A program made the position numbers and the translations under genes. Source: Sipunculus nudus (lineage: Eukaryota; Annelida; Sipuncula; Golfingiida; Sipunculidae). Taken from it: DNA of 64,000 nucleotides. Below the pieces are notes generated by a model, which saw only the letters and a list, made by a program, of their open reading frames with translations, ran no database searches and had not been told where the DNA came from. Location of the stretch: the NCBI GenBank assembly GCA_026874595.1, contig CM049313.1:28950008-29014007 (forward strand), in the 5' to 3' direction. Shown here piece by piece: positions 1 to 64,000 of this stretch (positions within the stretch are counted from its first letter, which is position 1; each line of letters begins with the position of its first letter).

Positions 1-130
1 GAAAGCACATTTAAAATGCTATCGACTAAACTGCATCCGATCAGGTGTACAAAGCACCGTTTTTCCGCTACCGCCCACTAAAATACGACATTAATATAAA
101 TCTTGAAAAATGGTGTAGTTTTGAATAATG
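1..130. repeat. Truncated first monomer
   Basis: The window opens at about consensus position 58 (GAAAGCACATTT) and reaches the next phase marker at 131. This is the last 130 bases of a 187-bp unit, of the i subtype (GACTAAACTGCATCC). The array therefore continues upstream. Confidence 0.95.
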
Positions 131-316
131 AACTGGTCTGTACAACACCCTTCGACGGCAAAATCAAATATAAACTATACATCATTGGAAAGCACATTTA
201 AAATGCTATTGATTAAACCCTGTCCGATCAGGTGTACAAAGCACTGTTTTCCGCTACCGCCCACTAAAATACGACATTAATATAAATCTTGAAAAATGGT
301 GTAGTTTTGAATAATG

Positions 317-517
317 AACTGGTCTAAATAAAACACCCTTCGACGGCAAAATCAAATATAAACTATAATATAAACTATACATCATTGGAAAGCACAATTG
401 AAATGCTAATGATAAAACCCCTTCCGATTAGGTGTACAATGCACCGTTTTTCCGCTACCGCCCACTAAAATACGACATTAGTATAAATCTTGAAAAATGG
501 TGTAGTTTAGAATAATG
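317..517. repeat. 201-bp monomer with 12-bp internal duplication
   Basis: AATATAAACTAT is present twice in a row in the TATA-rich part of the unit, adding 12 bp. TCTAAATAAAACACC replaces TCTGTACAACACC, adding 2 bp. Together they account for 201 instead of 187. Confidence 0.9.
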
Positions 518-1078
518 AACTGGTCTGTACAACACCCTTCGACGGCAAAATCATATATAAACTATACATCATTGGAAAGCACATTTAAAATTCTATCGAG
601 TAAACCCCGTCCCATTAGGTGTACAATGCACCGTTTTTCCACTACCGCCCACTAAAATACGACATTAATATGAATCTTGAAAAATGGTGTAGTTTTGATT
701 AAAGAACTGGTCTGTACAACACCCTTTAACGGGAAAATCATATATAAACTATACATCATTGGAAAGCACATTTAAAATGCTATCGACTAAACTGCATCCG
801 ATGAGGTGTACAAAGCACCGTTTTTCCGCTACCGCCCACTAAAATACGACATTAATATAAATCTTGAAAAGTGGTGTAGTTTTGAATAATGAACTGGTCT
901 GTACAACACCCTTCGACGACAAAATCAAATATAAACTATACATCATTGGAAAGCACATTTAAAATTCTATCGATTAAACCCCGTCCGATCAGATGTACAG
1001 CGCACCGTTTTTGCGTTACCGCCCACTAAAATACGACATTAATATAAATCTTGAAAAATGGTGTAGTTTAGAATAATG

Positions 1079-1277
1079 AACTGGTCTGTACAACACCCTT
1101 CGACGGCAAAATCAAATATAAACTATAATATAAACTATACATTATGGAAAGCACAATTGAAATGCTAATGATAAAACCCCGTCCGATTAGGTGTAAAACG
1201 CACCGTTTTTCCGCTACCGCCCACTAAAATACGACATTAATATAAATAAAAAAAAAATGGTGTAGTTTTGAATAATG
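1079..1277. repeat. 199-bp monomer with 12-bp duplication and A-run
   Basis: It carries the same 12-bp AATATAAACTAT duplication, CATTATGG in place of CATCATTGG (-1), and a pure run of about ten A in place of CTTGAAAAA (+1). The sum of these changes equals the observed length. Confidence 0.9.
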
Positions 1278-1838
1278 AACTGGTCTGTACAACACCCTTC
1301 GGCGGCAAAATCAAATATAAACTATACATCATTGGAAAGCACATTTAAAATTCTATCGATTAAACCCCGTCCCATTAGGTGTAGAACGCACCGTTTTTCC
1401 GCTACCGCCCACTAAAATACGACATTAATATAAATCTTGAAAAATGGTATAGTTTTGAATAAAGAACTGGTCTGTACAACGCCCTTCGACGGCAAAATCA
1501 TATATAAACTATACATCATTGGAAAGCAAATTTAAAATTCTATCGATTAAACCCCGTCCGATCAGGTGAAAAACGCACCGTTTTTCCGCTACCGCCCACT
1601 AAAATACGACATTTATATAAATCTTGAAAAATGGTGTAGTTTTGAATAATGAACTGGTCTGTATAACACCCTTCGACGGCAAAATCATATATAAACTATA
1701 CATCATTGGAAAGCAAATTTAAAATTCTATCGATTAAACCCCGTCCGATCAGGTGAAAAACGCACAGTTTTTGCGCTACCGCCCACTAAAATACGACATT
1801 CATATAAATCTTGAAAAATGGTGTAGTTTAGAATAATG

Positions 1839-2006
1839 AACTGGTCTGTACAACACCCTTCGACGGGAAAATCATATATAAACTATACATCATTCGAAAA
1901 TACAATTAAAATGCTATCGTTTATACCCCGTCCGATCAGGTGAACAACGCACCGTTTTTCCGCTACCGCCCACTAATCTTGAAAAATGATGTTGTTTTGA
2001 ATAATG
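1839..2006. repeat. 168-bp monomer with 19-bp deletion
   Basis: CCCACTAATCTTG near 1968-1980 replaces the usual stretch from CCCACTAAAATACG to ATAAATCTTG. Nineteen bases are missing, and TAA is shared by the two flanks, which fits a slippage or microhomology deletion. I saw this exact lesion only once. Confidence 0.9.
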
Positions 2007-2192
2007 AACTGGTCTGTACAACACCCTTCGACGGCAAAATCATATATAAACTATATATCATTGGAAAGCAAATATAAAATGCTATCGATTTAACCCCGTC
2101 CGATCAAGTGTACAAAGCACTGTTTTCTGCTAACGCCCACTAAAATACGACATTCATATAAATCTTGAAAAATGGTGTAGTTTTGAATAATG

Positions 2193-3687
2193 AACTGGTC
2201 TGTACAACGCCCTTCGACGGCAAAATCATATATAAACTATACATCATTGGAAAGCAAATTTAAAATTCTATCGATTAAACCCCGTCCGATCAGGTGAACA
2301 ACGCACCGTTTTTGCGCTACCGCCCACTAAAATACGACATTCATATAAATCTTGAAAAATGGTGTAGTTTAGAATAATGAACTGGTCTGTACAACACCCT
2401 TCGACGGCAAAATCATATATAAACTATACATCATTGGAAAGCACATGTAAAATGATATCGATTAAACCCCGTCCGATCAGGTGTACAACGCACCGTTTTT
2501 GCGTTACCGCCCACTAAAATACGACATTCATATAAATCTTGAAAAATGATGTAGTTTTGAATAATGAACTGGTCTGTACAACACCCTTCGACGGCAAAAT
2601 CATATATTAACTATACATCATTCGAAAATACAATTAAAATGCTATCGTTTAAACCCCGTCCGATCAGGTGAACAACGCACCGTTTTTCCGCTACCGCCCA
2701 CTAAAATACGACGTTACTATAAATCTTGAAAAATGGTGTAGTTTTGAATAATGAACTGGTCTGTACAACACCCTTCGACGGCAAAATCATATATAAACTA
2801 TACATCATTGGAAAGCACATTTAAAATGCTATTGATTTAACCTCGTCCGATCAAATGTACAACGCTCCGTTTTTCCGCTACCGCCCAGTAAAATACATTA
2901 ATATAAATCTTGAAAAATGAAGGTAGTTTTGAATAATGAACTGGGGCTGTACAACACCCTTCGACGGCAAAATCATATATAAACTATACATCATTGGAAA
3001 GCACATGTAAAATGCCATCGATTAAAGCCCGTCCGATCAGGAGTACAACGCACCGTTTTTGCGTTACCGCCCACTAAAATACGACATTCATATAAATCTT
3101 GAAATATGGTGTAGTTTTGAATAATGAATTGGTCTGTACAACACCCTTCGACGGCAAAATCATATATAAACTATACATCATTGGAAAGCACATTTAAAAT
3201 TCTATCGATTTAACCCCGTCCGAATAGGTGTACAACGCACCGTTTTTCCGCTACCGCCCACTAAAATATGACATTCATATAAATCTTGAAAATTGGTGTA
3301 GTTTTGAATAATGAACTGGTCTGTACAACGCCCTTCGACGGCAAAATCATATATAAACTATACATCATTGGAAAGCACATTTAAAATTCTATCGATTAAA
3401 CCCCGTCCGATCAGGTGTACAACGCACCGTTTTTCCGCTACCGCCCACTAAAATACGACATTCATATAAATCTTGAAAAATGGTGTAGTTTTGAATAATG
3501 AACTGGTCTGTATAACACCCTTCGACGGCAAAATCATATATAAACTATACATCATTGGAAAGCACATTTAAAATTCTATCGATTAAACCCCGTCCGAATA
3601 GGTGTACAACGCACCGTTTTTCCGCTACCGCCCACTAAAATACGACATTAATATAAATCTTGAAAAATGGTGTAGTTTTGAATAAAG
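2193..3687. repeat. Higher-order core cassette e-d-c-a-b-k-g-h, copy at 2.2 kb
   Basis: Eight monomers in a fixed order, starting at 2193, 2380, 2567, 2754, 2939, 3127, 3314 and 3501. Each has its own diagnostic variants (see the summary for the letters). The a unit here lacks GAC in AAATACGACATT near 2895, so it is 3 bp short. The same order, or long parts of it, recurs at 7.1, 14.2, 20.7, 24.5, 28.1, 35.5, 38.5, 42.6, 44.5 and 60 kb. This is the nearest thing to a higher-order repeat unit in the array. Confidence 0.85.
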
Positions 3688-4186
3688 AACTAGTCTGTAC
3701 AACATTCTTTAACGGGAAAATCATATATAAACTATACATCATTCGAAAATACATTTAAAATGCTATCGATTAAACACCGTCCGAATAGGTGAACAACGCA
3801 CCGTTTTTCCGCTACCGCCCACTAAAATACGACAATATTATAAATCTTGAAAAATTGTGTAGTTTTGAATAATGAACTGGTCTGTACAACACCCTTCGAC
3901 GGCAAAATCATATATAAACTATACACCATTGGAAAGCACATTTAAAATGCTATTGATTAAACCCCGTCCGATCAGGTGTACAAAGCACCGTTTTTGCGCT
4001 ACCGCCCACTAAAATACGACATTCATATAAATCTTGAAAAATGGTGTAGTTTAGAATAATGAACTGGTCTGAACAACACCCTTCGACGGCAAAATCATAT
4101 ATAAACTATACATCAATGGAAAGCACATGTAAAATGATATCGATTAAACCCCGTCCGATCAGATGTACAGCGCACCGTTTTTGCGT

Positions 4187-4571
4187 TACCGCCCACTAAA
4201 ATACGACATTAATATAAATCTTGAAAAATGGTGTAGTTTAGAATAATGAACTGGTCTGTACAACACCCTTCGACGGCAAAATCAAATATAAACTATAATA
4301 TAAACTATACATTATGGAAAGCACAATTGAAATGCTAATGATAAAACCCCGTCCGATTAGGTGTAAAGCGCACCGTTTTTCCGCTACCGCCCACTAAAAT
4401 ACGACATTAATATAATTAAAAAAAAATGGTGTAGTTTTGAATAATGAACTGGTCTGTACAACACCCTTCGACGGCAAAATCAAATATAAACTATACATCA
4501 TTGGAAAGCACATTTAAAATTCTATCGATTAAACCCCGTCCCATTAGGTGTAGAACGCACCGTTTTTCCGC
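4187..4571. repeat. Two-monomer insertion, or deletion in partner, 385 bp
   Basis: The length equals one 187-bp and one 198-bp unit. It contains the 12-bp-duplication unit and a CCCATTAGGTGTAGAACGC unit, the pair also seen at 1079-1460. The variant TACCACCCA follows it here and directly follows TTTTTGCGT in the shorter copy, so the breakpoint lies inside a monomer in register. Confidence 0.8.
4249..4446. repeat. 198-bp monomer with 12-bp duplication and A-run
   Basis: A relative of the unit at 1079, with the 12-bp duplication, CATTATGG and an A-run of about nine. It lies inside the 385-bp stretch that is missing from the paired copy at 6879-10067. Confidence 0.9.
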
Positions 4572-4654
4572 TACCACCCATTAAAATACGACATTAATAT
4601 AAATCTTGAAAAATGGTGTAGTTTAGAATAATGAACTGGTCTGTACAACACCCT

Positions 4655-5590
4655 TCGACGGGAAAATCATATATAAACTATACATCATTCGAAAATACAA
4701 TTAAAATGCTATCGTTTATACCCCGTCCGATCAGGTGAACAACGCACCGTTTTTCCGCTACCGCCCACTAAAATACGACGTTAATATAAATCTTGAAAAA
4801 TGGTGTAGTTTTGAATAATGAATTGGTCTGTACAACACCCTTCGACGGCAAAATCATATATAAACTATACATCATTGGAAAGCACATTTAAAATGCTATT
4901 GATTTAACCTCGTCCGATCAAATGTACAACGCTCCGTTTTTCCGCCACCGCCCAGTAAAATACGACATTAATATAAATCTTGAAAAATGAAGGTAGTTTT
5001 GAATAATGAACTGGGGCTGTACAACACCCTTCGACGGCAAAATCAAATATGACCTATACATCATCGGAAAGCATATTTAAAATGCTATCGACTAAACTGC
5101 ATCCGATCAGGTGTACAAAGCACCGTTTTTGCGCTACCGCCCACTAAAATACGACATTCATATAAATCTTGAAAAATGGTGTAGTTTAGAATAATGAACT
5201 GGTCTGTACAACACACTTCGACGGCAAAATCATATATAAACTATACATCATTGGAAAGCACATGTAAAATGCTATTGATTAAACCCTGTCCGATCAGGTG
5301 TACAAAGCATTGTTTTCCGCTACCGCCCACTAAAAGACGACATTAATATAAATCTTGAAAAATGGTGTAGTTTTGAATAATGAACTGGTCTGTACAACAC
5401 CCTTCGACGGCAAAATCATATATAAACTATACACCATTGGAAAGCACATTTAAAATGCTATTGATTAAACCCCGTCCGATCAGGTGTACAAAGCACCGTT
5501 TTTGCGCTACCGCCCACTAAAATACGACATTCATATAAATCTTGAAAAATGGTGTAGTTTAGAATAATGAACTGGTCTGTACAACACCCT
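4655..5590. repeat. 936-bp five-monomer tandem duplication, copy 1
   Basis: TCGACGGGAA at 4655 recurs at 5591. The run that follows (c-like unit with GTTTATACCCCG, a unit with CGCCACCGCCCAG, i-like unit with CATCATCGGAAAGCATA, a unit with CACACTTCGACGG) is repeated in order. Copy 1 has GACCTATACATC where copy 2 has GAACTATACATC near 5050 and 5986. Confidence 0.85.
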
Positions 5591-6210
5591 TCGACGGGAA
5601 AATCATATATAAACTATACATCATTCGAAAATACAATTAAAATGCTATCGTTTATACCCCGTCCGATCAGGTGAACAACGCACCGTTTTTCCGCTACCGC
5701 CCACTAAAATACGACGTTAATATAAATCTTGAAAAATGGTGTAGTTTTGAATAATGAACTGGTCTGTACAACACCCTTCGACGGCAAAATCATATATAAA
5801 CTATACATCATTGGAAAGCACATTTAAAATGCTATTGATTTAACCTCGTCCGATCAAATGTACAACGCTCCGTTTTTCCGCCACCGCCCAGTAAAATACG
5901 ACATTAATATAAATCTTGAAAAATGAAGGTAGTTTTGAATAATGAACTGGGGCTGTACAACACCCTTCGACGGCAAAATCAAATATGAACTATACATCAT
6001 CGGAAAGCATATTTAAAATGCTATCGACTAAACTGCATCCGATCAGGTGTACAAAGCACCGTTTTTGCGCTACCGCCCACTAAAATACGACATTCATATA
6101 AATCTTGAAAAATGGTGTAGTTTAGAATAATGAACTTGTCTGTACAACACACTTCGACGGCAAAATCATATATAAACTATACATCATTGGAAAGCACATG
6201 TAAAATGCTA
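5591..6210. repeat. 936-bp five-monomer tandem duplication, copy 2 (partial)
   Basis: It matches 4655 onward at +936 until about 6210. There this copy changes to GATTAAAGCCCG while copy 1 has GATTAAACCCTG. It also begins the 5591-7075 block that recurs at 12725. Confidence 0.8.
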
Positions 6211-7075
6211 TCGATTAAAGCCCGTCCGATCAGGTGTACAAAGCACCGTTTTTGCGTTACCGCCCACTAAAATACGACATTCATATAAATCTTGAAAAAT
6301 GGTGTAGTTTTGAATAATGAATTGGTCTGTACAACGCCCTTCGACGGCAAAATCATATATAAACTATACATCATTGGAAAGCACATTTAAACTTCTATCG
6401 ATTAAACCCCGTCGGAATAGGTCACAACGCACCGTTTTCCGCTACCGCCCAGTAAAATACGACATTAATATAAATCTTGAAAAATGGTGTAGTTTTGAAT
6501 AATGAACTGGTCTGTACAACGCCCTTCGACGGCAAAATCATATATAAACTATACATCATTGGAAAGCACATTTAAAATTCTATCGATTAAACCCCGTCCG
6601 ATCAGGTGTACAACGCACCGTTTTTCCGCTACCGCCCACTCAAATACGACATTCATATAAATCTTGAAAAATGGTGTAGTTTTGAATAATGAACTGGTCT
6701 GTATAACACCCTTCGACGGCAAAATCATATATAAACTATACATCATTGGAAAGCACATTTAAAATTCTATCGATTAAACCCCGTCCGAATAGGTGTACAA
6801 CGCACCGTTTTTCCGCTACCGCCCACTAAAATACGACATTAATATAAATCTTGAAAAATGGTGTAGTTTTGAATACTGAACTGGTCTGTACAACACCCTT
6901 CGACGGCAAAATCATATATAAACTATATATCATTGGAAAGCACATATAAAATGCTATCGATTTAACCCCGTCCGATCAAGTGTACAAAGCACTGTTTTCC
7001 GCTAACGCCCACTAAAAGACGACATTCATATAAATCTTGAAAAATGGTGTAGTTTTGAATAATGAACTGGTCTGT
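5591..7075. repeat. Duplicated block, partner at 12725-14210
   Basis: Eight monomers match at +7134, or +7135 after a one-base difference in a T run near 6436. They include a j unit (CTTCTATCGATTAAAC with GTCGGAATAGGTCACAAC), a g unit with the variant CCACTCAAATACG in both copies, an h unit and an f unit. The match ends near 7075, where the next unit is e here and a in the partner. Confidence 0.85.
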
Positions 7076-10067
7076 ACAACGCCCTTCGACGGCAAAATCA
7101 TATATAAACTATACATCATTGGAAAGCACATTTAAAATTCTATCGATTAAACCCCGTCCGATCAGGTGAACAACGCACCGTTTTTGCGCTACCGCCCACT
7201 AAAATACGACATTCATATAAATCTTGAAAAATGGTGTAGTTTAGAATAATGAACTGGTCTGTACAACACCCTTCGACGGCAAAATCATATATAAACTATA
7301 CATCATTGGAAAGCACATGTAAAATGATATCGATTAAACCCCGTCCGATCAGGTGTACAACGCACCGTTTTTGCGTTACCGCCCACTAAAATACGACATT
7401 CATATAAATCTTGAAAAATGATGTAGTTTTGAATAATGAACTGGTCTGTACAACACCCTTCGACGGCAAAATCATATATTAACTATACATCATTCGAAAA
7501 TACAATTAAAATGCTATCGTTTAAACCCCGTCCGATCAGGTGAACAACGCACCGTTTTTCCGCTACCGCCCACTAAAATACGACGTTACTATAAATCTTG
7601 AAAAATGGTGTAGTTTTGAATAATGAACTGGTCTGTACAACACCCTTCGACGGCAAAATCATATATAAACTATACATCATTGGAAAGCACATTTAAAATG
7701 CTATTGATTTAACCTCGTCCGATCAAATGTACAACGCTCCGTTTTTCCGCTACCGCCCAGTAAAATACGACATTAATATAAATCTTGAAAAATGAAGGTA
7801 GTTTTGAATAATGAACTGGGGCTGTACAACACCCTTCGACGGCAAAATCATATATAAACTATACATCATTGGAAAGCACATGTAAAATGCTATCGATTAA
7901 AGCCCGTCCGATCAGGAGTACAACGCACCGTTTTTGCGTTACCGCCCACTAAAATACAACATTAATATAAATCTTGAAATATGGTGTAGTTTTGAATAAT
8001 GAATTGGTCTGTACAACACCCTTCGACGGCAAAATCATATATAAACTATACATCATTGGAAAGCACATTTAAAATTCTATCGATTTAACCCCGTCCGAAT
8101 AGGTGTACAACGCACCATTTTTCCGCTACTGCCCACTAAAATATGACATTCATATAAATCTTGAAAATTGGTGTAGTTTTGAATAATGAACTGGTCTGTA
8201 CAACGCCCTTCGACGGCAAAATCATATATAAACTATACATCATTGGAAAGCACATTTAAAATTCTATCGATTAAACCCCGTCCGATCAGGTGTACAACGC
8301 ACCGTTTTTCCGCTACCGCCCACTAAAATACGACATTCATATAAATCTTGAAAAATGGTGTAGTTTTGAATAATGAACTGGTCTGTATAACACCCTTCGA
8401 CGGCAAAATCATATATAAACTATACATCATTGGAAAGCACATTTAAAATTCTATCGATTAAACCCCGTCCGAATAGGTGTACAACGCACCGTTTTTCCGC
8501 TACCGCCCACTAAAATACGACGTTAATATAAATCTTGAAAAATGGTGTAGTTTTGAATAAAGAACTGGTCTGTACAACATTCTTTAACGGGAAAATCATA
8601 TATAAACTATACATCATTCGAAAATACATTTAAAATGCTATCGATTAAACACCGTCCGAATAGGTGAACAACGCACCGTTTTTCCGCTACCGCCCACTAA
8701 AATACGACAATATTATAAATCTTGAAAAATTGTGTAGTTTTGAATAATGAACTGGTCTGTACAACACCCTTCGACGGCAAAATCATATATAAACTATACA
8801 CCATTGGAAAGCACATTTAAAATGCTATTGATTAAACCCCGTCCGATCAGGTGTACAAAGCACCGTTTTTGCGCTACCGCCCACTAAAATACGACATTCA
8901 TATAAATCTTGAAAAATGGTGTAGTTTAGAATAATGAACTGGTCTGAACAACACCCTTCGACGGCAAAATCATATATAAACTATACATCAATGGAAAGCA
9001 CATGTAAAATGATATCGATTAAACCCCGTCCGATCAGATGTACAGCGCACCGTTTTTGCGTTACCACCCACTAAAATACGACATTAATATAAATCTTGAA
9101 AAATGGTGTAGTTTAGAATAATGAACTGGTCTGTACAACACCCTTCGACGGGAAAATCATATATAAACTATACATCATTCGAAAATACAATTAAAATGCT
9201 ATCGTTTATACCCCGTCCGATCAGGTGAACAACGCACCGTTTTTCCGCTACCGCCCACTAAAATACGACGTTAATATAAATCTTGAAAAATGGTGTAGTT
9301 TTGAATAATGAACTGGTCTGTACAACACCCTTCGACGGCAAAATCATATATAAACTATACATCATTGGAAAGCACATTTAAAATGCTATTGATTTAACCT
9401 CGTCCGATCAAATGTACAACGCTCCGTTTTTCCGCCACCGCCCAGTAAAATACGACATTAATATAAATCTTGAAAAATGAAGGTAGTTTTGAATAATGAA
9501 CTGGGGCTGTACAACATCCTTCGACGGCAAAATCAAATATGAACTATACATCATCGGAAAGCATATTTAAAATGCTATCGACTAAACTGCATCCGATCAG
9601 GTGTACAAAGCACCGTTTTTGCGCTACCGCCCACTAAAATACGACATTCATATAAATCTTGAAAAATGGTGTAGTTTAGAATAATGAACTGGTCTGTACA
9701 ACACACTTCGACGGCAAAATCATATATAAACTATACATCATTGGAAAGCACATGTAAAATGCTATTGATTAAGCCCTGTCCGATCAGGTGTACAAAGCAT
9801 TGTTTTCCGCTACCGCCCACTAAAAGACGACATTAATATAAATCTTGAAAAATGGTGTAGTTTTGAATAATGAACTGGTCTGTACAACACCCTTCGACGG
9901 CAAAATCATATATAAACTATACACCATTGGAAAGCACATTTAAAATGCTATTGATTAAACCCCGTCCGATCAGGTGTACAAAGCACCGTTTTTGCGCTAC
10001 CGCCCACTAAAATACGACATTCATATAAATCTTGAAAAATGGTGTAGTTTAGAATAATGAACTGGTC
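6879..10067. repeat. Large duplication, right copy (partner 2007-5577)
   Basis: It follows the same unit order as the left copy without the two extra monomers. Markers that pair up include CAAGTGTACAAAGCACTG, CTGGGGCTGTACAAC (2941 and 7816), ACATTCTTTAACGGG (3701 and 8576) and CAGATGTACAGC (4160 and 9035). It carries ACCACCCAC near 9063, whereas the left copy has this variant after the extra monomers. Confidence 0.85.
7065..8562. repeat. Higher-order core cassette e-d-c-a-b-k-g-h, copy at 7.1 kb
   Basis: Same eight-monomer order as at 2193, at an offset of about 4.87 kb. Here the a unit is intact, so the cassette is 3 bp longer. It is preceded by an f unit and followed by a CATTCGAAAATACATTT unit with ACATTCTTTAACGGG, exactly as in the first copy. 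Confidence 0.85.
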
Positions 10068-10267
10068 TGAACAACACCCTTCGACGGCAAAATCATATAT
10101 AAACTATACATCAATGGAAAGCACATGTAAAATGATATCGATTAAACCCCGTCCGATCAGATGTACAGCGCACCGTTTTTGCGTTACCACCCACTAAAAT
10201 ACGACATTAATATAAATCTTGAAAAATGGTGTAGTTTAGAATAATGAACTGGTCTGTACAACACCCT
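9145..10267. repeat. 1123-bp six-monomer tandem duplication, copy 1
   Basis: TCGACGGGAA at 9145 recurs at 10268. The run includes the GTTTATACCCCG unit, the CGCCACCGCCCAG unit, the CATCATCGGAAAGCATA unit and the GTACAAAGCATTG unit. Private changes here are ACAACATCCTTCG near 9511 and TTAAGCCCTGTCC near 9769. Confidence 0.85.
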
Positions 10268-10990
10268 TCGACGGGAAAATCATATATAAACTATACATCA
10301 TTCGAAAATACAATTAAAATGCTATCGTTTATACCCCGTCCGATCAGGTGAACAACGCACCGTTTTTCCGCTACCGCCCACTAAAATACGACGTTAATAT
10401 AAATCTTGAAAAATGGTGTAGTTTTGAATAATGAACTGGTCTGTACAACACCCTTCGACGGCAAAATCATATATAAACTATACATCATTGGAAAGCACAT
10501 TTAAAATGCTATTGATTTAACCTCGTCCGATCAAATGTACAACGCTCCGTTTTTCCGCCACCGCCCAGTAAAATACGACATTAATATAAATCTTGAAAAA
10601 TGAAGGTAGTTTTGAATAATGAACTGGGGCTGTACAACACCCTTCGACGGCAAAATCAAATATGAACTATACATCATCGGAAAGCATATTTAAAATGCTA
10701 TCGACTAAACTGCATCCGATCAGGTGTACAAAGCACCGTTTTTGCGCTACCGCCCACTAAAATACGACATTCATATAAATCTTGAAAAATGGTGTAGTTT
10801 AGAATAATGAACTGGTCTGTACAACACACTTCGACGGCAAAATCATATATAAACTATACATCATTGGAAAGCACATGTAAAATGCTATTGATTAAACCCT
10901 GTCCGATCAGGTGTACAAAGCATTGTTTTCCGCTACCGCCCACTAAAAGACCACATTAATATAAATCTTGAAAAATGGTGTAGTTTTGAA
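10268..10990. repeat. 1123-bp six-monomer tandem duplication, copy 2 (partial)
   Basis: It matches copy 1 at +1123 for about four monomers, to the GTACAAAGCATTG unit. It then passes into the TCTAAATACAACACC unit with the 12-bp duplication, so the last units of copy 1 are not repeated. Confidence 0.8.
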
Positions 10991-10995
10991 TAATG

Positions 10996-11194
10996 AACTG
11001 GTCTAAATACAACACCCTTCGACGGCAAAATCAAATATAAACTATAATATAAACTATACATTATGGAAAGCACAATTGAAATGCTAATGATAAAACCCCG
11101 TCCGATTAGGTGTAAAACGCACCGTTTTTCCGCTACCGCCCACTAAAATACGACATTAATATAAATAAAAAAAATGGTGTAGTTTTGAATAATG
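10996..11194. repeat. 199-bp monomer with 12-bp duplication and A-run
   Basis: It has TCTAAATACAACACC, the 12-bp AATATAAACTAT duplication, CATTATGG and an A-run. The following unit starts AGCTGG instead of AACTGG. Confidence 0.88.
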
Positions 11195-11438
11195 AGCTGG
11201 TCTGTACAACACCCTTCGACGGCAAAATCAAATATAAACTATACATCATTGGAAAGCACATTTAAAATTCTATCGATTAAACCCCGTCCCATTAGGTGTA
11301 GAATGCACCGTTTTTCCGCTACCGCCCACTAAAATACGACAATAATATAAATCTTGAAAAATGGTGTAGTTTTGAATAAAGAACTGGTCTGTACAACACC
11401 CTTCGACGGCAAAATCATATATAAACTATACATCATTG

Positions 11439-12178
11439 GAAAGCACATTTAAAATGCTATCGACTAAACTGCATCCGATCAGGTGTACAAAGCACCGTTT
11501 TTCCGCTACCGCCCACTAAAATACGACATTCATATAAATCTTGAAAAATGGTGTAGTTTTGAATAATGAACTGGTCTGTACAACACCCTTCGACGGCAAA
11601 ATCAAATATAAACTATACATCATTGGAAAGCACATTTAAAATGCTATTGATTAAACCCTGTCCGATCAGGTGTACAAAGCACTGTTTTCCGCTACCGCCC
11701 ACTAAAAAACGACATTAATATAAATCTTGAAAAATGGTGTAGTTTTGAATAATGAACTGGTCTAAATAAAACACCCTTCGACGGCAAAATCAAATATAAA
11801 CTATAATATAAACTATACATCATTGGAAAGCACAATTGAAATGCTAATGATAAAACCCCTTCCGATTAGGTGTACAATGCACCGTTTTTCCGCTACCGCC
11901 CACTAAAATACGACATTAGTATAAATCTTGAAAAATGGTGTAGTTTTGAATAATGAACTGGTCTGTACAACACCCTTCGACGGCAAAATCATATATAAAC
12001 TATACATCATTGGAAAGCACATTTAAAATTCTATCGATTAAACCCCGTCCCATTAGGTGTAGAACGCACCGTTTTTCCGCTACCGCCCACTAAAATACGA
12101 CATTAATATAAATCTTGAAAAATGGTGTAGTTTTGAATAAAGAACTGGTCTGTACAACATTCTTTAACGGGAAAATCA
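11439..12178. repeat. Duplicated segment, partner at 1-740
   Basis: Second copy of the four-monomer run at the left end of the window, with small differences such as AAAAAACGAC instead of AAAATACGAC near 11705 and AGAACGCACC for ACAATGCACC. It is followed by ACATTCTTTAACGGG units that match 8575 onward, so the block was joined to a different neighbour from the one at 740. Confidence 0.85.
11755..11955. repeat. 201-bp monomer with 12-bp internal duplication
   Basis: Equivalent of the unit at 317-517, with the same two insertions, lying inside the block repeated at an 11,438-base offset. Confidence 0.9.
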
Positions 12179-12724
12179 TATATAAACTATACATCATTCG
12201 AAAATACATTTAGAATGCTATAGATTAAACACCGTCCGAATAGGTGAACAACGCACCGTTTTTCCGCTACCGCCCACTAAAATACGACAATATTATAAAT
12301 CTTGAAAAATTGTGTAGTTTTGAATAATGAACTGGTCTGTACAACACCCTTCGACGGCAAAATCATATATAAACTATACACCATTGGAAAGCACATTTAA
12401 AATGCTATTGATTAAACCCCGTCCGATCAGGTGTACAAAGCACCGTTTTTGCGCTACCGCCCACTAAAATACGACATTCATATAAATCTTGAAAAATGGT
12501 GTAGTTTAGAATAATGAACTGGTCTGAACAACACCCTTCGACGGCAAAATCATATATAAACTATACATCAATGGAAAGCACATGTAAAATGATATCGATT
12601 AAACCCCGTCCGATCAGATGTACAGCGCACCGTTTTTGCGTTACCGCCCACTAAAATACGACATTAATATAAATCTTGAAAAATGGTGTAGTTTAGAATA
12701 ATGAACTGGTCTGTACAACACCCT

Positions 12725-14210
12725 TCGACGGGAAAATCATATATAAACTATACATCATTCGAAAATACAATTAAAATGCTATCGTTTATACCCCGTCCGA
12801 TCAGGTGAACAACGCACCGTTTTTCCGCTACCGCCCACTAAAATACGACGTTAATATAAATCTTGAAAAATGGTGTAGTTTTGAATAATGAACTGGTCTG
12901 TACAACACCCTTCGACGGCAAAATCATATATAAACTATACATCATTGGAAAGCACATTTAAAATGCTATTGATTTAACCTCGTCCGATCAAATGTACAAC
13001 GCTCCGTTTTTCCGCCACCGCCCAGTAAAATACGACATTAATATAAATCTTGAAAAATGAAGGTAGTTTTGAATAATGAACTGGGGCTGTACAACACCCT
13101 TCGACGGCAAAATCAAATATGAACTATACATCATCGGAAAGCATATTTAAAATGCTATCGACTAAACTGCATCCGATCAGGTGTACAAAGCACCGTTTTT
13201 GCGCTACCGCCCACTAAAATACGACATTCATATAAATCTTGAAAAATGGTGTAGTTTAGAATAATGAACTGGTCTGTACAACACACTTCGACGGCAAAAT
13301 CATATATAAACTATACATCATTGGAAAGCACATGTAAAATGCTATCGATTAAAGCCCGTCCGATCAGGTGTACAATGCACCGTTTTTGCGTTACCGCCCA
13401 CTAAAATACGACATTCATATAAATCTTGAAAAATGGTGTAGTTTTGAATAATGAATTGGTCTGTACAACGCCCTTCGACGGCAAAATCATATATAAACTA
13501 TACATCATTGGAAAGCACATTTAAACTTCTATCGATTAAACCCCGTCGGAATAGGTCACAACGCACCGTTTTTCCGCTACCGCCCAGTAAAATACGACAT
13601 TAATATAAATCTTGAAAAATGGTGTAGTTTTGAATAATTAACTGGTCTGTACAACGCCCTTCCACGGCAAAATCATATATAAACTATACATCATTGGAAA
13701 GCACATTTAAAATTCTATCGATTAAACCCCGTCCGATCAGGTGTACAACGCACCGTTTTTCCGCTACCGCCCACTCAAATACGACATTCATATAAATCTT
13801 GAAAAATGGTGTAGTTTTGAATAATGAACTGGTCTGTATAACACCCTTCGACGGCAAAATCATATATAAACTATACATCATTGGAAAGCACATTTAAAAT
13901 TCTATCGATTAAACCCCGTCCGAATAGGTGTACAACGCACCGTTTTTCCGCTACCGCCCACTAAAATACGACATTAATATAAATCTTGAAAAATGGTGTA
14001 GTTTTGAATAATGAACTGGTCTGTACAACACCCTTCGACGGCAAAATCATATATAAACTATATATCATTGGAAAGCACATATAAAATGCTATCGATTTAA
14101 CCCCGTCCGATCAAGTGTACAAAGCACTGTTTTCTGCTAACGCCCACTAAAATACGACATTCATATAAATCTTGAAAAATGGTGTAGTTTTGAATAATGA
14201 ACTGGTCTGT
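12725..14210. repeat. Duplicated block, partner at 5591-7075
   Basis: Second copy of the j-g-h-f run. It shares the rare CCACTCAAATACG change near 13770 (6635 in the partner). Private changes include AATTAACTGG near 13636 and CTTCCACGG near 13659, so the copies have drifted a little. Confidence 0.85.
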
Positions 14211-17030
14211 ACAACACCCTTCGACGGCAAAATCATATATAAACTATACATCATTGGAAAGTACATTTAAAATGCTATTGATTTAACCTCGTCCGATCAA
14301 ATGTACAACGCTCCGTTTTTCCGCTACCGCCCAGTAAAATACGACATTAATATAAATCTTGAAAAATGAAGGTAGTTTTGAATAATGAACTGGGGCTGTA
14401 CAACACCCTTCGACGGCAAAATCATATATTAACTATACATCATTGGAAAGCACATGTAAAATGCAATCGATTAAAGCCCGTCCGATCAGGAGTACAACGC
14501 ACCGTTTTTGCGTTACCGCCCACTAAAATACGACATTCATATAAATCTTGAAATATGGTGTAATTTTGAATAATGAATTGGTCTGTACAACACCCTTCGA
14601 CGGCAAAATCATATATAAACTATACATCATTGGAAAGCACATTTAAAATTTTATCGATTTAACCCCGTCCGAATAGGTGTACAACGCACCGTTTTTCCGC
14701 TACTGCCCACTAAAATATGACATTCATATAAATCTTGAAAATTGGTGTAGTTTTGAATAATGAACTGGTCTGTACAACGCCCTTCGACGGCAAAATCATA
14801 TATAAACTATACATCATTGGAAAGCACATTTAAAATTCTATCGATTAAACCCCGTCCGATCAGGTGTACAACGCACCGTTTTTCCGCTACCGCCCACTAA
14901 AATACGACATTCATATAAATCTTGAAAAATGGTGTAGTTTTGAATAATGAACTGGTCTGTATAACACCCTTCGACGGCAAAATCATATATAAACTATACA
15001 TCATTGGAAAGCACATTTAAAATTCTATCGATTAAACCCCGTCCGAATAGGTGTACAACGCACCGTTTTTCCGGTACCGCCCACTAAAATACGACGTTAA
15101 TATAAATCTTGAAAAATGGTGTAGTTTTGAATAATGAACTGGTCTGTACAACACCTTTCGACGGCAAAATCATATATAAACTATACATCATTGGAAAGCA
15201 CATTTAAAATGCTATTGATTTAACCCCGTCCGATCAAGTGTACAACGCTCCGTTTTTCCGCTACCGCCCACTAAAATACGACATTAATATAAATCTTGAA
15301 AAATGTTGTAGTTTTGAATAATGAACTGGGGCTGTTCAACACCCTTCGATGGCAAAATCAAAAATGAACTATACATCATTGTAAAGCATATTTAAAATGC
15401 TATCGACTAAACTGCATCCGATCAGGTGTACAAAGCACCGTTTTTGCGCTACCGCCCACTAAAATACGACATTCATATAAATCTTGAAAAATGGTGTAGT
15501 TTAGAATAATGAACTGGTCTGTACAACACACTTCGACGGCAAAATCATATATAAACTATACATCATTGGAAAGCACATTTAAAATTCTATCGATTAAACC
15601 CCGTCCGATCAGGTCACAACGCACCGTTTTTCCGCTACCGCCCACTAAAATAGACATTAATATAAATCTTGAAAAATGGTGTAGTTTTGAATAATGAACT
15701 GGTCTGTACAACGCCCTTCGACGGCAAAATCATATATAAACTATACATCATTGGAAAGCACATTTAAAATTCTATCGATTAAACCCCGTCCGATCAGGTG
15801 TACAACGCACCGTTTTTCCGCTACCGCCCACTAAAATACGACATTCATATAAATCTTGAAAAATGGTGTAGTTTAGAATAATGAACTGGTCTGTACAACA
15901 CCCTTCGACGGCAAAATCATATATAAACTATACATCATTGGAAAGCACATGTAAAATGATATCGATTAAACCCCGTCCGATCAGGTGTACAACGCACCGT
16001 TTTTGCGTTACCGCCCACTAAAATACGACATTCATATAAATCTTGAAAAATGATGTAGTTTTGAATAATGAACTGGTCTGTACAACACCCTTCGACGGCA
16101 AAATCATATATTAACTATACATCATTCGAAAATACAATTAAAATGCTATCGTTTAAACCCCGTCCGATCAGGTGAACAACGCACCGTTTTTCCGCTACCG
16201 CCCACTAAAATACGACGTTACTATAAATCTTGAAAAATGGTGTAGTTTTGAATAATGAACTGGTCTGTACAACACCCTTCGACGGCAAAATCATATATAA
16301 ACTATACATCATTGGAAAGCACATTTAAAATGCTATTGATTTAACCTCATCCGATCAAATGTACAACGCTCCGTTTTTCCGCTACCGCCCAGTAAAATAC
16401 GACATTAATATAAATCTTGAAAAATGAAGGTAGTTTTGAATAATGAACTGGTCTGTACAACACCCTTCGACGGCAAAATCATATATTAACTATACATCAT
16501 TCGAGAATACAATTAAAATGCTATCGTTTAAACCCCGTCCGATCAGGTGAACAACGCACCGTTTTTCCGCTACCGCCCACTAATATACGACGTTACTATA
16601 AATCTTGAAAAATGGTGTAGTTTTGAATAATGAACTGGTCTGTACAACGCCCTTCGACGGCAAAATCATATATAAACTATACATCATTGGAAAGCAAATT
16701 TAAAATTCTATCGATTAAATCCCGTCCGATCAGGTGAACAACGCACCGTTTTTGCGCTACCGCCCACTAAAATACGACATTCATATAAATCTTGAAAAAT
16801 GGTTTAGTTTAGAATAATGAACTGGTCTGTACAACACCCTTCGACGGCAAAATCATATATAAACTATACATCATTGGAAAGCACATGTAAAATGATATCG
16901 ATTAAACCCCGTCCGATCAGGTGTACAACGCACCGTTTTTGCGTTACCGCCCACTAAAATACGACATTCATATAAATCTTGAAAAATGATGTTGTTTTGA
17001 ATAATGAACTGGTCTGTACAACACCCTTCG
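14160..17030. repeat. 2.9-kb block, partner at 20700-23570
   Basis: About fifteen monomers (a-b-k-g-h-m-i, a frame-changing j-like unit, then units ending in e-d-c and a variant a unit with CCTCATCCG, a c unit with CATTCGAGAATAC, e, d) match at +6539 to +6540. Paired rare markers are AAAATTTTATCG near 14648 and 21188, AATGTTGTAG near 15302 and 21841, CCTCATCC at 16345 and 22884, CGAGAATAC, and GATGTTGTTTTG. The unit near 15730 is g here but e-like in the partner. Confidence 0.88.
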
Positions 17031-17192
17031 ACGGCAAAATCATATATAAACTATATATCATTGGAAAGCACATATAAAATGCTATCGATTTAACCCCGTC
17101 CGATCAAGTGTACAAAGCACTGTTTTCTGCTAACGCCCACTAAAATACGACATTCATATAAATCTTGAAAAATGGTGTAGTTTTGAATAATG

Positions 17193-18686
17193 AACTGGTC
17201 TGTACAACGCCCTTCGACGGCAAAATCATATATAAACTATACATCATTGGAAAGCAAATTTAAAATTCTATCGATTAAACCCCGTCCGATCAGGTGAACA
17301 ACGCACCGTTTTTGCGCTACCGCCCACTAAAATACGACATTCATATAAATCTTGAAAAATGGTGTAGTTTAGAATAATGAACTGGTCTGTACAACACCCT
17401 TCGACGGCAAAATCATATATAAACTATACATCATTGGAAAGCACATGTAAAATGATATCGATTAAACCCCGTCCGATCAGGTGTACAACGCACCGTTTTT
17501 GCGTTACCGCCCACTAAAATACGACATTCATATAAATCTTGAAAGATTGTGGTTTTGAATAATGAACTGGTCTGTACAACACCCTTCGACGGCAAAATCA
17601 TATATTAACTATACATCATTCGAAAATACAATTAAAATGCTATCGTTTAAACCCCGTCCGATCAGGTGAACAACGCACCGTTTTTCCGCTACCGCCCACT
17701 AAAATACGACGTTACTATAAATCTTGAAAAATGGTGTAGTTTTGAATAATGAATTGGTCTGTACAACGCCCTTCGACGGCAAAATCATATATAAACTATA
17801 CATCATTGGAAAGCACATTTAAACTTCTATCGATTAAACCCCGTCGGAATAGGTCACAACGCACCGTTTTTCCGCTACCGCCCAGTAAAATACGACATTA
17901 ATATAAATCTTGAAAAATGGTGTAGTTTTGAATAATGAACTGGTCTGTACTACGCCCTTCGACGGCAAAATCATATATAAACTATACATCATTGGAAAGC
18001 ACATTTAAAATTCTATCGATTAAACCCCGTCCGATCAGGTGTACAACGCACCGTTTTTCCGCTACCGCCCACTAAAATACGACATTCATATAAATCTTGA
18101 AAAATGGTGTAGTTTTGAATAATGAACTGGTCTGTATAACACCCTTCGACGGCAAAATCATATATAAACTATACATCATTGGAAAGCACATTTAAAATTC
18201 TATCGATTAAACCCCGTCCGAATAGGTGTACAACGCACCGTTTTTCCGCTACCGCCCACTAAAATACGACATTAATATAAATCTTGAAAAATGGTGTAGT
18301 TTTGAATAATGAACTGGTCTGTACAACACCCTTCGACGGCAAAATCATATATAAACTATACATCATTGGAAAGCACATTTAAAATGCTATTGATTTAACC
18401 TCATCCGATCAAATGTACAACGCTCCGTTTTTCCGCTACCGCCCAGTAAAATACGACATTAATATAAATCTTGAAAAATGAAGGTAGTTTTGAATAATGA
18501 ACTGGTCTGTACAACACCCTTCGACGGCAAAATCATATATTAACTATACATCATTCGAGAATACAATTAAAATGCTATCGTTTAAACCCCGTCCGATCAG
18601 GTGAACAACGCACCGTTATTCCGCTACCGCTCACTAATATACGACGTTACTATAAATCTTGAAAAATGGTGTAGTTTTGAATAATG
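17193..18686. repeat. 1494-bp eight-monomer tandem duplication, copy 1
   Basis: Order e-d-c-j-g-h, then the CCTCATCC variant of a, then the CGAGAATAC variant of c. Two rare markers recur at exactly +1494: GAAAGATTGTGG (17541 and 19035) and GTACTACGCC (17947 and 19441). The last two units match an earlier pair at 16345, so the duplication was built on repeats already present. Confidence 0.88.
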
Positions 18687-19805
18687 AACTGGTCTGTACA
18701 ACGCCCTTCGACGGCAAAATCATATATAAACTATACATCATTGGAAAGCAAATTTAAAATTCTATCGATTAAACCCCGTCCGATCAGGTGAACAACGCAC
18801 CGTTTTTGCGCTACCGCCCACTAAAATACGACATTCATATAAATCTTGAAAAATGGTGTAGTTTAGAATAATGAACTGGTCTGTACAACACCCTTTGACG
18901 GCAAAATCATATATAAACTATACATCATTGGAAAGCACATGTAAAATGATATCGATTAAACCCCGTCCGATCAGGTGTACAACGCACCGTTTTTGCGTTA
19001 CCGCCCACTAAAATACGACATTCATATAAATCTTGAAAGATTGTGGTTTTGAATAATGAACTGGTCTGTACAACACCCTTCGACGGCAAAATCATATATT
19101 AACTATACATCATTCGAAAATACAATTAAAATGCTATCGTTTAAACCCCGTCCGATCAGGTGAACAACGCACCGTTTTTCCGCTACCGCCCACTAAAATA
19201 CGACGTTACTATAAATCTTGAAAAATGGTGTAGTTTTGAATAATGAATTGGTCTGTACAACGCCCTTCGACGGCAAAATCATATATAAACTATACATCAT
19301 TGGAAAGCACATTTAAACTTCTATCGATTAAACCCCGTCGGAATAGGTCACAACGCACCGTTTTTCCGCTACCGCCCAGTAAAATACGACATTAATATAA
19401 ATCTTGAAAAATGGTGTAGTTTTGAATAATGAACTGGTCTGTACTACGCCCTTCGACGGCAAAATCATATATAAACTATACATCATTGGAAAGCACATTT
19501 AAAATTCTATCGATTAAACCCCGTCCGATCAGGTGTACAACGCACCGTTTTTCCGCTACCGCCCACTAAAATACGACATTCATATAAATCTTGAAAAATG
19601 GTGTAGTTTTGAATAATGAACTGGTCTGTATAACACCCTTCGACGGCAAAATCATATATAAACTATACATCATTGGAAAGCACATTTAAAATTCTATCGA
19701 TTAAACCCCGTCCGAATAGGTGTACAACGCACCGTTTTTCCGCTACCGCCCACTAAAATACGACATTAATATAAATCTTGAAAAATGGTGTAGTTTTGAA
19801 TAATG
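18687..19805. repeat. 1494-bp tandem duplication, copy 2 (first six monomers)
   Basis: It matches 17193-18311 at +1494. It then goes into an f unit at 19806 instead of the CCTCATCC unit. Small differences such as CCCTTTGACGG near 18891 show some drift since duplication. Confidence 0.88.
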
Positions 19806-20700
19806 AACTGGTCTGTACAACACCCTTCGACGGCAAAATCATATATAAACTATATATCATTGGAAAGCACATATAAAATGCTATCGATTTAACCCCGTCC
19901 GATCAAGTGTACAAAGCACTGTTTTCTGCTAACGCCCACTAAAATACGACATTCATATAAATCTTGAAAAATGATGTAGTTTTGAATAATGAACTGGTCT
20001 GTACAACACCCTTCGACGGCAAAATCATATATAAACTATACATCATTGGAAAGCAAATTTAAAATTCTATCGATTAAACCCCGTCCGATCAGGAGTACAA
20101 CGCACCGTTTTTGCGCTACCGCCCACTAAAATACGACATTCATATAAATCTTGAAAAATGGTGTAGTTTAGAATAATGAACTGGTCTGTACAACACACTT
20201 CGACGGCAAAATCATATATAAACTATACATCATTGGAAAGCACATGTAAAATGCTATCGATTAAAGCCCAGCCGATCAGGTGTACAAAGCACCGTTTTTG
20301 CGTTACCGCCCACTAAAATAGGACATTCATATAAATCTTGAAAAATGGTGTAGTTTTGAATAATGAATTGGTCTGTACAACGCCCTTCGACGGCAAAATC
20401 ATATATAAACTATACATCATTGGAAAGCACATTTAAAATGCTATTGATTTAACCTCATCCGATCAAATGTACAACGCTCCGTTTTTCCGCTACCGCCCAG
20501 TAAAATACGACATTAATATAAATCTTGAAAAATGAAAGTAGTTTTGAATAATGAACTGGTCTGTACAACACCCTTCGACGGCAAAATCATATATTAACTA
20601 TACATCATTCGAAAATACAATTAAAATGCTATCGTTTATCCCCGTCCGATCAGGTGAACAACGCACCGTTTTTCCGCTACCGCCCACTAAAATACGACGT
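19806..20700. repeat. Linker run of f, e, b-like, CCTCATCC and c monomers
   Basis: Five monomers join the 1494-bp duplication to the second 2.9-kb block. They hold an f unit with TTTTCTGCTAACGCC, an e-like unit with CAGGAGTACAAC (a mix of e and b), an AAAGCCCAGCCG unit, a CCTCATCC unit with TGAAAGTAG, and a c unit with GTTTATCCCCG. No gene is present. Confidence 0.75.
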
Positions 20701-23570
20701 TACTATAAATCTTGAAAAATGGTGTAGTTTTGAATAATGAACTAGTCTGTACAACACCCTTCGACGGCAAAATCATATATAAACTATACATCATTGGAAA
20801 GCACATTTAAAATGCTATTGATTTAACCTCGTCCGATCAAATGTACAACGCTCCGTTTTTCCGCTACCGCCCAGTAAAATACGACATTAATATAAATCTT
20901 AAAAAATGAAGGTAGTTTTGAATAATGGACTGGGGCTGTACAACACCCTTCGACGGCAAAATCATATATAAACTATACATCATTGGAAAGCACATGTAAA
21001 ATGCTATCGATTAAAGCCCGTCCGATCAGGAGTACAACGCACCGTTTTTGCGTTACCGCCCACTAAAATACGACATTCATATAAATCTTGAAATATGGTG
21101 TAGTTTTGAATAATGAATTGGTCTGTACAACACCCTTCGACGGCAAAATCATATATAAACTATACATCATTGGAAAGCACATTTAAAATTTTATCGATTT
21201 AACCCCGTCCGAATAGGTGTACAACGCACCGTTTTTCCGCTACTGCCCACTAAAATATGACATTCATATAAATCTTGAAAATTGGTGCAGTTTAGAATAA
21301 TGAACTGGTCTGTACAACGCCCTTCGACGGCAAAATCATATATAAACTATACATCATTGGAAAGCACATTTAAAATTCTATCGATTAAACCCCGTCCGAT
21401 CAGGTGTACAACGCACCGTTTTTCCGCTACCGCCCACTAAAATACGACATTCATATAAATCTTGAAAAATGGTGTAGTTTTGAATAATGAACTGGTCTGT
21501 ATAACACCCTTCGACGGCAAAATCATATATAAACTATACATCATTGGAAAGCACATTTAAAATTCTATCGATTAAACCCGTCCGAATAGGTGTACAACGC
21601 ACCGTTTTTCCGCTACCGCCCACTAAAATACGACGTTAATATAAATCTTGAAAAATGGTGTAGTTTTTAATAATGAACTGGTCTGTACAACACCTTTCGA
21701 CGGCAAAATCATATATAAACTATACATCATTGGAAAGCACATTTAAAATGCTATTGATTTAACCCCGTCCGATCAAGTGTACAACGCTCCGTTTTTCCGC
21801 TACCGCCCACTAAAATACGACATTAATATAAATCTTGAAAAATGTTGTAGTTTTGAATAATGAACTGGGGCTGTTCAACACCCTTCGATGGCAAAATCAA
21901 AAATGAACTATACATCATTGTAAAGCATATTTAAAATGCTATCGACTAAACTGCATCCGATCAGGTGTACAAAGCACCGTTTTTGCGCTACCGCCCACTA
22001 AAATACGACATTCATATAAATCTTGAAAAATGGTGTAGTTTAGAATAATGAACTGGTCTGTACAACACACTTCGACGGCAAAATCATATATAAACTATAC
22101 ATCATTGGAAAGCACATTTAAAATTCTATCGATTAAACCCCGTCGGAATAGGTCACAACGCACCGTTTTTCCGCTACCGCCCACTAAAATAGACATTAAT
22201 ATAAATCTTGAAAAATGGTGTAGTTTTGAATAATGAACTGGTCTGTACAACGCCCTTCGACGGCAAAATCATATATAAACTATACATCATTGGAAAGCAA
22301 ATTTAAAATTCTATCGATTAAACCACGTCCGATCAGGTGAACAACGCACCGTTTTTGCGCTACCGCCCACTAAAATACGACATTCATATAAATCTTGAAA
22401 AATGGTGTAGTTTAGAATAATGAACTGGTCTGTACAACACCCTTCGACGGCAAAATCATATATAAACTATACATCATTGGAAAGCACATGTAAAATGATA
22501 TCGATTAAACCCCGTCCGATCAGGTGTACAACGCACCGTTTTTGCGTTACCGCCCACTAAAATACGACATTCATATAAATCTTGAAAAATGATGTAGTTT
22601 TGAATAATGAACTGGTCTGTACAACACCCTTCGACGGCAAAATCATATATTAACTATACATCATTCGAAAATACAATTAAAATGCTATCGTTTAAACCCC
22701 GTCCGATCAGGTGAACAACGCACCGTTTTTCCGCTACCGCCCACTAAAATACGACGTTACTATAAATCTTGAAAAATGGTGTAGTTTTGAATAATGAACT
22801 GGTCTGTACAACACCCTTCGACGGCAAAATCATATATTAACTATACATCATTGGAAAGCACATTTAAAATGCTATTGATTTAACCTCATCCGATCAAATG
22901 TACAACGCTCCGTTTTTCCGCTACCGCCCAGTAAAATACGACATTAATATAAATCTTGAAAAATGAAGGTAGTTTTGAATAATGAACTGGTCTGTACAAC
23001 ACCCTTCGACGGCAAAATCATATATTAACTATACATCATTCGAGAATACAATTAAAATGCTATCGTTTAAACCCCGTCCGATCAGGTGAACAACGCACCG
23101 TTTTTCCGCTACCGCCCACTAATATACGACGTTACTATAAATCTTGAAAAATGGTGTAGTTTTGAATAATGAACTGGTCTGTACAACGCCCTTCGACGGC
23201 AAAATCATATATAAACTATACATCATTGGAAAGCAAATTTAAAATTCTATCGATTAAACCCCGTCCGATCAGGTGAACAACGCACCGTTTTTGCGCTACC
23301 GCCCACTAAAATACGACATTCATATAAATCTTGAAAAATGGTGTAGTTTAGAATAATGAACTGGTCTGTACAACACCCTTCGACGGCAAAATCATATATA
23401 AACTATACATCATTGGAAAGCACATGTAAAATGATATCGATTAAACCCCGTCCGATCAGGTGTACAACGCACCGTTTTTGCGTTACCGCCCACTAAAATA
23501 CGACATTCATATAAATCTTGAAAAATGATGTTGTTTTGAATAATGAACTGGTCTGTACAACACCCTTCGA
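20700..23570. repeat. 2.9-kb block, partner at 14160-17030
   Basis: Second copy of the fifteen-monomer run. Private changes include AATGGACTGGGG near 20925, GGTGCAGTTTAG near 21285, AAACCCGTCC near 21575 (one base short) and AAACCACGTCC near 22322. The run ends where an f unit follows in the first copy and an a unit follows here. Confidence 0.88.
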
Positions 23571-26500
23571 CGGCAAAATCATATATTAACTATACATCAT
23601 TGGAAAGCACATTTAAAATGCTATTGATTTAACCTCGTCCGATCAAATGTACAACGCTCAGTTTTTCCGCTACCGCCCAGTAAAATACGACATTAATATA
23701 AATCTTGAAAAATGAAGGTAGTTTTGAATAATGAACTGGTCTGTACAACACCCTTCGACGGCAAAATCATATATTAACTATCCATCATTCGAAAATACAA
23801 TTAAAATGCTATCGTTTAAACCCCGTCCGATCAGGTGAACAACGCACCGTTTTTCCGCTACCGCCCACTAAAATACGACGTTACTATAAATCTTGAAAAA
23901 TGGTGTAGTTTTGAATAATGAACTGGTCTGTACAACACCCTTCGACGGCAAAATCATATTTAAACTATACATCATTGGAAAGCACATTTAAAATGCTATT
24001 GATTTAACCTCGTCCGATCAAATGTACAACACTCCGTTTTTCCGCTACCGCCCAGTAAAATACGACATTAATATAAATCTTGAAAAATGAAGGTAGTTTT
24101 GAATAATGAACTAGGGCTGTACAACACCCTTCGACGGCAAAATCATATATAAACTATACATCATTGGAAAGCACATGTAAAATGCTATCGATTAAAGCCC
24201 GTCCGATCAGGAGTACAACGCACCGTTTTTGCGTTACCGCCCACTAAAATACGACATTCATATAAATCTTGAAATATGGTGTAGTTTTGAATAATGAATT
24301 GGTCTGTACAACACCCTTCGACGGCAAAATCATATATTAACTATACATCATTCGAAAATACAATTAAAATGCTATCGTTTAAACCCCGTCCGATCAGGTG
24401 AACAACGCACCGTTTTTCCGCTACCGCCCACTAAAATACGACGTTACTATAAATCTTGAAAAATGGTGTAGTTTTGAATAATGAACTGGTCTGTACAACA
24501 CCCTTCGACGGCAAAATCATATATAAACTATACATCATTGGAAAGCACATTTAAAATGCTATTGATTTAACCTCGTCCGATCAAATGTACAACACTCCGT
24601 TTTTCCGCTACCGCCCAGTAAAATACGACATTTATATAAATCTTGAAAAATGAAGGTAGTTTTGAATAATGAACTGGGGCTGTACAACACCCTTCGACGG
24701 CAAAATCATATATAAACTATACATCATTGGAAAGCACATGTAAAATGCTATCGATTAAAGCCCGTCCGATCAGGAGTACAACGCACCGTTTTTGCGTTAC
24801 CGCCCACTAAAATACGACATTCATATAAATCTTGAAATATGGTGTAGTTTTGAATAATGAATTGGTCTGTACAACACCCTTCGACGGCAAAATCATATAT
24901 AAACTATACATCATTGGAAAGCACATTTAAAATTCTATCGATTTAACCCCGTCCGAATAGGTGTACAACGCACCGTTTTTCCGCTACTGCCCACTAAAAT
25001 ATGACATTCATATAAATCTTGAAAATTGGTGTAGTTTTGAATAATGAACTGGTCTGTACAACGCCCTTCGACGGCAAAATCATATATAAACTATACATCA
25101 TTGGAAAGCACATTTATAATTCTATCGATTAAACCCCGTCCGATCAGGTGTACAACGCACCGTTTTTCTGCTACCGCCCACTAAAGTACGACATTCATAT
25201 AAATCTTGAAAAATGGTGTAGTTTTGAATAATGAACTGGTCTGTATAACACCCTTCGACGGCAAAATCATATATAAACTATACATCATTGGAAAGCACAT
25301 TTAAAATTCTATCGATTAAACCCCGTCCGAATAGGTGTACAACGCACCGTTTTTCCGCTACCGCCCACTAAAATACGACGTTAATATAAATCTTGAAAAA
25401 TGGTGTAGTTTTGAATAATGAACTGGTCTGTACAACGCCCTTCGACGGCAAAATCATATATAAACTATACATCATTGGAAAGCAAATTTAAAATTCTATC
25501 GATTAAATCCCGTCCGATCAGGTGAACAACGCACCGTTTTTGCGCTACCGCCCACTAAAATACGACATTCATATAAATCTTGAAAAATGGTGTAGTTTAG
25601 AATAATGAACTGGTCTGTACAACACCCTTCGACGGCAAAATCATATATAAACTATAAATCATTGGAAAGCACATGTAAAATGATATCGATTAAACCCCGT
25701 CCGATCAGGTGTACAACGCACCGTTTTTGCGTTACCGCCCACTAAAATACGACATTCATATAAATCTTGAAAAATGATGTAGTTTTGAATAATGAACTGG
25801 TCTGTACAACACCCTTCGACGGCAAAATCATATATTAACTATACATCATTCGAAAATACAATTAAAATGCTATCGTTTAAACCCCGTCCGATCAGGTGAA
25901 CAACGCACCGTTTTTCCGCTACCGCCCACTAAAATACGACATTAATATAAATCTTGAAAAATGGTGTAGTTTAGAATAATGAACTGGTCTGTACAACACC
26001 CTTCGACGGGAAAATCATATATAAACTATACATCATTCGAAAATACAATTAAAATGCTATCGTTTAAACCCCGTCCGATCAGGTGAACAACGCACCGTTT
26101 TTCCGCTACCGCCCACTAAAATACGACGTTAATATAAATCTTGAAAAATGGTGTAGTTTTGAATAATGAACTGGTCTGTACAACACCCTTCGACGGCAAA
26201 ATCATATATAAACTATACATCATTGGAAAGCACATTTAAAATGCTATTGATTTAACCTCGTCCGATCAAATGTACAACGCTCCGTTTTTCCGCCACCGCC
26301 CAGTAAAATACGACATTAATATAAATCTTGAAAAATGAAGGTAGTTTTGAATAATGAACTGGGGCTGTACAACACCCTTCGACGGCAAAATCAAATATGA
26401 ACTATACATCATCGGAAAGCATATTTAAAATGCTATCGACTAAACTGCATCCGATCAGGTGTACAAAGCACCGTTTTTGCGCTACCGCCCACTAAAATAC

Positions 26501-26818
26501 GACATTCATATAAATCTTGAAAAATGGTGTAGTTTAGAATAATGAACTGGTCTGTACAACACACTTCGACGGCAAAATCATATATAAACTATACATCATT
26601 GGAAAGCACATGTAAAATGCTATCGATTAAAGCCCGTCCGATCAGGTGTACAATGCACCGTTTTTGCGTTACCGCCCACTAAAATACGACATTCATATAA
26701 ATCTTGAAAAATGGTGTAGTTTTGAATAATGAATTGGTCTGTACAACGCCCTTCGACGGCAAAATCATATATAAACTATACATCATTGGAAAGCACATTT
26801 AAACTTCTATCGATTAAA
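22884..26818. repeat. 3.9-kb tandem duplication, copy 1
   Basis: It begins with CCTCATCCGATC at 22884 and runs about 21 monomers to 26818, then the same string restarts at 26819. Shared rare markers include GCTCAGTTTTT (23659), TATCCATC (23779), CTAGGGCTG (24111), ACATTTATATAA (24628), CATTTATAATTC (25111) and AACTATAAATC (25650). All reappear in order in copy 2. It overlaps the end of the 2.9-kb block, which shows layered events. Confidence 0.9.
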
Positions 26819-29800
26819 CCTCATCCGATCAAATGTACAACGCTCCGTTTTTCCGCTACCGCCCAGTAAAATACGACATTAATATAAATCTTGAAAAATG
26901 AAGGTAGTTTTGAATAATGAACTGGTCTGTACAACACCCTTCGACGGCAAAATCATATATTAACTATACATCATTCGAGAATACAATTAAAATGCTATCG
27001 TTTAAACCCCGTCCGATCAGGTGAACAACGCACCGTTTTTCCGCTACCGCCCACTAATATACGACGTTACTATAAATCTTGAAAAATGGTGTAGTTTTGA
27101 ATAATGAACTGGTCTGTACAACGCCCTTCGACGGCAAAATCATATATAAACTATACATCATTGGAAAGCAAATTTAAAATTCTATCGATTAAACCCCGTC
27201 CGATCAGGTGAACAACGCACCGTTTTTGCGCTACCGCCCACTAAAATACGACATTCATATAAATCTTGAAAAATGGTGTAGTTTAGAATAATGAACTGGT
27301 CTGTACAACACCCTTCGACGGCAAAATCATATATAAACTATACATCATTGGAAAGCACATGTAAAATGATATCGATTAAACCCCGTCCGATCAGGTGTAC
27401 AACGCACCGTTTTTGCGTTACCGCCCACTAAAATACGACATTCATATAAATCTTGAAAAATGATGTTGTTTTGAATAATGAACTGGTCTGTACAACACCC
27501 TTCGACGGCAAAATCATATATTAACTATACATCATTGGAAAGCACATTTAAAATGCTATTGATTTAACCTCGTCCGATCAAATGTACAACGCTCAGTTTT
27601 TCCGCTACCGCCCAGTAAAATACGACATTAATATAAATCTTGAAAAATGAAGGTAGTTTTGAATAATGAACTGGTCTGTACAACACCCTTCGACGGCAAA
27701 ATCATATATTAACTATCCATCATTCGAAAATACAATTAAAATGCTATCGTTTAAACCCCGTCCGATCAAATGTACAACACTCCGTTTTTCCGCTACCGCC
27801 CAGTAAAATACGACATTAATATAAATCTTGAAAAATGAAGGTAGTTTTGAATAATGAACTAGGGCTGTACAACACCCTTCGACGGCAAAATCATATATAA
27901 ACTATACATCATTGGAAAGCACATGTAAAATGCTATCGATTAAAGCCCGTCCGATCAGGAGTACAACGCACCGTTTTTGCGTTACCGCCCACTAAAATAC
28001 GACATTCATATAAATCTTGAAATATGGTGTAGTTTTGAATAATGAACTGGTCTGTACAACACCCTTCGACGGCAAAATCATATATAAACTATACATCATT
28101 GGAAAGCACATTTAAAATGCTATTGATTTAACCTCGTCCGATCAAATGTACAACACTCCGTTTTTCCGCTACCGCCCAGTAAAATACGACATTTATATAA
28201 ATCTTGAAAAATGAAGGTAGTTTTGAATAATGAACTGGGGCTGTACAACACCCTTCGACGGCAAAATCATATATAAACTATACATCATTGGAAAGCACAT
28301 GTAAAATGCTATCGATTAAAGCCCGTCCGATCAGGAGTACAACGCACCGTTTTTGCGTTACCGCCCACTAAAATACGACATTCATATAAATCTTGAAATA
28401 TGGTGTAGTTTTGAATAATGAATTGGTCTGTACAACACCCTTCGACGGCAAAATCATATATAAACTATACATCATTGGAAAGCACATTTAAAATTCTATC
28501 GATTTAACCCCGTCCGAATAGGTGTACAACGCACCGTTTTTCCGCTACTGCCCACTAAAATATGACATTCATATAAATCTTGAAAATTGGTGTAGTTTTG
28601 AATAATGAACTGGTCTGTACAACGCCCTTCGACGGCAAAATCATATATAAACTATACATCATTGGAAAGCACATTTATAATTCTATCGATTAAACCCCGT
28701 CCGATCAGGTGTACAACGCACCGTTTTTCTGCTACCGCCCACTAAAGTACGACATTCATATAAATCTTGAAAAATGGTGTAGTTTTGAATAATGAACTGG
28801 TCTGTATAACACCCTTCGACGGCAAAATCATATATAAACTATACATCATTGGAAAGCACATTTAAAATTCTATCGATTAAACCCCGTCCGAATAGGTGTA
28901 CAACGCACCGTTTTTCCGCTACCGCCCACTAAAATACGACGTTAATATAAATCTTGAAAAATGGTGTAGTTTTGAATAATGAACTGGTCTGTACAACGCC
29001 CTTCGACGGCAAAATCATATATAAACTATACATCATTGGAAAGCAAATTTAAAATTCTATCGATTAAATCCCGTCCGATCAGGTGAACAACGCACCGTTT
29101 TTGCGCTACCGCCCACTAAAATACGACATTCATATAAATCTTGAAAAATGGTGTAGTTTAGAATAATGAACTGGTCTGTACAACACCCTTCGACGGCAAA
29201 ATCATATATAAACTATAAATCATTGGAAAGCACATGTAAAATGATATCGATTAAACCCCGTCCGATCAGGTGTACAACGCACCGTTTTTGCGTTACCGCC
29301 CACTAAAATACGACATTCATATAAATCTTGAAAAATGATGTAGTTTTGAATAATGAACTGGTCTGTACAACACCCTTCGACGGCAAAATCATATATTAAC
29401 TATACATCATTCGAAAATACAATTAAAATGCTATCGTTTAAACCCCGTCCGATCAGGTGAACAACGCACCGTTTTTCCGCTACCGCCCACTAAAATACGA
29501 CATTAATATAAATCTTGAAAAATGGTGTAGTTTAGAATAATGAACTGGTCTGTACAACACCCTTCGACGGGAAAATCATATATAAACTATACATCATTCG
29601 AAAATACAATTAAAATGCTATCGTTTAAACCCCGTCCGATCAGGTGAACAACGCACCGTTTTTCCGCTACCGCCCACTAAAATACGACGTTAATATAAAT
29701 CTTGAAAAATGGTGTAGTTTTGAATAATGAACTGGTCTGTACAACACCCTTCGACGGCAAAATCATATATAAACTATACATCATTGGAAAGCACATTTAA

Positions 29801-30379
29801 AATGCTATTGATTTAACCTCGTCCGATCAAATGTACAACGCTCCGTTTTTCCGCCACCGCCCAGTAAAATACGACATTAATATAAATCTTGAAAAATGAA
29901 GGTAGTTTTGAATAATGAACTGGGGCTGTACAACACCCTTCGACGGCAAAATCAAATATGAACTATACATCATCGGAAAGCATATTTAAAATGCTATCGA
30001 CTAAACTGCATCCGATCAGGTGTACAAAGCACCGTTTTTGCGCTACCGCCCACTAAAATACGACATTCATATAAATCTTGAAAAATGGTGTAGTTTAGAA
30101 TAATGAACTGGTCTGTACAACACACTTCGACGGCAAAATCATATATAAACTATACATCATTGGAAAGCACATGTAAAATGCTATCGATTAAAGCCCGTCC
30201 GATCAGGTGTACAATGCACCGTTTTTGCGTTACCGCCCACTAAAATACGACATTCATATAAATCTTGAAAAATGGTGTAGTTTTGAATAATGAATTGGTC
30301 TGTACAACGCCCTTCGACGGCAAAATCATATATAAACTATACATCATTGGAAAGCACATTTAAACTTCTATCGATTAAA
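26819..30379. repeat. 3.9-kb tandem duplication, copy 2 (two monomers shorter)
   Basis: The offset to copy 1 is 3935 at the start, 3748 after about 27765 and 3561 after about 28050, so two single monomers were lost one after the other. From there to about 30379 the match is close. The unit at 26.8 kb has a CTTCTATCGATTAAAC head joined to a TCATCCGATCAAATG tail. At 30.37 kb the same head continues into its normal GTCGGAATAGG tail, which marks the crossover point. Confidence 0.9.
27669..27856. repeat. Hybrid monomer, c head and a tail
   Basis: The first part has TATCCATCATTCG and GTTTAAACCCCG (c type). The second part has CGATCAAATGTACAACACTCC, CCAGTAAAA and TGAAGG (a type). In the paired copy at 23.7-24.1 kb these belong to two neighbouring units. 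It is a clean in-register single-monomer deletion. Confidence 0.88.
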
Positions 30380-31970
30380 CCCCGTCGGAATAGGTCACAA
30401 CGCACCGTTTTTCCGCTACCGCCCAGTAAAATACGACATTAATATAAATCTTGAAAAATGGTGTAGTTTTGAATAATGAACTGGTCTGTACAACGCCCTT
30501 CGACGGCAAAATCATATATAAACTATACATCATTGGAAAGCACATTTAAAATTCTATCGATTAAACCCCGTCCGATCAGGTGTACAACGCACCGTTTTTC
30601 CGCTACCGCCCACTAAAATACGACATTCATATAAATCTTGAAAAATGGTGTAGTTTTGAATAATGAACTGGTCTGTATAACACCATTCGACGGCAAAATC
30701 ATATATAAACTATACATTATTGGAAAGCACATTTAAAATTCTATCGATTAAACCCCGTCCGAATAGGTGTACAACGCACCGTTTTTCCGCTACCGCCCAC
30801 TAAAATACGACATTAATATAAATCTTGAAAAATGGTGTAGTTTTGAATAATGAACTGGTCTGTACAACACCCTTCGACGGCAAAATCATATATAAACTAT
30901 ACATCATTGGAAAGCACATGTAAAATGATATCGATTAAACCCCGTCCGATCAGGTGTACAACGCACCGTTTTTGCGTTACCGCCCACTAAAATACGACAT
31001 TCATATAAATCTTGAAAAATGATGTAGTTTTGAATAATGAACTGGTCTGTACAACACCCTTCGACGGAAAAATCATATATTAACTATACATCATTCGAAA
31101 ATACAATTAAAATGCTATCGTTTAAACCCCGTCCGATCAGGTGAACAACGCACCGTTTTTCCGCTACCGCCCACTAAAATACGACGTTACTATAAATCTT
31201 GAAAAATGGTGTAGTTTTGAATAATGAATTGGTCTGTACAACGCCCTTCGACGGCAAAATCATATATAAACTATACATCATTGGAAAGCACATTTAAACT
31301 TCTATCGATTAAACCCCGTCGGAATAGGTCACAACGCACCGTTTTTCCGCTACCGCCCAGTAAAATACGACATTAATATAAATCTTGAAAAATGGTGTAG
31401 TTTTGAATAATGAACTGGTCTGTACAACGCCCTTCGACGGCAAAATCATATATAAACTATACATCATTGGAAAGCACATTTAAAATTCTATCGATTAAAC
31501 CCCGTCCGATCAGGTGTACAACGCACCGTTTTTCCGCTACCGCCCACTAAAATACGACATTAATATAAATCTTGAAAAATGGTGTAGTTTTGAATAATGA
31601 ACTGGTCTGTACAACACCCTTCGACGGCAAAATCATATATAAACTATATATCATTGGAAAGCACATATAAAATGCTATCGATTTAACCCCGTCCGATCAA
31701 GTGTACAAAGCACTGTTTTCTGCTAACGCCCACTAAAATACGACATTCATATAAATCTTGAAAAATGATGTAGTTTTGAATAATGAACTGGTCTGTACAA
31801 CACCCTTCGACGGCAAAATCATATATAAACTATACATCATTGGAAAGCACATTTAAAATTCTATCGATTAAACCCCGTCGGAATAGGTCACAACGCACCG
31901 TTTTTCCGCTACCGCCCACTAAAATAGACATTAATATAAATCTTGAAAAATGGTGTAGTTTTGAATAATG
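30380..31970. repeat. Bridging run j-g-h-d-c-j-g-f and a 185-bp unit
   Basis: About nine monomers follow the 3.9-kb duplication. The d-c-j-g part and the f unit followed by GATGTAGTTTTG resemble 18.9-20.0 kb. The last unit (from 31781) combines GTCGGAATAGGTCACAAC with AAAATAGACATT, like the one at 22046, and is 185 bp long. No gene is present. Confidence 0.75.
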
Positions 31971-34900
31971 AACTGGTCTGTACAACGCCCTTCGACGGCA
32001 AACTCATATATAAACTATACATCATTGGAAAGCAAATTTAAAATTCTATAGATTAAACCCCGTCCGATCAGGTGAACAACGCACCGTTTTTGCGCTACCG
32101 CCCACTAAAATACGACATTCATATAAATCTTGAAAAATGGTGTAGTTTAGAATAATGAACTGGTCTGTACAACACCCTTCGACGGCAAAATCATATATAA
32201 ACTATACATCATTGGAAAGCACATGTAAAACGATATCGATTAAACCCCGTCCGATCAGGTGTACAACGCACCGTTTTTGCGTTACCGCCCACTAAAATAC
32301 GACATTCATATAAATCTTGAAAAATGATGTAGTTTTGAATAATGAACTGGTCTGTACAACACCCTTCGACGGCAAAATCATATATTAACTATACATCATT
32401 GGAAAATACAATTAAATGCTATCGTTTAAACCCCGTCCGATCAGGTGAACAACGCACCGTTTTTTCCGCTACCGCCCACTAAAATACGACGTTACTATAA
32501 ATCTTGAAAAATGGTGTAGTTTTGAATAATGAACTGGTCTGTACAACACCCTTCGACGGCAAAATCATATATAAACTATACATCATTGGAAAGCACATTT
32601 AAACTGCTATTGATTTAACCTCATCCGATCAAATGTACAACGCTCCGTTTTTCCGCTACCGCCCAGTAAAATACGACATTAATATAAATCTTGAAAGATG
32701 AAGGTAGTTTTGAATAATGAACTGGTCTGTACAACACCCTTCGACGGCAAAATCATATATTAACTATACATCATTCGAGAATACAATTAAAATGCTATCG
32801 TTTAAACCCCGTCCGATCAGGTGAACAACGCACCGTTTTTCCGCTACCGCCCACTAATATACGACGTTACTATAAATCTTGAAAAATGGTGTAGTTTTGA
32901 ATAATGAACTGGTCTGTACAACACCCTTCGACGGCAAAATCATATATAAACTATACATCATTGGAAAGCACATTTAAAATGCTATTGATTTAACCTCGTC
33001 CGATCAAATGTACAACGCTCCGTTTTTCCGCTACCGCCCAGTAAAATACGACATTAATATAAATCTTGAAAAATGAAGGTAGTTTTGAATAATGAACTGG
33101 GGCTGTACAACACCCTTCGACGGCAAAATCATATATAAACTATACATCATTGGAAAGCACATGTAAAATGCTATCGATTAAAGCCCGTCCGATCAAGTGT
33201 ACAACGCTCCGTTTTTCCGCTACCGCCCACTAAAATACGACATTCATATAAATCTTGAAAATTGGTGTAGTTTTGAATAATGAACTGGTCTGTACAACGC
33301 CCTTCGACGGCAAAATCATATATAAACTATACATCATTGGAAAGCACATTTAAAATTCTATCGATTAAACCCCATCCGATCAGGTGTACAACGCACCGTT
33401 TTTCCGCTACCGCCCACTAAAATACGACGTTAATATAAATCTTGAAAAATGGTGTAGTTTTGAATAATGAACTGGTCTGTACAACACCTTTCGACGGCAA
33501 AATCATATATAAACTATACATCATTGGAAAGCACATTTAAAATGCTATTGATTTAACCCCGTCCGATCAAGTGTACAACGCTCCGTTTTTCCGCTACCGC
33601 CCAGTAAAATACGACGTTAATATAAATCTTGAAAAATGGTGTAGTTTTGAATAATGAACTGGGGCTGTTCAACACCCTTCGATGGCAAAATCAAAAATGA
33701 ACTATACATCATTGGAAAGCATATTTAAAATGCTATCGACTAAACTGCATCCGATCAGGTGTATAAAGCACCGTTTTTGCGCTACCGCCCACTAAAATAC
33801 GACATTCATATAAATCTTGAAAAATGGTGTAGTATAGAATAATGAACTGGTCTGTACAACACACTTCGACGGCAAAATCATATATAAACTATACATCATT
33901 GGAAAGCACATGTAAAATGCTATCGATTAAAGCCCGTCCGATCAGGTGTACAAAGCACCGTTTTTGCGTTACCGCCCACTAAAATACGACATTCATATAA
34001 ATCTTGAAAAATGGTGTAGTTTTGAATAATGAATTGGTCTGTACAACGCCCTTCGACGGCAAAATCATATATAAACTATACATCATTGGAAAGCACATTT
34101 AAAATTCTATCGATTAAACCCCGTCGGAATAGGTCACAACGCACCGTTTTTCCGCTACCGCCCAGTAAAATACGACATTAATATAAATCTTGAAAAATGG
34201 TGTAGTTTTGAATAATGAACTGGTCTGTACAACACCTTTCGACGGCAAAATCATATATAAACTATACATCATTGGAAAGCACATTTAAAATTCTATCGAT
34301 TAAACCCCGTCCGATCAGGTGTACAACGCACCGTTTTTTCCGCTACCGCCAACTAAAATACGACATTCATATAAATCTTGAAAAATGGTGTAGTTTTGAA
34401 TAATGAACTGGTCTGTATAACACCCTTCGACGGCAAAATCATATATAAACTATACATCATTGGAAAGCACATTTAAAATTCTATCGATTAAACCCCGTCC
34501 GAATAGGTGTACAACGCACCGTTTTTCCGCTACCGCCCACTAAAATGGACATTAATATAAATCTTGAAAAATGGTGTAGTTTTGAATAATGAACTGGTCT
34601 GTACAACACCCTTCGACGGCAAAATCATATATAAACTATATATCATTGGAAAGCACATATAAAATGCTATCGATTTAACCCCGTCCGATCAAGTGTACAA
34701 AGCACTGTTTTCCGCTAACGCCCACTAAAATACGACATTCATATAAATCTTGAAAAATGGTGTAGTTTAGAATAATGAACTGGTCTGTACAACACCCTTC
34801 GACGGCAAAATCATATATAAACTATACATCATTGGAAAGCACATGTAAAATGATATCGATTAAACCCCGTCCGATCAGGTGTACAACGCACCGTTTTTGC

Positions 34901-37024
34901 GTTACCGCCCACTAAAATACGACATTCATATAAATCTTGAAAAATGTTGTAGTTTTGAATAATGAACTGGTCTGTACAACACCCTTCGACGGCAAAATCA
35001 TATGTTAACTATACATCATTCGAAAATACAATTAAAATGCTATCGTTTAAACCCCGTCCGATCAGGTGAACAACGCACCGTTTTTCCGCTACCGCCCACT
35101 TAAATAGACGTTACTATAAATCTTGAAAAATGGTGTAGTTTTGAATAATGAACTGGTCTGTACAACACCCTTTGACGGCAAAATCATATATAAACTATAC
35201 ATCATTGGAAAGCACATTTAAAATGCTATTGATTTAAACTCGTCCGATCAAATGTACAACGCTCCGTTTTTCCGCTACCGCCCACTAAAATACGACATTA
35301 ATATAAATCTTGAAAAATGAAGGTAGTTTTGAATAATGAACTGGGGCTGTACAACACCCTTCGACGGCAAAATCATATATAAACTATACATCATTGGAAA
35401 GCACATGTAATATGCTATCGATTAAAGCCCGTCCGATCAGGAGTACAACGCACCGTTTTTGCGTTACCGCCCACTAAAATACGACATTCATATAAATCTT
35501 GAAATATGGTGTAGTTTTGAATAATGAATTAGTCTGTACAACACCCTTCGACGGCAAAATCATATATAAACTATACATCATTGGAAAGCAAATTTAAAAT
35601 TCTATCGATTAAACCCCGTCCGATCAGGTGAACAACGCACCGTTTTTGCGCTACCGCCCACTAAAATACGACATTCATATAAATCTTGAAAAATGGTGTA
35701 GTTTAGAATAATGAACTGGTCTGTACAACACCCTTCGACGGCAAAATCATATATAAACTATACATCATTGGAAAGCACATGTAAAATGATATCGATTAAA
35801 CCCCGTCCGATCAGGTGTACAACGCACCGTTTTTGCGTTACCGCCCACTAAAATACGACATTCATATAAATCTTGAAAAATGATGTAGTTTTGAATAATG
35901 AACTGGTCTGTACAACACCCTTCGACGGCAAAATCATATATTAACTATACATCATTCGAAAATACAATTAAAATGCTATCCTTTAAACCCCGTCCGATCA
36001 GGTGAACAACGCACCGTTTTTCTGCTACCGCCCACTAAAATACGACGTTACTATAAATCTTGAAAAATGGTGTAGTTTTGAATAATGAACTGGTCTGTAC
36101 AACACCCTTCGACGGCAAAATCATATATAAACTATAAATCATTGGAAAGCACATTTAAAATGCTATTGATTTAACCTTGTCCGATCAAATGTACAACGCT
36201 CCGTTTTTCCGCTACCGCCCAGTAAAATACGACATTAATATAAATCTTGAAAAATGAAGGTAGTTTTGAATAATGAACTGGGGCTGTACAACACCCTTCG
36301 ACGGCAAAATCATATATAAACTATACATCATTGGAAAGCACATGTAAAATGCTATCGATTAAAGCCCGTCCGATCAGGAATACAACGCACCGTTTTTGCG
36401 TTACCGCCCACTAAAATACGACATTCATATAAATCTTGAAATATGGTGTAGTTTTGAATAATGAATTGGTCTGTACAACACCCTTCGACGGCAAAATCAT
36501 ATATAAACTATACATCATTGGAAAGCGTATTTAACATTCTATCGATTTAACCCCGTCCGAATAGGTGTAAAACGCACCGTTTTTCCGCTACTGCCCACTA
36601 AAATACGACATTCATATAAATCTTGAAATTTGGTGTAGTTTTGAATAATGAACTGGTCTGTACAACACCTTTCGATGGCAAAATCAAAAATGAACTATAC
36701 ATCATTGGAAAGTATATTTAAAATGCTATCGACTAAACTGCATCCGATCAGGTGTACAAAGCACCGTTTTTGCGCTACCGCCCACTAAAATACGACATTC
36801 ATATAAATCTTGAAATATGGTGTAGTTTTGAATAATGAATTGGTCTGTACAACACCCTTCGACGGCAAAATCATATATAAACTATACATCATTGGAAAGC
36901 ACATTTAAAATTCTATCGATTTAACCCCGTCCGAATAGGTGTACAACGCACCGTTTTTCCGCTACTGCCCACTAAAATACGACATTCATATAAATCTTGA
37001 AATTTGGTGTAGTTTTGAATAATG

Positions 37025-37211
37025 AACTGGTCTGTACAACGCCCTTCGACGGCAAAATCATATATAAACTATACATCATTGGAAAGCACATTTAAAATTC
37101 TATCGATTAAACCCCGTCCGATCAGGTGTACAACGCACCGTTTTTCCGCTACCGCCCACTAAAATACGACATTCATATAAATCTTGAAAAATTGTGTAGT
37201 TTTGAATAATG
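37025..37211. repeat. Representative 187-bp monomer (subtype g)
   Basis: This unit is exactly 187 bp from one AACTGG to the next and is close to the majority sequence. It can serve as a reference for numbering. Position 1 is the first A of AACTGG, TGTACA lies at 9-14, TATATAAA near 38-44, ATTGG near 54-58, ATCGAT at 78-83, a second TGTACA at 103-108, the T5 run near 117-121, and GAAAAATGG near 162-170. It has ten CpG dinucleotides, mostly between 80 and 145. As 187 is not a multiple of 3, a reading frame cannot pass intact through successive units. Confidence 0.9.
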
Positions 37212-37559
37212 AACTGGTCTGTACAACACCTTTCGACGGCAAAATCATATATAAACTATACATCATTGGAAAGCACATTTAAAATGCTATTGATTTAACC
37301 CCGTCCGATCAAGTGTACAACGCTCCGTTTTTCCGCTGCCGCCCAGTAAAATACGACATTAATATAAATCTTGAAAAATGGTGTAGTTTTGAATAATGAA
37401 CTGGGGCTGTACAACGCCCTTCGACGGCAAAATCATATATAAACTATACATCATTGGAAAGCACATTTAAAATTCTATCGACTAAACCCCGTCGGAATAG
37501 GTCACAACGCACCGTTTTTCCGCTACCGCCCACTAAAATACGACATTAATATAAATCTT

Positions 37560-40500
37560 GAAAAATGGTGTAGTTTTGAATAATGAACTGGTCTGTACAA
37601 CACCTTTCGACGGCAAAATCATATATAAACTATACATCATTGGAAAGCACATTTAAAATTCTATCGATTAAACCCCGTCCGATCAGGTGTACAACGCACC
37701 GTTTTTCCGCTACCGCCCACTAAAATACGACATTCATATAAATCTTGAAAAATGGTGTAGTTTTGAATAATGAACTGGTCTGTATAACACCCTTCGACGG
37801 CAAAATCATATATAAACTATACATCATTGGAAAGCACATTTAAATTTCTATCGATTAAACCCCGTCCGAATAGGTGTACAACGCACCGTTTTTCCGCTAC
37901 CGCCCACTAAAATAGACATTAATATAAATCTTGAAAAATGGTGTAGTTTTGAATAATGAACTGGTCTGTACAACACCTTTCGACGGCAAAATCATATATA
38001 AACTATACATCATTGGAAAGCACATTTAAAATTCTATCGATTAAACCCCGTCCGATCAGGTGTACAACGCACCGTTTTTCCGCTACCGCCCACTAAAATA
38101 CGACATTCATATAAATCTTGAAAAATGGTGTAGTTTTGAATAATGAACTGGTCTGTATAACACCCTTCGACGGCAAAATCATATATCAACTATACATCAT
38201 TGGAAAGCACATTTAAATTTCTATCGATTAAACCCCGTCCGAATAGGTGTACAACGCACCGTTTTTCCGCTACCGCCCACTAAAATAGACATTAATATAA
38301 ATCTTGAAAAATGGTGTAGTTTTGAATAATGAACTGGTCTGTACAACACCCTTCGACGGCAAAATCATATATAAACTATATATCATTGGAAAGCACATAT
38401 AAAATGCTATCGATTTAACCCCGTCCGATCAAGTGTACAAAGCACTGTTTTCCGCTAACGCCCACTAAAATACGACATTCATATAAATCTTGAAAAATGG
38501 TGTAGTTTTGAATAATGAACTGGTCTGTACAACGCCCTTCGACGGCAAAATCATATATAAACTATACATCATTGGAAAGCAAATTTAAAATTCTATCGAT
38601 TAAACCCCGTCCGATCAGGTGAACAACGCACCGTTTTTGCGCTACCGCCCACTAAAATACGACATTCATATAAATCTTGAAAAATGGTGTAGTTTAGAAT
38701 AATGAACTGGTCTGTACAACACCCTTCGACGGCAAAATCATATATAAACTATACATCATTGGAAAGCACATGTAAAATGATATCGATTAAACCCCGTCCG
38801 ATCAGGTGTACAACGCACCGTTTTTGCGTTACCGCCCACTAAAATACGACATTCATATAAATCTTGAAAAATGATGTAGTTTTAAATAATGAACTGGTCT
38901 GTACAACACCCTTCGACGGCAAAATCATATATTAACTATACATCATTCGAAAATACAATTAAAATGCTATCGTTTAAACCCCGTCCGATCAGGTGAACAA
39001 CGCACCGTTTTTCCGCTACCGCCCACTAAAATACGACGTTACTATAAATCTTGAAAAATGGTGTAGTTTTGAATAATGAACTGGTCTGTACAACACCCTT
39101 TGACGGCAAAATCATATATAAACTATACATCATTGGAAAGCACATTTAAAATGCTATTGATTTAAACTCGTCCGATCAAATGTACAACGCTCCGTTTTTC
39201 CGCTACCGCCCAGTAAAATACGACATTAATATAAATCTTGAAAAATGAAGGTAGTTTTGAATAATGAACTGGGGCTGTACAACACCCTTCGACGGCAAAA
39301 TCATATATAAACTATACATCATTGGAAAGCACATGTAATATGCTATCGATTAAAGCCCGTCCGATCAGGAGTACAACGCACCGTTTTTGCGTTACCGCTC
39401 ACTAAAATACGACATTCATATAAATCTTGAAATATGGTGTAGTTTTGAATAATGAATTGGTCTGTACAACACCCTTCGACGGCAAAATCATATATAAACT
39501 ATATATCATTGGAAAGCACATTTAAAATTCTATCGATTTAACCCCGTCCGAATAGGTGTACAACGCACCGTTTTTCCGCTACTGCCCACTAAAATACGAC
39601 ATTCATATAAATCTTGAAATTTGGTGTAGTTTTGAATAATGAACTGGTCTGTACAACGCCCTTCGACGGCAAAATCATATATAAACTATACATCATTGGA
39701 AAGCACATTTAAAATTTTATCGATTAAACCCCGTCCGATCAGGTGTACAACGCACCGTTTTTCCGCTACCGCCCACTAAAATACGACATTCATATAAATC
39801 TTGAAAAATGGTGTAGTTTAGAATAATGAACTGGTCTGTACAACACCCTTCGACGGCAAAATCATATATAAACTATACATCATTGGAAAGCACATGTAAA
39901 ATGATATCGATTAAACCCCGTCCTATCAGGTGTACAACGCACCGTTTTTGCGTTACCGCCCACTAAAATACGACATTCATATAAATCTTGAAAAATGATG
40001 TAGTTTTGAATAATGAACTGGTCTGTACAACACCCTTCGACGGCAAAATCATATATTAACTATACATCATTCGAAAATACAATTAAAATGCTATCGTTTA
40101 AACCCCGTCCGATCAGGTGAACAACGCACCGTTTTTCTGCTACCGCCCACTAAAATACGACGTTACTATAAATCTTGAAAAATGGTGTAGTTTTGAATAA
40201 TGAACTGGTCTGTACAACACCCTTCGACGGCAAAATCATATATAAACTATACATCATTGGAAAGCACATTTAAAATGCTATTGATTTAACCTCGTCCGAT
40301 CAAATGTACAACGCTCCGTTTTTCCGCTACCGCCCAGTAAAAAACGACATTAATATAAATCTTGAAAAATGAAGGTAGTTTTGAATAATGAACTGGGGCT
40401 GTACAACACCCTTCGACGGCAAAATCATATATTAACTATACATCATTGGAAAGCACATGTAAAATGCTATCGATTAAAGCCCGTCCGATCAGGAGTACAA

Positions 40501-41400
40501 CGCACCATTTTTGCGTTACCGCCCACTAAAATACGACATTCATATAAATCTTGAAATATGGTGTAGTTTTGAAGAATGAATTGGTCTGTACAACACCCTT
40601 CGACGGCAAAATCATATATAAACTATACATCATTGGAAAGCATATTTAACATTCTATCGATTTAACCCCGTCCGAATAGGTGTAAAACGCACCGTTTTTC
40701 CGCTACTGCCCACTAAAATACGACATTCATATAAATCTTGAAATTTGGTGTAGTTTTGAATAATGAACTGGTCTGTACAACACCTTTCGACGGCATAATC
40801 ATATATAAACTATACATCATTGGAAAGCACATTTAAAATGCTATTGATTTAACCCCGTCCGATCAAGTGTACAACGCTCCGTTTTTCCGCTACCGCCCAG
40901 TAAAATACGACATTAATATAAATCTTGAAAAATGGTGTAGTTTTGAATAATGAACTGGGGCTGTTCAACACCCTTCGATGGCAAAATCAAAAATGAACTA
41001 TACATCATTGGAAAGCATATTTAAAATGCTATCGACTAAACTGCATCCGATCAGGTGTACAAAGCACCGTTTTTGCGCTACCGCCCACTAAAATACGACA
41101 TTCATATAAATCTTGAAATATGGTGTAGTTTTGAATAATGAATTGGTCTGTACAACACCCTTCGACGGCAAAATCATATATAAACTATACATCATTGGAA
41201 AGCACATTTAAAATTCTATCGATTTAACCCCGTCCGAATAGGTGTACAACGCACCGTTTTTCCGCTACTGCCCACTAAAATACGACATTCATATAAATCT
41301 TGAAATTTGGTGTAGTTTTGAATAATGAACTGGTCTGTACAACGCCCTTCGACGGCAAAATCATATATAAACTATACATCATTGGAAAGCACATTTAAAA
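37560..41400. repeat. 3.9-kb block, partner at 58520-62540
   Basis: It matches at +20,957 up to about 40.8 kb and at +21,144 afterwards, because the partner has one more monomer. Markers are GTTTTAAATAATG (38880 and 59837), GTTACCGCTCAC (39391 and 60348), AAAAAACGACATT and GAAGAATGAATTGG (40571 and 61528). It carries dimer, f, e-d-c-a-b-k-g and d-c-a-b-k runs followed by m-i units. Confidence 0.87.
37586..38331. repeat. 373-bp dimer repeated twice (g-h with TTAAATTTCTATCG)
   Basis: Two copies of a g plus h dimer, 37586-37958 and 37959-38331. Each has ACACCTTTCGACGG in the first monomer, TCTGTATAACACC and TTAAATTTCTATCG in the second, and AAAATAGACATT (one base short). The second copy has ATATATCAAC near 38184. 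The same double dimer is found at 51996 and 58543. Confidence 0.88.
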
Positions 41401-42640
41401 TTCTATCGATTAAACCCAGTCCGATCAGGTGTACAACGCACCGTTTTTCCGCTACCGCCCACTAAAATACGACATTCATATAAATCTTGAAAAATTGTGT
41501 AGTTTTGAATAATGAACTGGTCTGTACAACACCTTTCAACGGCAAAATCATATATAAACTATACATCATTGGAAAGCAAATTTAAAATGCTATTGATTTA
41601 ACCCCGTCCGATCAAGTGTACAACGCTCCGTTTTTCCGCTACCGCCCAGTAAAATACGACATTAATATAAATCTTGAAAAATGGTGTAGTTTTGAATAAT
41701 GAACTGGGGCTGTTCAACACCCTTCGATGGCAAAATCAAAAATGAACTATCCATCATTGTAAAGCATATTTAAAATGCTATCGACTAAACTGCATCCGAT
41801 CAGGTGTACAAAGCACCGTTTTTGCGCTACCGCCCACTAAAATACGACATTCATATAAATCTTGAAATATGGTGTAGTTTTGAATAATGAATTGGTCTGT
41901 ACAACACCCTTCGACGGCAAAATCATATATAAACTATACATCATTGGAAAGCACATTTAAAATTCTATCGATTTAACCCCGTCCGAATAGGTGTACAACG
42001 CACCGTTTTTCCGCTACTGCCCACTAAAATACGACATTCATATAAATCTTGAAATTTGGTGTAGTTTTGAATAATGAACTGGTCTGTACAACGCCCTTCG
42101 ACGGCAAAATCATATATAAACTATACATCATTGGAAAGCAAATTTAAAATTCTATCGATTAAACCCCGTCCGATCAGGTGAACAACGCACCGTTTTTGCG
42201 CTACCGCCCACTAAAATACGACATTCATATAAATCTTGAAAAATGGTGTAGTTTAGAATAATGAACTGGTCTGTACAACACCCTTCGACGGCAAAATCAT
42301 ATATAAACTATACATCATTGGAAAGCACATTTAAAATTCTATCGATTAAACCCCGTCCGATCAGGTGAACAACGCACCGTTTTTCTGCTACCGCCCACTA
42401 AAATACGACGTTACTATAAATCTTGAAAAATGGTGTAGTTTTGAATAATAAACTGGTCTGTGTAACACCCTTCGACGGCAAAATCATATATAAACTATAC
42501 ATCATTGGAAAGCACATTTAAAATTCTATCGATTAAACCCCGTCCGATCAAGTGTACAAAGCACTGTTTTCCGCTAACGCCCACTAAAATACGACAATCA
42601 TATAAATCTTGAAAAATGGTGTAGTTTTGAATAATGAACT
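40369..42640. repeat. m-i and b/k-k-g monomer runs
   Basis: Two similar rounds of m, i (ATGGCAAAATCAAAAATG then GACTAAACTGCATCC), k (with GAAATTTGG) and g, beginning near 40.8 and 41.55 kb. They are followed by e, a g-c mixed unit and an f-like unit. The g unit near 41415 has AAACCCAGTCCG, a change shared with 53389. No gene is present. Confidence 0.75.
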
Positions 42641-43250
42641 GGTCTGTACAACGCCCTTCGACGGCAAAATCATATATAAACTATACATCATTGGAAAGCA
42701 AATTTAAAATTCTATCGATTAAACCCCGTCCGATCAGGTGAACAACGCACCGTTTTTGCGCTTCCGCCCACTAAAATACGACATTCATATAAATCTTGAA
42801 AAATGGTGTAGTTTAGAATAATGAACTGGTCTGTACAACACCCTTCGACGGCAAAATCATATATAAACTATACATCATTGGAAAGCACATGTAAAATGAT
42901 ATCGATTAAACCCCGTCCGATCAGGTGTACAACGCACCGTTTTTGCGTTACCGCCCACTTAAATACGACATTCATATAAATCTTGAAAAATGATGTAGTT
43001 TTGAATAATGAACTGGTCTGTACAACACCCTTCGACGGCAAAATCATATATTAACTATACATCATTCGAAAATACAATTAAAATGCTATCGTTTAAACCC
43101 CGTCCGATCAGGTGAACAACGCACCGTTTTTCCGCTACCGCCCACTAAAATACGACGTTACTATAAATCTTGAAAAATGGTGTAGTTTTGAATAATGAAC
43201 TGGTCTGTACAACACCCTTCGACGGCAAAATCATATATAAACTATACATC

Positions 43251-45122
43251 TTTGGAAAGCACATTTAAAATGCTATTGATTTAACCTCGTCCGATCAAAT
43301 GTACAACGCTCAGTTTTTCCGCTACCGCCCAGTAAAATACGACATTAATATAAATCTTGAAAAATGAAGGTAGTTTTGAATAATGAACTGGTCTGTACAA
43401 CACCCTTCGACGGCAAAATCATATATTAACTATCCATCATTCGAAAATACAATTAAAATGCTATCGTTTAAACCCCGTCCGATCAGGTGAACAACGCACC
43501 GTTTTTCCGCTACCGCCCACTAAAATACGACGTTACTATAAATCTTGAAAAATGGTGTAGTTTTGAATAATGAACTGGTCTGTACAACACCCTTCGATGG
43601 CAAAATCATATATAAACTATACATCATTGGAAAGCACATTTAAAATGCTATTGATTTAACCTCGTCCGATCAAATGTACAACGCTCCGTTTTTCCGCTAC
43701 CGCCCAGTAAAATACGACATTAATATAAATCTTGAAAAATGAAGGTAGTTTTGAATAATGAACTGGGGCTGTACAACACCCTTCGACGGCAAAATCATAT
43801 ATAAACTATACATCATTGGAAAGCACATGTAAAATGCTATCGATTAAAGCCCGTCCGATCAGGAGTACAACGCACCGTTTTTGCGTTACCGCCCACTAAA
43901 ATACGACATTCATATAAATCTTGAAATATGGTGTAGTTTTGAATAATGAATTGGTCTGTACAACACCCTTCGACGGCAAAATCATATATAAACTATACAT
44001 CATTGGAAAGCACATTTAAAATTCTATCGATTTAACCCCGTCCGAATAGGTGTACAACGCACCGTTTTTCCGCTTCTGCCCACTAAAATATGACATTCAT
44101 ATAAATCTTGAAAATTGGTGTAGTTTTGAATAATGAACTGGTCTGTCCAACGCCCTTCGACGGCAAAATCATATATAAACTATACATCATTGGAAAGCAC
44201 ATTTAAAATTCTATCGATTAAACCCCGTCCGATCAGGTGTACAACGCACCGTTTTTCCGCTACCGCCCACTAAAATACGACATTCATATAAATCTTGAAA
44301 AATGGTGTAGTTTTGAATAATGAACTGGTCTGTATAACACCCTTCGACGGCAAAATCATATATAAACTATACATCATTGGAAAGCACATTTAAAATTCTA
44401 TCGATTAAACCCCGTCCGAATAGGTGTACAACGCACCGTTTTTCCGCTACCGCCCACTAAAATAGACATTAATATAAATCTTGAAAAATGGTGTAGTTTT
44501 GAATAATGAACTGGTCTGTACAACGCCCTTCGACGGCAAAATCATATATAAACTATACATCATTGGAAAGCAAATTTAAAATTCTATAGATTAAACCCCG
44601 TCCGATCAGGTGAACAACGCACCGTTTTTGCGCTACCGCCCACTAAAATACGACATTCATATAAATCTTGAAAAATGGTGTAGTTTAGAATAATGAACTG
44701 GTCTGTACAACACCCTTCGACGGCAAAATCATATATAAACTATACATCATTGGAAAGCACATGTAAAACGATATCGATTAAACCCCGTCCGATCAGGTGT
44801 ACAACGCACCGTTTTTGCGTTACCGCCCACTAAAATACGACATTCATATAAATCTTGAAAAATGATGTAGTTTTGAATAATGAACTGGTCTGTACAACAC
44901 CCTTCGACGGCAAAATCATATATTAACTATACATCATTCGAAAATACAATTAAATGCTATCGTTTAAACCCCGTCCGATCAGGTGAACAACGCACCGTTT
45001 TTTCCGCTACCGCCCACTAAAATACGACGTTACTATAAATCTTGAAAAATGGTGTAGTTTTGAATAATGAACTGGTCTGTACAACACCCTTCGACGGCAA
45101 AATCATATATAAACTATACATC
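43251..45122. repeat. 1872-bp ten-monomer tandem duplication, copy 1
   Basis: Monomers in the order a (CATCTTTGG, GCTCAG), c (TATCCATC), a, b, k (GCTTCTGCCC), g (TCTGTCCAACGCC), h, e (TCTATAGATT), d (AAAACGATATCG), c. TTTGGAAAGC at 43251 recurs at 45123, and TCTGTCCAAC at 44142 recurs at 46014. Every rare marker I checked is shared at exactly +1872, so this is probably one of the most recent large events. Confidence 0.92.
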
Positions 45123-46990
45123 TTTGGAAAGCACATTTAAAATGCTATTGATTTAACCTCGTCCGATCAAATGTACAACGCTCAGTTTTTCCGCTACCGC
45201 CCAGTAAAATACGACATTAATATAAATCTTGAAAAATGAAGGTAGTTTTGAATAATGAACTGGTCTGTACAACACCCTTCGACGGCAAAATCATATATTA
45301 ACTATCCATCATTCGAAAATACAATTAAAATGCTATCGTTTAAACCCCGTCCGATCAGGTGAACAACGCACCGTTTTTCCGCTACCGCCCACTAAAATAC
45401 GACGTTACTATAAATCTTGAAAAATGGTGTAGTTTTGAATAATGAACTGGTCTGTACAACACCCTTCGATGGCAAAATCATATATAAACTATACATCATT
45501 GGAAAGCACATTTAAAATGCTATTGATTTAACCTCGTCCGATCAAATGTACAACGCTCCGTTTTTCCGCTACCGCCCAGTAAAATACGACATTAATATAA
45601 ATCTTGAAAAATGAAGGTAGTTTTGAATAATGAACTGGGGCTGTACAACACCCTTCGACGGCAAAATCATATATAAACTATACATCATTGGAAAGCACAT
45701 GTAAAATGCTATCGATTAAAGCCCGTCCGATCAGGAGTACAACGCACCGTTTTTGCGTTACCGCCCACTAAAATACGACATTCATATAAATCTTGAAATA
45801 TGGTGTAGTTTTGAATAATGAATTGGTCTGTACAACACCCTTCGACGGCAAAATCATATATAAACTATACATCATTGGAAAGCACATTTAAAATTCTATC
45901 GATTTAACCCCGTCCGAATAGGTGTACAACGCACCGTTTTTCCGCTTCTGCCCACTAAAATATGACATTCATATAAATCTTGAAAATTGGTGTAGTTTTG
46001 AATAATGAACTGGTCTGTCCAACGCCCTTCGACGGCAAAATCATATATAAACTATACATCATTGGAAAGCACATTTAAAATTCTATCGATTAAACCCCGT
46101 CCGATCAGGTGTACAACGCACCGTTTTTCCGCTACCGCCCACTAAAATACGACATTCATATAAATCTTGAAAAATGGTGTAGTTTTGAATAATGAACTGG
46201 TCTGTATAACACCCTTCGACGGCAAAATCATATATAAACTATACATCATTGGAAAGCACATTTAAAATTCTATCGATTAAACCCCGTCCGAATAGGTGTA
46301 CAACGCACCGTTTTTCCGCTACCGCCCACTAAAATAGACATTAATATAAATCTTGAAAAATGGTGTAGTTTTGAATAATGAACTGGTCTGTACAACGCCC
46401 TTCGACGGCAAAATCATATATAAACTATACATCATTGGAAAGCAAATTTAAAATTCTATAGATTAAACCCCGTCCGATCAGGTGAACAACGCACCGTTTT
46501 TGCGCTACCGCCCACTAAAATACGACATTCATATAAATCTTGAAAAATGGTGTAGTTTAGAATAATGAACTGGTCTGTACAACACCCTTCGACGGCAAAA
46601 TCATATATAAACTATACATCATTGGAAAGCACATGTAAAACGATATCGATTAAACCCCGTCCGATCAGGTGTACAACGCACCGTTTTTGCGTTACCGCCC
46701 ACTAAAATACGACATTCATATAAATCTTGAAAAATGATGTAGTTTTGAATAATGAACTGGTCTGTACAACACCCTTCGACGGCAAAATCATATATTAACT
46801 ATACATCATTCGAAAATACAATTAAATGCTATCGTTTAAACCCCGTCCGATCAGGTGAACAACGCACCGTTTTTTCCGCTACCGCCCACTAAAATACGAC
46901 GTTACTATAAATCTTGAAAAATGGTGTAGTTTTGAATAATGAACTGGTCTGTACAACACCCTTCGACGGCAAAATCATATATAAACTATA
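45123..46990. repeat. 1872-bp ten-monomer tandem duplication, copy 2
   Basis: It has the same ten monomers and markers as copy 1. The end continues into a CCTCATCC unit that belongs to the 14.41-kb-offset block, so copy 2 overlaps the start of that block. I saw no differences between the copies at the markers checked. Confidence 0.92.
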
Positions 46991-49900
46991 CATCATTGGA
47001 AAGCACATTTAAAATGCTATTGATTTAACCTCATCCGATCAAATGTACAACGCTCCGTTTTTCCGCTACCGCCCAGTAAAATACGACATTAATATAAATC
47101 TTGAAAAATGAAGGTAGTTTTGAATAATGAACTGGTCTGTACAACACCCTTCGACGGCAAAATCATATATTAACTATACATCATTCGAGAATACAATTAA
47201 AATGCTATCGTTTAAACCCCGTCCGATCAGGTGAACAACGCACCGTTTTTCCGCTACCGCCCACTAATATACGACGTTACTATAAATCTTGAAAAATGGT
47301 GTAGTTTTGAATAATGAACTGGTCTGTACAACACCCTTCGACGGCAAAATCATATATAAACTATACATCATTGGAAAGCACATTTAAAATGCTATTGATT
47401 TAACCTCGTCCGATCAAATGTACAACGCTCCGTTTTTCCGCTACCGCCCAGTAAAATACGACATTAATATAAATCTTGAAAAATGAAGGTAGTTTTGAAT
47501 AATGAACTGGGGCTGTACAACACCCTTCGACGGCAAAATCATATATAAACTATACATCATTGGAAAGCACATGTAAAATGCTATCGATTAAAGCCCGTCC
47601 GATCAAGTGTACAACGCTCCGTTTTTCCGCTACCGCCCACTAAAATACGACATTCATATAAATCTTGAAAATTGGTGTAGTTTTGAATAATGAACTGGTC
47701 TGTACAACGCCCTTCGACGGCAAAATCATATATAAACTATACATCATTGGAAAGCACATTTAAAATTCTATCGATTAAACCCCGTCCGATCAGGTGTACA
47801 ACGCACCGTTTTTCCGCTACCGCCCACTAAAATACGACGTTAATATAAATCTTGAAAAATGGTGTAGTTTTGAATAATGAACTGGTCTGTACAACACCTT
47901 TCGACGGCAAAATCATATATAAACTATACATCATTGGAAAGCACATTTAAAATGCTATTGATTTAACCCCGTCCGATCAAGTGTACAACGCTCCGTTTTT
48001 CCGCTACCGCCCAGTAAAATACGACATTAATATAAATCTTGAAAAATGGTGTAGTTTTGAATAATGAACTGGGGCTGTTCAACACCCTTCGATGGCAAAA
48101 TCAAAAATGAACTATACATCATTGGAAAGCATATTTAAAATGCTATCGACTAAACTGCATCCGATCAGGTGTATAAAGCACCGTTTTTGTGCTACCGCCC
48201 ACTAAAATACGACATTCATATAAATCTTGAAAAATGGTGTAGTTTAGAATAATGAACTGGTCTGTACAACACACTTCGACGGCAAAATCATATATAAACT
48301 ATACATCATTGGAAAGCACATGTAAAATGATATCGATTAAACCCCGTCCGATCAGGTGTACAACGCATCGTTTTTGCGTTAACGCCCACTAAAATACGAC
48401 ATTCATATAAATCTTGAAAAATGGTGCAGTTTTTAATAATGAACAGGTCTGTACAACACACTTCGACGGCAAAATCATATATAAACTATACATCATTGGA
48501 AAGCACATGTAAAATGCTATCGATTAAAGCCCGTCCGATCAGGTGTACAAAGCACCGTTTTTGCGTTACCGCCCACTAAAATACGACATTCATATAAATC
48601 TTGAAAAATGGTGTAGTTTTGAATAATGAATTGGTCTGTACAACGCCCTTCGACGGCAAAATCATATATAAACTATACATCATTGGAAAGCACATTTAAA
48701 ATTCTATCGATTAAACCCCGTCGGAATAGGTCACAACGCACCGTTTTTCCGCTACCGCCCAGTAAAATACGACATTAATATAAATCTTGAAAAATGGTGT
48801 AGTTTTGAATAATGAACTGGTCTGTACAACACCCTTCGACGGCAAAATCATATATAAACTATAAATCATTGGAAAGCACATTTAAAATGCTATTGATTTA
48901 ACCTTGTCCGATCAAATGTACAACGCTCCGTTTTTCCGCTACCGCCCAGTAAAATACGACATTAATATAAATCTTGAAAAATGAAGGTAGTTTTGAATAA
49001 TGAACTGGGGCTGTACAACACCCTTCGACGGCAAAATCATATATAAACTATACATCATTGGAAAGCACATGTAAAATGCTATCGATTAAAGCCCGTCCGA
49101 TCAGGAGTACAACGCACCGTTTTTGCGTTACCGCCCACTAAAATACGACATTCATATAAATCTTGAAATATGGTGTAGTTTTGAATAATGAATTGGTCTG
49201 TACAACACCCTTCGACGGCAAAATCATATATAAACTATACATCATTGGAAAGCATATTTAACATTCTATCGATTTAACCCCGTCCGAATAGGTGTAAAAC
49301 GCACCGTTTTTCCGCTACTGCCCACTAAAATACGACATTCATATAAATCTTGAAATTTGGTGTAGTTTTGAATAATGAACTGGTCTGTACAACACCTTTC
49401 GATGGCAAAATCAAAAATGAACTATACATCATTGGAAAGCATATTTAAAATGCTATCGACTAAACTGCATCCGATCAGGTGTACAAAGCACCGTTTTTGC
49501 GCTACCGCCCACTAAAATACGACATTCATATAAATCTTGAAATATGGTGTAGTTTTGAATAATGAATTGGTCTGTACAACACCCTTCGACGGCAAAATCA
49601 TATATAAACTTTACATCATTGGAAAGCACATTTAAAATTCTATCGATTTAACCCCGTCCGAATAGGTGTACAACGCACCGTTTTTCCGCTACTGCCCACT
49701 AAAATACGACATTCATATAAATCTTGAAATATGGTGTAGTTTTGAATAATGAATTGGTCTGTACAACACCCTTCGACGGCAAAATCATATATAAACTTTA
49801 CATCATTGGAAAGCACATTTAAAATTCTATCGATTTAACCCCGTCCGAATAGGTGTACAACGCACCGTTTTTCCGCTACTGCCCACTAAAATACGACATT

Positions 49901-50250
49901 CATATAAATCTTGAAATTTGGTGTAGTTTTGAATAATGAACTGGTCTGTACAACGCCCTTCGACGGCAAAATCATATATAAACTATACATCATTGGAAAG
50001 CACATTTAAAATTCTATCGATTAAACCCCGTCCGATCAGGTGTACAACGCACCGTTTTTCCGCTACCGCCCACTAAAATACGACATTCATATAAATCTTG
50101 AAAAATTGTGTAGTTTTGAATAATGAACTGGTCTGTACAACACCTTTCGACGGCAAAATCATATATAAACTATACATCATTGGAAAGCACATTTAAAATG
50201 CTATTGATTTAACCCCGTCCGATCAAGTGTACAACGCTCCGTTTTTCCGC
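46991..50250. repeat. CCTCATCC-c-a-b-m-i and k-i-k monomer runs
   Basis: This is the middle of the right 7-kb copy. It holds a CCTCATCC unit, a CGAGAATAC c unit, a, a b-m hybrid (AAAGCCCG with CAAGTGTACAACGCTCCG), g, m, i, two CACACTTCG units, one with GAACAGGTCTG, then a-b-k and i units. No gene is present. Confidence 0.75.
49565..49938. repeat. Single-monomer tandem duplication with AACTTTACATC
   Basis: Two adjacent 187-bp k units (49565-49751 and 49752-49938) both carry AACTTTACATC (49607 and 49794), a change I saw nowhere else. The paired left copy near 36.85 kb has only one such unit, without the change. They look identical by eye apart from GAAATATGG and GAAATTTGG at the end. Confidence 0.9.
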
Positions 50251-51790
50251 TGCCGCCCAGTAAAATACGACATTAATATAAATCTTGAAAAATGGTGAGG
50301 TTTTGAATAATGAACTGGGGCTGTTCAACACCCTTCGATGGCAAAATAAAAAATGAACTATACATCATTGGAAAGCATATTTAAAATGCTATCGACTAAA
50401 CTGCATCCGATCAGGTGTACAAAGCACCGTTTTTCCGCTACCGCCCACTAAAATACGATATTGATATAAATCTTGAAAAATGGTGTAGTTTAGAATAATG
50501 AACTGGTCTGTACAACACCCTTCGACGGCAAAATCATATATAAACTATACATCATTGGAAAGCACATTTAAAATTCTATCGAGTAAACCCCGTCCCATTA
50601 GGTGTACAAAGCACCGTTTTTGCGCTACCGCCCACTAAAATACGACATTTATATAAATCTTGAAAAATGGTGTAGTTTAGAATAATGAACAGGTCTGTAC
50701 AACACACTTCGACGGCAAAATCATATATAAACTATACATCATTGGAAAGCACATGTAAAATGCTATCGATTAAACCCCGTCGGAAGAGGTCACAACAGAC
50801 CGTTTTTCCGCTACCGCCCACTAAAATACGACATTAATATAAATCTTGAAAAATGGTGTAGTTTTGAATAATGAACTGGGGCTGTACAACACCCTTCGAC
50901 GGCAAAATCATATATAAACTATACATCATTGGAAAGCACATTTAAATTCTATCGATAAAACCTCGTCCCATTAGGTGTAGAACGCACCGTTTTTTCCGCT
51001 ACCGCCCACTAAAATACGACATAAATATCAATCTTGAAAAATGGTGTAGTTTTGAATAAAGAACTGGTCTGTACAACACTCTTTAACGGGAAAATCATAT
51101 ATAAACTATTCATCATTCGAAAATACATTTAAAATGCTATCGATTAAACCCCGTCCGAATAGGTGAACAACGCACCGTTTTTCCGCTACCGCCCACTAAA
51201 ATACGACATTAATATGAATCTTGAAAAATGGTGTAGTTTTGAATAAAGAACTGGTCTGTACAACACCCTTCAACTGCAAAATCATATGTAAACTATACAT
51301 CATTCGAAAGCACATTTAAAATTCTATCGATTAAACCCCGTCCGAATAGGTGTACAACTCACCGTTTTTCCGCTACCGCCCACTAAAATACGACATTAAT
51401 ATAAATCTTGAAAAATGGTGTAGTTTTGAATAATGAACTGGTCTGTACAACACCCTTCGTCGGCAAAATCATATATAAACTATACATCATTGGAAAGCAC
51501 ATTTAAAATTCTATCGATTAAACCCCGTCCGATCAGGTGTACAACGCATCGTTTTTGCGTTACCGCCCACTAAAATACGACATTCATATAAATCTTGAAA
51601 AATGGTGTAGTTTAGAATAATGAACTGGTCTGTACAACACTCTTCGACGGCAAAATCATATATAAACTATACATCATTGGAAAGCACATGTAAAATGATA
51701 TCGATTAAACCCCGTCCGATCAGGTGTACAACGCATCGTTTTTGCGTTAACGCCCAATAAAATACGACATTCATATAAATCTTGAAAAAT
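50250..51790. repeat. Divergent block H1
   Basis: A run of eight unusual monomers: ACGATATTGATAT, GAGTAAACCCCG with CCCATTAGG, GAACAGGTCTG with ACAACAGACCG, GATAAAACCTCG with CATAAATATCAATC, ACACTCTTTAACGGG with ATTCATCATTCG, CTTCAACTGC with CATATGTAAAC and ACAACTCACCG, CTTCGTCGGC with CGCATCG, and a d unit with CGCATCG. Private changes are GGAAGAGGTC near 50784 and CGCCCAATAAAA near 51751. It is an eight-monomer gain compared with the left 7-kb copy. Confidence 0.87.
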
Positions 51791-51995
51791 GGTGTAGTTT
51801 TGAATAATGAACTGGTCTGTACAACGCCCTTCGACGGCAAAATCATATATAAACTATACATCATTGGAAAGCACATTTAAAATTCTATCGATTAAACCCC
51901 ATCGGAATAGGTCACAACGCACCGTTTTTCCGCTACCGCCCAGTAAAATACGACATTAATATAAATCTTGAAAAATGGTGTAGTTTTGAATAATG

Positions 51996-52741
51996 AACTG
52001 GTCTGTACAACACCTTTCGACGGCAAAATCATATATAAACTATACATCATTGGAAAGCACATTTAAAATTCTATCGATTAAACCCCGTCCGATCAGGTGT
52101 ACAACGCACCGTTTTTCCGCTACCGCCCACTAAAATACGACATTCATATAAATCTTGAAAAATGGTGTAGTTTTGAATAATGAACTGGTCTGTATAACAC
52201 CCTTCGACGGCAAAATCATATATAAACTATACATCATTGGAAAGCACATTTAAATTTCTATCGATTAAACCCCGTCCGAATAGGTGTACAACGCACCGTT
52301 TTTCCGCTACCGCCCACTAAAATAGACATTAATATAAATCTTGAAAAATGGTGTAGTTTTGAATAATGAACTGGTCTGTACAACACCTTTCGACGGCAAA
52401 ATCATATATAAACTATACATCATTGGAAAGCACATTTAAAATTCTATCGATTAAACCCCGTCCGATCAGGTGTACAACGCACCGTTTTTCCGCTACCGCC
52501 CACTAAAATACGACATTCATATAAATCTTGAAAAATGGTGTAGTTTTGAATAATGAACTGGTCTGTATAACACCCTTCGACGGCAAAATCATATATAAAC
52601 TATACATCATTGGAAAGCACATTTAAATTTCTATCGATTAAACCCCGTCCGAATAGGTGTACAACGCACCGTTTTTCCGCTACCGCCCACTAAAATAGAC
52701 ATTAATATAAATCTTGAAAAATGGTGTAGTTTTGAATAATG
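51996..52741. repeat. 373-bp g-h dimer repeated twice
   Basis: The same double dimer as at 37586, exactly 14,410 bases downstream, with TTAAATTTCTATCG at 52250 and 52623. The ATATATCAAC change seen at 38184 is absent here. Confidence 0.88.
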
Positions 52742-53609
52742 AACTGGTCTGTACAACACCCTTCGACGGCAAAATCATATATAAACTATATATCATTGGA
52801 AAGCACATATAAAATGCTATCGATTTAACCCCGTCCGATCAAGTGTACAAAGCACTGTTTTCCGCTAACGCCCACTAAAATACGACATTCATATAAATCT
52901 TGAAAAATGGTGTAGTTTTGAATAATGAACTGGTCTGTACAACGCCCTTCGACGGCAAAATCATATATAAACTATACATCATTGGAAAGCAAATTTAAAA
53001 TTCTATCGATTAAACCCCGTCCGATCAGGTGAACAACGCACCGTTTTTGCGCTACCGCCCACTAAAATACGACATTCATATAAATCTTGAAAAATGGTGT
53101 AGTTTAGAATAATGAACTGGTCTGTACAACACCCTTCGACGGCAAAATCATATATAAACTATACATCATTGGAAAGCACATTTAAAATTCTATCGATTTA
53201 ACCCCGTCCGAATAGGTGTACAACGCACCGTTTTTCCGCTACTGCCCACTAAAATACGACATTCATATAAATCTTGAAATTTGGTGTAGTTTTGAATAAT
53301 GAACTGGTCTGTACAACGCCCTTCGACGGCAAAATCATATATAAACTATACATCATTGGAAAGCACATTTAAAATTCTATCGATTAAACCCAGTCCGATC
53401 AGGTGTACAACGCACCGTTTTTCCGCTACCGCCCACTAAAATACGACATTCATATAAATCTTGAAAAATTGTGTAGTTTTGAATAATGAACTGGTCTGTA
53501 CAACACCTTTCGACGGCAAAATCATATATAAACTATACATCATTGGAAAGCAAATTTAAAATGCTATTGATTTAACCCCGTCCGATCAAGTGTACAACGC
53601 TCCGTTTTT

Positions 53610-55140
53610 CCGCTGCCGCCCAGTAAAATACGACATTAATATAAATCTTGAAAAATGGTGTAGTTTTGAATAATGAACTGGGGCTGTTCAACACCCTTCG
53701 ATGGCAAAATCAAAAATGAACTATACATCATTGGAAAGCATATTTAAAATGCTATCGACTAAACTGCATCCGATCAGGTGTACAAAGCACCGTTTTTCCG
53801 CTACCGCCCACTAAAATACGATATTGATATAAATCTTGAAAAATGGTGTAGTTTAGAATAATGAACTGGTCTGTACAACACCCTTCGACGGCAAAATCAT
53901 ATATAAACTATACATCATTGGAAAGCACATTTAAAATTCTATCGAGTAAACCCCGTCCCATTAGGTGTACAAAGCACCGTTTTTGCGCTACCGCCCACTA
54001 AAATACGACATTTATATAAATCTTGAAAAATGGTGTAGTTTAGAATAATGAACAGGTCTGTACAACACACTTCGACGGCAAAATCATATATAAACTATAC
54101 ATCATTGGAAAGCACATGTAAAATGCTATCGATTAAACCCCGTCGGAATAGGTCACAACAGACCGTTTTTCCGCTACCGCCCAGTAAAATACGACATTAA
54201 TATAAATCTTGAAAAATGGTGTAGTTTTGAATAATGAACTGGGGCTGTACAACACCCTTCGACGGCAAAATCATATATAAACTATACATCATTGGAAAGC
54301 ACATTTAAAATTCTATCGATAAAACCTCGTCCCATTAGGTGTAGAACGCACCGTTTTTTCCGCTACCGCCCACTAAAATACGACATAAATATCAATTTTG
54401 AAAAATGGTGTAGTTTTGAATAAAGAACTGGTCTGTACAACACTCTTTAAAGGGAAAATCATATATAAACTATTCATCATTCGAAAATACATTTAAAATG
54501 CTATCGATTAAACCCCGTCCGAATAGGTGAACAACGCACCGTTTTTCCGCTACCGCCCACTAAAATACGACATTAATATGAATCTTGAAAAATGGTGTAG
54601 TTTTGAATAAAGAACTGGTCTGTACAACACCCTTCAACTGCAAAATCATATGTAAACTAGACATCATTCGAAAGCACATTTAAAATTCTATCGATTAAAC
54701 CCCGTCCGAATAGGTGTACAACTCACCGTTTTTCCGCTACCGCCCACTAAAATACGACATTAATATAAATCTTGAAAAATGGTGTAGTTTTGAATAATGA
54801 ACTGGTCTGTACAACACCCTTCGTCGGCAAAATCATATATAAACTATACATCATTGGAAAGCACATTTAAAATTCTATCGATTAAACCCCGTCCGATCAG
54901 GTGTACAACGCATCGTTTTTGCGTTACCGCCCACTAAAATACGACATTCATATAAATCTTGAAAAATGGTGTAGTTTAGAATAATGAACTGGTCTGTACA
55001 ACACTCTTCGACGGCAAAATCATATATAAACTATACATCATTGGAAAGCACATGTAAAATGATATCGATTAAACCCCGTCCGATCAGGTGTACAACGCAT
55101 CGTTTTTGCGTTAACGCCCACTAAAATACGACATTCATAT
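53610..55140. repeat. Divergent block H2
   Basis: It shows the same monomer order as H1 at +3362 to +3364. Private changes are CTTTAAAGGG near 54445 and ATCAATTTTG near 54391. It shares AACTAGACATC with H3 but not H1. After it come a GGTGCAG unit and a GAACAGGTCTG unit similar to 48.4 kb. Confidence 0.87.
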
Positions 55141-55546
55141 AAATCTTGAAAAATGGTGCAGTTTTGAATAATGAACAGGTCTGTACAACACACTTCGACG
55201 GCAAAATCATATATAAACTATACATCATTGGAAAGCACATGTAAAATGCTATCGATTAAACCCCGTCCGATTAGGTGTACAAAGCACCGTTTTTGCGTTA
55301 CCGCCCACTAAAATACGACATTCATATAAATCTTGAAAAATGGTGTAGTTTTGAATAATGAATTGGTCTGTACAACGCCCTTCGACGGCAAAATCATATA
55401 TAAACTATACATCATTGGAAAGCACATTTAAAATTCTATCGATTAAACCCCGTCCGAATAGGTGTACAACGCACCGTTTTTCCGCTACCGCCCACTAAAA
55501 TAGACATTAATATAAATCTTGAAAAATGGTGTAGTTTTGAATAATG

Positions 55547-57350
55547 AACTGGTCTGTACAACACCCTTCGACGGCAAAATCATATATTAACTATACATCA
55601 TTCGAAAATACAATTAAAATGCTATCGTTTAAACCCCGTCCGATCAGGTGAACAACGCACCGTTTTTCTGCTACCGCCCACTAAAATACGACGTTACTAT
55701 AAATCTTGAAAAATGGTGTAGTTTTGAATAATGAACTGGTCTGTACAACACCCTTCGACGGCAAAATCATATATAAACTATACATCATTGGAAAGCACAT
55801 TTAAAATGCTATTGATTTAACCTCGTCCGATCAAATGTACAACGCTCCGATTTTCCGCTACCGCCCAGTAAAATACGACATTAATATAAATCTTGAAAAA
55901 TGAAGGTAGTTTTGAATAATGAACTGGGGCTGTACAACACCCTTCGACGGCAAAATCATATATAAACTATACATCATTGGAAAGCACATGTAAAATGCTA
56001 TCGATTAAAGCCCGTCCGATCAGGAGTACAACGCACCGTTTTTGCGTTACCGCCCACTAAAATACGACATTCATATAAATCTTGAAATATGGTGTAGTTT
56101 TGAAGAATGAATTGGTCTGTACAACACCCTTCGACGGCAAAATCATATATAAACTATACATCATTGGAAAGCATATTTAACATTCTATCGATTTAACCAC
56201 GTCCGAATAGGTGTAAAACGCACCGTTTTTCCGCTACTGCCCACTAAAATACGACATTCATATAAATCTTGAAATTTGGTGTAGTTTTGAATAATGAACT
56301 GGTCTGTACAACACCTTTCGACGGCAAAATCATATATAAACTATACATCATTGGAAAGCACATTTAAAATTCTATCGATTAAACCCCGTCCGATCAGGTG
56401 TACAACGCACCGTTTTTCCGCTACCGCCCAGTAAAATACGACATTAATATAAATCTTGAAAAATGGTGTATTTTGAATAATGAACTGGTCTGTACAACAC
56501 CTTTCGACGGCAAAATCATATATAAACTATACATCATTGGAAAGCACATTTAAAATGCTATTGATTTAACCCCGTCCGATCAAGTGTACAACGCTCCGTT
56601 TTTCCGCTACCGCCCAGTAAAATACGACATTAATATAAATCTTGAAAAATGGTGTAGTTTTGAATAATGAACTGGGGCTGTTCAACACCCTTCGATGGCA
56701 AAATCAAAAATGAACTATACATCATTGGAAAGCATATTTAAAATGCTATCGACTAAACTGCATCCGATCAGGTGTACAAAGCACCGTTTTTGCGCTACCG
56801 CCCACTAAAATACAACATTCATATAAATCTTGAAATATGGTGTAGTTTTGAATAATGAATTGGTCTGTACAACACCCTTCGACGGCAAAATCATATATAA
56901 ACTATACATCATTGGAAAGCACATTTAAAATTCTATCGATTTAACCCCGTCCGAATAGGTGTACAACGCACCGTTTTTCCGCTACTGCCCACTAAAATAC
57001 GACATTCATATAAATCTTGAAATTTGGTGTAGTTTTGAATAATGAACTGGTCTGTACAACGCCCTTCGACGGCAAAATCATATATAAACTATACATCATT
57101 GGAAAGCACATTTAAAATTCTATCGATTAAACCCCGTCCGATCAGGTGTACAACGCACCGTTTTTCCGCTACCGCCCACTAAAATACGACATTCATATAA
57201 ATCTTGAAAAATGGTGTAGTTTTGAATAATGAACTGGTCTGTACAACACCTTTCGACGGCAAAATCATATATAAACTATACATCATTGGAAAGCACATTT
57301 AAAATGCTATTGATTTAACCCCGTCCGATCAAGTGTACAACGCTCCGTTT
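55547..57350. repeat. c-a-b-k-m-i-k-g-m block, partners near 40.0 and 60.97 kb
   Basis: GAAGAATGAATTGG lies at 56102 here, 40571 in the first partner and 61528 in the third. c units with TTTCTGCTACC open all three. The g-m-i-k-g-m sequence then leads into an H block both here and after 62.97 kb. Private changes are GCTCCGATTTTCC near 55845, AACCACGTCC near 56195 and GGTGTATTTTG near 56465. Confidence 0.84.
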
Positions 57351-58640
57351 TTCCGCTGCCGCCCAGTAAAATACGACATTAATATAAATCTTGAAAAATG
57401 GTGTAGTTTTGAATAATGAACTGGGGCTGTTCAACACCCTTCGATGGCAAAATCAAAAATGAACTATACATCATTGGAAAGCATATTTAAAATGCTATCG
57501 ACTAAACTGCATCCGATCAGGTGTACAAAGCACCGTTTTTCCGCTACCGCCCACTAAAATACGATATTGATATAAATCTTGAAAAATGGTGTAGTTTAGA
57601 ATAATGAACTGGTCTGTACAACACCCTTCGACGGCAAAATCATATATAAACTATACATCATTGGAAAGCACATTTAAAATTCTATCGAGTAAACCCCGTC
57701 CCATTAGGTGTACAAAGCACCGTTTTTGCGCTACCGCCCACTAAAATACGACATTTATATAAATCTTGAAAAATGGTGTAGTTTAGAATAATGAACAGGT
57801 CTGTACAACACACTTCGACGGCAAAATCATATATAAACTATACATCATTGGAAAGCACATGTAAAATGCTATCGATTAAACCCCGTCGGAATAGGTCACA
57901 ACAGACCGTTTTTCCGCTACCGCCCACTAAAATACGACATTAATATAAATCTTGAAAAATGGTGTAGTTTTGAATAATGAACTGCGGCTGTACAACACCC
58001 TTCGACGGCAAAATCATATATAAACTATACATCATTGGAAAGCACATTTAAAATTCTATCGATAAAACCTCGTCCTATTAGGTGTAGAACGCACCGTTTT
58101 TTCCGCTACCGCCCACTAAAATACGACATAAATATCAATCTTGAAAAATGGTGTAGTTTTGAATAAAGAACTGGTCTGTACAACACTCTTTAACGGGAAA
58201 ATCATATATAAACTATTCATCATTCGAAAATACATTTAAAATGCTATCGATTAAACCCCGTCCGAATAGGTGAACAACGCACCGTTTTTCCGCTACCGCC
58301 CACTAAAATACGACATTAATATGAATCTTGAAAAATGGTGTAGTTTTGAATAAAGAACTGGTCTGTACAACACCCTTCAACTGCAAAATCATATGTAAAC
58401 TAGACATCATTCGAAAGCACATTTAAAATTCTATCGATTAAACCCCGTCCGAATAGGTGTACAACTCACCGTTTTTCCGCTACCGCCCACTAAAATACGA
58501 CATTAATATAAATCTTGAAAAATGGTGTAGTTTTGAATAATGAACTGGTCTGTACAACACCCTTCGTCGGCAAAATCATATATAAACTATACATCATTGG
58601 AAAGCACATTTAAAATTCTATCGATTAAACCCCGTCCGAT
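57350..58640. repeat. Divergent block H3
   Basis: Same order as H1 and H2, but it stops after the CTTCGTCGGC unit, which passes into a g-type tail without CGCATCG. Private changes are ACTGCGGCTG near 57982 and CGTCCTATTAGG near 58071. It shares AACTAGACATC with H2. Confidence 0.86.
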
Positions 58641-61600
58641 CAGGTGTACAACGCACCGTTTTTCCGCTACCGCCCACTAAAATACGACATTCATATAAAT
58701 CTTGAAAAATGGTGTAGTTTTGAATAATGAACTGGTCTGTATAACACCCTTCGACGGCAAAATCATATATAAACTATACATCATTGGAAAGCACATTTAA
58801 ATTTCTATCGATTAAACCCCGTCCGAATAGGTGTACAACGCACCGTTTTTCCGCTACCGCCCACTAAAATAGACATTAATATAAATCTTGAAAAATGGTG
58901 TAGTTTTGAATAATGAACTGGTCTGTACAACACCTTTCGACGGCAAAATCATATATAAACTATACATCATTGGAAAGCACATTTAAAATTCTATCGATTA
59001 AACCCCGTCCGATCAGGTGTACAACGCACCGTTTTTCCGCTACCGCCCACTAAAATACGACATTCATATAAATCTTGAAAAATGGTGTAGTTTTGAATAA
59101 TGAACTGGTCTGTATAACACCCTTCGACGGCAAAATCATATATAAACTATACATCATTGGAAAGCACATTTAAATTTCTATCGATTAAACCCCGTCCGAA
59201 TAGGTGTACAACGCACCGTTTTTCCGCTACCCCCCACTAAAATAGACATTAATAAAAATCTTGAAAAATGGTGTAGTTTTGAATAATGAACTGGTCTGTA
59301 CAACACCCTTCGACGGCAAAATCATATATAAACTATATATCATTGGAAAGCACATATAAAATGCTATCGATTTAACCCCGTCCGATCAAGTGTACAAAGC
59401 ACTGTTTTCCGCTAACGCCCACTAAAATACGACATTCATATAAATCTTGAAAAATGGTGTAGTTTTGAATAATGAACTGGTCTGTACAACGCCCTTCGAC
59501 GGCAAAATCATATATAAACTATACATCATTGGAAAGCAAATTTAAAATTCTATCGATTAAACCCCGTCCGATCAGGTGTACAACGCACCGTTTTTCCGCT
59601 ACCGCCCACTAAAATACGACATTCATATAAATCTTGAAAAATGGTGTAGTTTAGAATAATGAACTGGTCTGTACAACACCCTTCGACGGCAAAATCATAT
59701 ATAAACTATACATCATTGGAAAGCACATGTAAAATGATATCGATTAAACCCCGTCCGATCAGGTGTACAACGCACCGTTTTTGCGTTACCGCCCACTAAA
59801 ATACGACATTCATATAAATCTTGAAAAATGATGTAGTTTTAAATAATGAACTGGTCTGTACAACACCCTTCGACGGCAAAATCATATATTAACTATACAT
59901 CATTCGAAAATACAATTAAAATGCTATCGTTTAAACCCCGTGCGATCAGGTGAACAACGCACCTTTTTTCCGCTACCGCCCACTAAAATACGACCTTACT
60001 ATAAATCTTGAAAAATGGTGTAGTTTTGAATAATGAACTGGTCTGTACAACACCCTTTGACGGCAAAATCATATATAAACTATACATCATTGGAAAGCAC
60101 ATTTAAAATGCTATTGATTTAAACTCGTCCGATCAAATGTACAACGCTCCGTTTTTCCGCTACCGCCCAGTAAAATACGACATTAATATAAATCTTGAAA
60201 AATGAAGGTAGTTTTGAATAATGAACTGGGGCTGTACAACACCCTTCGACGGCAAAATCATATATAAACTATACATCATTGGAAAGCACATGTAATATGC
60301 TATCGATTAAAGCCCGTCCGATCAGGAGTACAACGCACCGTTTTTGCGTTACCGCTCACTAAAATACGACATTCAAATAAATCTTGAAATATGGTGTAGT
60401 TTTGAATAATGAATTGGTCTGTACAACACCCTTCGACGGCAAAATCATATATAAACTATACATCATTGGAAAGCACATTTAAAATTCTATCGATTTAACC
60501 CCGTCCGAATAGGTGTACAACGCACCGTTTTTCCGCTACTGCCCACTAAAATACGACATTCATATAAATCTTGAAATTTGGTGTAGTTTTGAATAATGAA
60601 CTGGTCTGTACAACGCCCTTCGACGGCAAAATCATATATAAACTATACATCATTGGAAAGCACATTTAAAATTCTATCGATTAAACCCCGTCCGATCAGG
60701 TGTACAACGCACCGTTTTTCCGCTACCGCCCACTAAAATACGACATTCATATAAATCTTGAAAAATGGTGTAGTTTAGAATAATGAACTGGTCTGTACAA
60801 CACCCTTCGACGGCAAAATCATATATAAACTATACATCATTGGAAAGCACATGTAAAATGATATCGATTAAACCCCGTCCGATCAGGTGTACAACGCACC
60901 GTTTTTGCGTTACCGCCCACTAAAATACGACATTCATATAAATCTTGAAAAATGATGTAGTTTTGAATAATGAACTGGTCTGTACAACACCCTTCGACGG
61001 CAAAATCAAATATTAACTATACATCATTCGAAAATACAATTAAAATGCTATCGTTTAAACCCCGTCCGATCAGGTGAACAACGCACCGTTTTTCTGCTAC
61101 CGCCCACTAAAATACGACGTTACTATAAATCTTGAAAAATGGTGTAGTTTTGAATAATGAACTGGTCTGTACAACACCCTTCGACGGCAAAATCATATAT
61201 AAACTATACATCATTGGAAAGCACATTTAAAATGCTATTGATTTAACCTCGTCCGATCAAATGTACAACGCTCCGTTTTTCCGCTACCGCCCAGTAAAAA
61301 ACGACATTAATATAAATCTTGAAAAATGAAGGTAGTTTTGAATAATGAACTGGGGCTGTACAACACCCTTCGACGGCAAAATCATATATAAACTATACAT
61401 CATTGGAAAGCACATGTAAAATGCTATCGATTAAAGCCCGTCCGATCAGGAGTACAACGCACCGTTTTTCCGTTACCGCCCACTAAAATACGACATTCAT
61501 ATAAATCTTGAAATATGGTGTAGTTTTGAAGAATGAATTGGTCTGTACAACACCCTTCGACGGCAAAATCATATATAAACTATACATCATTGGAAAGCAT

Positions 61601-62540
61601 ATTTAACATTCTATCGATTTAACCCCGTCCGAATAGGTGTAAAACGCACCGTTTTTCCGCTACTGCCCACTAAAATACGACATTCATATAAATCTTGAAA
61701 TTTGTTGTAGTTTTGAATAATGAACTGGTCTGTACAACACCTTTCGACGGCAAAATCATATATAAACTATACATCATTGGAAAGCACATTTAAAATTCTA
61801 TCGATTAAACCCCGTCCGATCAGGTGTACAACGCACCGTTTTTCCGCTACCGCCCACTAAAATACGACATTAATATAAATCTTGAAAAATGGTGTAGTTT
61901 TGAATAATGAACTGGTCTGTACAACACCTTTCGACGGCAAAATCATATATAAACTATACATCATTGGAAAGCACATTTAAAATGCTATTGATTTAACCCC
62001 GTCCGATCAAGTGTACAACGCTCCGTTTTTCCGCTACCGCCCAGTAAAATACGACATTAATATAAATCTTGAAAAATGGTGTAGTTTTGAATAATGAACT
62101 GGGGCTGTTCAACACCCTTCGATGGCAAAATCAAAAATGAACTATACATCATTGGAAAGCATATTTAAAATGCTATCGACTAAACTGCATCCGATCAGGT
62201 GTACAAAGCACCGTTTTTGCGCTACCGCAACACTAAAATACGACATTCATATAAATCTTGAAATATGGTGTAGTTTTGAATAATGAATTGGTCTGTACAA
62301 CACCCTTCGACGGCAAAATCATATATAAACTATACATCATTGGAAAGCACATTTAAAATTCTATCGATTTAACCCCGTCCGAATAGGTGTACAACGCACC
62401 GTTTTTCCGCTACTGCCCACTAAAATACGACATTCATATAAATCTTGAAATTTGGTGTAGTTTTGAATAATGAACTGGTCTGTACAACGCCCTTCGACGG
62501 CAAAATCATATATAAACTATACATCATTGGAAAGCACATT
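58520..62540. repeat. 3.9-kb block, partner at 37560-41400
   Basis: Second copy. The e unit near 59540 keeps the AAATTTAAAATTCT head but has the g tail GGTGTACAAC and TTCCGCTACC, where the partner has GGTGAACAAC and TTGCGCTACC. That is a local patch of conversion or crossover. GCTACCGCAACACTAAAA near 62223 is a private one-base gain. Confidence 0.87.
58543..59288. repeat. 373-bp g-h dimer repeated twice
   Basis: Third double dimer, 20,957 bases after the first. Its first monomer begins with the H-block variant CTTCGTCGGC, so H3 and the dimer are joined inside a unit. Private changes are TACCCCCCAC near 59229 and AATAAAAATC near 59251. Confidence 0.86.
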
Positions 62541-62970
62541 TAAAATTCTATCGATTAAACCCCGTCCGAATAGGTGTACAACGCACCGTTTTTCCGCTAC
62601 TGCCCACTAAAATACGACATTCATATAAATCTTGAAATTTGGTGTAGTTTTGAATAATGAACTGGTCTGTACAACGCCCTTCGACGGCAAAATCATATAT
62701 AAACTATACATCATTGGAAAGCACATTTAAAATTCTATCGATTAAACCCCGTCCGATCAGGTGTACAACGCACCGTTTTTCCGCTACCGCCCACTAAAAT
62801 ACGACATTCATATAAATCTTGAAAAATGGTGTAGTTTTGAATAATGAACTGGTCTGTACAACACCTTTCGACGGCAAAATCATATATAAACTATACATCA
62901 TTGGAAAGCACATTTAAAATGCTATTGATTTAACCCCGTCCGATCAAGTGTACAACGCTCCGTTTTTCCG
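60973..62970. repeat. c-a-b-k-g-m-i-k block leading into H4
   Basis: It matches 55547 onward at +5426, with one more monomer near 62.5 kb, so H4 lies 5616 bases after H3. The extra unit has CGATTAAACCCC (g or h head), CGAATAGG and GCTACTGCCC with GAAATTTGG (k tail), so it is a hybrid. Confidence 0.84.
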
Positions 62971-64000
62971 CTGCCGCCCAGTAAAATACGACATTAATAT
63001 AAATCTTGAAAAATGGTGTAGTTTTGAATAATGAACTGGGGCTGTTCAACACCCTTCGATGGCAAAATCAAAAATGAACTATACATCATTGGAAAGCATA
63101 TTTAAAATGCTATCGACTAAACTGCATCCGATCAGGTGTACAAAGCACCGTTTTTCCGCTACCGCCCACTAAAATACGATATTGATATAAATCTTGAAAA
63201 ATGGTGTAGTTTAGAATAATGAACTGGTCTGTACAACACCCTTCGACGGCAAAATCATATATAAACTATACATCATTGGAAAGCACATTTAAAATTCTAT
63301 CGAGTAAACCCCGTCCCATTAGGTGTACAAAGCACCGTTTTTGCGCTACCGCCCACTAAAATACGACATTTATATAAATCTTGAAAAATGGTGTAGTTTA
63401 GAATAATGAACAGGTCTGTACAACACACTTCGACGGCAAAATCATATATAAACTATACATCATTGGAAAGCACATGTAAAATGCTATCGATTAAACCCCG
63501 TCGGAATAGGTCACAACAGACCGTTTTTCCGCTACCGCCCACTAAAATACGACATTAATATAAATCTTGAAAAATGGTGTAGTTTTGAATAATGAACTGG
63601 GGCTGTACAACACCCTTCGACGGCAAAATCATATATAAACTATACATCATTGGAAAGCACATTTAAAATTCTATCGATAAAACCTCGTCCCATTAGGTGT
63701 AGAACGCACCGTTTTTTCCGCTACCGCCCACTAAAATACGACATAAATATCAATCTTGAAAAATGGTGTAGTTTTGAATAAAGAACTGGTCTTTACAACA
63801 CTCTTAAACGGGAAAATCATATATAAACTATTCATCATTCGAAAATACATTTAAAATGCTATCGATTAAACCCCGTCCGAATAGGTGAACAACGCACCGT
63901 TTTTCCGCTACCGCCCACTAAAATACGACATTAATATGAATCTTGAAAAATGGTGTAGTTTTGAATAAAGAACTGGTCTGTACAACACCCTTCAACTGCA
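62970..64000. repeat. Divergent block H4, cut by the window end
   Basis: Same order as H1-H3 as far as CTTCAACTGC at the last base. Private changes are GGTCTTTACAAC near 63788 and CTCTTAAACGGG near 63802. The window ends before the positions that separate H1 from H2 and H3. Confidence 0.85.
63971..64000. repeat. Truncated last monomer
   Basis: Thirty bases of a unit with the H-block variant CTTCAACTGC. The array runs past the window. Confidence 0.95.

Follow-up and report, generated by a model that had tools for sequence, protein, structure and literature searches.

A 187-bp satellite array of Sipunculus nudus: a probable irregular, 'cascading' higher-order repeat, proposed to be shaped by nested in-register tandem duplication and deletion

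In the TRASH definition, a higher-order repeat (HOR) is a pair of blocks of at least three monomers in the same order, with at most five variants per monomer pair (PMC10199239). A regular (Willard-type) HOR has a constant period and contains each monomer type once per unit. In cascading HORs, such as the human chromosome 3 17mer, a monomer type is repeated within the canonical unit and sub-blocks occur in tandem (PMC11157248). Models of satellite evolution by unequal exchange or break-induced replication derive nested and variable HORs from blocks duplicated and deleted in register; the junctions left by unequal crossing over are the same as those of break-induced replication (PMC8997354).

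The window analysed here, the whole stretch of 64,000 nucleotides at C8:28950008-29014007 (C8: contig CM049313.1 of Sipunculus nudus), is filled entirely by a 187-bp satellite (window positions 1-64000, plus strand). When the neighbouring DNA was included, the array was found to span 194 kb on a single strand (C8:28943124-29137090), at 29 Mb on the 80.9-Mb contig C8 of a genome of 1.43 Gb (153 contigs). The sequence was divided into monomers at AACTGG, and these were aligned and grouped into clusters within about 5 nt. This gave 1017 complete monomers in the array and 341 in the window, with a modal length of 187 bp, all of one family and arranged head to tail on one strand, as in a satellite array. 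Their mean pairwise difference was 16 nt, or about 9%. Judging by their titles, the papers found to mention both satellite monomers and 187 bp concern primates and Crepis. A subset of longer monomers (about 199 bp) near the left end of the array is marked by a 12-bp internal duplication (AATATAAACTAT), found at window positions 355-379, 1115-1139, 4285-4309, 11034-11058 and 11793-11817. A single 3.7-kb insertion interrupts the array at C8:29068324-29072032; it carries terminal inverted repeats of TTACATTATGGG-like motifs and looks like a DNA transposon. A different set of monomers prevails in the array's right third (window coordinates 122000-187000); it includes a 166-bp type, K, whose alternation with 187/188-bp types produces a local 354-bp dimer.

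Relatives of the satellite were found, among the matches listed, on C10 near 0.25 Mb and on C11 near 51.36 and 51.43 Mb. All minus-strand monomers sampled from C11 were 7 nt or more away from any monomer of C8, while their relatives within their own array were close (mean 3.5 nt). Chromosome-specific homogenisation is usual for satellites, and the divergence between C8 and C11 monomers is of this kind. Several small contigs of the assembly (C60, C61, C62, C66, C72, C74, C75, C89 and C123) carry bacterial-type haem-copper oxidase genes, encoding COX1-like proteins of 577-578 aa and, on C123, an oxidase that looks like a cbb3 type; the assembly therefore seems to include contigs of bacterial cobionts.

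Under the TRASH definition the window contains HORs, with 120 strict runs (at least four monomers within 4 nt) against 0-1 in shuffles. Like the HORs of Arabidopsis CEN178 (PMC10199239), it consists of ordered blocks whose copies lie at varying distances, but the sequence and the organism are different, and a centromeric identity of the C8 array, with occupancy by CENP-A nucleosomes, would be hypothetical. It is not a regular HOR, as no constant period was found and types A, F, E and B each appear more than once per unit. The array resembles cascading HORs instead: as in those of alpha satellite, types recur within a unit, sub-blocks are duplicated in tandem, and variant copies carry whole-monomer inserts and deletions, whereas the C8 array is smaller (0.19 Mb against megabases), its 187-bp monomer is unrelated, and no canonical unit dominates in the window (PMC11157248). 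The satellite is not itself alpha satellite, which has a monomer of about 171 bp with a CENP-B box and a monomer divergence of 20-40% against about 9% here; no site within two mismatches of the CENP-B-box-like TTCG....A..CGGG was present in the window.

The preliminary description of this DNA had reported eight variant monomers (e-d-c-a-b-k-g-h) whose order, complete or partial, returns ten times or more across the window. In our clustering, the octet at 2193-3687 consists of eight different monomer types, L-E-D-C-G-B-A-H, which start at 2193, 2380, 2567, 2754, 2940, 3127, 3314 and 3501. We searched for collinear runs of monomers in octet order, each at a nucleotide distance of at most 5; distance was used rather than labels. 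The recurrence was confirmed by 15 runs of at least four monomers in the window, 12 of them of at least five and seven of at least six. The whole octet occurred only twice, at 2193 and at 7065-8562, the latter within a 12-monomer block (from 6879) that matches the block from 2007 at an offset of 26 monomers. Runs of monomers 4-8 (C-G-B-A-H) were found at 14200 to about 15134 and 28045 to about 28979, and runs of monomers 3-8 (D-C-G-B-A-H) at 24297 to about 25418 and at 43386-44507 and 45258-46379, the last two being the copies in an exact 10-monomer tandem duplication (43198 to 45070, gap 0). Monomers 1-7 were found at 38518 to about 39826, followed by E-D-C-G-B in tandem, and at 59475 to about 60783; monomers 1-5 at 35527 to about 36461, where the first monomer is a mapped hybrid. 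Types L and A are only 4 nt apart, so that some partial runs start with A in place of L and overlap their neighbour by one monomer; this was the case for the runs of monomers 1-5 at 39642-40576 and 60599-61533, each of which has its first monomer in common with the preceding run. In the full array, 21 octet runs of at least five monomers were detected, all left of about 119 kb (window coordinates).

The predicted excess of the ordered word over shuffled strings was also observed: shuffled monomer orders gave 0.03 runs of at least four (maximum 1 in 30 shuffles), and no 7- or 8-word of the octet appeared in 2000 label shuffles. The entropy of the next monomer given the current one was 1.24 bits, against 3.04 bits in shuffled strings. 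When only the frequencies of neighbours were retained, in a first-order Markov chain, a mean of 1.08 whole octets resulted (maximum 6), against two observed, and 40 repeated 8-word positions (maximum 94), against 75. Since both observed counts fall within the Markov range, the octet is not distinct as a unit beyond its neighbour pairs, and a unit kept beyond pairwise adjacency is unsupported. The array also lacks a constant period. The best single lag matched only about 13% of monomers, which together with the low entropy agrees with the earlier statement that the array is neither periodic nor random. The dominant lag shifted along the array, with values of 10-41 monomers in most segments, and a fixed-period repeat of the octet was rejected. 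Right of the window, the label string and the transition table showed the types running on in a longer series, about 25 monomers in length, E-D-C-G-B-A-F-M-B-A-F-S-W-k-c-P-I-U-E-Q-R-A-H-V-L, which we infer to be the ancestral unit.

We then considered tandem duplication. Elsewhere in the array, the events that can be dated best were zero-gap tandem duplications, with units of 21, 22, 29, 30 and 139 monomers and identities of 99.7-99.9%; in the 139-monomer duplication, two units of 25.8 kb abut with gap 0 and differ by 0.24 nt per monomer. This duplication, at C8:29072535-29124190 (window coordinates 122528-174180), is one of the array's youngest large events; the 3.7-kb insertion directly precedes its first copy and has no counterpart at the second. 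In a 36-monomer tandem pair the copies overlap by three monomers. At the right edge of the window, a 30-monomer unit starting at 56858 is repeated from 62473 (gap 0, 0.43 nt per monomer), its second copy leaving the window (56858-64000, plus strand). The clean recent blocks have many sizes, and none of them is the octet. Greedy collapse of adjacent copies removed 463 of the 1017 monomers of the array and 34 of the 341 monomers of the window; after permutation of repeated phrases, it removed 66 on average (maximum 79) from the array and 10 (maximum 17) from the window. Six young blocks were adjacent to their copies, and none in ten permuted nulls.

The junctions between blocks were analysed through monomers whose combination of left and right neighbour is seen nowhere else (n=54 in the window). 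Sixteen of these were equal to a monomer that the left context predicts and 13 to one that the right context predicts, while 20 matched neither neighbour type within 1 nt. For eleven of the 20, joining a left part of one type to a right part of the other reproduced the monomer with no more than one mismatch, whereas the reverse order fitted none; the forward versus reverse composite fit of junction monomers was 16 to 0. Two exact in-register hybrids lie in a seven-monomer spacer at 26732-28044 (plus strand). Its first monomer, at 26732, shows 15 and 6 differences from its parents and none as a composite; its sixth, at 27669, shows 14 and 11 differences and again none as a composite. The exchange points lie at monomer positions 86-90 and 91-101, respectively. 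Across 48 mapped junctions, exchange points were scattered through the whole monomer and were not common to copies. The predicted hybrid was also present in several clean duplications, with units of 30, 29, 22 and 9 monomers. Forward-only composites with spread exchange points are what in-register homologous exchange predicts. The same spread speaks against a transposed cassette, as fixed ends were not found. The earlier suggestion of a core cassette copied into new contexts is retained in part: the order recurs and its context varies, but a discrete cassette was not supported. Recent duplications are tandem blocks of other sizes, junctions lack fixed cassette ends, the same monomers continue in the longer order, and a cassette is unneeded, neighbour pairs by themselves being enough to yield about one whole octet.

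The tandem signal is weaker inside the window. Only two of the 28 young blocks starting in the window adjoin their best partner, the longest young partners are mostly over 30 monomers apart, and many young copies in its left part are non-adjacent. Monomers with an exact twin become rarer towards the left end. These properties bear on the possibility that blocks, including the octet, were placed at non-adjacent sites of the array by gene conversion or template-jumping break-induced replication. Two young pairs fit such copying: the 12-monomer block at 24484-26731 (plus strand) recurs at 28045 without a single difference, and the 17-monomer block at 37586 recurs at 58543 (1.1 nt per monomer, offset 112). 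Because seven monomers part its copies, the first pair would need two events under simple tandem duplication. Isolation by distance, tried as a sign of local duplication, was weak: within the window, same-type divergence rose only slightly with distance, and in five of the eight core types distance barely predicted it. On the side of tandem duplication, self-alignment of the window with gaps scored 84.6, while phrase-permuted nulls did not exceed 20.3 and an upward-biased Markov null did not exceed 69.5. The long chain depends on permissive gaps, since under strict gaps only one pair was left (17-20 monomers, offset 112).

In toy simulations with parameters of our own choosing, the collapsibility of the window (39) fell between those of a tandem-duplication model (58-179) and a dispersed-copy model (3-31). 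Its octet count, best lag and entropy lay within the tandem range, and the tandem model gave the better fit; the dispersed model underpredicted both the octet recurrence and the best-lag match. The segment at 54-118 kb fitted the tandem model in collapsibility as well. Against copying at a distance stand the gap-free tandem form of the clean recent events in the rest of the array and the lack of exchange points common to different copies; distant pairs could also be old tandem copies parted by later insertions or deletions. It is therefore unlikely that the octet and other blocks were spread by copying at a distance, and equally doubtful that the use of non-adjacent templates carried blocks of the older left array over distances from several up to tens of kilobases; if it did, local order would spread by jumping copies besides tandem duplication. 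We read the window as an older, more scrambled tandem structure that subsequent deletions and duplications have worn down, and infer that the same process, rather than long-range copying, built this older part.

The order of the array was taken from the assembly alone, and assembly errors would alter it. Satellites in general get misjoined by assemblers, and several segments right of the window have clear local periods, as would be expected if a regular fixed-period HOR had become irregular only through such errors. However, the irregularity extends throughout the window, with many distinguishable types and hybrids that fit with 0 mismatch, and the copies differ by point changes and so are not simple collapsed duplicates. 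Errors of assembly are thus a very improbable source of the irregularity.

Selection on the octet as a functional unit, for example a kinetochore or transcription module, would agree with its rank in the window: among 334 window octets, those at 2193 and 7065 scored highest, with 12 and 13 runs of at least five monomers (median 3). However, the number of whole copies is near that given by pairwise adjacency, the octet as such is absent from the right third of the array, and the sampled C11 monomers are all distant from those of C8. The reading frame of the satellite contains stops, and neither an ORF of at least 70 aa nor an Rfam family was found in it, the CENP-B-box-like site being likewise absent from the window. 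Such selection is hardly credible, and no function is indicated for the octet itself.

Taken together, these results make it probable that the C8 array is an irregular ('cascading') HOR array shaped by nested in-register tandem duplication and deletion. In this reading, an older series, with about 25 variant monomers in a set order, would have undergone many in-register duplications and deletions, which affected blocks of 1-139 monomers. The route may have been homologous misalignment between sister chromatids or homologues, followed by unequal exchange or out-of-register break-induced replication; as their junctions are identical, the two are not separable here. Within the left part of the array, the octet would be the stretch of the old order that has suffered the fewest cuts, and would for this reason recur with changing neighbours. 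It needs no special explanation, and known processes account for the array well. The array is contiguous and displays duplication junctions at base level, from young tandem copies of 99.9% identity to old scrambled ones, so that models of the origin and decay of HORs become testable outside primates and Arabidopsis.
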